NCBI GenBank assembly: GCA_032622095.1
Contig: CP136063.1
Span: forward strand, 80,455,980-80,519,979
Direction of reading: 5' to 3'
Length of the DNA: 64,000 bases
DNA from: Siphonodentalium dalli
Taxonomy: Eukaryota > Mollusca > Scaphopoda > Gadilida > Siphonodentaliidae
This document shows, in pieces, positions 1 through 64,000 of the stretch. Position 1 is the first letter of the stretch. Each line of letters starts with the position of its first letter. The position numbers and the translations under genes are program-made. The notes beneath the pieces were generated by a model, which was not told where the DNA came from, made no database searches, and saw only the letters and a list, made by a program, of their open reading frames with translations.

Positions 1-801
1 CTCAAGGACACCACGCACGCATAACCCACGAACATATCAGGCATGTCATTGTGGTCAACACATCATCCCTATTTACAATTTAACCCCACGCAGCTGGATT
101 TCTAGAGCACGAGGTCAGCACGGGTCCCGACATATTCGTCGTGATTTCATATAAATTGGCATTTCTACCTAATTTCGAGGTACCAGGACACTCTACAGAG
201 ATATCCCTCCACATTAGTTGATGCATATGTGTAGAGAGTGTGACCGCTGGTAGTGGAAAACCACCCCACGCAGTTGAAATTTGGTAAAAACAGGTCATCA
301 CGGACTTCAATACGTCTATGTACAAACCGAACATTATCGCTAGTATGGCCCGGTTTTAGGGCTCCAGGACACCACACACGCATAACCCACGAACATAACA
401 GGCATGTCATTGTGGTCAACACATCATCCCTATTTACAATTTAACCCCACGCAGCTGGATTTCTAGAGCACGAGGTCAGCACGGGTCCCGACATATTCGT
501 CGTGATTTAATATAAATTGGCATTTCTACCTAATTTCGAGGTACCAGGACACTCTACAGAGATATCCCTCCACATTAGTTGATGCATATGTGTAGAGAGT
601 GTGACCGCTGGTAGTGGAAAACCACCCCACGCAGTTGAAATTTGGTAAAAACAGGTCATCACGGACTTCAATACGTCTATGTACAAACCGAACATTATCG
701 CTAGTATGGCCCGTTTTTAGGGCTCCAGGACACCACACACGCATAACCCACGAACATAACAGGCATGTCATTGTGGTCAACACATCATCCCTATTTACTA
801 T

Positions 802-2608
802 TTAACCCCACGCAGCTGGATTTCTAGAGCACGAGGTCAGCACGGGTCCCGACATATTCGTCGTGATTTCATATAAATTGGCATTTCTACCTAATTTCGA
901 GGTACCAGGACACTCTACAGAGATAACCCTCCACATTAGTTGATTCATATGTGTAGACAGTGTGACCGCTGGTAGTGTAAAGCCGCCCCACGCAGTTGAA
1001 ATTTGGTAAAAACAGGTCATCACGGACTTCAATACGTCTATGTACAAACCGAACATTATCGCTATTATGGCCCGTTTTTAGGGCTCCAGGACACCACACA
1101 CGCATAACCCACGAACATATCAGGCATGTCATTGTGGTCAACACATCATCCCTATTTACAATTTAACCCCACGCAGCTGGATTTCTAGAGCACGAGGTCA
1201 GCACGGGTCCCGACATATTGGTCGTGATTTCATATAAATTGGCATTTCTACCTAATTTCGAGGTACCAGGACACTCTACAGAGATAACCCTCCACATTAG
1301 TTGATTCATATGTGTAGACAGTGTTACCGCTGGTAGTGTAAAGCCGCCCCACGCAGTTGAAATTTGGTAAAAACAGGTCATCACGGACTTCAATACGTCT
1401 ATGTACAAACCGAACATTATCGCTAGTATGGCCCGTTTTTAGGGCTCCAGGACACCACACACGCATAACCCACGAACATAACAGGCATGTCATTGTGGTC
1501 AACACATCATCCCTATTTACAATTTAACCCCAAGCAGCTGGATTTCTAGAACACGAGGTCAGCACGGGTCCCGACATATTCGTCGTGATTTCATATAAAT
1601 TGGCATTTCTACCTAATTTCGAGGTACCAGGACACTCTACAGAGATAACCCTCCACATTAGTTGATTCATATGTGTAGACAGTGTGACCGCTGGTAGTGT
1701 AAAGCCGCCCCACGCAGTTGAAATTTGGTAAAAACAGGTCATCACGGACTTCAATACGTCTATGTACAAACCGAACATTATCGCTATTATGGCCCGTTTT
1801 TAGGGCTCCAGGACACCACACACGCATAACCCACGAACATATCAGGCATGTCATTGTGGTCAACACATCATCCCTATTTACAATTTAACCCCACGCAGCT
1901 GGATTTCTAGAGCACGAGGTCAGCACGGGTCCCGACATATTCGTCGTGATTTCATATAAATTGGCATTTCTACCTAATTTCGAGGTACCAGGACACTCTA
2001 CAGAGATAACCCTCCACATTAGTTGATTCATATGTGTAGACAGTGTGACCGCTGGTAGTGTAAAGCCGCCCCACGCAGTTGAAATTTGGTAAAAACAGGT
2101 CATCACGGACTTCAATACGTCTATGTACAAACCGAACATTATCGCTATATTATGGCCCGTTTTTAGGGCTCCAGGACACCACACACGCATAACCCACGAA
2201 CATATCAGGCATGTCATTGTGGTCAACACATCATCCCTATTTACAATTTAACCCCACGCAGCTGGATTTCTAGAGCACGAGGTCAGCACGGGTCCCGACA
2301 TATTCGTCGTGATTTCATATAAATTGGCATTTCTACCTAATTTCGAGGTACCAGGACACTCTACAGAGATATCCCTCCACATTAGTTGATGCATATGTGT
2401 AGAGAGTGTGACCGCTGGTAGTGGAAAACCACCCCACGCAGTTGAAATTTGGTAAAAACAGGTCATCACGGACTTCAATACGTCTATGTACAAACCGAAC
2501 ATTATCGCTAGTATGGCCCGTTTTTAGGGCTCCAGGACACCACACACGCATAACCCACGAACATAACAGGCATGTCATTGTGGTCAACACATCATCCCTA
2601 TTTACAAT
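802..2608 (+). repeat. Five-monomer higher-order repeat, intact copy
   Basis: Five monomers in the order Bb-Ba-Bb-Bb'-Aa occupy 1807 bp. The second (Ba) carries the diagnostic ATTGGTCGTG instead of ATTCGTCGTG, and the fourth (Bb') has the 2-bp insertion in its second half. The same order and diagnostic changes recur at 17219-19025 with the identical length. A two-monomer remnant (Bb'-Aa) follows at 2609-3332. Confidence 0.85.
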
Positions 2609-3332
2609 TTAACCCCACGCAGCTGGATTTCTAGAGCACGAGGTCAGCACGGGTCCCGACATATTCGTCGTGATTTCATATAAATTGGCATTTCTACCTA
2701 ATTTCGAGGTACCAGGACACTCTACAGAGATAACCCTCCACATTAGTTGATTCATATGTGTAGACAGTGTGACCGCTGGTAGTGTAAAGCCGCCCCACGC
2801 AGTTGAAATTTGGTAAAAACAGGTCATCACGGACTTCAATACGTCTATGTACAAACCGAACATTATCGCTATATTATGGCCCGTTTTTAGGGCTCCAGGA
2901 CACCACACACGCATAACCCACGAACATATCAGGCATGTCATTGTGGTCAACACATCATCCCTATTTACAATTTAACCCCACGCAGCTGGATTTCTAGAGC
3001 ACGAGGTCAGCACGGGTCCCGACATATTCGTCGTGATTTCATATAAATTGGCATTTCTACCTAATTTCGAGGTACCAGGACACTCTACAGAGATATCCCT
3101 CCACATTAGTTGATGCATATGTGTAGAGAGTGTGACCGCTGGTAGTGGAAAACCACCCCACGCAGTTGAAATTTGGTAAAAACAGGTCATCACGGACTTC
3201 AATACGTCTATGTACAAACCGAACATTATCGCTAGTATGGCCCGTTTTTAGGGCTCCAGGACACCACACACGCATAACCCACGAACATAACAGGCATGTC
3301 ATTGTGGTCAACACATCATCCCTATTTACAAT

Positions 3333-5669
3333 TTAACCCCACGCAGCTGGATTTCTAGAGCACGAGGTCAGCACGGGTCCCGACATATTCGTCGTGATTT
3401 CATATAAATTGGCATTTCTACCTAATTTCGAGGTACCATGACACTCTACAGAGATAACCCTCCACATTAGTTGATTCATATGTGTAGACAGTGTGACCGC
3501 TGGTAGTGTAAAGCCGCCCCACGCAGTTGAAATTTGGTAAAAACAGGTCATCACGGACTTCAATACGTCTATGTACAAACCGAACATTATCGCTATTATG
3601 GCCCGTTTTTAGGGCTCCAGGACACCACACTGCACGCATAACCCACGAACATATCAGGTATGTCATTGTGGTCAACACATCATCCCTATTTACAATTTAA
3701 CCCCACGCAGCTGGATTTCTAGAGCACGAGGTCAGCACGGGTCCCGACATATTGGTCGTGATTTCATATAAATTGGCATTTCTACCTAATTTCGAGGTAC
3801 CAGGACACTCTACAGAGATAACCCTCCACATTAGTTGATTCATATGTGTAGACAGTGTGACCGCTGGTAGTGTAAAGCCGCCCCACGCAGTTGAAATTTG
3901 GTAAAAACAGGTCATCACGGACTTCAATACGTCTATGTACAAACCGAACATTATCGCTAGTATGGCCCGTTTTTAGGGCTCCAGGACACCACACACGCAT
4001 AACCCACGAACATAACAGGCATGTCATTGTGGTCAACACATCATCCCTATTTACAATTTAACCCCACGCAGCTGGATTTCTAGAGCACGAGGTCAGCACG
4101 GGTCCCGACATATTCGTCGTGATTTCATATAAATTGGCATTTCTACCTAATTTCGAGGTACCAGGACACTCTACAGAGATAACCCTCCACATTAGTTGAT
4201 TCATATGTGTAGACAGTGTGACCGCTGGTAGTGTAAAGCCGCCCCACGCAGTTGAAATTTGGTAAAAACAGGTCATCACGGACTTCAATACGTCTATGTA
4301 CAAACCGAACATTATCGCTATTATGGCCCGTTTTAGGGCTCCAGGACACCACACACGCATAACCCACGAACATATCAGGCATGTCATTGTGGTCAACACA
4401 TCATCCCTATTTACAATTTAACCCCACGCAGCTGGATTTCTAGAGCACGAGGTCAGCACGGGTCCCGACATATTCGTCGTGATTTCATATAAATTGGCAT
4501 TTCTACCTAATTTCGAGGTACCAGGACACTCTACAGAGATAACCCTCCACATTAGTTGATTCATATGTGTAGACAGTGTGACCGCTGGTAGTGTAAAGCC
4601 GCCCCACGCAGTTGAAATTTGGTAAAAACAGGTCATCACGGACTTCAATACGTCTATGTACAAACCGAACATTATCGCTATATTATGGCCCGTTTTTAGG
4701 GCTCCAGGACCACCTAGTACAAACGCTATCGCATGCCAAATGGGGTGGGATGCTGAAAAATCGCAAGCCAATTTGCGCGCGATTTAGTTTGCCGTGTCCC
4801 GCGTGACTCAGCATCGCATGCGAATATGTTTCGATTGTAAAATTCAAAGAAATGTAACTCTAACATACCCGTTATTTAGTAAAAAATCATACCAAAAGAA
4901 TGACACCACAAAGAGACACGTTTCAAAAACACTATAGGAAAAATCACTTTTAGGGTGGGTGGGCTTGGGGGAGGCGGACGGCACTGTCTAAGACCTGTTG
5001 CCCCTTTTTCAAATTGATATCGAGGCAGTCAGGTCGCGCCAGCGACCGCTGCCGCGGGGGCCTGATGGCTCATAAAAACAACTCTATATATAAGCGCCCG
5101 CGGCTACCACTTTATAGCATCAAGGGTAGACTGAGCAAATCGAGACGGGATGCTGGTCCCGCCAAACTCTCCAGACGGCATCGACATATCAAAACGCATG
5201 CGATTCTCGCCTATCGTATCCGTATTTGGACGAGATTGTAAGACCATAGCCTGCCAGGACACCACACACGCATAACCCACGAACATATCAGGCATGTCAT
5301 TGTGGTCAACACATCATCCCTATTTACAATTTAACCCCACGCAGCTGGATTTCTAGAGCACGAGGTCAGCACGGGTCCCGACATATTCGTCGTGATTTCA
5401 TATAAATTGGCATTTCTACCTCTACAGAGATATCCCTCCACATTAGTTGATGCATATGTGTAGAGAGTGTGACCGCTGGTAGTGGAAAACCACCCCACGC
5501 AGTTGAAATTTGGTAAAAACAGGTCATCACGGACTTCAATACGTCTATGTACAAACCGAACATTATCGCTAGTATGGCCCGTTTTTAGGGCTCCAGGACA
5601 CCACACACGCATAACCCACGAACATAACAGGCATGTCATTGTGGTCAACACATCATCCCTATTTACAAT
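3333..5669 (+). repeat. Higher-order repeat copy with 543-bp insertion and 22-bp deletion
   Basis: Order Bb-Ba-Bb-Bb'-Aa again, starting at 3333, 3697, 4058, 4418 and 5331. The Bb' monomer is split by the 543-bp element at 4711-5253. The Aa monomer lacks 22 bp around 5420, where 'TTTCTACCT' runs directly into 'CTACAGAGATATCC'. Confidence 0.8.
4711..5253. mobile_element. 543-bp insertion in satellite, copy 1, flanked by CCAGGAC
   Basis: This sequence is unrelated to the satellite and splits a monomer at CCAGGAC. That 7-mer occurs once in an intact monomer but here sits on both sides (4704-4710 and 5254-5260), as expected of a target-site duplication. No convincing terminal inverted repeat is seen; the ends begin CACCTAG and, reverse-complemented, CAGGCTA. 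It contains a G-rich stretch (4953-4980), a TATA-like CTATATATAAG near 5084, a small hairpin (CGGGA/TCCCG) near 5150 and three GCATGCG/GCATGCC-type motifs. The open frame at 5014-5241 has no recognisable domain. The family is unknown; a SINE-like or non-autonomous DNA element is possible. Confidence 0.7.
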
Positions 5670-8027
5670 TTAACCCCACGCAGCTGGATTTCTAGAGCAC
5701 GAGGTCAGCACGGGTCCCGACATATTCGTCGTGATTTCATATAAATTGGCATTTCTACCTAATTTCGAGGTACCAGGACACTCTACAGAGATAACCCTCC
5801 ACATTAGTTGATTCATATGTGTAGACAGTGTGACCGCTGGTAGTGTAAAGCCGCCCCACGCAGTTGAAATTTGGTAAAAACAGGTCATCACGGACTTCAA
5901 TACGTCTATGTACAAACCGAACATTATCGCTATTATGGCCCGTTTTAGGGCTCCAGGACACCACACACGCATAACCCACGAACATATCAGGTATGTCATT
6001 GTGGTCAACACATCATCCCTATTTACAATTTAACCCCACGCAGCTGGATTTCTAGAGCACGAGGTCAGCACGGGTCCCGACATATTGGTCGTGATTTCAT
6101 ATAAATTGGCATTTCTACCTAATTTCGAGGTACCAGGACACTCTACAGAGATAACCCTCCACATTAGTTGATTCATATGTGTAGACAGTGTGACCGCTGG
6201 TAGTGTAAAGCCGCCCCACGCAGTTGAAATTTGGTAAAAACAGGTCATCACGGACTTCAATACGTCTATATGTACAAACCGAACATTATCGCTAGTATGG
6301 CCCGTTTTTAGGGCTCCAGGACACCACACACGCATAACCCACGAACATAACAGGCATGTCATTGTGGTCAACACATCATCCCTATTTACAATTTAACCCC
6401 ACGCAGCTGGATTTCTAGAGCACGAGGTCAGCACGGGTCCCGACATATTCGTCGTGATTTCATATAAATTGGCATTTCTACCTAATTTCGAGGTACCAGG
6501 ACACTCTACAGAGATAACCCTCCACATTAGTTGATTCATATGTGTAGACAGTGTGACCGCTGGTAGTGTAAAGACGCCCCACGCAGTTGAAATTTGGTAA
6601 AAACAGGTCATCACGGACTTCAATACGTCTATGTACAAACCGAACATTATCGCTATTATGGCCCGTTTTTAGGGCTCCAGGACACCACACACGCATAACC
6701 CACGAACATATCAGGCATGTCATTGTGGTCAACACATCATCCCTATTTACAATTTAACCCCACGCAGCTGGATTTCTAGAGCACGAGGTCAGCACGGGTC
6801 CCGACATATTCGTCGTGATTTCATATAAATTGGCATTTCTACCTAATTTCGAGGTACCAGGACACTCTACAGAGATAACCCTCCACATTAGTTGATTCAT
6901 ATGTGTAGAGAGTGTGACCGCTGGTAGTGTAAAGCCGCCCCACGCAGTTGAAATTTGGTAAAAACAGGTCATCACGGACTTCAATACGTCTATGTACAAA
7001 CCGAACATTATCGCTATATTATGGCCCGTTTTTAGGGCTCCAGGACCACCTAGTACAAACGCTATCGCATGCCAAATGGGGTGGGATGCTGAAAAATCGC
7101 AAGCCAATTTGCGCGCGATTTAGTTTGCCGTGTCCCGCGTGACTCAGCATCGCATGCGAATATGTTTCGATTGTAAAATTCAAAGAAATGTAACTCTAAC
7201 ATACCCGTTATTTAGTAAAAAATCATACCAAAAGAATGACACCACAAAGAGACACGTTTCAAAAACACTATAGGAAAAATCACTTTTAGGGTGGGTGGGC
7301 TTGGGGGAGGCGGACGGCACTGTCTAAGACCTGTTGCCCCTTTTTCAAATTGATATCGAGGCAGTCAGGTCGCGCCAGCGACCGCTGCCGCGGGGGCCTG
7401 ATGGCTCATAAAAACAACTCTATATATAAGCGCCCGCGGCTACCACTTTATAGCATCAAGGGTAGACTGAGCAAATCGAGACGGGATGCTGGTCCCGCCA
7501 AACTCTCCAGACGGCATCGACATATCAAAACGCATGCGATTCTCGCCTATCGTATCCGTATTTGGACGAGATTGTAAGACCATAGCCTGCCAGGACACCA
7601 CACACGCATAACCCACGAACATATCAGGCATGTCATTGTGGTCAACACATCATCCCTATTTACAATTTAACCCCACGCAGCTGGATTTCTAGAGCACGAG
7701 GTCAGCACGGGTCCCGACATATTCGTCGTGATTTCATATAAATTGGCATTTCTACCTAATTTCGAGGTACCAGGACACTCTACAGAGATATCCCTCCACA
7801 TTAGTTGATGCATATGTGTAGAGAGTGTGACCGCTGGTAGTGGAAAACCACCCCACGCAGTTGAAATTTGGTAAAAACAGGTCATCACGGACTTCAATAC
7901 GTCTATGTACAAACCGAACATTATCGCTAGTATGGCCCGTTTTTAGGGCTCCAGGACACCACACACGCATAACCCACGAACATAACAGGCATGTCATTGT
8001 GGTCAACACATCATCCCTATTTACAAT
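5670..8027 (+). repeat. Higher-order repeat copy carrying the 543-bp insertion
   Basis: Order Bb-Ba-Bb-Bb'-Aa at 5670, 6030, 6393, 6754 and 7667. The private changes CAGGTATGTC, GTCTATATGTAC and AAAGACGCCCC are shared with the following copy at 8028. This shows local duplication of blocks rather than independent assembly of the monomers. Confidence 0.8.
7047..7589. mobile_element. 543-bp insertion in satellite, copy 2
   Basis: This is the second copy of the element at 4711. It has the same length, the same insertion point in a Bb' monomer and the same flanking CCAGGAC (7040-7046, 7590-7596). It lies 2336 bp downstream of the first copy and looks identical when read by eye. Identical position and flank mean it arrived by segmental duplication of the satellite block, not by a second insertion. 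Confidence 0.75.
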
Positions 8028-9623
8028 TTAACCCCACGCAGCTGGATTTCTAGAGCACGAGGTCAGCACGGGTCCCGACATATTCGTCGTGATTTCATAT
8101 AAATTGGCATTTCTACCTAATTTCGAGGTACCAGGACACTCTACAGAGATAACCCTCCACATTAGTTGATTCATATGTGTAGACAGTGTGACCGCTGGTA
8201 GTGTAAAGCCGCCCCACGCAGTTGAAATTTGGTAAAAACAGGTCATCACGGACTTCAATACGTCTATGTACAAACCGAACATTATCGCTATTATGGCCCG
8301 TTTTAGGGCTCCAGGACACCACACACGCATAACCCACGAACATATCAGGTATGTCATTGTGGTCAACACATCATCCCTATTTACAATTTAACCCCACGCA
8401 GCTGGATTTCTAGAGCACGAGGTCAGCACGGGTCCCGACATATTGGTCGTGATTTCATATAAATTGGCATTTCTACCTAATTTCGAGGTACCAGGACACT
8501 CTACAGAGATAACCCTCCACATTAGTTGATTCATATGTGTAGACAGTGTGACCGCTGGTAGTGTAAAGCCGCCCCACGCAGTTGAAATTTGGTAAAAACA
8601 GGTCATCACGGACTTCAATACGTCTATATGTACAAACCGAACATTATCGCTAGTATGGCCCGTTTTTAGGGCTCCAGGACACCACACACGCATAACCCAC
8701 GAACATAACAGGCATGTCATTGTGGTCAACACATCATCCCTATTTACAATTTAACCCCACGCAGCTGGATTTCTAGAGCACGAGGTCAGCACGGGTCCCG
8801 ACATATTCGTCGTGATTTCATATAAATTGGCATTTCTACCTAATTTCGAGGTACCAGGACACTCTACAGAGATAACCCTCCACATTAGTTGATTCATATG
8901 TGTAGACAGTGTGACCGCTGGTAGTGTAAAGACGCCCCACGCAGTTGAAATTTGGTAAAAACAGGTCATCACGGACTTCAATACGTCTATGTACAAACCG
9001 AACATTATCGCTATTATGGCCCGTTTTTAGGGCTCCAGGACACCACACACGCATAACCCACGAACATATCAGGCATGTCATTGTGGTCAACACATCATCC
9101 CTATTTACAATTTAACCCCACGCAGCTGGATTTCTAGAGCACGAGGTCAGCACGGGTCCCGACATATTCGTCGTGATTTCATATAAATTGGCATTTCTAC
9201 CTAATTTCGAGGTACCAGGACACTCTACAGAGATAACCCTCCACATTAGTTGATTCATATGTGTAGAGAGTGTGACCGCTGGTAGTGTAAAGCCGCCCCA
9301 CGCAGTTGAAATTTGGTAAAAACAGGTCATCACGGACTTCAATACGTCTATGTACAAACCGAACATTATCGCTATATTATGGCCCGTTTTTAGGGCTCCA
9401 GGACACCACACACGCATAACCCACGAACATATCAGGCATGTCATTGTGGTCAACACATCATCCCTATTTACAATTTAACCCCACGCAGCTGGATTTCTAG
9501 AGCACGAGGTCAGCACGGGTCCCGACATATTCGTCGTGATTTCATATAAATTGGCATTTCTACCTAATTTCGAGGTACCAGGACACTCTACAGAGATATC
9601 CCTCCACATTAGTTGATGCATAT

Positions 9624-10241
9624 AATAATAATATAGAGTATTTGTATAGCGCCATATCCCGTATGGCTCATGGCGCTGAACAATTCACACAAACGCAGTC
9701 ACACACATTCACACTATAACATATACGCAATAAATAATATGCATGTATTTCAATAATTAAGTCTCCTCAACGTTTTCTGATGTTATTTGTCCGAAATGGG
9801 AGATGAATAGGTGAGTTTTTAGGGCCGATTTGAATGTTTCCAAACAGTCAGACTGTTTCACCTCTTTGGGAAGGTTGTTCCAAATGGTCGGCCCGTAGAC
9901 CTCGAAAGAACGGCGACCAAAGTACATCAGATCTCGTTTAGGTACAACCATCGCATTCGCATCCTGTGATCGAAGTGGTCGAGCAGGTACATATTTGACC
10001 AACAATGTATCAATATATGGTGGCAAAGCATTATCAATATCCGACTTTCTATAACACAAAGTAGCATGTTTGTACACAATTCGTTCAAATATGGGAAGCC
10101 AATGTAATTTATACAACAGTGGGGTAACATGATCAAATTTGCCTGCACGGCACACAATTTTTGCAGCAATATTAACAATTTTTTTGAAGTTTGTGAAGTT
10201 GATAATCTGGGAGTCCTGCTAAAATAGAATTACAGTAATCG
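9624..10241 (-). mobile_element. 5'-truncated L2/CR1-like LINE fragment, copy 1
   Basis: About 618 bp inserted in a satellite monomer between GATGCATAT and TGTAGAGAGTG. Read on the minus strand it encodes the C-terminal end of a non-LTR reverse transcriptase. A short 3' UTR follows with a GCGCCAT/ATGGCGC hairpin and then an A/T-only TTATTATTA-type tail. That hairpin plus tail resembles the 3' ends of L2-type elements. There is no 5' region, as is usual for truncated LINE insertions. No clear target-site duplication is seen. Confidence 0.85.
9757..10239 (-). pseudogene. Reverse transcriptase C-terminal fragment (L2/CR1-like), frameshifted
   Basis: The C-terminal ~130 residues of a non-LTR retrotransposon polyprotein, just after the reverse transcriptase fingers/palm. 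The family-typical order is visible: 'FDHVTPLLYKLHWLPIFERI', then 'PARPLRSQDA', then 'FGRRSFEVYGPTIWNNLPKE' and 'FKSALKTHLF' near the stop. Relative to the sister copy at 15800 this copy has one extra T in the run at 10179-10185 (seven instead of six). That breaks the frame upstream of 'CRAGKFDH'. The catalytic YADD part of the enzyme is absent because of 5' truncation, so it cannot be active. Confidence 0.85.
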
Positions 10242-11180
10242 ATGTGTAGAGAGTGTGACCGCTGGTAGTGGAAAACCACCCCACGCAGTTGAAATTTGGT
10301 AAAAACAGGTCATCACGGACTTCAATACGTCTATGTATACAAACCGAACATTATCGCTAGTATGGCCCGTTTTTAGGGCTCCAGGACACCACACACGCAT
10401 AACCCACGAACATAACAGGCATGTCATTGTGGTCAACACATCATCCCTATTTACAATTTAACCCCACGCAGCTGGATTTCTAGAGCACGAGGTCAGCACG
10501 GGTCCCGACATATTGGTCGTGATTTCATATAAATTGGCATTTCTACCTAATTTCGAGGTACCAGGACACTCTACAGAGATAACCCTCCACATTAGTTGAT
10601 GCATATGTGTAGAGAGTGTGACCGCTGGTAGTGGAAAACCACCCCACGCAGTTGAAATTTGGTAAAAACAGGTCATCACGGACTTCAATACGTCTATGTA
10701 CAAACCGAACATTATCGCTAGTATGGCCCGTTTTTAGGGCTCCAGGACACCACACACGCATAACCCACGAACATAACAGGCATGTCATTGTGGTCAACAC
10801 ATCATCCCTATTTACAATTTAACCCCACGCAGCTGGATTTCTAGAGCACGAGGTCAGCACGGGTCCCGACATATTCGTCGTGATTTAATATAAATTGGCA
10901 TTTCTACCTAATTTCGAGGTACCAGGACACTCTACAGAGATATCCTCCAAATTAGTTGATGCATATGTGTAGAGAGTGTGACCGATGGTAGTGGAAAACC
11001 ACCCCACGCAGTTGAAATTTGGTAAAAACAGGTCATCACGGACTTCAATACGTCTATGTACAAACCGAACATTATCGCTATAGTATGGCCCGTTTTTAGG
11101 GCTCCAGGACACCACATACGCATAACCCACGAACATAACAGGCATGTCATTGTGGTCAACACATCATCCCTATTTACAAT

Positions 11181-12987
11181 TTAACCCCACGCAGCTGGAT
11201 TTCTAGAGCACGAGGTCAGCACGGGTCCCGACATATTCGTCGTGATTTCATATAAATTGGCATTTCTACCTAATTTCGAGGTACCAGGACACTCTACAGA
11301 GATAACCCTCCACATTAGTTGATTCATATGTGTAGACAGTGTGACCGCTGGTAGTGTAAAGCCGCCCCACGCAGTTGAAATTTGGTAAAAACAGGTCATC
11401 ACGGACTTCAATACGTCTATGTACAAACCGAACATTATCGCTATTATGGCCCGTTTTTAGGGCTCCAGGACACCACACACGCATAACCCACGAACATATC
11501 AGGCATGTCATTGTGGTCAACACATCATCCCTATTTACAATTTAACCCCACGCAGCTGGATTTCTAGAGCACGAGGTCAGCACGGGTCCCGACATATTGG
11601 TCGTGATTTCATATAAATTGGCATTTCTACCTAATTTCGAGGTACCAGGACACTCTACAGAGATAACCCTCCACATTAGTTGATTCATATGTGTAGACAG
11701 TGTGACCGCTGGTAGTGTAAAGCCGCCCCACGCAGTTGAAATTTGGTAAAAACAGGTCATCACGGACTTCAATACGTCTATGTACAAACCGAACATTATC
11801 GCTATTATGGCCCGTTTTTAGGGCTCCAGGACACCACACACGCATAACCCACGAACATATCAGGCATGTCATTGTGGTCAACACATCATCCCTATTTACA
11901 ATTTAACCCCACGCAGCTGGATTTCTAGAGCACGAGGTCAGCACGGGTCCCGACATATTGGTCGTGATTTCATATAAATTGGCATTTCTACCTAATTTCG
12001 AGGTACCAGGACACTCTACAGAGATAACCCTCCACATTAGTTGATTCATATGTGTAGACAGTGTGACCGCTGGTAGTGTAAAGCCGCCCCACGCAGTTGA
12101 AATTTGGTAAAAACAGGTCATCACGGACTTCAATACGTCTATGTACAAACCGAACATTATCGCTAGTATGGCCCGTTTTTAGGGCTCCAGGACACCACAC
12201 ACGCATAACCCACGAACATAACAGGCATGTCATTGTGGTCAACACATCATCCCTATTTACAATTTAACCCCACGCAGCTGGATTTCTAGAGCACGAGGTC
12301 AGCACGGGTCCCGACATATTCGTCGTGATTTCATATAAATTGGCATTTCTACCTAATTTCGAGGTACCAGGACACTCTACAGAGATAACCCTCCACATTA
12401 GTTGATTCATATGTGTAGACAGTGTGACCGCTGGTAGTGTAAAGCCGCCCCACGCAGTTGAAATTTGGTAAAAACAGGTCATCACGGACTTCAATACGTC
12501 TATGTACAAACCGAACATTATCGCTATTATGGCCCGTTTTTAGGGCTCCAGGACACCACACACGCATAACCCACGAACATATCAGGCATGTCATTGTGGT
12601 CAACACATCATCCCTATTTACAATTTAACTCCACGCAGCTGGATTTCTAGAGCACGAGGTCAGCACGGGTCCCGACATATTCGTCGTGATTTCATATAAA
12701 TTGGCATTTCTACCTAATTTCGAGGTACCAGGACACTCTACAGAGATAACCCTCCACATTAGTTGATTCATATGTGTAGAGAGTGTGACCGCTGGTAGTG
12801 TAAAGCCGCCCCACGCAGTTGAAATTTGGTAAAAACAGGTCATCACGGACTTCAATACGTCTATGTACAAACCGAACATTATCGCTATATTATGGCCCGT
12901 TTTTAGGGCTCCAGGACACCACACACGCATAACCCACGAACATATCAGGCATGTCATTGTGGTCAACACATCATCCCTATTTACAAT
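11181..12987 (+). repeat. Rearranged higher-order repeat copy
   Basis: Five monomers in the order Bb-Bb-Ba-Bb-Bb', lacking the terminal Aa monomer and with an extra Bb carrying ATTGGTCGTG at 11542. The Bb' monomer at 12625 begins AACTCCACGCAG instead of AACCCCACGCAG. The monomer at 18302 shares this private change, so the blocks around 12.6 kb and 18.3 kb are duplicates that differ by one monomer. Confidence 0.7.
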
Positions 12988-14069
12988 TTAACCCCACGCA
13001 GCTGGATTTCTAGAGCACGAGGTCAGCACGGGTCCCGACATATTCGTCGTGATTTCATATAAATTGGCATTTCTACCTAATTTCGAGGTACCAGGACACT
13101 CTACAGAGATAACCCTCCACATTAGTTGATTCATATGTGTAGACAGTGTGACCGCTGGTAGTGTAAAGCCGCCCCACGCAGTTGAAATTTGGTAAAAACA
13201 GGTCATCACGGACTTCAATACGTCTATGTACAAACCGAACATTATCGCTAGTATGGCCCGTTTTTAGGGCTCCAGGACACCACAAACGCATAACCCACGA
13301 ACATAACAGGCATGTCATTGTGGTCAACACATCATCCCTATTTACAATTTAACCCCACGCAGCTGTATTTCTAGAGCACGAGGTCAGCACGGGTCCCGAC
13401 ATATTCGTCGTGATTTCATATAAATTGGCATTTCTACCTAATTTCGAGGTACCAGGACACTCTACAGAGATAACCCTCCACATTAGTTGATTCATATGTG
13501 TAGACAGTGTGACCGCTGGTAGTGTAAAGCCGCCCCACGCAGTTGAAATTTGGTAAAAACAGGTCATCACGGACTTCAATACGTCTATGTACAAACCGAA
13601 CATTATCGCTATTATGGCCCGTTTTAGGGCTCCAGGACACCACACACGCATAACCCACGAACATATCAGGCATGTCATTGTGGTCAACACATCATCCCTA
13701 TTTACAATTTAACCCCACGCAGCTGGATTTCTAGAGCACGAGGTCAGCACGGGTCCCGACATATTCGTCGTGATTTCATATAAATTGGCATTTCTACCTA
13801 ATTTCGAGGTACCAGGACACTCTACAGAGATAACCCTCCACATTAGTTGATTCATATGTGTAGACAGTGTGACCGCTGGTAGTGTAAAGCCGCCCCACGC
13901 AGTTGAAATTTGGTAAAAACAGGTCATCACGGACTTCAATACGTCTATGTACAAACCGAACATTATCGCTAGTATGGCCCGTTTTTAGGGCTCCAGGACA
14001 CCACACACGCATAACCCACGAACATAACAGGCATGTCATTGTGGTCAACACATCATCCCTATTTACAAT
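12988..14069 (+). repeat. Three satellite monomers between higher-order repeat copies
   Basis: Monomers Ba, Bb and Ba starting at 12988, 13349 and 13709 do not complete a pentamer. The 13349 unit has CTGTATTTC in place of CTGGATTTC and the shortened GTTTTAGGG also seen at 4058, 5670 and 8028. Confidence 0.7.
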
Positions 14070-15666
14070 TTAACCCCACGCAGCTGGATTTCTAGAGCAC
14101 GAGGTCAGCACGGGTCCCGACATATTCGTCGTGATTTCATATAAATTGGCATTTCTACCTAATTTCGAGGTACCAGGACACTCTACAGAGATAACCCTCC
14201 ACATTAGTTGATTCATATGTGTAGACAGTGTGACCGCTGGTAGTGTAAAGCCGCCCCACGCAGTTGAAATTTGGTAAAAACAGGTCATCACGGACTTCAA
14301 TACGTCTATGTACAAACCGAACATTATCGCTATTATGGCCCGTTTTTAGGGCTCCAGGACACCACACACGCATAACCCACGAACATATCAGGTATGTCAT
14401 TGTGGTCAACACATCATCCCTATTTACAATTTAACCCCACGCAGCTGGATTTCTAGAGCACGAGGTCAGCACGGGTCCCGACATATTGGTCGTGATTTCA
14501 TATAAATTGGCATTTCTACCTAATTTCGAGGTACCAGGACACTCTACAGAGATAACCCTCCACATTAGTTGATTCATATGTGTAGACAGTGTGACCGCTG
14601 GTAGTGTAAAGCCGCCCCACGCAGTTGAAATTTGGTAAAAACAGGTCATCACGGACTTCAATACGTCTATATGTACAAACCGAACATTATCGCTAGTATG
14701 GCCCGTTTTTAGGGCTCCAGGACACCACACACGCATAACCCACGAACATAACAGGCATGTCATTGTGGTCAACACATCATCCCTATTTACAATTTAACCC
14801 CACGCAGCTGGATTTCTAGAGCACGAGGTCAGCACGGGTCCCGACATATTCGTCGTGATTTCATATAAATTGGCATTTCTACCTAATTTCGAGGTACCAG
14901 GACACTCTACAGAGATAACCCTCCACATTAGTTGATTCATATGTGTAGACAGTGTGACCGCTGGTAGTGTAAAGCCGCCCCACGCAGTTGAAATTTGGTA
15001 AAAACAGGTCATCACGGACTTCAATACGTCTATGTACAAACCGAACATTATCGCTATTATGGCCCGTTTTTAGGGCTCCAGGACACCACACACGCATAAC
15101 CCACGAACATATCAGGCATGTCATTGTGGTCAACACATCATCCCTATTTACAATTTAACCCCACGCAGCTGGATTTCTAGAGCACGAGGTCAGCACGGGT
15201 CCCGACATATTCGTCGTGATTTCATATAAATTGGCATTTCTACCTAATTTCGAGGTACCAGGACACTCTACAGAGATAACCCTCCACATTAGTTGATTCA
15301 TATGTGTAGAGAGTGTGACCGCTGGTAGTGTAAAGCCGCCCCACGCAGTTGAAATTTGGTAAAAACAGGTCATCACCGACTTCAATACGTCTATGTACAA
15401 ACCGAACATTATCGCTATATTATGGCCCGTTTTTAGGGCTCCAGGACACCACACACGCATAACCCACGAACATATCAGGCATGTCATTGTGGTCAACACA
15501 TCATCCCTATTTACAATTTAACCCCACGCAGCTGGATTTCTAGAGCACGAGGTCAGCACGGGTCCCGACATATTCGTCGTGATTTCATATAAATTGGCAT
15601 TTCTACCTAATTTCGAGGTACCAGGACACTCTACAGAGATATCCCTCCACATTAGTTGATGCATAT

Positions 15667-16283
15667 AATAATAATATAGAGTATTTGTATAGCGCCATAT
15701 CCCGTATGGCTCATGGCGCTGAACAATTCACACAAACGCAGTCACACACATTCACACTATAACATATACGCAATAAATAATATGCATGTATTTCAATAAT
15801 TAAGTCTCCTCAACGTTTTCTGATGTTATTTGTCCGAAATGGGAGATGAATAGGTGAGTTTTTAGGGCCGATTTGAATGTTTCCAAACAGTCAGACTGTT
15901 TCACCTCTTTGGGAAGGTTGTTCCAAATGGTCGGCCCGTAGACCTCGAAAGAACGGCGACCAAAGTACATCAGATCTCGTTTAGGTACAACCATCGCATT
16001 CGCATCCTGTGATCGAAGTGGTCGAGCAGGTACATATTTGACCAACAATGTATCAATATATGGTGGCAAAGCATTATCAATATCCGACTTTCTATAACAC
16101 AAAGTAGCATGTTTGTACACAATTCGTTCAAATATGGGAAGCCAATGTAATTTATACAACAGTGGGGTAACATGATCAAATTTGCCTGCACGGCACACAA
16201 TTTTTGCAGCAATATTAACAATTTTTTGAAGTTTGTGAAGTTGATAATCTGGGAGTCCTGCTAAAATAGAATTACAGTAATCG
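15667..16283 (-). mobile_element. 5'-truncated L2/CR1-like LINE fragment, copy 2
   Basis: The second copy of the fragment at 9624, at the same point of an A-type monomer and 6043 bp further on. It carries the same 3' UTR hairpin and TTATTATTA-type tail. It differs from copy 1 by a six-T rather than seven-T run (16222-16227). It was carried here by duplication of the surrounding satellite block. Confidence 0.85.
15800..16281 (-). pseudogene. Reverse transcriptase C-terminal fragment (L2/CR1-like)
   Basis: The same protein fragment as at 9757, here with the frame open for about 160 residues from 'IDYCNSILAGLPDYQLHKLQ' to the stop at 15800. The open frame continues upstream into satellite DNA, which is read-through and not part of the element. 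The fragment covers only the post-catalytic C-terminal region typical of L2/CR1/Jockey-group polyproteins, so it is a dead 5'-truncated copy even though it is unbroken. It probably shows the ancestral frame. Confidence 0.85.
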
Positions 16284-17218
16284 ATGTGTAGAGAGTGTGA
16301 CCGCTGGTAGTGGAAAACCACCCCACGCAGTTGAAATTTGGTAAAAACAGGTCATCACGGACTTCAATACGTCTATGTACAAACCGAACATTATCGCTAG
16401 TATGGCCCGTTTTTAGGGCTCCAGGACACCACACACGCATAACCCACGAACATAACAGGCATGTCATTGTGGTCAACACATCATCCCTATTTACAATTTA
16501 ACCCCACGCAGCTGGATTTCTAGAGCACGAGGTCAGCACGGGTCCCGACATATTGGTCGTGATTTCATATAAATTGGCATTTCTACCTAATTTCGAGGTA
16601 CCAGGACACTCTACAGAGATAACCCTCCACATTAGTTGATGCATATGTGTAGAGAGTGTGACCGCTGGTAGTGGAAAACCACCCCACGCAGTTGAAATTT
16701 GGTAAAAACAGGTCATCACGGACTTCAATACGTCTATGTACAAACCGAACATTATCGCTAGTATGGCCCGTTTTTAGGGCTCCAGGACACCACACACGCA
16801 TAACCCACGAACATAACAGGCATGTCATTGTGGTCAACACATCATCCCTATTTACAATTTAACCCCACGCAGCTGGATTTCTAGAGCACGAGGTCAGCAC
16901 GGGTCCCGACATATTCGTCGTGATTTAATATAAATTGGCATTTCTACCTAATTTCGAGGTACCAGGACACTCTACAGAGATATCCTCCAAATTAGTTGAT
17001 GCATATGTGTAGAGAGTGTGACCGATGGTAGTGGAAAACCACCCCACGCAGTTGAAATTTGGTAAAAACAGGTCATCACGGACTTCAATACGTCTATGTA
17101 CAAACCGAACATTATCGCTAGTATGGCCCGTTTTTAGGGCTCCAGGACACCACATACGCATAACCCACGAACATAACAGGCATGTCATTGTGGTCAACAC
17201 ATCATCCCTATTTACAAT

Positions 17219-19025
17219 TTAACCCCACGCAGCTGGATTTCTAGAGCACGAGGTCAGCACGGGTCCCGACATATTCGTCGTGATTTCATATAAATTGGCA
17301 TTTCTACCTAATTTCGAGGTACCAGGACACTCTACAGAGATAACCCTCCACATTAGTTGATTCATATGTGTAGACAGTGTGACCGCTGGTAGTGTAAAGC
17401 CGCCCCACGCAGTTGAAATTTGGTAAAAACAGGTCATCACGGACTTCAATACGTCTATGTACAAACCGAACATTATCGCTATTATGGCCCGTTTTTAGGG
17501 CTCCAGGACACCACACACGCATAACCCACGAACATATCAGGCATGTCATTGTGGTCAACACATCATCCCTATTTACAATTTAACCCCACGCAGCTGGATT
17601 TCTAGAGCACGAGGTCAGCACGGGTCCCGACATATTGGTCGTGATTTCATATAAATTGGCATTTCTACCTAATTTCGAGGTACCAGGACACTCTACAGAG
17701 ATAACCCTCCACATTAGTTGATTCATATGTGTAGACAGTGTGACCGCTGGTAGTGTAAAGCCGCCCCACGCAGTTGAAATTTGGTAAAAACAGGTCATCA
17801 CGGACTTCAATACGTCTATGTACAAACCGAACATTATCGCTAGTATGGCCCGTTTTTAGGGCTCCAGGACACCACACACGCATAACCCACGAACATAACA
17901 GGCATGTCATTGTGGTCAACACATCATCCCTATTTACAATTTAACCCCACGCAGCTGGATTTCTAGAGCACGAGGTCAGCACGGGTCCCGACATATTCGT
18001 CGTGATTTCATATAAATTGGCATTTCTACCTAATTTCGAGGTACCAGGACACTCTACAGAGATAACCCTCCACATTAGTTGATTCATATGTGTAGACAGT
18101 GTGACCGCTGGTAGTGTAAAGCCGCCCCACGCAGTTGAAATTTGGTAAAAACAGGTCATCACGGACTTCAATACGTCTATGTACAAACCGAACATTATCG
18201 CTATTATGGCCCGTTTTTAGGGCTCCAGTACACCACACACGCATAACCCACGAACATATCAGGCATGTCATTGTGGTAAACACATCATCCCTATTTACAA
18301 TTTAACTCCACGCAGCTGGATTTCTAGAGCACGAGGTCAGCACGGGTCCCGACATATTCGTCGTGATTTCATATAAATTGGCATTTCTACCTAATTTCGA
18401 GGTACCAGGACACTCTACAGAGATAACCCTCCACATTAGTTGATTCATATGTGTAGAGAGTGTGACCGCTGGTAGTGTAAAGCCGCCCCACGCAGTTGAA
18501 ATTTGGTAAAAACAGGTCATCACGGACTTCAATACGTCTATGTACAAACCGAACATTATCGCTATATTATGGCCCGTTTTTAGGGCTCCAGGACACCACA
18601 CACGCATAACCCACGAACATATCAGGCATGTCATTGTGGTCAACACATCATCCCTATTTACAATTTAACCCCACGCAGCTGGATTTCTAGAGCACGAGGT
18701 CAGCACGGGTCCCGACATATTCGTCGTGATTTCATATAAATTGGCATTTCTACCTAATTTCGAGGTACCAGGACACTCTACAGAGATATCCCTCCACATT
18801 AGTTGATGCATATGTGTAGAGAGTGTGACCGCTGGTAGTGGAAAACCACCCCACGCAGTTGAAATTTGGTAAAAACAGGTCATCACGGACTTCAATACGT
18901 CTATGTACAAACCGAAAATTATCGCTTGTATGGCCCGTTTTTAGGGCTCCAGGACACCACACACGCATAACCCACGAACATATCAGGCATGTCATTGTGG
19001 TCAACACATCATCCCTATTTACAAT
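17219..19025 (+). repeat. Five-monomer higher-order repeat, intact copy
   Basis: Order Bb-Ba-Bb-Bb'-Aa at 17219, 17580, 17941, 18302 and 18665, total 1807 bp. It matches 802-2608 in length, order and diagnostic changes. The Aa member has GCTTGTATGG and ACATATC, a slight mixture of second-half forms. Confidence 0.85.
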
Positions 19026-19403
19026 TTAACCCCACGCAGCTGGATTTCTAGAGCACGAGGTCAGCACGGGTCCCGACATATTGGTCGTGATTTCATATAA
19101 ATTGGCATTTCTACCTAATTTCGAGGTACCAGGACACTCTACAGAGATAACCCTCCACATTAGTTGATTCATATGTGTAGAGAGTGTGACCGCTGGTAGT
19201 GTAAAGCCGCCCCACGCAGTTGAAATTTGGTAAAAACAGGTCATCACGGACTTCAATACGTCTATGTACAAACCGAACATTATCGCTATTATGGCCCGTT
19301 TTTAGGGCTCCAGGACACCACACACGCATAACCCACGAACATATCAGGCATGTCATTGTGGTCAACACATCATCCCTATTTACAATTTAACCCCACGCAG
19401 CTG

Positions 19404-19515
19404 AGGAATTAGTAAGATGTGACTAAGGTAACACTTAGTTACTTTTGGCTAAGTTAGTCAAAAATAACTAAGTTACGGGTTGACTAAGGCTATGACTAAG
19501 TTTTTTTTTTCAGTG
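19404..19515. repeat. 112-bp TTAGTCA-rich replacement inside a monomer
   Basis: The monomer at 19388 stops after CCCCACGCAGCTG and resumes at AGGACACCACAC near its own end. About 270 bp of satellite are thus replaced by 112 bp of unrelated sequence. The inserted DNA is built from CTAAG/CTTAG and TTAGTCA/TGACTAA words. It contains an imperfect hairpin in which CACTTAGTTACTTTTG faces CAAAAATAACTAAGTTA, and it ends in a T11 run followed by CAGTG. No target duplication is seen. This may be a recombination scar or a remnant of a small hairpin element. Confidence 0.65.
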
Positions 19516-20515
19516 AGGACACCACACACGCATAACCCACGAACATATCAGGCATGTCATTGTGGTCAACACATCATCCCTATTTACAATTTAACCCCAC
19601 GCAGCTGGATTTCTAGAGCACGAGGTCAGCACGGGTCCCGACATATTCGTCGTCATTTCATATAAATTGGCATTTCTACCTAATTTCGAGGTACAAGGAC
19701 ACTCTACAGAGATAACCCTCCACATTAGTTGATTCATATGTGTAGACAGTGTGACCGCTGGTAGTGTAAAGCCGCCCCACGCAGTTGAAATTTGGTAAAA
19801 ACAGGTCATCACGGACTTCAATACGTCTATGTACAAACCGAACATTATCGCTATTATGGCCCGTTTTTAGGGCTCCATGACACCACACACGCATAACCCA
19901 CGAACATATCAGGTATGTCATTGTGGTCAACACATCAGCCCTAATTACAATTTAACCCCAAGCAGCTGGATTTCTAGAGCAGGAGGTCAGCACGGGTCCG
20001 GACATATTCGTCGTGATTTCATATAGATTGGCATTTCTACCTAATTTCGAGGTACCAGGACACTCTACAGACATATCCCTCCACATTGGTTGATGCATAT
20101 GTGTAGAGAGTGTGACCGCTGGTAGTGGAAAACCACCCACGCAGTTGAAATTTGGCAAAAGCAGGTCATCACGGACTTCAATACTTCTATGTACAAACCG
20201 AACATGATCGCTATTATGGCCCGTATTTAGGGCTCCAGGACACCACACACGCATAACCCGCGAACATAACAGGCATGTCATTGTGGTCAACACATCAGCC
20301 CTATTTACAATTTAACCCCACGCAGCTGGATTTCTAGAGCACGAGGTCAGCACGGGTCTGGACATATTCGTCGTGATTTCATATAAATTGGCATTTCTAC
20401 CTAATTTCGAGGTACCAGGACACTCTACAGAGATAACCCTCCACATTAGTTGATTCATATGTGTAGACAGTGTGACCGCTGGTAGTGTAAAGCCGCCCCA
20501 CGCAGTTGAAATTTC

Positions 20516-21587
20516 TTATTAACTCGAGATGAGTACTAATAACTGCCGTAATATGCTCTGGATGTGTACTCCAAATCTATTCAAACAGACAAGGATGGAT
20601 AACTCTAAAATCAAGTGGTAATTTTAACGCAATTTTGACTGAGTTCTGGGCCAGATAGTATTCCCGATAATGAAAAATAATATATTTCTAAAATCGATAT
20701 CTAACAAATCTGAGCTTTGATGGGTGACTTCCTCAACTCGAATAAAATATTTTTGACCCGCGAAGACATTGAAATAGTAGTTGAGAGGAGTTTTATCGGA
20801 TTGAGTACCTTTAATGTACCGGTATAATTATGATTCTAAGTGAATGTGAGAATCCAATCACTAAAGAAAGGATCTGAAATGTTGCATTTTTTTTTAATTT
20901 TTGCAGCATTTTGTTATATCTGCCCCTTATTATTTATACTGATTATATCATTGATATAAAAGTATCAAGAGAATCCACAGAGATGCCATTGCTAATGGTA
21001 TATATATAGGTGGTGATCCCCATTTAAAAATTGGTCGACCGGTGTCCCTCAATAAAAAATATAAAGTATGGCTAATAACTTCAATTACCATAGTTATTTC
21101 AAATTGACAACATCGCTGATTTCTAAGCACTATTTGTTATTAAAATTTCGCGCTTATTCTACTGTATTTAATAAGTAAACTGTAGAATTCTGGTCTGTCA
21201 GGACAGCAACCAAACAAGAACGTTGTGAAAATGTTTTCATTATATGTTTCATTGAATGTTAAAATTATGACTTGGACATAATACCAAGTTTCAATCTGAA
21301 TATTTCCACCAGATCATTCGATATGGTGTCCGTTACTTTTGCACTGTGTTAACAAATTATCTACGAATACTCTGTATATGTTAATATGGCATCACAACAG
21401 AACTTCACGGCCTATAATATAATTATCGGCTTAAAATGTAAATTTGTAAAGAATCCGGACGGAACACATTCCATTTATAGTGGTCTAATTTATTTATTGC
21501 TGAGTATCATTCAGCTCAATAATTGGGACAGATTAGTGGCGACAGACATCTTATGCGTATAAAATATAAAAATTACAGTCCTATTTG
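20516..21587. other. Non-coding spacer, left part
   Basis: AT-rich sequence between the two satellite arrays with no credible gene. Open frames here are short and lack recognisable domains. No satellite-like sequence is recognised in this part. Confidence 0.6.
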
Positions 21588-21745
21588 AGGGGGGGGGGGG
21601 GTCCAATCCCAGATTCCCAGGAAATAAATCAGCAAATCCCAGTTCCCAGGAAAAAAATATGCCATTTCCCAGCTCCCAGGAATTAAAAGCAAATCCCAGT
21701 TCCCAGTAAAAAAAAGCCAGTTCCCAGGAATTAAAATATTACATA
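21588..21745. repeat. Decayed minisatellite of CCCAGNTCCCAGGAA units
   Basis: After a run of G (about 21589-21601), units of roughly 25-35 bp built on 'TCCCAGTTCCCAGGAA' followed by A-rich spacers repeat about five times. The units are a transition-decayed form of the CCCGGGTCCCGGAA array at 22010-22165. Read on the minus strand they give a short repetitive frame with a recurring Gly-Asn-Trp-Asp, which is not taken to be a protein. Confidence 0.7.
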
Positions 21746-22009
21746 GAGTATCGACAAAACATACAATATTCACAAGTAATGTAGATCAATGTAGCCTACA
21801 TATATTGTATTTTTATGCTATATTTTGATTTGTTGGCTACTGTCTGGTCAATTACATCATTTTACATGACATAAAATGCGAACCTATATGCAAATCCATT
21901 GAACAGAATCAACAGATCACTCTTTACACTGATCTACACCACTGCAAACCAGGTATTCCCTAAATGTCCAGGTGATGTATGCAAATTCATGTGGTGAATA
22001 AAAATGGAA

Positions 22010-22165
22010 ATCCCGATTAATTGGGGATAATTTCCCGGGTCCCGGAAAATAATTTCAACCTTTCCCGGGTCCCGGTGGAATTCTGTTCCCGATTCCCGGA
22101 AAATTAAATCTGACGATCCCAATTCCCGAAAAATAAAAAGGGTCGATCCCGGTGTCCCGAAAATA
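22010..22165. repeat. Minisatellite of TCCCGGGTCCCGGAAAAT units
   Basis: Five to six degenerate units of about 28-32 bp with the core TCCCGGGTCCCGGAAAATAA. They match the 21.6-21.7 kb array except that CCGG is kept where the other has CCAG. Confidence 0.7.
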
Positions 22166-22497
22166 CCCGCCCCTCCTATCGTTGGGTCGATTTCTTCTAA
22201 TAAGATACTACAATGCACATGGAAAACCATCTAAACAGATTGTGCAACACAATGAATTTATGTCAAAGCGTCAATGTAGGCTATATGGAATATCGACGTT
22301 TATAAATATCGATCTTCTTGTGGACTTCGTTCGAATGAATTCCGGCAGCTTGGGATAAATTTATAATGGACATCAGTGTGATGGCCACTGTGTCATACAT
22401 ATTATATTGTAATTTACGACCCTGCCTAACTATGCTTAAAAGCCATGTCCTGATTGGCCAGTGGCCCGAGTTACCATGGCTATATCGTTCCAGTTTT

Positions 22498-22530
22498 GTG
22501 GTACAATTCTACTTTTTCCAATTGTACCAC
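22498..22530. repeat. Short hairpin
   Basis: GTGGTACAATT (22498-22508) is followed 11 bases later by AATTGTACCAC (22520-22530), with further pairing of TTTT and AAAA outside. It is isolated, with no adjacent gene. Confidence 0.5.
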
Positions 22531-22637
22531 GAAAACAATCGGTTTATTCAGATCGCCGCACGCGACTTTTCCCGTCTTTTCTAACTCCGCACAAACGGGG
22601 CATCGATGGAGTACACCCGCACCCGTAACATAAGATA

Positions 22638-22826
22638 GGGGGCTCGTTAGGTTCAATCGTTAGTCAAAAATATACACAAACATGACGCTCAAATATGACG
22701 CCCTGCTCTGTCGAAAATATACTTACGCCCATTTTTATCAACGATTCTCAAAGATATAGTACTATAGTACTAACATACTCAAAATACACTTATGCCCACT
22801 TTTACGATTGAACCTAACGAGCCCCA
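22638..22826. mobile_element. Short TA-flanked MITE (~190 bp)
   Basis: A perfect 22-bp terminal inverted repeat begins GGGGCTCGTTAGGTTCAATC (22639-22660) and is mirrored at 22804-22825. TA lies just outside both ends, allowing one extra G/T at the tips. The interior has two related copies of AAATATACTTACGCCCATTT / AAATACACTTATGCCCACTT (about 22710 and 22782). TA flanks suggest a Tc1/mariner-type non-autonomous element; the family is not known. Confidence 0.75.
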
Positions 22827-23437
22827 CTATATTCTCGTAACCATTTGAATTTTTCTACATCTTGACAATCTTGCGAATTTTCTAGCGATTTATACATCTT
22901 TAGTGGTCATCAACTCTAAAAGCGGGACATATGCACTTTGATATAAATGTCTGATATACATACCGGTATCAGATTCTGTGATGACCCAATAAGCGAGATC
23001 ACTGAGTCGCTGCCGTTTTGGATTAATCCAGCTCCGATCCGTGATTTCCGAGATTTATCCAGCTCAGGTTTCGTGCATGCTACTCCAGAACTTTGACATG
23101 TATAGCACTATAACCGCTGAACCGAGCCTGTGGTTCCAATATGGCCGCGAGTTAGTGACATGGCGTATTCTTCACAACCTCAGCTGTATAGAGTCGATAA
23201 CTTCTTCGATCTCTAAAAATATACTTCACTCCATTACCAAATAACGCTGAGCATCCTGAAATTGGACTCAAATGACGATTTATTTGAAATCACGACATTT
23301 ATGCCCTGGCTCGTGTTGACATCGTCCTTGAGCTGCGTGTGTTCATTTGTAACGGTCACTATAGTATAGAGATTACTACTGGAATAACTTATTTATCGGC
23401 TGGTTATCAGATGAGTTTGTTGTGTAAATATCAAGGG
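22827..23437. other. Non-coding spacer, right part
   Basis: No gene, repeat or regulatory element is recognisable. Open frames at 23041-23244 and 23339-23587 lack domain signatures. The second runs into the frayed start of the inverted satellite array. Confidence 0.55.
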
Positions 23438-26400
23438 TCCATGATGACATACTTTTGCCAAACTTCATGTAACTGTGTGAGGTGGTTTCCCATTATCAGA
23501 GGTAATGTGAAACGCACTACTAATAACCAAAATTTGAGGGCGCATGTACATCTCCACAGCGAGTCCCGGTACCTCGCAATTAGGTAAACACGGCAATTGA
23601 TGCGAAATCACTAATGTGGACGGACATCTCCAAAGAGTCATGGCACCTCGAAATTAGGTAAAAATTACAATTTATATTAAACCACGACGAATATGTCGGG
23701 ACCCGTGCTGACATCGGCTCTAGATATCAGGCTGCGCGGGGTTAAACTGTAATTAGGACTGATGTGGTGACCACCACTAAAGACTAACCATGTTCGTGGG
23801 ATATGCGTGTGGAGTGACCTGGAGCTCTAAAATCGGGCCATAATAGCGATAATGTTCGGTCTGTACACTGAAGTATTGAAGTCCGTGATTACCTATTATA
23901 CTTTTCCCAAATTTCAACTGCGTGCGGTGGTTTTCCACTACCAGCGGTCACACTGTCTACACATTTGCATCAACTAATGTTGAGGGATATCTCTGTAGAT
24001 TGTCCTGGTACCTCGAAATTAGGTAGAAATGCAAATTTATATGAAATCACGACGAATATGTCGGGACCCGTGCTGACCTCATGCTCTAGAAATCCGACTA
24101 CGTGGGGTTAAATTGTAATTAGGGTTGATGTGTTGACCACAATGATATACCTGTTATGTTCGTGGATTATGCGTGTGGAGTGTCCTTGAGCCCTAAAAAC
24201 GGGCCATAAAAGCGATAATTTTTGGTTTGTACATAGACGTATTGAAGTCCGTGATGACATTTTTTACCAAATTTCAACTGCGTGGGGTGGTTTTCCACTA
24301 TACCAGCGGTCACACTCTCTACACATATGCATCAACTAATGTGGAGGGATATCTCTGTAGAGTGTCCTGGTACCTCGAAATTAGGTAGAAATGCCAATCT
24401 ATATGAAATCACGACGAATATGTCGGGACCCGTGCTGACCTCGTGCACTAGAAGTCCAGCTGCGTGGGGTTATATTGTAATTAGGGCTGATGTGTTGACC
24501 ACAATGACATACCTGCTATGTTCGTGGGTTATGCGTGTGGAGTGTCCTGGAGCCCTAAAAACGGGCTATAATAGCGATAATGTTCGGTTTGTACATAGAC
24601 GTATTGAAGTACGTGATGACCTACTTTTACCAAATTTCAACTGCGTGGGGTGGTTTTCCAATACCAGCGGTCACACTCTCTACAAATATGAGTCAACTAA
24701 TGTGGAGGGATATCTCTGTAGAGTGTCCTGGTACCTCGAAATTAGGTAGAAATGCCAATCTATATGAAATCACGACGAATATGTCGGGACCCGTGCTGAC
24801 CTCGTGCACTAGAAATCCAGCTGCGTGGGGTTAAATTGTAATTAGGGCTGATGTGTTGACCACAATGACATACCTGCTATGTTCGTGGGTTATGCGTGTG
24901 TGGTGTCCTGGAGCCCTAAAAACGGGCCATAATAGCGATCATGTTCGGTTTGTACATAGAAGTATTGAATTCCGTGATGACCTGCTTTTGCCAAATTTCA
25001 ACTGCGTGGGTGGTTTTCCACTACCAGCGGTCACACTCTCTACAAATATGCATCAACTAATGTGGAGGGATATCTCTGTAGAGTGTCCTGGTACCTCGAA
25101 ATTAGGTAGAAATGACAATTTATATGAAATCACGAAGAATATGTCGGGACCCGTGCTGACCTCGTGCTCTAGAAACCCAGCTGCGTGGGGTTAAATTGTA
25201 AATATGGCTGATGTGTTGACCACAATGACATGCCTGTTATGTTCGCGGGTTATGCGTGTGTGGTGTCCTGGAGCCCTAAAAACGGGCCATAATAGCGATC
25301 ATGTTCGGTTTGTACATAGAAGTATTGAATTCCGTGATGACCTGCTTTTGCCAAATTTCAACTGCGTGGGTGGTTTTCCACTACCAGCGGTCACACTCTC
25401 TACAAATATGCATCAACTAATGTGGAGGGATATCTCTGTAGAGTGTCCTAGTACCTCGAAATTAGGTAGAAATGCCAATCTATATGAATTCACGACGAAT
25501 ATGTCCGGACCCGTGCTGACCTCGTGCTCTAGAAATCCAGCTGCGTGGGGTTAAATTGTAATTAGGGCTGATGTGTTGACCACAATGACATACCTGATAT
25601 GTTCGTGGGTTATGCGTGTGTGGTGTCCTGGAGCCCTAAAAACGGGCCATAATAGCGATAATGTTCGGTTTGTACATAGACGTATTGAAGTCCGTGATGA
25701 CCTGTTTTTACCAAATTTCAACTGCGTGGGGCGGTTTTACACTACCAGCGGTCACACTGTCTACACATATGAATCAACTAATGTGGAGGGTTATCTCTGT
25801 AGAGTGTCCTGGTACCTCGAAATTAGGTAGAAATGCCAATTTATATGAAATCACGACGAATATGTCGGGACCCGTGCTGACCTCGTGCTCTAGAAATCCA
25901 GCTGCGTGGGGTTAAATTGTAAATAGGGATGATGTGTTGACCACAATGACATGTCTGCTATGTTCGTGGGTTACGCGTGTGTGGTGTCCTGGAGCCCTAA
26001 AAACGGGCCATACTAGCGATAATGTTCGGTTTGTAAATAGACGTATTGAAGTCCGTGATGACCTGTTTTTACCAAATTTCAACTGCGTGGGGTGGTTTTC
26101 CACTACCAGCGGTCACACTCTCTACACATATGCATCAACTAATGTGGAGGGATATCTCTGTAGAGTGTCCTGGTACCTCGAAATTAGGTAGAAATGCCAA
26201 TTTATATGAAATCACGAAGAATATGTCGGGACCCGTGCTGACCTCGTGCTCTAGAAATCCAGCTGCGTGGGGTTAAATTGTAAATATGGCTGATGTGTTG
26301 ACCACAATGACATGCCTGTTATGTTCGTGGGTTATGCGTGTGTGGTGTCCTGGAGCCCTAAAAACGGGCCATAATAGCGATCATGTTCGGTTTGTACATA

Positions 26401-29400
26401 GAAGTATTGAATTCCGTGATGACCTGCTTTTGCCAAATTTCAACTGCGTGGGTGGTTTTCCACTACCAGCGGTCACACTCTCTACAAATATGCATCAACT
26501 AATGTGGAGGGATATCTCTGTAGAGTGTCCTGGTACCTCGAAATTAGGTAGAAATGCCAATCTATATGAAATCACGACGAATATGTCGGGACCCGTGCTG
26601 ACCTCGTGCTCTGGAAATCCAGCTGCGTGGGATTAAATTGTAAATATGGCTGATGTGTTGACCACAATGACATGCCTGATATGTTCGTGGGTTATGCGTG
26701 TGTGGTGTCCTGGAGCCCTAAAAACGGGCCATAATAGCGATAATGTTCGGTTTGTACATAGACGTATTGAAGTCCGTGATGACCTGTTTTTACCAAATTT
26801 CAACTGCGTGGGGCGGCTTTACATTACCAGCGGTCACACTGTCTACACATATGAATCAACTAATGTGGAGGGTTATCTCTGTAGAGTGTCCTGGTACCTC
26901 GAAATTAGGTAGAAATGCCAATTTATATGAAATCACGACGAATATGTCGGGACCCGTGCTGACCTCGTGCTCTAGAAATCCAGCTGCGTGGGGTTAAATT
27001 GTAAATAGGGATGATGTGTTGACCACAATGACATGCCTGTTATGTTCGTGGGTTATGCGTGTGTGGTGTCCTGGAGCCCTAAAAACGGGCCATACTGGCG
27101 ATAATGTTCGGTTTGTACATAGACGTATTGAAGTCCGTGATGACCTGTTTTTACCAAATTTCAACTGCGTGGGGCGGCTTTACACTACCAGCGGTCACAC
27201 TGTCTACACATATGAATCAACTAATGTGGAAGGTTATCTCTGTAGAGTGTCCTGGTACCTCGAAATTAGGTAGAAATGCCAATTTATATGAAATCACGAC
27301 CAATATGTCGGGACCCGTGCTGACCTCGTGCTCTAGAAATCCAGCTGCGTGGGGTTAAATTGTAAATATGGATGATGTGTTGACCACAATGACATGCCTG
27401 TTATGTTCGTGGGTTATGCGTATGTGGTGTCCTGGAGCCCTAAAAACGGGCCATACTAGCGATAATGTTCGGTTTGTACATAGACGTATTGAAGTCCGTG
27501 ATGACCTGTTTTTACCAAATTTCAACTGCGTGGGGTGGTTTTCCACTACCAGCGGTCACACTCTCTACACATATGCATCAACTAATGTGGAGGGATATCT
27601 CTGTAGAGTGTCCTGGTACCTCGAAATTAGGTAGAAATGCCAATTTATATTAAATCACGACGAATATGTCGGGACCCGTGCTGACCTCGTGCTCTAGAAA
27701 TCCAGCTGCGTGGGGTTAAATTGTAAATAGGGATGATGTGTTGACCACAATGACATGCCTGTTATGTTCGTGGGTTATGCGTGTGTGGTGTCCTGGAGCC
27801 CTAAAAACGGGCCATATTAGCGATAATGTTCGGTTTGTACATAGACGTATTGAAGTCCGTGATGACCTGTTTTTACCAAATTTCAACTGTGTGGGGTGGT
27901 TTTCCACTACCAGCGGTCACACTCTCTACACATATGCATCAACTAATGTGGAGGGATATCTCTGTAGAGTGTCCTGGTACCTCGAAATTAGCTAGAAATG
28001 CCAATTTATATGAAATCACGACGAATATGTCGGGACCCGTGCTGACCTCGTGCTGTAGAAATCCAGCTGCGTGGGGTTAAATTGTAAATAGGGATGATGT
28101 GTTGACCACAATGACATGCCTGATATGTTCGTGGGTTATGCGTGTGTGGTGTCCTGGAGCCCTAAAAACGGGCCATAATAGCGATAATGTTCGGTTTGTA
28201 CATAGACGTATTGAAGTCCGTGATGACCTGTTTTTACCAAATTTCAACTGCGTGGGGCGGCTTTACACTACCAGCGGTCAAACTGTCTACACATATGAAT
28301 CAACTAATGTGGAGGGTTATCTCTGTAGAGTGTCCTGGTACCTCGAAATTAGGTAGAAATGCCAATTTATATGAAATCACGACCAATATGTCGGGACCCG
28401 TGCTGACCTCGTGCTCTAGAAATCCAGCTGCTTGGGGTTAAATTGTAAATAGGGATGATGTGTTGACCACAATGACATACCTGATATGTTCGTGGGTTAT
28501 GCGTGTGTGGTGTCCTGGAGCCCTAAAAACGGGCCATAATAGCGATAATGTTCGGTTTGTACATAGACGTATTGAAGTCCGTGATGACCTGTTTTTACCA
28601 AATTTCAACTGCGTGGGGCGGCTTCACACTACCAGCGGTCACACTGTCTACACATATGAATCAACTAATGTGGAAGGTTATCTCTGTAGAGTGTCCTGGT
28701 ACCTCGAAATTAGGTAGAAATGCCAATTTATATGAAATCACGACGAATATGTCGGGACCCGTGCTGACCTCGTGCTCTAGAAATCCAGCTGCGTGGGGTT
28801 AAATTGTAAATAGGGATGATGTGTTGACCACAATGACATGCCTGTTATGTTCGTGGGTTATGCGTGTGTGGTGTCCTGGAGCCCTAAAAACGGGCCATAC
28901 TAGCGATAATGTTCGGTTTGTACATAGACGTATTGAAGTCCGTGATGACCTGTTTTTACCAAATTTCAACTGCGTGCGGTGGTTTTCCACTACCAGCGGT
29001 CACACTCTCTACACATATGCATCAACTAATGTGGAGGGATATCTCTGTAGAGTGTCCTGGTACCTCGAAATTAGGTAGAAATGCCAATTTATATGAAATC
29101 ACGACGAATATGTCGGGACCCGTGCTGACCTCGTGCTCTAGAAATCCAGCTGCGTGGGGTTAAATTGTAAATAGGGATGATGTGTTGACCACAATGACAT
29201 GCCTGATATGTTCGTGGGTTTTGCGTGTGTGGTGTCCTGGAGCCCTAAAAACGGGCCATAATAGCGATAATGTTCGGTTTGTACATAGACGTATTGAAGT
29301 CCGTGATGACCTGTTTTTACCAAATTTCAACTGCGTGGGGCGGCTTTACACTACCAGCGGTCACACTGTCTACACATATGAATCAACTAATGTGGAGGGT

Positions 29401-30842
29401 TATCTCTGTAGAGTGTCCTGGTACCTCGAAATTAGGTAGAAATGCCAATTTATATGAAATCACGACGAATATGTCGGGACCCGTGCTGACCTCGTGCTCT
29501 AGAAATCCAGCTGCGTGGGGTTAAATTGTAAATAGGGATGATGTGTTGACCACAATGACATGCCTGATATGTTCGTGGGTTTTGCGTGTGTGGTGTCCTG
29601 GAGCCCTAAAAACGGGCCATAATAGCGATAATGTTCGGTTTGTACATAGACGTATTGAAGTCCGTGATGACCTGTTTTTACCAAATTTCAACTGCGTGGG
29701 GCGGCTTTACACTACCAGCGGTCACACTGTCTACACATATGAATCAACTAATGTGGAGGGTTATCTCTGTAGAGTGTCCTGGTACCTCGAAATTAGGTAG
29801 AAATGCCAATTTATATGAAATCACGACGAATATGTCGGGACCCGTGCTGACCTCGTGCTCTAGAAATCCAGCTGCGTGGGGTTAAATTGTAAATAGGGAT
29901 GATGTGTTGACCACAATGACATGCCTGATATGTTCGTGGGTTATGCGTGTGTGGTGTCCTGGAGCCCTAAAAACGGGCCATAATAGCGATAATGTTCGGT
30001 TTGTACATAGACGTATTGAAGTCCGTGATGACCTGTTTTTACCAAATTTCAACTGCTTGGGGTGGTTTTCCACTACCAGCGGTCACACTCTCTACACATA
30101 TGCATCAACTAATGTGGAGGGATATCTCTGTAGAGTGTCCTGGTACCTCGAAATTAGGTAGAAATGCCAATTTATATGAAATCACGACGAATATGTCGGG
30201 ACCCGTGCTGACCTCGTGCTCTAGAAATTCAGCTGCGTGGGGTTAAATTGTAATTAGGGCTGATGTGTTGACCACAATGACATACCTGCTATATTCGTGG
30301 GTTATGCCTGTGTGGTGTCCTGGAGCCCTAAAAACGGGCCATAATAGCGATCATGTTCGGTTTGTACATAGAAGTATTGAATTCCGTGATGACCTGCTTT
30401 TGCCAAATTTCAAATGCGTGGGTGGTTTTCCACTACCAGCGGTCACACTCTATACAAATATGCATCAACTAATGTGGAGGGATATCTCTGTAGAGTGTCC
30501 TGGTACCTCGAAATTAGGTAGAAATGCCAATTTATATGAAATCACGACGAATATTATATATGTCGGGACCCGTGCTGACCTCGTGCTCTAGAAATCCAGC
30601 TGCGTGGGGTTAAATTGTAATTAGGGCTGATGTGTTGACCACAATGACATACCTGTTATGTTCGTGGGTTATGCGTGTGGGGTGTCTAGGAGCCCTAAAA
30701 ACGGGCCATAATAGCGATAATGTTCGGGTTTGTACATAGACGTATTGAAGTCCGTGATGACCTGTTTTTACCAAATTTCAACTGCGTGGAGCGGTTTTCC
30801 ACTACCAGAGGTCACACTGTCTACACATATGCATCAACTAAT
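23438..30842 (-). repeat. 361-bp satellite array 2, inverted relative to array 1
   Basis: The same ~361-bp satellite in opposite orientation, about 20 monomers. The first unit or two (23438-24240) are strongly diverged and partly deleted but recognisable by 'CCATGATGACATACTTTTGCC', 'TACCTCGAAATTAGGTA' and 'GTGCTGACATCGGCTCTAG'. Similarity to array 1 rises towards 25.5-30.2 kb and falls again at the right end. Besides A and B forms it contains a third form, C (GCTTTTGCCAAATT, GTGGGTGGTTTTCC, ATAGAAGTATTGAATTCCG), at about 24853, 25204, 26286 and 30265. Form C also appears once in array 1 at 19952. No pentamer order is visible. The array ends abruptly in CATCAACTAATTGTTCCCGG at 30842. Confidence 0.95.
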
Positions 30843-31884
30843 TGTTCCCGGGATCAAAGTAGGCATATATGGCCTAAAATTCCTTAAATCGACATGTAGT
30901 TTGCAATCAAATCGAAAAATAAATTTTCGATATGCCGGTTATCATCATCATAATATGAAAATATAGTATGTGTGGAATGTTTCACGTTAAAATGAGCACC
31001 GGAGGATCATGTTCCTATTTTTCAGCTGCCATGAAAACGGTAGGCACTTTTATGCATGTTTTCTCCGTTACCAACCCGAACAGGTAGCATATGGGTACGT
31101 ACAGTCCATTTAAACATGTGGCAACAGTTTTATATTGTCACAATCAATACGCAATGGTGGCTATAGTCACATGCATGCAATTTTATTAAAAAAAAATGAT
31201 TCGAGCTGTCACTAGCCAGATGTTTAGGGTCAATGGCTACCCGTATATCTTAAGATTACCGTGCAATTAAAAATTCATTCCGAATCGAACACTCTCTATC
31301 ACTCTATATGGTGTATAGACAGACGAAATGGACCAATTTCTTATGTGGGGATATATACGTTTTCGAAAACAAAACATATGGAAAATATTGATGTGGCGTT
31401 TGTGATATGCGACACACATATACTACAGTGGGCGTGGTAACGGAGAAAACGCATTTTGGGTCTTTATATTCCTAAATATTGCGAATCGTTGATACACACT
31501 AAATTTTTAATAATATGTGACACAAACGTGTTTGGTTGAATTTCTAACTTCGCTGGAAACATATTAACTATTATTTGAACTACATGCAGTCCCATGTACT
31601 TTGAATGTATATGTGTTTCCAGTAAACCCATACCATTGATCTATGCTGGTGCACACAATACTGTGCATCTAAAAATAAGACCTGCGTAATCATGCCATTC
31701 AATTTTATTTGATTACATAAATATAAGAATGTGTTAATATATGTCGAACAAGGAATACCTGACAATTCAAACGCCCGATGTAATATTAGCATGGGCGTGA
31801 TGGTAACGGAGAAAAAACCTATATATAGTTATATACGACCTGTATGCAAGTTTATAAATGAGGAATATTTTGCTAATGAACGAG
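30843..31884. other. Intergenic DNA with scattered GGTAACGGAGAAAAC motifs
   Basis: AT-rich sequence with no credible gene. It starts with TTGTTCCCGGGATCAAAGTA, a word that recurs at 35469. Copies of the 15-bp motif GGTAACGGAGAAAAC lie at 31058-31072 (reverse), 31436-31450 and 31802-31816. Confidence 0.55.
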
Positions 31885-31935
31885 GAGTGGTGACTTTCGC
31901 TCCACCGGAGACTTCGTCTCAGGTGAGCTAAAAAA
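31885..31935 (+). repeat. Isolated hairpin tail of a dispersed repeat
   Basis: Contains a perfect-loop hairpin in which GGAGAC, the loop TTC and GTCTC are embedded in GCTCCACC...AGGTGAGC, followed by TAAAAA. The same tail closes the 155-bp array at 32512, so this is a second 3' end of the same dispersed repeat family. Confidence 0.65.
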
Positions 31936-31974
31936 TTAAAGGTCAAAATGCAAAAATGTAATTTTTTGTTTTTA

Positions 31975-32430
31975 GAGTTATGTCCCTGGCTCCGCCCCTA
32001 TTTGACCCAGTGACCCCATTTGAACAAATCTGAACCCCAATCACCCAAGGTCCCTCCGTATCAAATATGTATCCATTCGACCCGATGGTACAAGAGAAGA
32101 AGTCGTTTTAAGAAATACTATGGAGGGAAAGAGTTATGGCCCTGGCTTCGCAACTATTTGACACAATGACCTCATTTGAACAAATCTGAATGTGAGTCAC
32201 CTAGGGAACATCCACACCAAATATGAACCCATTTGGCCTGCCGGTATTTGAGAAGATGTTTAAAAGAATTACTATGGAGGGAAAGAGTTATGGCCCTGGC
32301 TTCGCAACTATTCGACACAGTGACCTCATTTGAACAAATCTGAATGAGAGTCACCTAGGGAACAGCCACACCAAATATGAACTCATTCGGTCTATAGGTT
32401 CCAGAGGAGAAGATGTTTAAAGAATTGTTG
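31975..32430 (+). repeat. Three tandem units of ~155 bp (GAGTTATGGCCCTGGC)
   Basis: Units start with GAGTTATG at 31975, 32131 and 32285 (periods 156 and 154). Each contains 'CATTTGAACAAATCTGAA' and 'ATTACTATGGAGGGAAA' or diverged versions. The second and third units are more similar to each other than to the first. Confidence 0.85.
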
Positions 32431-32516
32431 ACGGACTGACGGATGGACGGACGACGGACGAGAAGTGATGACTATAGCTCCACCGGAGACTTCGTCTCAG
32501 GTGAGCTAAAAACTAC
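32431..32516 (+). repeat. GGAC-rich tract and hairpin tail ending the 155-bp array
   Basis: GACGGACTGACGGATGGACGGACGACGGACG is followed by a hairpin. GGAGAC/GTCTC is enclosed by ACC/GGT and GCTC/GAGC, then TAAAA. The constant hairpin at the right edge suggests a defined terminus of a mobile repeat rather than a simple tandem array. Confidence 0.7.
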
Positions 32517-32674
32517 CAAAACAAAATGCATTGTTTTATTCATGGATTGGTACTAGTATGCAATATTATTAAAATTCGAAATTAATTTTAAATAGCTAGT
32601 AGCCTTCAATTAATTTCCTGCCTATATAAATCAATTTAATAAATGTCATCGTTACTAGTGTCATCACATTGAGT

Positions 32675-32950
32675 CTATATGTCTAAACATGACAAACACG
32701 TGAAATTATCACCGTCGTCAAAGACACCGTAATCCTCTCCGCAACCTTCATGAAACCACTTGCCACAATCTGAGCACAACACCCATTCGTCGCGTTTACT
32801 GGGGTCGAGTGGATCATCATAAACCCATCCACACTTCCCACAAGAATACGCATCTTGACAGTTATTTTCCGCAATCTTTTTTGAAGCTCGCTTGCCTTTG
32901 ATGACCGTTGACCGAGAACCATTAGACTCGCGAACATGTGGTGCAGACAT
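32675..32950 (-). CDS. PHD-finger open reading frame (91 residues), terminal part of the broken gene
   Basis: An intact 91-residue frame with an in-frame stop just upstream (TGA, about 12 codons before the ATG). It has a basic linker 'VIKGKRASKKIAEN' and then a complete PHD finger: CGKC, 10 or more residues rich in Asp, 'WVLCSDCGKWFHEGC', then 'FTCLSCLDI' at the end. All eight zinc ligands are present (C4HC3). A PHD finger at the extreme C-terminus with W-x-x-C-x-x-C-x-x-W-F-H-x-x-C is common at the ends of transposase-like proteins of invertebrates, and also occurs in chromatin readers. It is more likely the last exon or last frame of the broken gene than a free-standing gene. Confidence 0.5.
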   Translation of the reverse strand: MSAPHVRESNGSRSTVIKGKRASKKIAENNCQDAYSCGKCGWVYDDPLDPSKRDEWVLCSDCGKWFHEGCGEDYGVFDDGDNFTCLSCLDI

Positions 32951-33428
32951 CGTTGTGAACTTCCAATTGCATTTCAGGTATAGGATTCACCATTTGAAGT
33001 TAGAAACTTTAAACAATTGGCGCAGAAACATGACGTTTCTCTGGTAGTGATGCCGTTTTCGTGTTTGGTAGGAATAACCGCGTGTACCTTGAGTGTTCCA
33101 GGAACGGGTAGGACATCGGGAAAACCAATTTCAGGGCGCTTTCGTTGAGGTGAATAAATGCGACATTAACATTGGCGTGATTGCCCCAATCACAAAATGC
33201 GGCGGCGTTCTGTATCACACATTTTACCGGTCTTCACTGCAACGTCAGTCAACCTCTTAGAGGTCCCTCCAACTCCGTCACACGGCCCCTTTCCATGACC
33301 TGCTTCCAAATATTGCCAGGTAGCTTTCACGCCCATCTTAGAATGATTACTGACAAGGTTGAAGATATGTCTGTTTCGATATTGGCTGGTGGGTGAATCC
33401 GAAATGTATAGTGAATGTATTTGACACC
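32675..33428 (-). pseudogene. Frame-broken transposon-like gene ending in a PHD finger
   Basis: Three minus-strand pieces in different frames form one protein-like series. First, about 33190-33428 encodes 'SDSPTSQYRNRHIF', then 'TWQYLEAGHGKGPCDGVGGT'. Second, about 33009-33215 encodes 'NAAAFCDWGNHANVNVAFIH', then after another frame change 'LPVPGTLKVHAVIPTKHENG' and 'CFCANCL'. Third, 32675-32950 encodes a 91-residue frame with a C4HC3 PHD finger (C37, C40, C59, C62, H67, C70, C85, C88). The SDGPxSQY...EAGHGKGxxDGVGG pattern is familiar from a repetitive invertebrate protein family of uncertain function, often with a C-terminal zinc finger. At least two frame breaks suggest a decayed mobile-element copy; short introns are the alternative. 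Confidence 0.6.
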
Positions 33429-33443
33429 AGGAACAATATATAA

Positions 33444-34005
33444 CACCCTTTGTTTGACCTAAATCGGCCAAGGGGCTGAGAGATAGCATGCTGGGTGTCC
33501 TATTTTGAACCCCTCTGGACAGCGACAATTTTGGATCAGGTTGAGGTGTGTGAGGTGTTTGGAAAGAATGCCTGGGTAGGCGCACCCTACACCACCCTTT
33601 GTTTGACCTAAATCGGTCAACGGGACGAGAAATGGCATGGATGTCCTATTTGAACCCTTCTGGTCGGCGGCCATTTTGGATCGGGGTGGTGTGAAAGGGG
33701 TGAATATTTATATTATCTTGGGGCACCCTTTGTTTTACATAAATCGCCCAAGGGGTCGAGAAATGCCATGGGTGCCCTACTTGAACATTTGTGGATGGTG
33801 TCCATTTTAGATCGTGGTGTGGTGAAGGTGGTATTTAGATTGGCTCCCTACGCACACCTTTTGTTTGACCTAAATCGGCTGAGAAAAGGCATGGTGCCCT
33901 ATTTGAACCCTTCTGGACGGCGGCCACTTTGGATCTGGATGGGTGCGTGGATATAATAACTGTGGGGGGGGGGGGCACCATACAAAACCCTTTGTTTGAC
34001 ATAAT
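33444..34005 (+). repeat. Tandem array of ~130-149-bp units (CACCCTTTGTTTGACC)
   Basis: Units open with CACCCTTTGTTTGACCTAAA at 33444, 33593, 33724, ~33853 and a partial one near 33987 (periods 149, 131, ~129). Each contains a version of CCTATTTGAACCCTTCTGGA and GGCCATTTTGGATC. The array abuts the broken transposon-like gene. A G run (33963-33975) lies at its right end. Confidence 0.8.
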
Positions 34006-34214
34006 TATAAAAATTTCGCATAAGTAATAAGGAATGGAAGTCACCTTCGTTTTAATCGGTACTGTAACGGGGTGAATATATCGTTAAGATAGCTAACTCT
34101 GGTCGCCAGACAAGAAATCCATCCTACATACCCAACAGAAACTCATCTGCCACTCAGAGCCCGTCAGTCTGTAGCAGTGTGAGCAATGGCAACCCGCACT
34201 GTCTCTTTGATTTT

Positions 34215-34480
34215 GCTGTCCCATTTTGCCCGGATAGCATGGCACATTGTCCCACTTTGCCCAGTGCGGTGTCCCGATTTGCCCAAAGGCACGGGCAAAG
34301 TGGACACAACAAGAGGTTCCAAAAGGGACATACCGAGATGGTGTTTGGTATCAATGATCACCCGATTATATGCGCCGATGAATTATATACCAATCAACGG
34401 CTTTCCATTTTTTTCCGGCGAAAATCCTATCTAAAATTCCTTGAAAACATTTGGTGTCCTGCTTTGCCCGGGTCTCCCCT
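34215..34480 (+). repeat. Dispersed GTCCCNNTTTGCCC words
   Basis: Four related 14-mers: GTCCCATTTTGCCC, GTCCCACTTTGCCC, GTCCCGATTTGCCC and, more distant, GTCCTGCTTTGCCC. The first three lie within about 70 bp with irregular spacing, consistent with a decayed short tandem repeat. No function can be assigned. Confidence 0.5.
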
Positions 34481-34598
34481 ATTTGTAATTAACCTGGTTA
34501 GTTTTTTGTGTTGATCTGAGTCAAACAAACCCAGACTGCCGATATAGTATCGCCAAGGGGTTCATATGTGCCTAAAGAATGACCTTTTGGTGTTCGCT

Positions 34599-34972
34599 GG
34601 TAACGGAGAAAACGGTAACGGAGAAAACCGCATATTGTTTACAACCATATACAAAAGTCTTGTGATATTAATTTCAACATGCTCACGTGATATCTTGGGC
34701 TTGATAGACGTTCCGTCAGATGAGATTAGCAGTTGGAGTTAACTCGTCGATTTTCTATGTTTTATGGTGGTAACGGAGAAAACATCCTTAAATAAACTGT
34801 TTTGGGAGCGGCAACTCATCTCTCGTTATTTCTACATATGATTCATTTGCATTTAGAGCTATATGTTCCCCAGATTACACGTGATACTGCGTTTCTTTGT
34901 ATAAAATTAGGCAAGTACAGCAAGTTGTATCTGTCAGTTATGACGATTTAAATGGATGGTAACGGAGAAAAC
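34599..34972 (+). repeat. Cluster of GGTAACGGAGAAAAC motifs
   Basis: Exact 15-mers at 34599-34613, 34614-34628 (directly adjacent), 34769-34783 and 34958-34972, all on the plus strand. Further copies lie at 31.06-31.82 kb. The spacers between them are unlike each other. Confidence 0.75.
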
Positions 34973-35329
34973 ACCGTTTTCACGGACAACATACCATGGT
35001 GGACTGCTTCCAAATATAGTAACGTTATAGAATAATCGGTTTTTAATGCGAGAATCGGTCATACAAGTGAGATAATTACATAGGACTTGTATAATATAGT
35101 AACGGATTACTCAAGTTTCTGAGCTCATGAAATCGGATACCCAATAACGGACATCCCAAAAACAGCCAATTTTGTCACTCAAACCTCCCATTTGTGAAAT
35201 ATAAGGAAGCCAACCGGATTTTTCTATGTGATATATATTCGCCATAAGACCCCTGTTTAATGATGTGTTGCCATTGAGATGGCGGTCGAGGCATGCATGA
35301 GATACACCCCTCGGACATGTATTTGCCAT

Positions 35330-35576
35330 TTTTTCGCTATAAGGAATTTTGGGCCATATACCAAATTTGAGTGGGATCGGTCAAGGTCCAGAAACATGCC
35401 TAGATGAGCATATATGAGAGAGGTCAAGGTCAAGGACGCGATCGCATGTGAAATTTGACCCACCCGTATTGTTCCCGGGATCAAAGTATGCCTACATATT
35501 AAATTTTAGTCGGATCGGTCGAGGTCCAGAAACATGCCTATATGAGCATATGTGAGCGAGGTCAAGGTCAAGGCTA
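35330..35576 (+). repeat. Two units of a 138-bp repeat (GATCGGTCGAGGTCCAGAAA)
   Basis: The word GGATCGGTC occurs at 35374 and 35512. Each is followed by AGGTCCAGAAACATGCCTA, then GAGCATAT, then AGGTCAAGGTCAAGG. Between them lies ATTGTTCCCGGGATCAAAGTA, which is also found at the right edge of the inverted satellite array (30842). Confidence 0.75.
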
Positions 35577-35692
35577 ATGTCGGGACTAGTGCTGAGCTCG
35601 TTCTGATAAGTCTGGGCTCTGTAGGGTGTTATTTTAATTACCACTGGTGCGCTGACCACAATGACATATTTATGATGTCGGTGGGTATATAC
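35577..35692 (-). repeat. Decayed relic of half a satellite monomer
   Basis: In the orientation of array 2, matching stretches in order are ATGTCGGGAC, GTGCTGA.CTCGT.CT, TAATTA, TGACCACAATGACATA and GGTGGGTAT. The match spans about 115 bp and is heavily mutated. It lies 4.7 kb beyond the array, immediately after the 138-bp repeat. Confidence 0.7.
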
Positions 35693-35764
35693 GATCTGAT
35701 CGCGATTTACGATCGCGATCGCGGGGCGCGATCGCGGTACGCGGTTGGCTAACAGAATCGTACA

Positions 35765-35811
<47 letters not shown>

Positions 35812-35812
35812 C
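35693..35812. repeat. CGATCG-rich palindromic cluster and (TA)n microsatellite
   Basis: 35697-35742 is unusually CpG-rich for its surroundings, with overlapping GATCGCGATC and GCGATCGC palindromes. It is followed by TA repeats at 35769-35810. Confidence 0.8.
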
Positions 35813-36660
35813 ATATACGCACATGTAAATATTAGATTTGGTCCCTAGCTCAGATAAAGGATGAGGGAAGTTAAAAGAAGTCATAATAAGACAAAAATAA
35901 ATAAGTCAAAACAAGTCCCGTGACAGAGAAGGCGGTAGTTAATTAACACCTTTTTAACACCTTTGCAATAGGGCTAATCGTTTGTGTTCGTTGTTTAGTA
36001 GCTTTGCATTCAAATAATGCTAATAACTCGAAAAATAAGTCATAAAAGTTGGAAATAACACCACATACACATAGAATGGACCCACACGCACACACAAACC
36101 AAATTTCACCCTTCTATTCCGTTGTTTAGACCTGTGTTCCTTTATGTTCGTTTTTGTTCGCTTGTGTTCGTTGTTTAGTAGGACCGACAACGGGGAGTAT
36201 CTAGTTCTGTAATCGAGTACAACTACAGTAATGGCGCCATCTGAAATGAAACAGACGTATTTTAACAAATTTATTACTTCAAATTAAACATTTCAAGGTA
36301 CGAATTGTGGCAAAAGAAGGTAGTATTATACATCTTGATGTCATTAAGTATATATAAGCGTGTATAGTAGTTAGTACAGACATTTCGGAAGTGTGGGCAA
36401 ATGAAAAACATGTTTTCAAATTTCGTGATTTCTGCTACAGTAGGGATTTTAGGTGAAAATTTCTTATTCAAGTACAATGTTTATAGTTAGTCTCATGTGA
36501 CAGATTATGCATCGCAGATCACAAAACTTTTTACAGAACAAAAAAATTCCATCTAGTTTCCGAGTTATGGTTAATCGAAGGTCGAAAAACCACTGATATT
36601 TTTTGTCAGGTGGGCCTCAGTGCATTATGACTAAATAGGCTGAAGAGGAACGGCCCCAAA
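35813..36660. other. AT-rich intergenic DNA
   Basis: No gene recognised. The words GTGTTCGTTGTTTAGTA recur at about 35980 and 36163, one of several short direct repeats. Minus-strand open frames at 36020-36268 and 36274-36477 show no domain and look accidental. Confidence 0.5.
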
Positions 36661-36673
36661 ATCAGTGTTTTTG

Positions 36674-37393
36674 GGTACTTTTTCGGAATAAATTTTGCTT
36701 TAATTTTGCATAACTTAAAAAATATTCGATGGATTAGGTTGAAATTTGTTACATAACTTCGGGATAGATTTTCACATATGTCAAGGTTTTCGGGAACATC
36801 GCAACATATGACCTTGCCTAATTTGCATCTAATTTGCATATTATATATATAGTTGCTGAGACTAATGAGCTGGAAATTTAAAGGGAAAGTAAACAAATAC
36901 CACAATAATGAAGGTAATATGGGTCTATTTCGATGATAAGGGGTCATTTGTGAACTTTAAACAATAAATTGTCCATTATAATACCAAATTTATGTATGAA
37001 TAAGTAATAATAGATATGCAAATTAGGCCACGCCCACTTTTACGCAAAAAATTTTGCTTAACTTTTGCATAACTTGAAAAATATTTGACGGATTAAGCTG
37101 AAATTTGGTACATATCTTCGGGATAGATTTACGCATTTGCCAAGGTAATCGGGAACATCACACCATGTCAACTTACCTAATTTGCATCTAATTTGCATAT
37201 TATATATCTAATTGTTGAGACTAATGAGCTGGAAATGTAATGTGAAAGCAAACAAATACCATAATAATGAAGGTAATATGGGTCTATTTCGATGCAAAAG
37301 TGTCATCTTTAATCAATAATTTTTCCATTGTAATACCAAATTTATCGATGAATAATTAATAATAGACATGCAAATTTTGCCACGCCCACTTTT
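36674..37393 (+). repeat. Tandem duplication of a ~352-bp unit
   Basis: Two units each run from 'TTTTGCATAACTT.AAAAATAT' through 'CTTCGGGATAGATTT', 'CTAATTTGCATCTAATTTGCATATTATATAT', 'GAGACTAATGAGCTGGAAAT' and 'GAAGGTAATATGGGTCTATTTCGATG'. Each ends in 'CCACGCCCACTTTT' (37028 and 37380, period 352). The two differ by scattered substitutions and small indels. Confidence 0.85.
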
Positions 37394-38454
37394 CATATGT
37401 TATGAATAAGGAATTAATTGACATACCATAGCTTGTTTAAATGTTCACTGAAAAACAGCAAAAAGTGCTATTCAATAATCTGTAAGAATGTGCATTTGCT
37501 TTTATTTGTGACAAGTTAAGTCACATGACTAAAACTCATTAATCTCATAACTATCCTGCATGTATTTGGAATACCATAGCTTGTACAGTGACTTGTGTGT
37601 CAATTAAGATGAGTTTCATGCATATTTATGAATATACTTATTTCGCAGGTATCTAAGTGATTAAACAAACAAACAAAAAACAAAGAAATCAGAACAAAAA
37701 GGAATACATCAAAAGTCTGATTGTAATCACCAAATGAACTAAATAAAAGTACTAAATAAAGATAATAAAATCAACGCATTTCTAACTCACCATTCCTTTT
37801 TAATTTCCTGTTATCCAGCAGTGGTATTCCAAACCAAACATATACACAATTGAGTAATGATAGGGGATCATAGAGTACAGATTTTGTCAAATTTGTTATT
37901 GAAGCTGTCACAATTAACATATTTCATAATCGATTAATTTGTAATGTGTATTAGTTCACTAAAATCAAGTAGTTGTACATTTGCAAGCCATACTAGTAGT
38001 CTAGTACTAATAAAAAAGAGTGCAATATTGTCCTTTTAACTGTTTCACCAAAACTGAAATGATACAATTAGGTTTACTACCTTGTATATGCTAATATTAA
38101 ATAGTATCGGGAGACTTTTGAACCGTATTCAGAGACATTGATAAAACCAATGACATTTATGAGTAAAACCTAGTCTATGTTTATGGACTATGGAACAATA
38201 TGGTCTACATATAATAGTGCCTTATTTAATTAATAATTAATCAACTATATTAATTAATCATGACAGCCCTACCATTTGAACTTTTGAAGTTTATTTGAAA
38301 CAAATTCTGTCTGGCTGACAGATATGAGTAAACCATGAAGAGACGCTCGCCATCTCTGGTTCAACCATTTTCCTGCCCATTGCCAGTTATTGTACTTGCA
38401 TATGCTCTGCCCCGTAAATTCCCAAAAAATCCCATTGGGCCCAAATAAAATCTC
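37394..38454. other. AT-rich intergenic DNA
   Basis: No gene, RNA or ordered repeat recognised over about 1 kb. A short A-rich stretch lies near 37665-37700. Confidence 0.5.
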
Positions 38455-38542
38455 CCACCAGACCTCAGCGACTGGGTCCACTGCCGTGAGGCCAACCAAC
38501 CCAGCCCAAAGGCAGTTTATACTCCGCACCGAGGCCTGGTGG
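38455..38542. repeat. Structured short repeat, copy 1 (long closing stem)
   Basis: Contains the core GCGACTGGGTCCACTGCCG and GGCAGTTTATACTCCGCACC also found at 42.2 and 42.45 kb. Here the core is enclosed by a different closing stem, CCACCAGACCTC (38455-38466) pairing with GAGGCCTGGTGG (38531-38542), 11 of 12 positions. Inside, CTGGGT can pair with ACCCAG and ACTGCC with GGCAGT in interleaved (pseudoknot) order. Confidence 0.6.
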
Positions 38543-38560
38543 AACCAGCATAGTAATATA

Positions 38561-38627
38561 GGCCATGTCACGACACACCAATTATATTACATAGTATGTA
38601 ATATAATTGGAGTGTCTTGACATGGCC
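38561..38627. repeat. 67-bp near-perfect palindrome
   Basis: Two 33-base arms, 31 of 33 positions complementary, around a single central G at 38594. The arms start GGCCATGTCA and meet at ATTACATAGTATGTAAT. It lies 19 bp after the structured repeat and could extrude a cruciform. No target duplication is seen. Confidence 0.85.
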
Positions 38628-38639
38628 TGTCGATTGATT

Positions 38640-39079
38640 AAACATTGGATTTCGCTTCCATCAACCTCTCGATATATCAAAGTCATATCTTAAAAATTTG
38701 AAAACAATAGCCAATAATATTTAATGTGATTTTAAAACTGATAATTTCTTCATACATGTATTTGACAGGATTGTGTAAAAGATGTTGCCGAAGGCACTGG
38801 AAATGAACTATTCAGTCTGATTCAGTATTCATTTAACGCAGTGAATTTATTGGCCTGGAGTATAAAGCTGGGATTATACTGAAATAATTACATTCACTTC
38901 ATTCTCTATACTACAAGTATTTTGTCATTGATTCATAAAATGCTATCAAATTTAATTAGGATAATTACAGGTCAGAAGTGAACTTATAAATTTCCAAATA
39001 TTTAACATTTAATATTTCCAACTCAAACGCACTTCCCGACTCATATTTTTTTTCCCTGTGATGTAATTATAAATAATAA
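38640..39079. other. AT-rich intergenic DNA
   Basis: No gene or ordered repeat recognised downstream of the TatD-family gene. Confidence 0.5.
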
Positions 39080-39189
39080 TCTTTGTTTCCTAATGTAATA
39101 ACACAGTTTAAAGGCATCATGTGGAATACAAAAAGTTTGTGATTCGGTATGATGCCTTTAAACTGTGTTATTACATTAGGAAATAAAGA
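39080..39189. repeat. Fold-back element with 34-bp perfect arms
   Basis: The left arm begins TTTCCTAATGTAATAACACA (39086-39119). It is exactly reverse-complemented at 39150-39183 after a 30-base loop. With one mismatch the pairing extends outward to about 40 bp. It lies about 60 bp downstream of the stop codon of the minus-strand TatD-family gene, so it may be in that gene's 3' UTR. Confidence 0.85.
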
Positions 39190-39246
39190 CTATGTCCATG
39201 TTAAGTGTAAAAGTAACCGTTAGAGCATATGTTAGGATACAATAAT

Positions 39247-40125
39247 TTATATGCCTGTGGCAGGATAAAGAGCCCTGCAGTTAGAGAAGGTTGACTCTAA
39301 CACATCAGCGACTGATACATGTTTTATATCAGCCACTGATTTCGCCTGGTAAATTACCAAGCCAGGGTGGTTATGTGAATAGTCCACCGGGGCATCAGGG
39401 TGTCCCAAAAAGGGGGCATCTGTCTCAAGGACCAACCTGGACAAAGGGGTACTGAGAACCATGTCTTTGACATGGTCTCTAGAAACAGGTTTGCCAGCTA
39501 CCCCAATGTACAGGTTGGTAAAGTGATCAAGGAAACGACCAGCATCTCCTCGATCACCAGTGAAACAATGCATGTGCACCGGGAAATTGTGAGGCACATA
39601 CTTCTTCATTATTTTAAAAGTACGTGCCTCACACTTCCTACAGTGCACTACAAGAGGAAGGTGGAGCCTCTGAGATAGATGAATATGGTCAACAAATGAC
39701 CTCTCCTGGATATCAAGAGAGGGATTTGTTGACCGATAATCATCCATCCCAGTTTCCCCAATAGCAACCACCTTCCCTTGGAGCGCCAGCGCTTCCACCT
39801 CCTCGAGTCTGTTTTTTGTGGCCATATCGGCAAACTTGGGGTGAATGCCGATACTGGCCCAGACCCGATTATCCCCAAGAATTTCTTCGATGTGTCCCCA
39901 ATTCCATGGATGGGAGAAATTGGAGACACACCCAATGAAATTCTTGGGCATCTGATAATCATAGAGCGTCCGCTTATGATACTGGGATACTAGATCTAGG
40001 TGGCAATGGGCATCAAAAATTTTGGCATTAAAAATGTGGATGTACTGGCACCTCCGCATTTTACAACGGAGGTGCAAGTCATCCCAGCATAAACCAGGCA
40101 CCACTGCTGGAAGAAAATAAGGATC
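39247..40125 (-). CDS. TATDN2-like: TatD-family metal-dependent nuclease, TATDN2-like (terminal exon)
   Basis: A TIM-barrel metallohydrolase of the TatD family, whose characterised members are metal-dependent nucleases. In the 285-residue frame from the first Met (40104), the metal ligands are all present: HxH in 'FDAHCHLD' (H33, H35), E117 in 'IGETGMD', H154 in 'LVVHCRKC', H179 in 'HMHCFTGD' and D229 in 'LETDAPF'. Features resembling animal TATDN2 are 'FIGCVSNF', 'SIGIHPKFA', 'IMKKYVP' and 'SHNHPGLVIYQAKSVADI'. The frame is open upstream of that Met to a strong acceptor, TTCTTTCTTTTTTTCCAG, ending at 40126. The exon probably begins at 40125 with 'DPYFLPAV', and upstream exons are missing from view. 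The stop is at 39247. Function is inferred from the family only. Confidence 0.9.
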   Translation of the reverse strand, partial: DPYFLPAVVPGLCWDDLHLRCKMRRCQYIHIFNAKIFDAHCHLDLVSQYHKRTLYDYQMPKNFIGCVSNFSHPWNWGHIEEILGDNRVWASIGIHPKFADMATKNRLEEVEALALQGKVVAIGETGMDDYRSTNPSLDIQERSFVDHIHLSQRLHLPLVVHCRKCEARTFKIMKKYVPHNFPVHMHCFTGDRGDAGRFLDHFTNLYIGVAGKPVSRDHVKDMVLSTPLSRLVLETDAPFLGHPDAPVDYSHNHPGLVIYQAKSVADIKHVSVADVLESTFSNCRALYPATGI

Positions 40126-40146
40126 CTGGAAAAAAAGAAAGAACTA
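40126..40146 (-). promoter_or_regulatory. Predicted splice acceptor of the TatD-family exon
   Basis: On the minus strand a polypyrimidine tract TTCTTTCTTTTTTTCC precedes AG (40127-40126), directly followed by in-frame coding sequence. This fits an intron upstream and decides that the visible gene is a 3' exon. Confidence 0.7.
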
Positions 40147-40695
40147 TTTTGAGTGAAAGGTTCTAAACCCCTGGTTGACATGTACAAAAACTTGAAAACC
40201 TTAGAAATATTCAACAGTGCACACAATATACCGTTATGTGTACATTGATTCTATGGATACCAATAATCATTTATTGTATTTACCGGATTATGATCAATAC
40301 ACATTTTTATCAATATGAAAACCAGGAAGTATTTTGAGAGAAGTGTGTGAAATTAAAAACTATTTAATTACGAAAAAAGCTTATAAACCAATTCTTGCAC
40401 TAGCTAAAAAACTTCAGCTATTAAATGAAACCATTAGTTTGAAAATATATCCCAGGCTGGAATGAGCGACAACGCAGATGGACGCAGGCACGTACAGGCA
40501 TGCTGATGATAATATTCCTCTGAAAAACAAATCGGGGTACATGAACAAATTAACAGTGTAATCTGGTGGAATTATAAAAAAAAAAAAAAAAAAACCTCCC
40601 AACATCCACGAGCATTCTGGTAGCATATACTAGTAAGGGGTCATAACTCGGGCACAAAATTTATTTTCAGCTGATCCATGTGAACATTTTTAAAG
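40147..40695. other. Non-coding DNA, probably intronic, with poly(A) run
   Basis: No coding exon is recognised upstream of the acceptor. A run of 20 A lies at about 40576-40595. Confidence 0.5.
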
Positions 40696-40857
40696 AAAAA
40701 AATGGTGCTTTATTCTGATAAGATTGGGAGGCCTTAACAAAACTCAACCTGTGGTGCGTGGTAACAAACATGTAAAAAATGGTGCTTTATTCTGATATTA
40801 AAGATTGGGAGGCCATAACAAAACTGAACATGTGGTGTGTGGTAACAAACATGTATG
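40696..40857 (+). repeat. Tandem duplication of a 77-bp unit
   Basis: AATGGTGCTTTATTCTGAT begins at 40701 and 40778. Both units continue with GATTGGGAGGCC, TAACAAAACT and GTGGTAACAAACATGTA. Confidence 0.8.
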
Positions 40858-41161
40858 TATACTGAATTCAATGCCATTCAGACATTACTGTATTAACTAA
40901 ATTTTATATAAACCAAAGCTAATAATTTAGTCCAAATTCCAAACAGGGCTGTAATGCTTGTAAAAACTCAACAGATGGCTGGCCAGACCAATACTATAAT
41001 ATGTCCAATTTTTTTTGTAAAGAATAGGTGCATAGAAATATTTTCAGAAATTTGACACTACCAGTACACTCTCCCACTTTGAAAACAAGGCACATCCATC
41101 ACACAAACCTTCTACAGTTGTCTTCCAATTCCAGAATTGCCCCCCCCCCCAAATTGACCTA

Positions 41162-41535
41162 CCCCGCTGGACAAAACAAGTGTCCATTGACACCGCGGTG
41201 TATTTGCTGTTCGGCCGCAGTGTCAGAGTTTGTAACTGCAGTTGAGCACCGCGGCCAAACAGCAAGTACACTGCGGCCGAACGGCAAGTTCACTGCGGCC
41301 GAACGACATCTACCCTCGCGGCCGAATGACATGTACACCAAGGTTAGATTTCTGGTTTGTATCGTCTTTTTTAAGTTTAATGAAAGTACACCGCGGCAAC
41401 TACACCATGTCAAATGGCAAATACACCGCGGCCCAACTGTAGTTAGCCGGTGGAGCAGAGGTGTAGTAGTATTTCGGCCGCGGTGGCAACGCTAACCGCA
41501 CCGCTGTTAAGTGGACACTTGTTTTGTCCAGCAGG
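41162..41535. mobile_element. TA-flanked MITE containing a CGGCCG minisatellite
   Basis: Terminal inverted repeats of about 25 bp start CCCCGCTGGACAAAACAAGT on the left. The right end reads CTTGTTTTGTCCAGCAGGG, one mismatch overall, and TA lies on both sides. The interior (41188-41340) repeats ~23-28-bp units with CACTGCGGCCGAACG and its reverse-complement forms, giving strong local CpG and CGGCCG density in an AT-rich region. The open frames across it are by-products of the repeat. TA flanks suggest a Tc1/mariner-type non-autonomous element. Confidence 0.8.
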
Positions 41536-41951
41536 GTAAATGCAGGGCAAAATGTTAAAACTAATCCCTTGAATTATCCAATATGAGTTCAATCTATATA
41601 CCTCAAAAAAGTATACATTGTACCGGTAGGTTCCCCCATCATATAATACCCTGTATCTCCTATGTTATTTATTCTATTTTAGGTTTTATAAGAATCATCA
41701 AGCAGTAAACCTATTATAATTTGAGACAAAGTTAAAACAAATGTTGTTTGTGTGATGGATGGATCTTGTTTTGAAAATAAAAAAAATGTGAAAAAATAAA
41801 TAAAAAATAAACAAACATAAAATAACATGTGCTCTTCTGACTGATAGCATATAATAAAAGTAAATGCAATACCAATTCTATATATATATTTGTTGGATTA
41901 ATATCAGTACACTGTCATCAGCCATAACATTAACTACAATTTACCAACCTA

Positions 41952-42139
41952 CATATACAGTAATGCCCTAAATAATCGACTCCTTAACAACAGCAGAATT
42001 ATGGGTAATTTTTCAGGATTTAGTCAGTGAGAGCTTTCCGATAAATGGCAACAAGCCATATTTCCGACTAAATCCAGAAAAATTACCCATATTTCTGCTG
42101 TGGTTAAGGAGTCGATTATTTAGGGCATTACTGTATATG
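41952..42139. mobile_element. TA-flanked fold-back MITE, pogo/Tigger-like ends
   Basis: Two arms of about 72 bp, mirrored with roughly three mismatches, enclose a 40-base loop (42026-42065). The element tips read TACAGTAATGCCCTAAATAA and TTATTTAGGGCATTACTGTA. CAGTNNTNCCC-type tips with TA duplication are typical of pogo/Tigger-group elements. No coding capacity. Confidence 0.8.
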
Positions 42140-42213
42140 CACTTACACGTCAATGGTTCCTGAAAACATATTTTACATGATAATAATAATACTATACACC
42201 CAAAAAGAAGCCA

Positions 42214-42335
42214 CCAGCAGTACCTATCAGACTGGAGCGACTGGGTCCACTGCCGAAGCCAACCAACCCAGTCCAGTGGCAGTTTACACTCCGCACCCCA
42301 GTCAAAGAGATGTTACTAAGATACAGTGATTTATT
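42214..42335. repeat. Structured short repeat, copy 2
   Basis: 122 bp identical by eye to the copy at 42447. The core has ACTGGGT, ACTGCC, ACCCAGT and GGCAGT in that order, which allows two interleaved helices, enclosed by GACTGG and CCAGTC. The copy ends in AGTGATTTATT. Confidence 0.7.
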
Positions 42336-42446
42336 TCTAGTCGGTATATAATTTACAATAAATCTTATAATACATGAATGTGTGCTACAAATATTATCAA
42401 TAATATACAGGATAGATTATGGCAGTAATCATCTGACTGAAAAAAA

Positions 42447-42568
42447 CCAGCAGTACCTATCAGACTGGAGCGACTGGGTCCACTGCCGAAGCCAACCAAC
42501 CCAGTCCAGTGGCAGTTTACACTCCGCACCCCAGTCAAAGAGATGTTACTAAGATACAGTGATTTATT
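42447..42568. repeat. Structured short repeat, copy 3, at the 3' end of the large minus-strand gene
   Basis: Identical to copy 2 and 233 bp from it. Helix strands are ACTGGGT 42473-42479 with ACCCAGT 42499-42505, and ACTGCC 42482-42487 with GGCAGT 42511-42516. The closing stem is GACTGG 42463-42468 with CCAGTC 42531-42536. On the minus strand it starts with AATAAATCACT, so it includes the likely polyadenylation signal of the neighbouring gene. Confidence 0.7.
42563..42568 (-). promoter_or_regulatory. Candidate polyadenylation signal
   Basis: AATAAA on the minus strand about 110 bases downstream of the stop at 42678. It lies within the structured repeat, and the other copy carries the same hexamer. 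Confidence 0.4.
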
Positions 42569-42677
42569 CTCTGTCAGACTCAGTACTGCATAGTGCATAA
42601 AGTTACCCGGATTGAGTCAGACAGATGATGCTTGATCGTGGAGACTGTGAACACATGGCGGAAAAAAAAATAGAGAC

Positions 42678-45600
42678 TTAAGAAATTATTAGGTCACCAT
42701 GCTTTAGATCCATGAGAAGCGGAAAATTCCATATATCATCATCATCTCTATACTTTACATCATAATATGTTCTCAATGGATCAGGGCAGGACTTTTTAAT
42801 ACTTTTAACTTCTCCGTCATACCATGATGTTTCCAATCCTGAATCGTCATTACATTTATGTTTTATTTGCCTGCCAACTAACAACTTTGGATTCTCCAAA
42901 TACAATGGGAGAGATTCAATCTGAGCATTGATTATTCTCTTCTCCCGTGCAGCTTGAAGTTTAATGAAAAGATTTTTTTTCTCTTCATCTATTAAGACTT
43001 GTCTCTCTGAAACCTGTCGGACCCTAACCAATTCATCAGAAGACCTGGATTCCTCATCAACATGTGGGTTTAGTGTTATCACCTCTTTTAAATTTGATAC
43101 TAGCTGTTCAGTGGAGTGAATAACACGTTTACCATTAACAGATTTGGACTGAAAATATAGACATCGGTCTCCCTTGCAATGCATAACATGTCGTCTGAAA
43201 TTAAGTTGGTCAATAACAGATTCCCTAAATTGTGTTTCAGAGAGCTTTGATATGTATAAATCCATATCATTCACAGTCAACCAAACACCACCTATGCTAG
43301 ATATCTTGTTAGTGAGGTCGGCTGTCTTTGATTGAGACTTAAGCTCACACTCTTCCTTTTTCTGTTGTTTGAGAAGGAGATGTTCTACTTTCTCCTTGGC
43401 AAGACGTTGTGCTCTCTCCCTGAATCTTTGGCGAGCTACGGGGGCATTTTTTCTGGCATTATTCATAATGACAGCTTTTTCAGATGAAGTTTTACTGTCG
43501 AGCCAACTTAAGGTTTTATTATTCATCCAGAGTGTGAGTGTTTCATACAGTAAAACTGTTCCCGCTGGCTTTATTCGTACCAGTAAATCTAAGATGGCAA
43601 AGTCTCTCTCTGATGCTACATTCGTGGATGGTACACTTTTAGTTTGTTTTGTAAAATCTGAAGATGGGTTGTGGTATTTCCCCCCCGGAAGTTGGTCAAC
43701 TGCCTGCCTCTCTAACAAAATTAGCATAGCTCGACACATCAGTTCTAATGCCTGTTGTGTTAAGCAGTCCAACTCATCATCACTTGGTGCTGAAAACAAA
43801 GAAGTATATAATTCATCTTTATGCACAGAGAGTTCCTTTTCATGGTCACTCTCAAAAAGCAAGTCACCCCGAAGCAAATAGGAACCATCTTGGGCCCATT
43901 TCTCCAACTGGCTCTGCATCTTCAAAAGGTATGGGGTAGTTTCGAGAATAGAATTATGTTTGTTCAACATTCTCCAATATGGGCCTGTGATGATTTTATC
44001 TATTATTCCAAGAGCCCGGATGCCAGAAATATTGATCTTATTATTAATATCATCCTGAACTGCTAATAGAAGTCTGTTGGCTTGGGGCCAGGTTTGAATG
44101 AAATCAATTATATCATTTTGGTGGTAATACACTGCTGCGGCATCATAAAAAAGAACATTGAACCGGTTGCCCCTGTATGAAATCAATTTACATTTCCTCC
44201 CTCTCTCCTCCAAAAAAGATGCAAAATATGAAGCTACACCACACTCATCAGAACCCCGATGATGCAGAGCCTTTACGGTTGTTCGAACTAATCGAGCAGG
44301 ACCAGATTCATTTGTTTGTATTATAGATTGTGATTTGACACTGTTACTATCAGTTGCTATATTCTCAAAAATACCAAGTGTCTTATCTGCTTCAGTTGCA
44401 AAATTTACAAGAAGATGCATCTTGCAGAAAAAATTGCCCATTGATGCTATTTCAGATTTAACTGATGGTTCCAATTCACTCCAGTTATCAATGACTTGTG
44501 GCAATAACCCTTCCCGGAAAATTTTGAGTTCCTTATTGAAGCAAGGATTGACAGAACCCTGATCTGTAATGGTATTTTTTATTGAAGCAACAATTTTACT
44601 TACTGTGTTGGATGTTTCGGAGTTGTCACCATCTGATACCGTCAATGCAGCAAGGTCAGAGACTAAATTCTTAAATGACTTTAAAATATGATCTGCATCT
44701 GAAAAAGCCATTTCTTGCAACCCAAGAGACATGGTGGTACCATCTAATAGTGTTACTTGATAGTTTTGATAATGTTTATGAAATTTACTGGTACCATCAA
44801 GATGAAGACAATTTCCAGATTCCTCTAATAATTTCTCAACCACATGCATTTTAGCTAAGCAATTAGCTTCACCAACAAAGCGAGATTTTGAAGCATTACA
44901 GGGTAATCTTTCCACCTGTTTGTTGGCTAACTTTGCTAGAACAACTGAGATAACATCACTCACCTTATTAATACTAACATTCAATGAAAGGAGAGTCATA
45001 ACAACTTCTCTTATTTCATTGGTATATTTGCCATCATGGAATGTCATTATGACAGGATCGTCAAGGAGTTCTACGAGCTGCTGAAGATGTAAATTATCAG
45101 TTTGAAGAGACGTTACCTTGTTTTCTAGCTGTGATGTCTGAAGTTCATGGTCCTCATGGATGGTTTCTAATTTAAAAGATGACTTCTTTTTATGATAAGC
45201 AACAGAACGTTTAAGAGACACATTTTTTGTTTTTGTGCTGTCAACTGTCTGGTTGGCTTCGGTCAGCTTTTGCTCAAGTCTTTCTACATTATCATTTGAT
45301 GAATTAAGTTCAGAAATGAGATTATCTCTTTCATCTTTAAGTGGGCTCACTGTACTGATTGCTCTATCTCTCCTTGCAATTTTTTTATTTAGTGCTTTGT
45401 TCTGACTTTGAAAGCATTTAATTTGTGAATCACTTTTCTCCAATTTATGAGACTGTGTCTGATAATTTATGGATAAATTTGAAAGTTGTTGTTTTAAGTC
45501 ATCTATATCCCTATCCTTGTCTGAGCAATCATTGATGATACTGTCTAGAGAAATATTTACTTTACTGATTTCCTTCAGAGCCACTTCATAATTATCATTT

Positions 45601-45974
45601 GCACATGCTAGCTCTTCTTTACTTGTTTCCACAGAAATGATTTTCCGCTTCAAGATTTTGTTTTCATTCTTTACTTGAGAAAGCTGACCTGACAACCTCG
45701 CTGTGACAACATTATCATTATTGGATGAGGCAGACTGATTTGTGACAGTGTAACTGAATTTCTCCTGAAGATATTGTTGCAAAGCGGCCTGCTTGCGACA
45801 TGTTTTCAATTTCCTGATATGAAAACGAATTCTCTTTAACTTTGTATACAGAACCAGGGAATTATCAATGCAAGAAAGTTCAGGAAACTTGGCAACAAGC
45901 AGGCCATGGAAGTCAGTTCGAGATTTATTTTCATGTTCTGTAAAAAAATCATTTAATTCTTGATGTGTCACCAT
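42678..45974 (-). CDS. Large intronless hAT-like transposase-related protein with Tudor-like C-terminus
   Basis: An uninterrupted frame of 1118 residues from 46034; the likely start is Met21 (45974, 'MVTHQELNDFF'), giving 1098. Numbered from 46034, the order is: N-terminal basic helical region 20-100; coiled coil about 110-325, rich in Leu, Lys, Glu and Asn; possible RNase H-like core from 395 with D413 in 'CLHLDGTSKFHKH', D491 in 'TITDQG', C537/H540 in 'FFCKMHLLVNF' and, after a long helical insertion, E809 in 'PSTNVASERDFAIL'; a Lys/Arg/Glu-rich helix about 860-900; and a compact 'LVGRQIKHK...WYDGEV...YDVKY' segment 1051-1118 resembling a Tudor/SH3-like barrel. The D, D, CxxH, SER order resembles hAT transposases. 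I do not recognise the exact family; an uncharacterised lophotrochozoan/cnidarian repeated family is likely. Lack of introns fits a mobile or retrocopied gene. Confidence 0.7.
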   Translation of the reverse strand: MVTHQELNDFFTEHENKSRTDFHGLLVAKFPELSCIDNSLVLYTKLKRIRFHIRKLKTCRKQAALQQYLQEKFSYTVTNQSASSNNDNVVTARLSGQLSQVKNENKILKRKIISVETSKEELACANDNYEVALKEISKVNISLDSIINDCSDKDRDIDDLKQQLSNLSINYQTQSHKLEKSDSQIKCFQSQNKALNKKIARRDRAISTVSPLKDERDNLISELNSSNDNVERLEQKLTEANQTVDSTKTKNVSLKRSVAYHKKKSSFKLETIHEDHELQTSQLENKVTSLQTDNLHLQQLVELLDDPVIMTFHDGKYTNEIREVVMTLLSLNVSINKVSDVISVVLAKLANKQVERLPCNASKSRFVGEANCLAKMHVVEKLLEESGNCLHLDGTSKFHKHYQNYQVTLLDGTTMSLGLQEMAFSDADHILKSFKNLVSDLAALTVSDGDNSETSNTVSKIVASIKNTITDQGSVNPCFNKELKIFREGLLPQVIDNWSELEPSVKSEIASMGNFFCKMHLLVNFATEADKTLGIFENIATDSNSVKSQSIIQTNESGPARLVRTTVKALHHRGSDECGVASYFASFLEERGRKCKLISYRGNRFNVLFYDAAAVYYHQNDIIDFIQTWPQANRLLLAVQDDINNKINISGIRALGIIDKIITGPYWRMLNKHNSILETTPYLLKMQSQLEKWAQDGSYLLRGDLLFESDHEKELSVHKDELYTSLFSAPSDDELDCLTQQALELMCRAMLILLERQAVDQLPGGKYHNPSSDFTKQTKSVPSTNVASERDFAILDLLVRIKPAGTVLLYETLTLWMNNKTLSWLDSKTSSEKAVIMNNARKNAPVARQRFRERAQRLAKEKVEHLLLKQQKKEECELKSQSKTADLTNKISSIGGVWLTVNDMDLYISKLSETQFRESVIDQLNFRRHVMHCKGDRCLYFQSKSVNGKRVIHSTEQLVSNLKEVITLNPHVDEESRSSDELVRVRQVSERQVLIDEEKKNLFIKLQAAREKRIINAQIESLPLYLENPKLLVGRQIKHKCNDDSGLETSWYDGEVKSIKKSCPDPLRTYYDVKYRDDDDIWNFPLLMDLKHGDLIIS

Positions 45975-47246
45975 TGTATATGGTAAATTACATTTAATTT
46001 TTAAAAAGATAGAGTTAAAATTTAAATTTAACAACAGAAGAGCACATAAAAAACCTCATCGCTTTAGTATGTGTGATGTCGCAGATGATCAACAAGATCT
46101 GGAGAGCACCTGTGTATAAATACAAAATAAATGTTATCTCAGAATGCAGAACTAACGGTGCAAGCATGCAATAAGTTCTCATAATAGAGATGCTTAATGT
46201 CGAACCATTCATATCCAGTCTATACATTGTTTTACAACCTGGAAATTTTTGCATATTCAAGGGGTACATGTACTACTACTAGAAAGTTTGTACATGCTCC
46301 AGAATAAAACCTACTAAATGGTAGTAAATGCCAAAGAAAAACAAATATTTGTGGTTCGGGTTTCCCAACCTACCCTATTTTAAGCCCCCTAACCTAAAGT
46401 TTTGTTCATGGTTTTCAAATTTGTTCTGAATTGTGATTTATATTAAAAAACAAAACACAATTTCTGCAATGTCTCAGGACAGAATGGTTTGTCTTTTGTC
46501 AAACCATTGCTTATTAAAAAAAAATCAAGAATCAGGTATTATTCCAATTTCTAATATAAATCATAATCCCCATGTAAAAATGTCATTCTATTAAATTAAA
46601 AATCACTTAGTCTTAGACCTAGTAGTAGTAGTACAACTCACCAATGACACTCGTCAGATGTTGATTTGTTTTTTCTTAAAAATTTCAGTTTAGTCTGTTT
46701 ACTTTCATTTTCAACTTACATAACTTGAGTTACAATTGTGCAAAGTTTGGGTTAAATATATTTCTGACTGTAAAGTTTTACTGCCATTAGGAATGAATAA
46801 ATACTCGAGAAAAAGAATTAATAAATATCCACCAGTGGCATAGTACACAGGATACACGCAAAGTTGTTAACGTTTCTTCTGAGACAAAGGTTTATAATTT
46901 GCATTTGTTTACAAACAATGCCGACTCAAAACTGGGAATTCCCAAGTTGACCTATTCATTTTCACGCGATAACAGCCGCTGGGCGAAGTTATTTTAGCTG
47001 ACAAAACTATTAAACATCGGAATAATAATGGATGCACCTCATCAACTTATCATTACGCATGCATACAATGTCTTATTTGCGTAAAACGCGACAGCAAATC
47101 ATTGCACTGACAGTGACACAAAATAATAAACAGATCTCAAGTCACCGTCAGTAACGCGCAATTCTTGGAACAGCCAAGACGCGACGTCATAATTGTGACC
47201 TGAATTTCCCCGCGTAATTTCTAATTTTAGGCGGGTATGTCCTATT
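45975..47246. other. Non-coding DNA upstream of the large minus-strand gene
   Basis: No further exon recognised. It would contain the 5' UTR and promoter of the minus-strand gene, but no unambiguous TATA or initiator stands out. CpG density rises between about 46.9 and 47.5 kb. Confidence 0.45.
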
Positions 47247-47531
47247 TTCAATAAAAAACCCACACCCCGGGTTCAACGAAATATTTGTTAAAACAATGTT
47301 CACTATATGAAACACATATTGAAGATTACGAATCTGACTGCCAGAACTTTGCGGAGGACGATTTTCCTATAGAAAAATTCATCTAAAGATTTAAAACGAG
47401 CAAAAAACACTGAAAAAACAATTTTTACGAATTCTGGCACCTACCATTCGAAAGAGCGCGGTCCAGTGTGTCTGAGATGCGCGGGTAAATCTATCTTCAA
47501 TTTGATTGGAGGGTGTGGGTTTTTCATTGAA
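47247..47531. repeat. Inverted-repeat element (~285 bp)
   Basis: TTCAATAAAAAACCCACACC (47247-47268) is mirrored by GGTGTGGGTTTTTCATTGAA (47511-47531), with one mismatch in about 21. The arms may extend outward imperfectly (TATGTCC against GGATATGAC). No coding content. Confidence 0.6.
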
Positions 47532-49406
47532 AGCGAGAGGGGGATATGACAATTGCGTCAAAACCGGGGCCGCCCGAGCGAAATCACAAAAAGCCGGTTA
47601 CGTTCACTTCATAACATCATAACGTCACAACAACTGGTATTTATGCGATAAAACTTCACATAAATGTAGATCATATACCCAGCAACACATACATACTAAA
47701 CTTATTACATAAATATACAGTTATTTAATAGTATTTGATCTGGATAACATATTTTTACCGAAAACAACAAAATGACAACAGATTACGTCACGTGACTAAA
47801 CAGTCTAGCTACAGAACTTGTGTCAGAAGTCAGAATGCTTATGAAGTTATGTACCTGTACTTTATTATAACTTATAGTCCTTTTTATTTATAAAACTACC
47901 ACGGCCGAGTAACTTTATAACCCTGTGGTGACTCCAGTAGCTTTCTTTAATGTGCACACACCGAGGCGTGTACACGGGTCAGCCATTAATGTCCGCGTCC
48001 GATCGGACAGCGTACTGCATGCACCCACGACAACATACCTGGACAAGTGTTGTAATGGGAGGGGGGTGGAAGTCGGCATTTTGCATTCGGATCTTTATTC
48101 AGTGATCTCGAATGAGACTTTTCCAGACTTTCATTTTTAGAAAATGTAGCCTGTAGGCGCGCATAGTCCCGCTCGCTGGGTTTTGGGCCCAGGCGCGCAA
48201 TTTCTATCAAGATAAAATAATGTAGTGAATTTGGGTATTGTAATTTTACGTCGTGGACGCTAAAGTAAACACCGATTGACCTCGTCTGAAGGCGGTCAAA
48301 ATGCGTCACATTTGACCCCAATATGGCAATAAACAACTGTGGGACAGCCAATCAACATGTATGATTCAGCCAATTCCGGGAAACATCGCCGAGAATCGAT
48401 CCCCGATGATGATGACAGAAACACTCAAACCACGACAAAGAACAGTTGAACTGAAAAGTAACTCTTGAACTCTATAAACACTGATTGATGATGATACGTT
48501 TTAAATGATGTGCACATGTTCCTGATATTAAACATTATATATGTGAGTAATAATGTTGTTCTAGCTATAATATTCATTGTAGTAGATAAAACCCATTTCC
48601 AACTTTACTACAAATGGCGTATTCGCTTCAAAACGAATGGCGGGGTAGCCATTTTTGTCTACTCACGTGGCGCGCAATTCAACTTCAAACTAGAATGCAC
48701 TCAGAGAGATGCCAACGTGCGCAAAAATGTAATAAACAATTTAAAAAATAATTTCACGGTATTTTACTTAATTTATTTAATTTAATGTTAGCAAAAAAAG
48801 ACAACTACCATTTCTCATTTCATCACAGATAAAAGGCAAATTACTATATTAATCATTTAAGTAATTAAAACCAATTCCATGTTGCCGAAAGGATGAGACT
48901 TTAATATCGATTTAATACATTTTTTTTCAGCGGAATATTTTCATTTTCATTTTCCGATAGTCAAAGTTGACCAAAGGAGCAATTATAAGAAATAATTAAT
49001 ACCATTTGTGTAAATATTGATAGCAGCCAATATGCAACAATAAATATCAATAATTAATCAATAACGATCATTTTATGTAATAATAAACTCTTCAAACGGT
49101 GTTTGTGTCAACAAATGCGTTTTGTTTTGTGTTACGTCATTCGTCGTATTTGACCCGGAACTCGGCTGAAGGTTAGGCTATTCAGCCTATTGCGTCGAAT
49201 TACGAAATCGCGTTTTGAATATCTCTCTTTTCCCGCACGATAAAAAGAGGTCTTCGCACGAACCAAAAATGATAAAACTTCCCAATTATAAGGCCAAATA
49301 AAAAAGATAATATGTTTCCGTACATCGACCGACCCTAAAAATAACCCGCCGACCCTAATCTTTTTATTGATATATTGAGAAAAAGTCAAAATTTTCAACA
49401 AAACAA
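47532..49406. other. Intergenic DNA, no gene recognised
   Basis: A less AT-rich stretch lies at about 47.9-48.4 kb. A 121-residue minus-strand frame there (47986-48351) has no domain or codon signature I can defend. The remainder is AT-rich. Confidence 0.45.
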
Positions 49407-49426
49407 TTTTTTTTTTTTTTTTTTTT
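49407..49426. repeat. Poly(T) run of 20
   Basis: A homopolymer that could be the A-tail of a minus-strand retrocopy. No recognisable retrocopy precedes it on that strand. Confidence 0.7.
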
Positions 49427-49828
49427 AATGTTTTTACCGCCAATGCTCATAAATATTGATAATCATTAGGTGCAAAACACATGGTTTCTAACATAAGCCT
49501 GTGATAAGTGACATGAAGTGTGACAGTTGTCTCAAAAGCCACAGGTGTGTGATGGGTTGTGGATTGATAGGCATGAATCTTGCAATTTTAATTTCAAGAG
49601 AGTGGATCTCATGCCTGCTTTACCATTATGCCTTGTTTGGGACTTATGGAACATATTCATGAGTTCCAAATAAACATGCATGCCCATTTATTATTTTCTT
49701 GACAGCATGAGAAATGTACATTTCCATTTCGTTTGACACTTAATATTCAAACAACATTTTACTGGTACACTTCATTGCTTCACCCACCATGTTTCTTTTG
49801 CACACATTTAAAAATGCTGGGTGCTATC

Positions 49829-50133
49829 TAAAGGGGTACTGGGGTACTGGGACCATCTCCTTTTATACTCAAGAGAATATATGCAGCAAATTAATGCATT
49901 TGAGCCATGGATTAGTGCCAAATACACTGATGTGTTCTATGAGAACGATGCAAACAACATGGTAATTTATATGACTGGAGTCATAAATTCATTTTCGATA
50001 TACTTACCATGTTGTTTGCACCATTCATAGAGCACATAAGTGTATTTGGCATTAATACATGCCTCAAATTCATTCATTTGTTGCAAGGAGATAGTCCTAC
50101 AAATAACCGGATTCAGGGTACAGTACCCCTTTA
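49829..50133. mobile_element. Inverted-repeat element, tips AAAGGGGTACTG
   Basis: The left end TAAAGGGGTACTG and right end CAGTACCCCTTTA are flanked by TA. The arms are about 130 bp and imperfectly mirrored, both containing GCCAAATACACTNATGTG and GCAAACAACATGGTAA. The arms meet around ATATGACTGGAGTCATAAAT (49970-49990). Translated outward, the two arms give similar short peptides (QQxNxFE, AKYTxVxYE), as expected from mirrored copies. Confidence 0.75.
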
Positions 50134-51230
50134 ATATATTATTTTGTTCAAAATAAATGTTAGAGGATCTTTGTATAGGTTGCAAGGAAATTTAAAATTA
50201 ACTGAAGACGAACTGCTGGTGGCTGCCAGACTTTCGGGAACACACTTAAAGTAACTGCATTAGTGCTGATCACAAACCCTGTGTACCCTTCAGCAGATTT
50301 TCAAAACCTGTGTACCGTAAAATACCCTTCAGCACTTTTATTTGGTGAGTGACCCCCTTCAGCCCAACTGACATCTTCAACAATCAGGCAGAATATCCCA
50401 TATGAACAATTCAAATATATAGGTTCTATAATATTTTCGGACAGTCGGAGAATATGAAGCCCCATCCCTCTGAGTTTATGGCCAAAATCAGTATGTGAAT
50501 ACTGAAACACACTATTAAGAATAACAGCAAGTTTGATATCTTGTTCAATGTTAATGTATATTTCCACAAGTAAAACTTACCACAAGTAATACAAGTAGGC
50601 ATTTTATGTCATTTCGGTCGAGGTAGTTCAATATTTCTGCAGCTGGAAAAAAATATCAAAAAATAATTTAAAAAAAACATTTCCCTACCTACCTACCCTA
50701 ATTTTTTCTCTCCGTTATCGGAAACATATTATCTTTTTTATTTGGCCTAAGTAAAAATACCCAAATGAAGGAGTCTATGTAGGCCCCGAAGGAGTCTATA
50801 GACTCTTTGATGTAGAGTTCTGATGGAGAAAATGTAGGTCGATCTATTTTTGTCATAACTCTGACGTATTTTGACCTGGGAGAAAAAATCAAAATCGAGG
50901 CTCAATACGAGCATGCCAGTTTTAAATAATTAATATAGAAACAGGGAATCCCGACAAATGGCGATATCGGCGACAAACAAATAATCGAAAACAACACATA
51001 AAATAAACATAGCAAAAACGCGGCACAGTAAAAATGTCAGAACGCCACGAGGTTTTACGTCGTTTTTGGTGAAGTCATGGAGTGAAACGGAGTAGGGTGA
51101 CACCAACCTACGAATCTGTCTGATCGCCATACTGTTGCGCGAGCGCACGTAATGACGCTAAAAACAGCGTCAAGCTGAATTGTTGGCTGAGGTGTTAATT
51201 AAAACTAGTGACAACCATATATTTCATTTT
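50134..51230. other. Intergenic DNA, no gene recognised
   Basis: AT-rich with a CpG-richer patch at 51000-51160. Open frames are short and domain-free. CTACCTACCTACCC simple sequence near 50685. Confidence 0.45.
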
Positions 51231-52780
51231 TGTGATAATTTTTGTTTGCCATTTTTGTCCAAAATAAATATTTGTCCGTTTTTATGCCATTTTTTGTTAT
51301 AAAATGTATTGATTACTAATTGCCAATTAATTTATATTCCATGTCAAATTATTGCCATATTTTGCATTAAATTCCATTTTTGATAGATTTTTCGTATATT
51401 TTTGATAATATCCATATTTTTGTCCAATTTTGCCCATAATAGGGCTGGGCGGTATTTCAATATATTGACTATAGTCGGTTTGGAAAAGAAAAACCGTATT
51501 GAAACCGTGTGTAAAATACAAATTCAATATATCGTAACCGCAATTTTATCACCTCAAAAGACGGTTTCAAATTACAATCCGATACTGAGTTGAATACTTT
51601 AGCGGACCGCTGATTGAAAGCAGCCTTTATCGGTCGCTCCCACGTTATGTCTGTTGTCTTTATTGTAACCAATGACGCAATGGTTGTATTTTGGGCTGAA
51701 GTAGAGTGATGGAGTATCTTCCGAATTCAACCTGATAGCGGTGTGACGTCATGAGCGATACTTCATCCAACATTTTTGACTCACGACTCGGCTGTATTTG
51801 TCAATTATATCTTAAAATTTGACTCAGGTTGACTGACAAATCCGTGACATTCATTCAACTAGCCTGCCATTGAGTATTTGCAGACGCAGAATATGACCCG
51901 CAGGTGTTGGTCGAAGAATATCAGCTCATATCACTTGAGACGTTACCTCGCTACCGTCAACCACAATTTTAAATATAGTTGAGCTGCATTGTCTCCCTTC
52001 CATTTCACCTGGCTATTATTATTTCATTATTATGATAATAGATGAATAAAGTTCTCCCCCTTAACTAAATCCCGTGTTCAAAAGTTAATTAAAAATGTTC
52101 CGTAATTCATTGTGGTGATAGACGGCAGACACCCCAGAATGAACCATCTTGGCCCAATTCTACTAGGTCCTCGATCAACCTATGAGCACGTGCTTAGCTA
52201 TGACATCACAGGAATGTGAATCGCGTGCTGAAATTAAACAATGGAGTGATCAGGATAACGTGAGCCTGTAATTCACTCAATGTTGTTGCGTATTCCAGAT
52301 TATGCAGGAACTTTATATAATGGACACATGCCATTCTGAGAATAGTTTATCATTTACTGCCTGGCGATAGTGTGTAGGATTTTAATCCCTAATAACGAAA
52401 ACCTGGAGTGTTATATCTCTCGTTTAAAATTTGATTTTACGTGATATTTTTCAATAGTAAAATAATATTTAATAAAACCGTATATCGTGGTGTTATTTTG
52501 GAAAAATCTCGGTTTTTAAAAACGTCAATACCGCCAAACCCTATTGCTAATATTGATTGACCTGAATAACTTGCTATATAATTAATTGCCAATTTTTTAG
52601 AATATTGTCCATTTTTGATAATTTGCTGCATTTTTGTCAATTTTTGCCAAAATGTTGATATATTTTGTCCTATTTTGCTGTCAATTGTTTAATTATCCTA
52701 TATTTTGTCCTGTATTGATGTAATTGCGCCTGTTTAAATTGCATAAATTATTTTTCAAATAATTGATCATTTTTGCTCTG
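51231..52780 (+). repeat. Degenerate TTTTTGTCCAATTTTGCC-type repeat, split by a hAT-like element
   Basis: Words such as CCATTTTTG, TTTTGTCC and TTTTGCCA recur irregularly at 51240-51440 and again at 52590-52720, on the two sides of the inserted element at 51440-52543. Similar words reappear at 53200-53340. The repeat is too decayed for a fixed period. Confidence 0.55.
51440..52543. mobile_element. hAT-like non-autonomous element, tips TAGGGCTGGGCGGTATT
   Basis: The left tip TAGGGCTGGGCGGTATTTCAA and right tip TTGACGTTTT...; more exactly CAATACCGCCAAACCCTA, form imperfect inverted repeats. The subterminal stretches match as well (ACCGTATTGAAACCG against CCGTATATCGTGG). An exact 8-bp target duplication is not visible (GCCCATAA against TTGCTAAT), so it may be mutated. 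No transposase-like frame. It is related by its tips to the element at 58533. Confidence 0.6.
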
Positions 52781-52789
52781 ATACTCTTG

Positions 52790-53190
52790 GGCTCCAAATA
52801 AACATGCATGCATGTTTATAATTTTCTTGGGAAATTTCCCCCTGCACAGTGCTTATTTGGGTCTGCACGTTTATTAATTTTGAGGCTATGAAAAAAGAAA
52901 TCATCACAAACTGATGAGCTTATAACTTTATGCATGTACATATCCTCTATATATGGTATTATGGCATATATGTGAACATTTAAATATTGAACAAAACACC
53001 ACATGCCACATACTATAATGTTGATTCCTATAACTGACCTACTATAAAAATAATTGTTTACCACAGTTATGTTGATGTTTCGCTCAGAGTTCCCCCTGTA
53101 CTATTATTTGGGTCTGCACTTTTATTAACTTTAAATGGAATTTCCTCCCTGCACTATTATTTGGGCCTGCACTTTTATTTGGAGCCCGAT
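52790..53190. repeat. Element with GGGCTCCAAATAAA inverted ends and internal repeats
   Basis: GGGCTCCAAATAAACATGC at the left is mirrored by TTTTATTTGGAGCCC at the right. Flanks GATACTCTT and GATAGTATT are similar and could be an imperfect target duplication. Internally, 'CCCCTGCAC/TACTATTATTTGGGTCTGCACTTTTATT'-type segments occur about three times. A related fragment with TCCAAATAAACATGCATG lies at about 49660. Confidence 0.55.
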
Positions 53191-53441
53191 AGTATTGCCA
53201 TTTTTGCCATACATGTATTTCATATACAATGCGGCTTATGCCTATATTCCATTTTTGTATGCCAACCCAGATTTTGACATCCAATTTTGCCACGTTTGTC
53301 CTTATTGCATACCAAAATTTTTATATGTTTCAATTTTGCATTTATGTTAATGTTCTACTAAATGTCAACAACACCCATTTAAAAGTAACATCAAGCTCAT
53401 AGAAAGTAAAATACTACTTCAGGGCATTTGTTACATAGAGG

Positions 53442-53582
53442 ATCTCACATGAGTTTCTATTTTATACGGAATTTATCAACCGAGTTCACTAAATTCGATT
53501 TGAGCCGAGGTTTACCGAGGCTCAAATAGAATTTAGAGGACGAGGTTGATATATTACTTATAAAATAGGACGAGTGTGAGAT
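53442..53582. repeat. Imperfect fold-back element (~141 bp)
   Basis: ATCTCACA, CTATTTTATA, TATCAACC, AAATTCGATTTGAGCC on the left are mirrored in order by GGCTCAAATAGAATTT, GGTTGATA, TATAAAATAG and GTGTGAGAT on the right. Together they form one interrupted stem. Confidence 0.7.
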
Positions 53583-53880
53583 ACCTTTTATCACATGATC
53601 AAATAAACCCGAAGCAACGCGCAATTTTCATCGAAAACAACAATCATAAACTACAGCGATCGCAAGTTATTTGAAGAACGCCGTGACGTCATCGCACGCG
53701 CTGATATTAAACATGTCTATTACTGATAATTATGAAACTGCTTTTATGACCAAATTATGTGATAAATGTATTTATATGCCAATATTAACATATTCTTATA
53801 TTCTGTAACATTTTTATGTTTACCCATACCATAGTATGGTAAACATAGTGTCGTTGCCCGGATTGACCACTCGTCGTTAG

Positions 53881-53899
53881 TCCGTCCGTCCGTCCGTCC

Positions 53900-53949
<50 letters not shown>
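53881..53949 (+). repeat. (CCGT)n/(CTGT)n microsatellite
   Basis: About five CCGT units followed by about twelve CTGT units. It directly precedes the GAGTTATGGCCC tandem repeat, the same pairing seen as the GGAC tract near 32440. Confidence 0.9.
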
Positions 53950-56330
53950 AGACACTTTACGCATGGTGCGATAACTCGAACATTTTATATCTGATCGGAA
54001 CCAAATTTTGTATATGAATTTGTCAGCACCAAATACAGATCGAGTTCGAATATGGGTTCGATCCGAGTTTTTTTCACGGAGTTATGGCCCTTTTTCGACT
54101 TAGAATTCATGCATGCTACCATAACTCAAAAAAATTTTATCTGATCAGAATCAAATTTGGTATGCAAGTTTCTCGGACCAAAATACAGATCGAGTTCGAA
54201 TATGGGTTTGATCCGATATTTTTCAATGGAGTTATGGCCCTTTTTCGACTTAGAATTCATGCATGCTGCCATAACTCAAATTTTTTTTTTATCTGATCAG
54301 AACCAAATTTGGTATGCGAGTTTCTCAACTCAAAATACAGATCGAGTTTGAATATGGGTTATATCCAACATTTTATACCAGAGTTATGGCCCTTTTTCAA
54401 CTAAGAATTGAACAGATAACCATAGCAGTCTACAATTAATTACCAGTGGTATCAGTTTAGCTCTGAGAGCAGTAAATCTGTATTATGGGAATTAGAGTTA
54501 TTTTTTACTCCCATGTTTATGATGACACACTCCTCACCTGTATAGTTTTTGGTATCGATCGGTTGATCGGTTTAGAAATTATTAACACTTTGCATCCGCA
54601 CATAGGCATGAGCTATCCGATGCTGTAACCAAATTATTTTTTGTCCGATTGTTTTCATATTTGATATGTAGGTTTATAATGACACACCCCTCACCTGTAT
54701 AGTTTTTGGTATCGATCGGTTGATCGGTTTAGAAAATAATTAACCCTGCACACAAATGCTATCTGATCCATCTAAGTCAAACTGTTTTCTTCTGATATGC
54801 CTCATATTTCTTACCAAGGTTTTTCTTAGCACGTTCTTTATCTGTATGGTTTTTGGTATCGTTTAATTAACCCTTTTCAAACTTATGTTTACTTAGAACT
54901 CAAAACATTTTTCATCTGATCTACACCAAATTTGGTACATGTGGTCCTCACCCCGAAATACAGATCAAGTTCAAATTTGGGTTTGATCCGATATATTTTA
55001 ACAGAGTTATGGCCCTTTATAATTCAAGTAATTTACTACCTATTGTATATGCCCTGTGAGAATTTAAGACAAACAACTTTACACAGTAATCTGCTTTATT
55101 GGGATCAGAAAATGACACTGGATACTCTTTGCTAAACCACTGCTGTTCCCAGAGCTGTAAAATTTAAGTGATTGATGATACTTTACTCCAGTTTGTGTGC
55201 AATAGTAATTTAACCCAACCTGTTGAAACATGTTCATGGCATTAATACAAATAGTCCATTGTCCATGTGAAGGATTTTCTGGAGCATGGCTGTTTAGAGA
55301 ATTGTTGTTTACAGAGACACTGTTGTCTTATCTTGAGAAAACAATTTATCCACACATTAGTTCCATCATATGATGTCATTGAAAATGATTAACACTCTCC
55401 ACACATCATATGTTCATTCTCCTATTCTATGTCCAGGTTGATCGTGATCCACTTTTCACTTGCATGTATTTCAGGATTAAAATTAACCTATTCCATAGAC
55501 ACATCATATCTGATACGCAGATTTTAAATTATCTCTTTCGCCTTAGGCCATGTTCACTAAGAATTTCTATTAATTATAAGCCACCAATTGAATATTCATC
55601 ATTCGAGGATATATCTTATTTTGAAATTCCCTCTATTGCATTTGGGCTGCAGGATAATAATAATGGTTCTGGTATTCTTGAAGCTGACTTTTTGGTCAAA
55701 TATTTTTCACCCAATCACTTTTATAATCTCATTCAGGTTGATTGTGATACATTCTTCATGTGTATAGATTTTGGTATTGATTGAATGGTTTTGAGAATAT
55801 TAACCCAATATTTAATAATATTTCTGCTGTTACAGACATTGTATCTTTCCAATGATCAGCTTAGAATAAAATTAACCATAGGTACATGTATACTGTACGC
55901 GATCCAATGTTATGACTCTAATATTTTCAATTTGACCCTTCTCATATCTCTCCTTTAGTTATCTGATAATTCTGTATTAAAATATTTTATATCCAACCAT
56001 TATCAATCATATTTAATATCAAGGTCTATACACCCCTCACTTATATAGATGTTCAGGTGTTTGTTGGTCTCTAATCTCAATCATCCCATAACTTTTACTA
56101 TGCAGCTAACACAACAACATAATCTGTTATGACTCAGGTTCCATTGTAAGAATTAAATAAATAGAGTTATATAACTTATTATGATGTTAATATTGTAACA
56201 ATTATATCTTTAACAGCTATGGTGCATCTGTCTGACTGTGTTTGGGTATAATTATCTTTATCAATCTATCACACATACATGTATCTCTGTTGGAGTGACC
56301 GAATAGGTTGAAATCGAATGTCATATCCAT
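53950..56330 (+). repeat. Decayed ~150-bp tandem array (GAGTTATGGCCCTTTTTCGA)
   Basis: GAGTTATGGCCC occurs at 54079, 54229, 54381 and 55014 (first periods 150 and 152). Units contain TCTGATCAGAACCAAATTTGGTATG and AAATACAGATCGAGTTCGAA-type segments. Between 54.5 and 56.1 kb a related unit with 'CCTCACCTGTATAGTTTTTGGTATCGATCGGTTGATCGGTTTAG'-like text recurs (54530, 54680, then decayed at 54825, 55430, 55735 and 56035). Short open frames here are products of the repeat. Confidence 0.8.
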
Positions 56331-56798
56331 CTTCCTATTGTGTTTAAATGAGCAAGTTGCTCAATATGTCTGATTCCACTATGAAACTAATAAATAATAG
56401 TACGCTGTGAATTGTTGAAATTCTTGCACTCATAAAAAGATCGCTATCGCCAAGGTATGGGTTAAACATCTGCCGATCGTGATCGGCCTCTCGTTGAGTA
56501 CAGCTATAATGCTATTCCACAATTTTTGCCATATTGAAGAGGGAGTAGGTGTGTAAGATATTAAATGACAAATTAAATCATATTAAAAGACAAATTAAAT
56601 CAGACTAATGGTCTGCATGAACTGTAAGCATAAGGACTGTAAATAGAATGTGAATGCAGATCCACCTTACCACATGTCCAAACACATATAAACAATACAT
56701 AGTCTACAATGTCTATATTACCAGTGAGTTGCAATAGCAACTGTTATGTTATTTATGGTCTATCAAATGTAAATCCACCCAAACAGTACCCAATACAT
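56331..56798. other. Intergenic DNA, no gene recognised
   Basis: AT-rich; contains one small direct repeat (GACAAATTAAATCA near 56567 and 56588). Nothing else supported. Confidence 0.5.
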
Positions 56799-56909
56799 CA
56801 GCAATTGGAATCAAAAAGTTTGAATAACCAAACTAATCTCTGTGCTCAGCAATTGGAATCAAAAAGTTTGAATAACCAAACTAAACATCCCTATGCTCAG
56901 CAATTGTAG
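56799..56909 (+). repeat. 2.3 tandem units of 48-51 bp (CAGCAATTGGAATC)
   Basis: CAGCAATTG begins at 56799, 56847 and 56898. The first two units share CAGCAATTGGAATCAAAAAG and TTTGAATAACCAAACTAA. Confidence 0.85.
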
Positions 56910-58391
56910 GGTTTTCGCCAGGCCAGCTGTGGGTCCATCCCACGGACCCATTCCCCCGTCAGTCATTGCATGAAATCACGCTCATACACAAATAAATGAC
57001 ATGATTAAAAACTTATTCAGTCTTGTCTGTGTCGACAGGCTATATATCTACACTTATTTTCATTAATATTGACAAAATGAAATCGACACAGATCATCTCC
57101 CGAAAAAAACAACAATAAGAATAGCACGCAAATACATTGGAGCAAAACATCAAAGGCGGCAAACATCAGTGCCATCATAATTACTCGAGCTTCACATGCG
57201 TCAGCTGCAGACTTATTTCGTCAGCAAATCCGTGTCATAAATTGGGGTCTGTTTTTTGACGTCGCGTTCAGTTCCAGGAAACCACAACATTATTGTCTGA
57301 GCATGTTGCAATAATGGCCGTAGACAATGGTTCCGATTGTTGTCGACCTCAACAAGTTTTGTAAATAACTGTTCCGAAAATTTTACGAATGGTCCTCGGA
57401 AAGTGAATTTAGTGGCGCTAGTCTGCTAGCGTCACCAAATTCGCATTCTTTGGAGTTAATTCTTGATATTAAAATACATTTTCCAAGCCCTTGAATTCCT
57501 TAGGTTTCCGACCCCATCCGGAAAACCCTTGATTCCCTTCAAACCGTGGGAAAAAAGTCACGAATAGTTGCCCAATAGAGCGATTGTAAGATCATTATAA
57601 ATAAGTTATAATTATTATAAATTAGAATTTCCAATTACGCAAGGGGAGACTAAAGCTGAAAGTCCGAGTTTAGTCCCCTGCTATAGCTTAATTAGCAAGG
57701 GGACTGAATTGTTTTACGGAAGAGTGGTAACGTCGTAAGAGCTATACTCGTCCTTGACCTCGGTTAACTATGGCGCGCATCTATATAGGCTACTCGCAAA
57801 TCGACTCCACCCACCCCGCATGTACAATTTTACTTATATATCAGGATGTTCCACCCACTTTGCTGTTCTAAAAACCACTGGAAAGAGATCCGTTAATTAG
57901 TTAAATATAACGTGACTGCCATTCTGGGGTGAAAGTCAGAGTATAGCTCTTGCGATGTTACCCCGCCACCCTGTTTTGCAGCTTGGGGAGACTAGCGATG
58001 TAGCACTCTGATCCCAGTTTGACCTTTGCACTGGCCTCCACATTGCACCAAAGATTTCATATCTGTCCACATTCCTAAGATTTCAGTAAATCACCTTTAA
58101 AAAAAATGCTGGGTGCTTAGTCCGAGAATGCACATTTTTGCGAGCACCGTTTACAGAAGGACACTGATTGACATCCTCATTCGTTTCTGAAGGCAACGTC
58201 CGCCGTCGTGATTGTGTCGGTAGGAAAACTTTGCTACCATCCATCATTAGCCGATAAGATGTGACATGCTGGTGACGCGTGCATGTGTATTTCTCTGTGT
58301 CAGATGCATGGAACTGGCGTTTCCACCGCTGTTGTAAAACGGAACATTTTCTTATGCATGCGCGAACCATGGTCGCTCCTGCCGAACTGGC

Positions 58392-58392
<1 letters not shown>
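56910..58392. other. Intergenic DNA with one hairpin, no gene recognised
   Basis: A hairpin at 57405-57442 pairs GAATTTAGTGGCGCTAG with CTAGCGTCACCAAATTC around TCTG (15 of 17). Another pair, AGGGGAGACTAAA and TTTAGTCCCC, lies at 57642-57700. Minus-strand frame 58083-58370 has no recognisable domain. Confidence 0.5.

Positions 58393-58432
<40 letters not shown>
58393..58432. repeat. Poly(C) run of 40
   Basis: Forty consecutive C, by far the longest homopolymer in the window. It can form i-motif/G-quadruplex structures and is prone to length error in assembly. Confidence 0.9.
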
Positions 58433-58433
<1 letters not shown>

Positions 58434-58487
58434 TTATCGAGAGTAGAGATTCATGGCATGATCTACTGGATTACATGTGATGCGTCT

Positions 58488-60490
58488 GCCATGCATGTGA
58501 CTGTCCGTCCGCTTATATATCTCAACCATGAGTAGTGCTGGGCGATATATATCGGGTATAGCCGGTTTTAATTTTGATATCTTCAATAATATCGTCTGAA
58601 ATAAAAATATAATAATTAATACCGTCCCAAGTTGTAGTATTATCCATGTAGGTTGAAACCCATCATATGGTCCCAACAAACAGGGAAGTTAGAGTAAGTA
58701 TAATAGTCCCAAACTTCCCGGAAACACGCAGTCGAAAAAGTTTTAAAACATCGGAGCATGTGCTTGTCAAGTTGGATATGCTTCGTCGGAAACATCAAAG
58801 CACTAGCATAAGTTGGCTACATTGTGAGATGATTGGTATGTCGCGCGCAATCGACTGGTACAATGACCTCCTTCCAAGTTGGTGCAAATTGCTCGGTCAA
58901 CTGTAACCGGTTGCTTGGAGATGGATTACCATGTCAGATTTTATATTGACCCCACTAGCTGATTGTGTGAATGTGTGCAAATTGCGAGTAAAATGATTTT
59001 GTGGACATGTGCCATACAGATCATGGCATTGATAGCACTTCAACAAACATCAATTTCACAAACTAATTGAACATGTCTATATCTTTTTTCCTTGGCTAAA
59101 AAAATGCCAACACAAATTCAATTCACGTAGGCTTTTGCCTCGGCACTACCCATGGCCGACGCTAATTGCCAGGGCTGCTGTATATGTACATTGAATTCTC
59201 GCGATGCTACCAAATACCAATTCCCACTAATAAATAGTTTCACAAACAACCAATTCCTCACTAATAAATACCATGGCAATCTGAAACCGAATGCGGTGCT
59301 TAATGTGTAGTGTTAAGCTCTATGGTCGAAGGGATATAACTCTAAAACTTTATGCGATCTGAAAAAGCACGTGGGCCTTGTTATATCCCTTCGTTTCAAC
59401 CCATATGCAGATGCTTAACTCTCAATCACTGGTTCATGTTACATGTCAGTAATAGGTGCGTGCTGTATAAATGTAGGTAGGTGAGTAATACGCATTCCCC
59501 TATTAAAGGATCAAATAAGCCGACAGGTGTTTTCGAACATGCAGCTCATCCGCTGACATCTCACACATGGCAACAATAAGACATGCATGAGTATGCGTGA
59601 TTGTTTGAACAGTATTTATTATCAGTGTTCACTAATTTTGTCATCGAAACGGCGCTTAGAATACTGCTTACAGTTTATATTATGCCTAAGGAGTTGAAAG
59701 TTGTTGTGTTTGCCGTCGGCAAACTGTCAATTTTTGCAGACGAGTGGTCATTATACTGGGATGTTACTGATGTATAATCAATGTTCAATACACATTTACT
59801 CAACCTCACAAATCGTAAATAAAACGTTGGGATGTATTGTGCATACTAAATATTGCATATATTATACATTGCCACCATAATATCGCCATATTTTTTGGGG
59901 ACAATATCGCCCAGCCCTAACCATGAGTTATCGGATCTCGATGAAATTTGATATGCAGGTTTGTCATCAGGAGGGCTTTCAAAGAGGGTTCATTGACATT
60001 ATAATTTTCCATTAAAGAGTTATCACTCTTTTTTTTTATCTGGCTCAGATATCTCAACCATGGGTTATCGGATCTCGATGACATATGTTATGCAGGTTTG
60101 GCACCAGAGGGCTTTCAAAAGATGGTTCATTGATGTTCTTCACATTTTACTTTCAAGAGTTTTCCCTCTTTGTTTATCTGAAAATGTTGGATTTCCGTCC
60201 GTCGGCTGATATATCTCAGCCATGGGTTATTTGATCTTGTTGAAATTTGGCTTTCAAAAGAGGGTTCATTGACATTGATCACATTTTCCATTCAAGAGTT
60301 ATCCCTATTTGTTTGTCTGAAAATGTTGGATTTCCATCCGTCCGCTCATATATCTCGGTTATCGGATCTCGATGAAATATGGAATGCAGGTTTGGCACCA
60401 GGAGGGCTTTCATAAGAGGGTTCATTGACGTTCACATTTTCTGTTATCCCTCTTTGGTTATCTGAAAATGTTGGATTTGTCAACTTAATT
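58488..60490 (+). repeat. Tandem repeat with ATCTCAACCATGGGTTATCG units, interrupted by a hAT element
   Basis: Units of about 130-160 bp contain ATATATCTCAACCATG, TTATCGGATCTCGATGAAAT, TGCAGGTTTGGCACCAG and GGGCTTTCAAAGAGGGTTCATTG. They start around 58513, 60052, 60210 and 60350. The first is cut at ACCATGAG by the hAT-like element and resumes at 59920. Confidence 0.75.
58533..59919. mobile_element. hAT-type non-autonomous element with 8-bp target duplication ACCATGAG
   Basis: The tips are TAGTGCTGGGCGATAT (58533) and ATATCGCCCAGCCCTA (to 59919). ACCATGAG lies immediately outside both ends (58525-58532 and 59920-59927). An 8-bp duplication with TAGGGCTGGGCG tips is characteristic of hAT superfamily elements. 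Length 1387 bp; the interior frames (for example 58667-58906) show no transposase, so it is non-autonomous. The tips match the element at 51440. Confidence 0.85.
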
Positions 60491-60500
60491 TATTGTTTAT

Positions 60501-60900
60501 TTTGGTTTCCGGGTGATAACATTATCTTATTACCCACATGAAAATACAAGTCATGTTCGAATTTGGATTCCATCCACCCATTTTTGCCAGAGTTATGGTC
60601 TTTGTCAATTTAGAATTTGCCAATTATTCTGGTTTCCGGGTGATAACTTTAGTTTTAGTTATCTATTGTTTTCCATTTTTTTTTGTGGACTACCCACATT
60701 AAAATACATTTTTGCCTGAGTTAAGGTCCTTGTTGACTTAGAATCAGCCGATTATTTTGGTTTACAGGTGATAACTTTAGTTGTCTGATTGTTCTCAAAT
60801 TTGGTATATGGATTACTCATATAAAATACAGGGCAAATTCGGTTTTGGGTTTCATCTGCCTAGTTTTACCAGAGTTAGGGTCCTTGTTGAAAAAATTGTT
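60501..60900 (+). repeat. Three tandem units of ~128 bp (GGTTTCCGGGTGATAAC)
   Basis: GGTTTCCGGGTGATAAC at 60503 and 60631 and GGTTTACAGGTGATAAC at about 60760. Each is followed by an ATAAAATACA-type segment and CCAGAGTTATGGTC or a decayed form. Confidence 0.75.
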
Positions 60901-61670
60901 TTTAGATTTAACGCCTTGCTAAATTTAACAAAAAAAACATTATTTAAAAAAAAAAAAAATAACATCTGCATGGGTACCCTGAGTCGCCACACCAAATTTT
61001 GCTGAAATTAGTCCTCGGGTCTGGGAGAAAAATTTGCAAAGACAGATCCTACTCTTTTTATATACATTGTATAGATAAGACAATGTGATTTTTTTAACCT
61101 CGACATCCAAATGCTAGTTAGTTTCATATTATTGTTTGATATGACTATTTGACTCAAAAAACTGTCATCAATGAAGCATGTTTTTTTCTGTGAAAATTTC
61201 AGAAAAAGGCAATAATTAGTTAGGAGAATTTTCCTTGAAAATGACCTAGGCTACTGGTTTGCATTGATATTAAAGATACATAATCCCAATTAACACTTGC
61301 TCCTAAATTACTTTTTCTTTGGCTTCGGGGGTAAAAAATATTTGATTCGAGTTGAGGAACTTATCCATCAAAGCTCTAGAGTTATCAGATATCAATTTTT
61401 GAAATCTATTTTTTTCACCACCTGGAATATTTGGCGGCCTATCAAATATTCGATGAGCCGACTGACATACTCTCGATACCAAATTGCATTGAACAAAATG
61501 TTGATATATAGCACGTTTTGGAAAATGTTATACTAGAGTTGAGAGTGGTTAGCATTATTTTTTGGTAATTAATTGATTCATATATTAAACTAAAGTGTCT
61601 TTTGAAGAAATTTTGTTGGAATATGATGATACGGGACCATCGAATCGGATTGTGTACCTTTAATAATTCT
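60901..61670. other. AT-rich DNA upstream of the zinc-finger gene
   Basis: No gene recognised. Probably an intron or promoter-proximal region, since a splice acceptor follows at 61687. Confidence 0.45.
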
Positions 61671-61687
61671 CTCTTGTTGTATTTCAG
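61671..61687 (+). promoter_or_regulatory. Predicted splice acceptor upstream of the zinc-finger gene
   Basis: CTCTTGTTGTATTTCAG ends at 61687, followed by a 167-base leader with short upstream frames (for example ATG AGG TCA GAA TGA). The coding exon therefore probably has a 5' non-coding exon further upstream. Confidence 0.5.
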
Positions 61688-61854
61688 ATAGAGACAACTG
61701 GTGTAACAACAGCTAATGATTGATGGTGCCATTAAGAGGAATTCTATTTAGGACTTAATATGAATTTCAAGTTAAGGGTACTTCTAAGCTGACATGAGGT
61801 CAGAATGAACATGAAATAAACTGAAGAATTCAAAGATCTGTAATTACGAAACTG

Positions 61855-63393
61855 ATGGATGACAGCGATTCTTCCACATCTGAGAACCAATTGTCAGATG
61901 ACAGTCTTGATAGTGATTCATCTGATGTCGATTCTACAGAATCTGCTGGATTCAATAAATCTAAAGAATGTTTGGTAAATATTGACAGGATTGAAACTGT
62001 TGGATCACCAGCATCCAATATCTCTGAAAATTTAGATGATGACACGTACGAGTCGGACTATGGTCCCGATAAAACTGAGAACACAGATGGAAAACTTAAA
62101 TATGATTCAGATTGGTGCCCTGATCCCGATGGTCGGAATTATAAATGTCGAGTTTGTGCAAAGACATTTACAACTACAAAGTATTTGAAACATCATGCCG
62201 TCATGAGCCATGGAGATAAGAAGTTAGCTTGCAGTTTTTGTGAAAAGAAGTTTAGTCGGAAGGAACATTTGGAATCGCACACACGGACACATACAAAAGA
62301 GAAGCCTTATCAGTGCGAAATATGTTTGAAGAGTTTTGCCCAAACTAGTGGCCTTAAAAGACACATCAAGTCACATACAGGTGAAAAATCACATTTCTGC
62401 ATCATTTGTGGAAAAGGATTCTCCGACAGTGGTGATATGAAGAAGCATCAAATATTGCACTCGGGAGAAAAACCATACCAGTGTCTAATTTGTGGTATGT
62501 CCTTCTCTATGTCACAAAATATGAAAATACACATCCAGAGTGTTCATAGCAGTGAGAAGAAGTTTGAATGTCCAACTTGTCATAAAATGTTAAAAACGAA
62601 ATCGTCACTCGATTATCACAAAGAGACACACATTGAGATCTTATCTCATGTATGTTCTATATGTCAGAAGGGATTCCCATCAATGCAAAAGCTTAAACAA
62701 CATTCTCGCAATCATAACACTGAGGCATCATTCCCATGTTTAATATGCGGTAACAAGACCTATAGATTTGGCAATGATCTTGCGAGGCATGTTAATTCTG
62801 TGCATGTTGGTCACAGGTTCCCATGCTCCTTTTGTAAGAATTCCTACTTGAGTAAATCTCATTTGAAAAGACATGTTGATATAGTTCACGAGGATGGTGC
62901 AAGGAAATTTCAATGTGATATATGTCTAAAAAAGTTCAACTCAAAGATGTGTTTGAAGAAACATGTTCTCGTTCACACTGGACTGAAGGATTTCAAGTGC
63001 GAAAAATGTCCTAAAGCTTTTCTCAGAGAAAAGTCCTTACAGGACCATATGAAGCTCCACACAAGAGAGAACATGATTCCATGTTCTATTTGTGGTAAAG
63101 AATTTATCAGCAAAAAACGGCTTCGTCATCACATGGTTATCCATGAAGAAAAGGCACCATATTGGTGCTCACCTTGCAAGAAGAGGTTTAATATAAAATT
63201 GCACTTTCAACGTCATAATCAGAGATATCACTGTAAGAAGGAATTTGAAGATTTGAATGACCAATCAGAAAATGATTCTACATGTGACACAATGGCTACT
63301 AGTATTCGGGGATATCACTGTATAAAGAAGGAATTTGAAGATTTGAGTCATAGTCCCTCTGACTGGCCAGAAAACGAATCTGTGACTCAATGA
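61855..63393 (+). CDS. C2H2 zinc-finger protein with 13 fingers
   Basis: A 512-residue protein, probably a nuclear DNA-binding transcription regulator. Residues 1-90 are acidic and Ser/Asp-rich (MDDSDSSTSENQLSDD...) and lack KRAB, ZAD or BTB domains. Thirteen consecutive C2H2 fingers span about 96-459. Several are joined by TGEK-type linkers (SHTGEKS, LHSGEKP, THTKEKP), typical of DNA-binding arrays. Finger 8 (CLICGNKTYRFGNDLARHVNSVH) has an extra residue, and several have three to five residues between the His. The C-terminus repeats 'YHCKKEFEDL' (458) as 'YHCIKKEFEDL' (487). The ATG at 61855 is the first in this frame after upstream stops. All fingers are in one exon, usual for this family. 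The target and orthologue cannot be told from the sequence alone. Confidence 0.9.
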   Translation: MDDSDSSTSENQLSDDSLDSDSSDVDSTESAGFNKSKECLVNIDRIETVGSPASNISENLDDDTYESDYGPDKTENTDGKLKYDSDWCPDPDGRNYKCRVCAKTFTTTKYLKHHAVMSHGDKKLACSFCEKKFSRKEHLESHTRTHTKEKPYQCEICLKSFAQTSGLKRHIKSHTGEKSHFCIICGKGFSDSGDMKKHQILHSGEKPYQCLICGMSFSMSQNMKIHIQSVHSSEKKFECPTCHKMLKTKSSLDYHKETHIEILSHVCSICQKGFPSMQKLKQHSRNHNTEASFPCLICGNKTYRFGNDLARHVNSVHVGHRFPCSFCKNSYLSKSHLKRHVDIVHEDGARKFQCDICLKKFNSKMCLKKHVLVHTGLKDFKCEKCPKAFLREKSLQDHMKLHTRENMIPCSICGKEFISKKRLRHHMVIHEEKAPYWCSPCKKRFNIKLHFQRHNQRYHCKKEFEDLNDQSENDSTCDTMATSIRGYHCIKKEFEDLSHSPSDWPENESVTQ

Positions 63394-63455
63394 CTATTCA
63401 GAATGCATAAAGTTTTGTGAAAATATATATATTTATTGATGGTCTATCTCTTCCT

Positions 63456-63807
63456 ATGACAAGTTTTATTCAGTTCCCTGGTTATAAAATTATAAATATA
63501 AATTGAAGACCCATGTCCAGAAACGCTTCTATCAATTAATATTGATTTTATTTCTGGCATAATATTCATAAAATCAATTTGGGACATTTTATGGCTCGCA
63601 TTCGTATGGAGCGTAGCATGCGGTATACCATTATCTAAACTTTCTAAAACTAGTAACGAAAAAATGTCCCAATTGATAATCGCATTATATAAGAAAATAT
63701 CTATAATATCTATATAAAATCAATATGAATTGATAGATGCGTTTCTGGACAAGGGTCTTCATTTATTATTTATAATTTTATAACCAGGGAACTATATAAA
63801 ACTCATA
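63456..63807. mobile_element. Long fold-back element downstream of the zinc-finger gene
   Basis: Outer arms: AGTTCCCTGGTTATAAAATT (63472) through GTCCAGAAACGC and ATCAATTAATATTGATTTTA. They are mirrored by TAAAATCAATATGAATTGAT, GCGTTTCTGGAC and AATTTTATAACCAGGGAACT (to 63793), with TATGACAAGTTTTAT / ATAAAACTCATA continuing outward. A second nested pair, CAATTTGGGACATTTT and AAAATGTCCCAATTG, lies inside. It starts 63 bp after the stop codon, so it may be transcribed in the 3' UTR. No coding content. Confidence 0.8.
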
Positions 63808-64000
63808 TTTATTATTTGATACCCCGGACACTATATACATGTAAAATGCATTTAGGAAGAGATTGAACATCTTTAAGAAATTGAATTATTTTGATATATA
63901 ATTTTTACAAACTTTAGTTCTCACATTAATTCAATCCAAAATTGTTCAACCAAAGCTTGCAATCACTACCATTCGTGCCAAGCCTGTATATAGTGTGTAT
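63808..64000. other. AT-rich window end
   Basis: Nothing recognisable in the last 190 bases. Confidence 0.5.

What the first reader, a model, noticed from the sequence alone, without database searches (positions are those of the whole stretch)
802..19025. Pentameric higher-order repeat (Bb-Ba-Bb-Bb'-Aa, ~1.8 kb) in array 1
Monomer variants do not occur at random. The order Bb, Ba (with ATTGGTCGTG), Bb, Bb' (2-bp insertion), Aa is seen at 802, 3333, 5670, 8028, 14070 and 17219, and in rearranged form at 11181. Two copies have exactly the same length (1807 bp). Multi-monomer higher-order repeats are the signature of homogenised satellite such as primate alpha satellite and are rarely described in invertebrates. 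If this is mollusc DNA it is a candidate centromeric or heterochromatic array.
Basis: partly seen in the sequence, partly recalled or inferred. Interest (0 to 1): 0.85.

Follow-up and report, generated by a model that had tools for sequence, protein, structure and literature searches.

The report
Giant foldback transposon with satellite arms
The repeating "satellite" is one arm of a very large, hairpin-shaped jumping element with copies on all nine large contigs of this genome, so the repeat pattern reflects recent copying inside a mobile element rather than a centromere.

Summary
It is not a regular pentamer array. Copies start 13, 7, 5, 5, 15 and 7 monomers apart, only three are head to tail, and lag-5 identity is not significant (p = 0.07). 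Young block duplications explain it; they also copied two inserts, and the junction of one was found nowhere else in the genome.
The centromere reading fails. The array is the left arm (31.9 kb, beginning 11.4 kb before the window) of a 47.6-kb foldback-type transposon: terminal inverted repeat of about 440 bp, satellite, 3.1-kb spacer, inverted satellite, inverted terminus. Tips pair into 40 elements on all nine contigs. Eleven were read in full; ten have two inverted arms. Spacers are mostly 98-100% identical, but arms differ in length and order. Of 79 tips checked, 71 abut a near-pure (TA)n tract. No transposase was found, so the family is probably non-autonomous; Mutator-like mobilisation is plausible but unproven. 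Closest known: Tetris of Drosophila virilis and the TA-targeting MuTAnT and TAFT elements of plants. The longest arm, about 35 kb, is some 20 times the longest Tetris TIR.

The parts
1..20514 (+). Left satellite arm, part inside the window (361-bp monomers; the arm starts 11,363 bp upstream, at C3:80444617)
802..2608 (+). pentamer block copy (1807 bp)
3333..5669 (+). pentamer block copy, carrying the 543-bp insert
5670..8027 (+). pentamer block copy, carrying the 543-bp insert; head to tail with its neighbours
8028..9621 (+). pentamer block copy, fifth monomer interrupted by the retroelement insert
14070..15664 (+). pentamer block copy, fifth monomer interrupted by the second copy of the retroelement insert
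17219..19025 (+). pentamer block copy (1807 bp)
4711..5253 (.). 543-bp insert, CCAGGAC on both sides; identical to the copy at 7047-7589
7047..7589 (.). 543-bp insert, second copy
9622..10241 (-). 3' fragment of a non-LTR retroelement (CR1-like by recall, no Pfam match for its frame); ORF 9757-10218
   Evidence: its junction word occurs only twice in the genome
15665..16283 (-). second copy of that fragment, 619 of 620 aligned columns identical
19403..19515 (.). small insert in the left arm
20515..23609 (+). spacer between the arms; 32 places on nine contigs including this one, 26 of them covering bases 1-2561 at 98-100%; longest ORF 98 aa
23610..30842 (-). Right satellite arm, inverted relative to the left arm
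30843..30870 (-). inner 28 bp of the right terminal inverted repeat
30871..35355 (.). 4,485-bp nested insertion in the right terminus (ends GGCCTAAAATTCCTTA / GGCCCAAAATTCCTTA, ATAT on both sides)
35356..35768 (-). outer part of the right terminal inverted repeat, tip at 35747-35768
35769..35810 (.). (TA)n tract at the right insertion boundary

Best explanation
The feature is the left arm of a giant, apparently non-autonomous foldback-type DNA transposon. Shown: terminal inverted repeats of about 440 bp with a fixed tip; satellite arms in opposite orientation; a shared spacer that some copies lack; 40 tip pairs on all nine contigs; tips mostly next to (TA)n tracts; and block duplications inside this arm after other elements had inserted into it. 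Inferred: a transposase made elsewhere recognises the termini and inserts the element into short TA tracts, which may then lengthen. The arms grow, shrink and reorder by unequal exchange or copying between the highly similar monomers, which leaves the recurring pentamer order. The satellite probably arose from a segment of the terminal repeat. A Mutator-like transposase is my first guess (about 0.5).
For: Spacer at 32 places on nine contigs, 26 of them over bases 1-2561 at 98-100% (only 40 of 4,873 candidates scored). 41 matches of the 412-bp terminus at 99-100% (40 of 3,000 candidates scored). Tip word: 57 + 59 matches, 0 + 0 in the reversed control. 40 tip pairs of 2.6-47.6 kb, median 22.9 kb, total 942.5 kb. 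Ten tip pairs chosen for lacking a spacer match were read in full: nine run terminus, satellite, inverted satellite, inverted terminus, and in these nine the arms meet within 30 bp. 20 of 20 samples from two further long elements are satellite, with one turn of orientation in each. TA flanks at 71 of 79 tips. A related empty site: in four repeat copies on C5 (L066-L069) the left and right flanks of one element lie 25 bp apart with a short TA tract between. Two elements lie back to back in one TA run on C1. The terminus resembles the satellite at about 70-75% over 110 bp. The retroelement junction occurs twice in the genome, both times in this arm. Precedents: PMC4079207, PMC4486113.
Against: No transposase was found: none of 135 MULE places typed of 150 listed lies in the 40 pairs, and of 9 MULE loci read none carries the tip; one (L138) holds a (TA)8 run on one side only. 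The target-site duplication cannot be read inside TA tracts. The pairing of 29 of the 40 elements rests on tip orientation and distance (and, for 25 pairs, a spacer match between the tips), not on reading them whole; one trio of tips on C6 may be paired wrongly. One of the ten elements read (C6:73.45 Mb) has only one short arm. Two elements with matching arm lengths (C8:42750353, C9:48615142) are not collinear at equal offsets, so transposition of a finished long arm is not shown. Only 1 of 4 elements tested has its two arms in register (C9). Long-terminus copies match the window's terminus at only 87-97%, so not all copies are young. Arm lengths rest on an assembly whose reads I cannot see.
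Confidence: 0.85

Rival explanations
1. Centromeric or heterochromatic satellite with a pentameric higher-order repeat, homogenised as in alpha satellite.
For: 361-bp tandem monomers with a recurring order; three head-to-tail pentamers at 3333-9621.
Against: Scattered arrays on all nine contigs, next to one terminus sequence and paired in opposite orientation where read; no significant five-monomer period; pentamer seen in 0 of 14 other arms or part-arms; about 1 Mb in 2.23 Gb (2,943 words).
Confidence: 0.04
2. Satellite dispersed by extrachromosomal circles or segmental duplication, with the termini as passengers.
For: Arms vary freely in length and order; local exact block duplications.
Against: Fixed tip at 116 sites in two orientations, different flanking DNA outside the tips read, (TA)n boundary at 71 of 79 tips, and a related empty site.
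Confidence: 0.06
3. Helentron/Helitron-type carrier of central tandem repeats, as the Cg_HINE elements of Pacific oyster.
For: Satellite carried by a dispersed non-autonomous element (abstract of PMC7492417).
Against: Two inverted arms and long terminal inverted repeats rather than one array between unlike ends (Helitron end structure is recalled).
Confidence: 0.03
4. Assembly artefact: palindromes and block repeats made by mis-joining.
For: Long near-identical repeats are hard to assemble; exact 5-kb repeat at lag 4701.
Against: The best arm-to-arm alignments of eight spacerless elements are 94.6-97.6%, not 100%; nine of ten loci read show the same two-armed plan with different flanks.
Confidence: 0.02

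Closest known systems
Tetris (Drosophila virilis foldback transposon, PMC4079207; abstract, section 10 and part 1 of 2 of section 16 read)
   Same: Non-autonomous; long terminal inverted repeats with an outer domain and a variable tandem-repeat domain, spacer between; a stretch of the tandem repeat resembles the outer domain; no transposase found.
   Different: Tetris repeat is about 220 bp, TIR up to 1,735 bp, three structurally complete copies, readable 8-10 bp duplications. Here the monomer is 361 bp, arms reach about 35 kb between two tips, 40 tip pairs, targets are mostly (TA)n, some copies have no spacer.
MuTAnT (Medicago; PMC4486113, part 1 of 4 read) and TAFT/SaTar Mutator-like elements (PMC5907723; abstract and section 19 read)
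   Same: Insertion in TA microsatellites; MuTAnT has a foldback structure; for maize TAFT, PMC5907723 reports empty sites with short TA tracts that expand after insertion; SaTar elements form end-to-end arrays in microsatellites, like the two elements here on C1.
   Different: Plant elements of a few hundred bp to a few kb, no satellite arms described in what I read; the MuTAnT terminus differs (search mask GGGGTTTGCTAGAACA in that paper) and it has a putative autonomous partner.
Galileo (P superfamily foldback, Drosophila; from section 16 of PMC4079207 and recall)
   Same: Foldback with internal tandem repeats in its termini, which hold extra transposase-binding sites.
   Different: P-superfamily transposase; no satellite-scale arms known to me; not compared by sequence here.
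Cg_HINE Helentrons of Crassostrea gigas (PMC7492417; abstract read)
   Same: Mobile element that disperses satellite-like repeats in an invertebrate genome.
   Different: Central repeats in a Helentron; inverted arms are not mentioned in the abstract.

Membership tests
Foldback (TIR-type) transposon | Long inverted repeats reaching both tips | tested here: met
   inverted termini at 11 of 11 elements read in full (window element and ten tip pairs), two inverted arms in 10 of 11
Foldback (TIR-type) transposon | Tandem repeats inside the inverted repeats | tested here: met
   361-bp satellite in both arms of 10 of 11 elements
Foldback (TIR-type) transposon | Dispersed copies with different flanking DNA | tested here: met
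   40 pairs on nine contigs; flanks of the tips printed differ
Foldback (TIR-type) transposon | Target-site duplication | tested here: inconclusive
   hidden in (TA)n tracts
Mutator-like (MULE) | MULE transposase encoded, or termini shared with an autonomous MULE | tested here: inconclusive
   0 of 135 typed (of 150 listed) PF10551 places in 40 pairs; 0 of 9 loci carry the tip; an unread partner remains possible
Mutator-like (MULE) | 8-11 bp target duplication | tested here: inconclusive
   not readable in TA tracts
Tetris family | Sequence homology to Tetris | not tested
   compared by published architecture only
Higher-order repeat satellite | Identity peak at a fixed five-monomer period | tested here: not met
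   lag 5 p = 0.07; best of 20 lags is 7, p = 0.004 uncorrected
Centromeric satellite | CENP-A association, one major locus per chromosome | tested here: inconclusive
   scattered loci argue against; CENP-A cannot be tested here

The most novel reading that the evidence does not exclude
A class of satellite-armed giant foldback transposons that target TA microsatellites, in which the element itself generates and seeds new satellite DNA: termini and spacer stay nearly identical through recent transposition while the arms reshuffle their monomer order far faster, possibly by copying between folded arms.
Probability: 0.4. Interest if true: 0.75.

Novelty: new variant of a known kind. Interest (0 to 1): 0.6.

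Why it matters
How satellite DNA arises and spreads is an old question. Here 25 tip pairs hold a spacer match, mostly 98-100% identical to the window's (a common clock), yet have arms of about 1.5 to 35 kb (lengths from tip and spacer coordinates, inserts included), and the arms read differ in monomer order. Array turnover could therefore be measured against transposition. It also warns that higher-order-repeat-like patterns and inverted satellite pairs in raw sequence can be transposon arms, not centromeres. The listings showed no title or abstract start describing an animal foldback with arms of this size or with TA-tract targeting; the library lacks most subscription journals, so this is weak evidence of novelty.

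Tried and rejected
Rfam and tRNA scans of the window found nothing. Pfam found nothing in 6 of the 15 listed spacer ORFs or in three larger frames from other copies. Hemocyanin PF14830, tried to place the host, gave no match and its control was silent too, so the taxon stays open; a paper on a viviparid snail holds the words 'nine chromosomes' (listing only), which proves nothing here.

Twenty unpaired or doubtful tips were sampled for an autonomous partner: 15 lead into satellite or long-terminus repeat, 5 do not (L071, L080, L087, L088, L089). Four stretches were then read, covering four of those five sites and C7:42154552. None showed an evident transposase frame; these frames were judged by eye, not scanned. 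The two C8 tips in L090 look like chance matches, L091 and L093 like truncated termini. L071 was not followed.

I expected elements of equal arm length to be copies of each other; one search rejected that for the stretches tested. I expected arms to mirror each other in every element; that held for 1 of 4, although the longest alignments of several palindromes are in register.
Full report
WHAT WAS CHECKED. The order Bb-Ba-Bb-Bb'-Aa starts at anchors 20, 33, 40, 45, 50, 65 and 72. The copies at 50 and 65 have their fifth monomer cut by an insertion and are left out of the strict tally. Six starts lie in the window, one upstream. The strict count is 5 in the arm; 20,000 shuffles averaged 0.07 with a maximum of 3. 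So the order is real. It is not periodic: steps are 13, 7, 5, 5, 15 and 7 monomers, and lag-5 identity of 41 usable monomers is 98.46% against 98.23% (p = 0.07). Lag 7 is highest (p = 0.004, 20 lags tested), lag 15 next (p = 0.02). In the part upstream of the window, lags 2, 9 and 13 stand out weakly (p = 0.03, 0.03, 0.02). Exact repeats show why: 5,062 bp at lag 4,701, 2,870 bp at lag 3,257, 2,542 bp at lag 7,958, 1,627 bp at lag 2,358, and nine more down to 702 bp.

DATED DUPLICATIONS. Two foreign inserts were duplicated with the satellite. The 543-bp insert at 4711 and 7047 is identical in both copies; the retroelement fragment at 9622 and 15665 agrees in 619 of 620 aligned columns. The satellite-retroelement junction word occurs twice in the genome (2 forward, 0 reverse, up to 2 mismatches, controls 0), both times here. 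The simplest reading is that the retroelement entered this arm once and was then copied in place.

THE SURROUNDINGS CHANGE THE PICTURE. The window is C3:80455980-80519979 of a 2.227-Gb assembly in nine contigs, and the satellite occurs on all nine. Array 2 (23,610-30,842) is the same satellite inverted. The spacer between them (20,515-23,609) recurs: 32 places including this one, on all nine contigs, 26 of them over bases 1-2561 at 98-100%, five more partial or split, and one at 95%; only 40 of 4,873 candidates were scored. In both other neighbourhoods that I fetched around a spacer (C8:53.2 Mb, C9:48.6 Mb) it is flanked by satellite in opposite orientations. Outside the arms lies a terminal sequence of about 440 bp, inverted at the two ends. 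Its 412-bp part gives 41 matches at 99-100%, with 40 of 3,000 candidates scored. The tip GAGATGTACGATTCTGTTAGCC gives 57 forward and 59 reverse matches with up to one mismatch, and 0 and 0 in the reversed control. From 106 tip places I paired neighbouring forward and reverse tips less than 100 kb apart: 40 elements of 2.6-47.6 kb, median 22.9 kb, 942.5 kb in all; 25 hold a spacer match and 15 do not. The window element is the longest, 47,568 bp, including a 4,485-bp nested insertion in its right terminus; its left tip has lost 25 bp.

COMMON ARCHITECTURE. Besides the window element, ten tip pairs without a spacer match were read in full. Nine run terminus, satellite, inverted satellite, inverted terminus, and in these nine the arms meet within 30 bp, for example a 9.0-kb near-palindrome on C3; three of the nine (C1:179.78, C6:111.18 and C8:102.99 Mb) have other DNA inserted in an arm. 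The tenth (C6:73.45 Mb) has one short arm and an interrupted right terminus. Two long elements sampled at 20 points were satellite at all 20, with one turn of orientation in each. Two terminus types exist. The short type matches the window's at 98.9-100% (four of the ten). The long type, with several repeats of about 140 bp, matches at 87-97% (six of the ten), so that branch is older. The best arm-to-arm alignments of eight spacerless elements are 94.6-97.6%. Bases 88-197 of the terminus reference resemble part of the satellite monomer at about 70-75%. The two halves of the monomer align with 120 identities in 200 columns (score 20.5; the best of 100 shuffles scored 7.0, but the shuffles were not given the 73 phases tried), so an older half-unit of about 180 bp is likely.

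CONFINEMENT. A 24-base satellite word gives 1,554 + 1,389 matches with up to 2 mismatches, control 0; times 361 bp this is about 1.06 Mb, close to the 0.94 Mb of the 40 pairs. The 100 places listed, all on C1, fall inside four tip pairs (searches compared). The other 2,843 were not seen one by one.

INSERTION SITE. Of 79 tips with flanks in hand, 71 have at least 20 of 29 alternating TA steps just outside; the other eight have a shorter TA tract or a GA tract, and one (L120) shows only GA in the 60 bases printed. For one element (C3:88917112-88932081) the left flank belongs to a repeat with 20 matches. In four copies (L066-L069) the left flank is followed after 25 bp by the right flank at 91% over 195 bp, with a short TA tract between: a related empty site. 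L063-L065 match the right flank only weakly. This fits a short TA target that lengthens later, as section 19 of PMC5907723 reports for maize TAFT elements, but the exact duplication cannot be read. Two elements lie back to back in one TA run on C1.

RATES. Spacers and short-type termini are nearly identical between elements, while arms differ. Two elements with matching arm lengths (C8:42750353, C9:48615142) are not collinear at equal offsets in the two 2.5-kb stretches tested; the best match of one is 98.4% about two monomers further in, that of the other 97.4% in other places. In C9:48615142 the left and right arms keep the same order in register (98.1% over 19 monomers, the best of 13 shifts); three palindromes do not. 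My inference is that array reshuffling outpaces point mutation in the single-copy parts; unequal exchange is the simplest cause, and arm-to-arm copying may add to it.

MOBILISATION. I found no transposase in the elements read: the ten show no frame beyond satellite and terminus except a few short ones, three of which have no Pfam match, as have six spacer frames. The genome holds at least 150 scored MULE matches. Of nine MULE loci read, none carries the tip; one (L138) has a (TA)8 run on one side of the domain; one (L141) shows long termini of another sequence with an 8-bp duplication. A 17-base tip search gave 85 places; those outside known elements that I followed were degenerate, truncated or chance matches. 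Mutator-like mobilisation rests on analogy: most foldbacks seem to belong to Mutator (PMC4079207, section 16) and TA-tract targeting is known in that superfamily (PMC4486113). I put it near 0.5.

VERDICT. The pentamer is a by-product of young block duplications inside one arm of a giant foldback element. Architecture matches Tetris; scale, target and the freedom of the arms differ. I rate it a new variant of a known kind.

Noticed in passing
window 30871-35355: 4,485-bp nested insertion with ends GGCCTAAAATTCCTTA and GGCCCAAAATTCCTTA and ATAT on both sides; contains 154-bp tandem repeats (31974-32389).
   Followed up: partly
window 42678-46055 (-): Open frame of 1,125 codons with no Pfam match at E 0.01.
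   Followed up: partly
window 39247-40143 (-): TatD-type DNase frame (Pfam E 2e-52).
   Followed up: no
window 61825-63393 (+): C2H2 zinc-finger protein with many fingers.
   Followed up: no
L063-L069 (C5:180409473-180422759): The repeat that flanks one C3 element forms a local series with steps of about 1.3 and 1.5 kb.
   Followed up: no
L141 (C1:26379900-26385900): MULE with an 873-aa open frame, long termini and an 8-bp duplication; possibly a complete element.
   Followed up: no
L027 (C1:208236129-208237139): Two foldback elements inserted back to back in one TA run, about 38 bp apart.
   Followed up: partly
window 23076: The window's spacer lacks about 86 bp that other copies carry at this point.
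   Followed up: partly
C6:179641950 / 179658144 / 179689314: Two forward tips and one reverse tip in a row: a nested or truncated arrangement.
   Followed up: no
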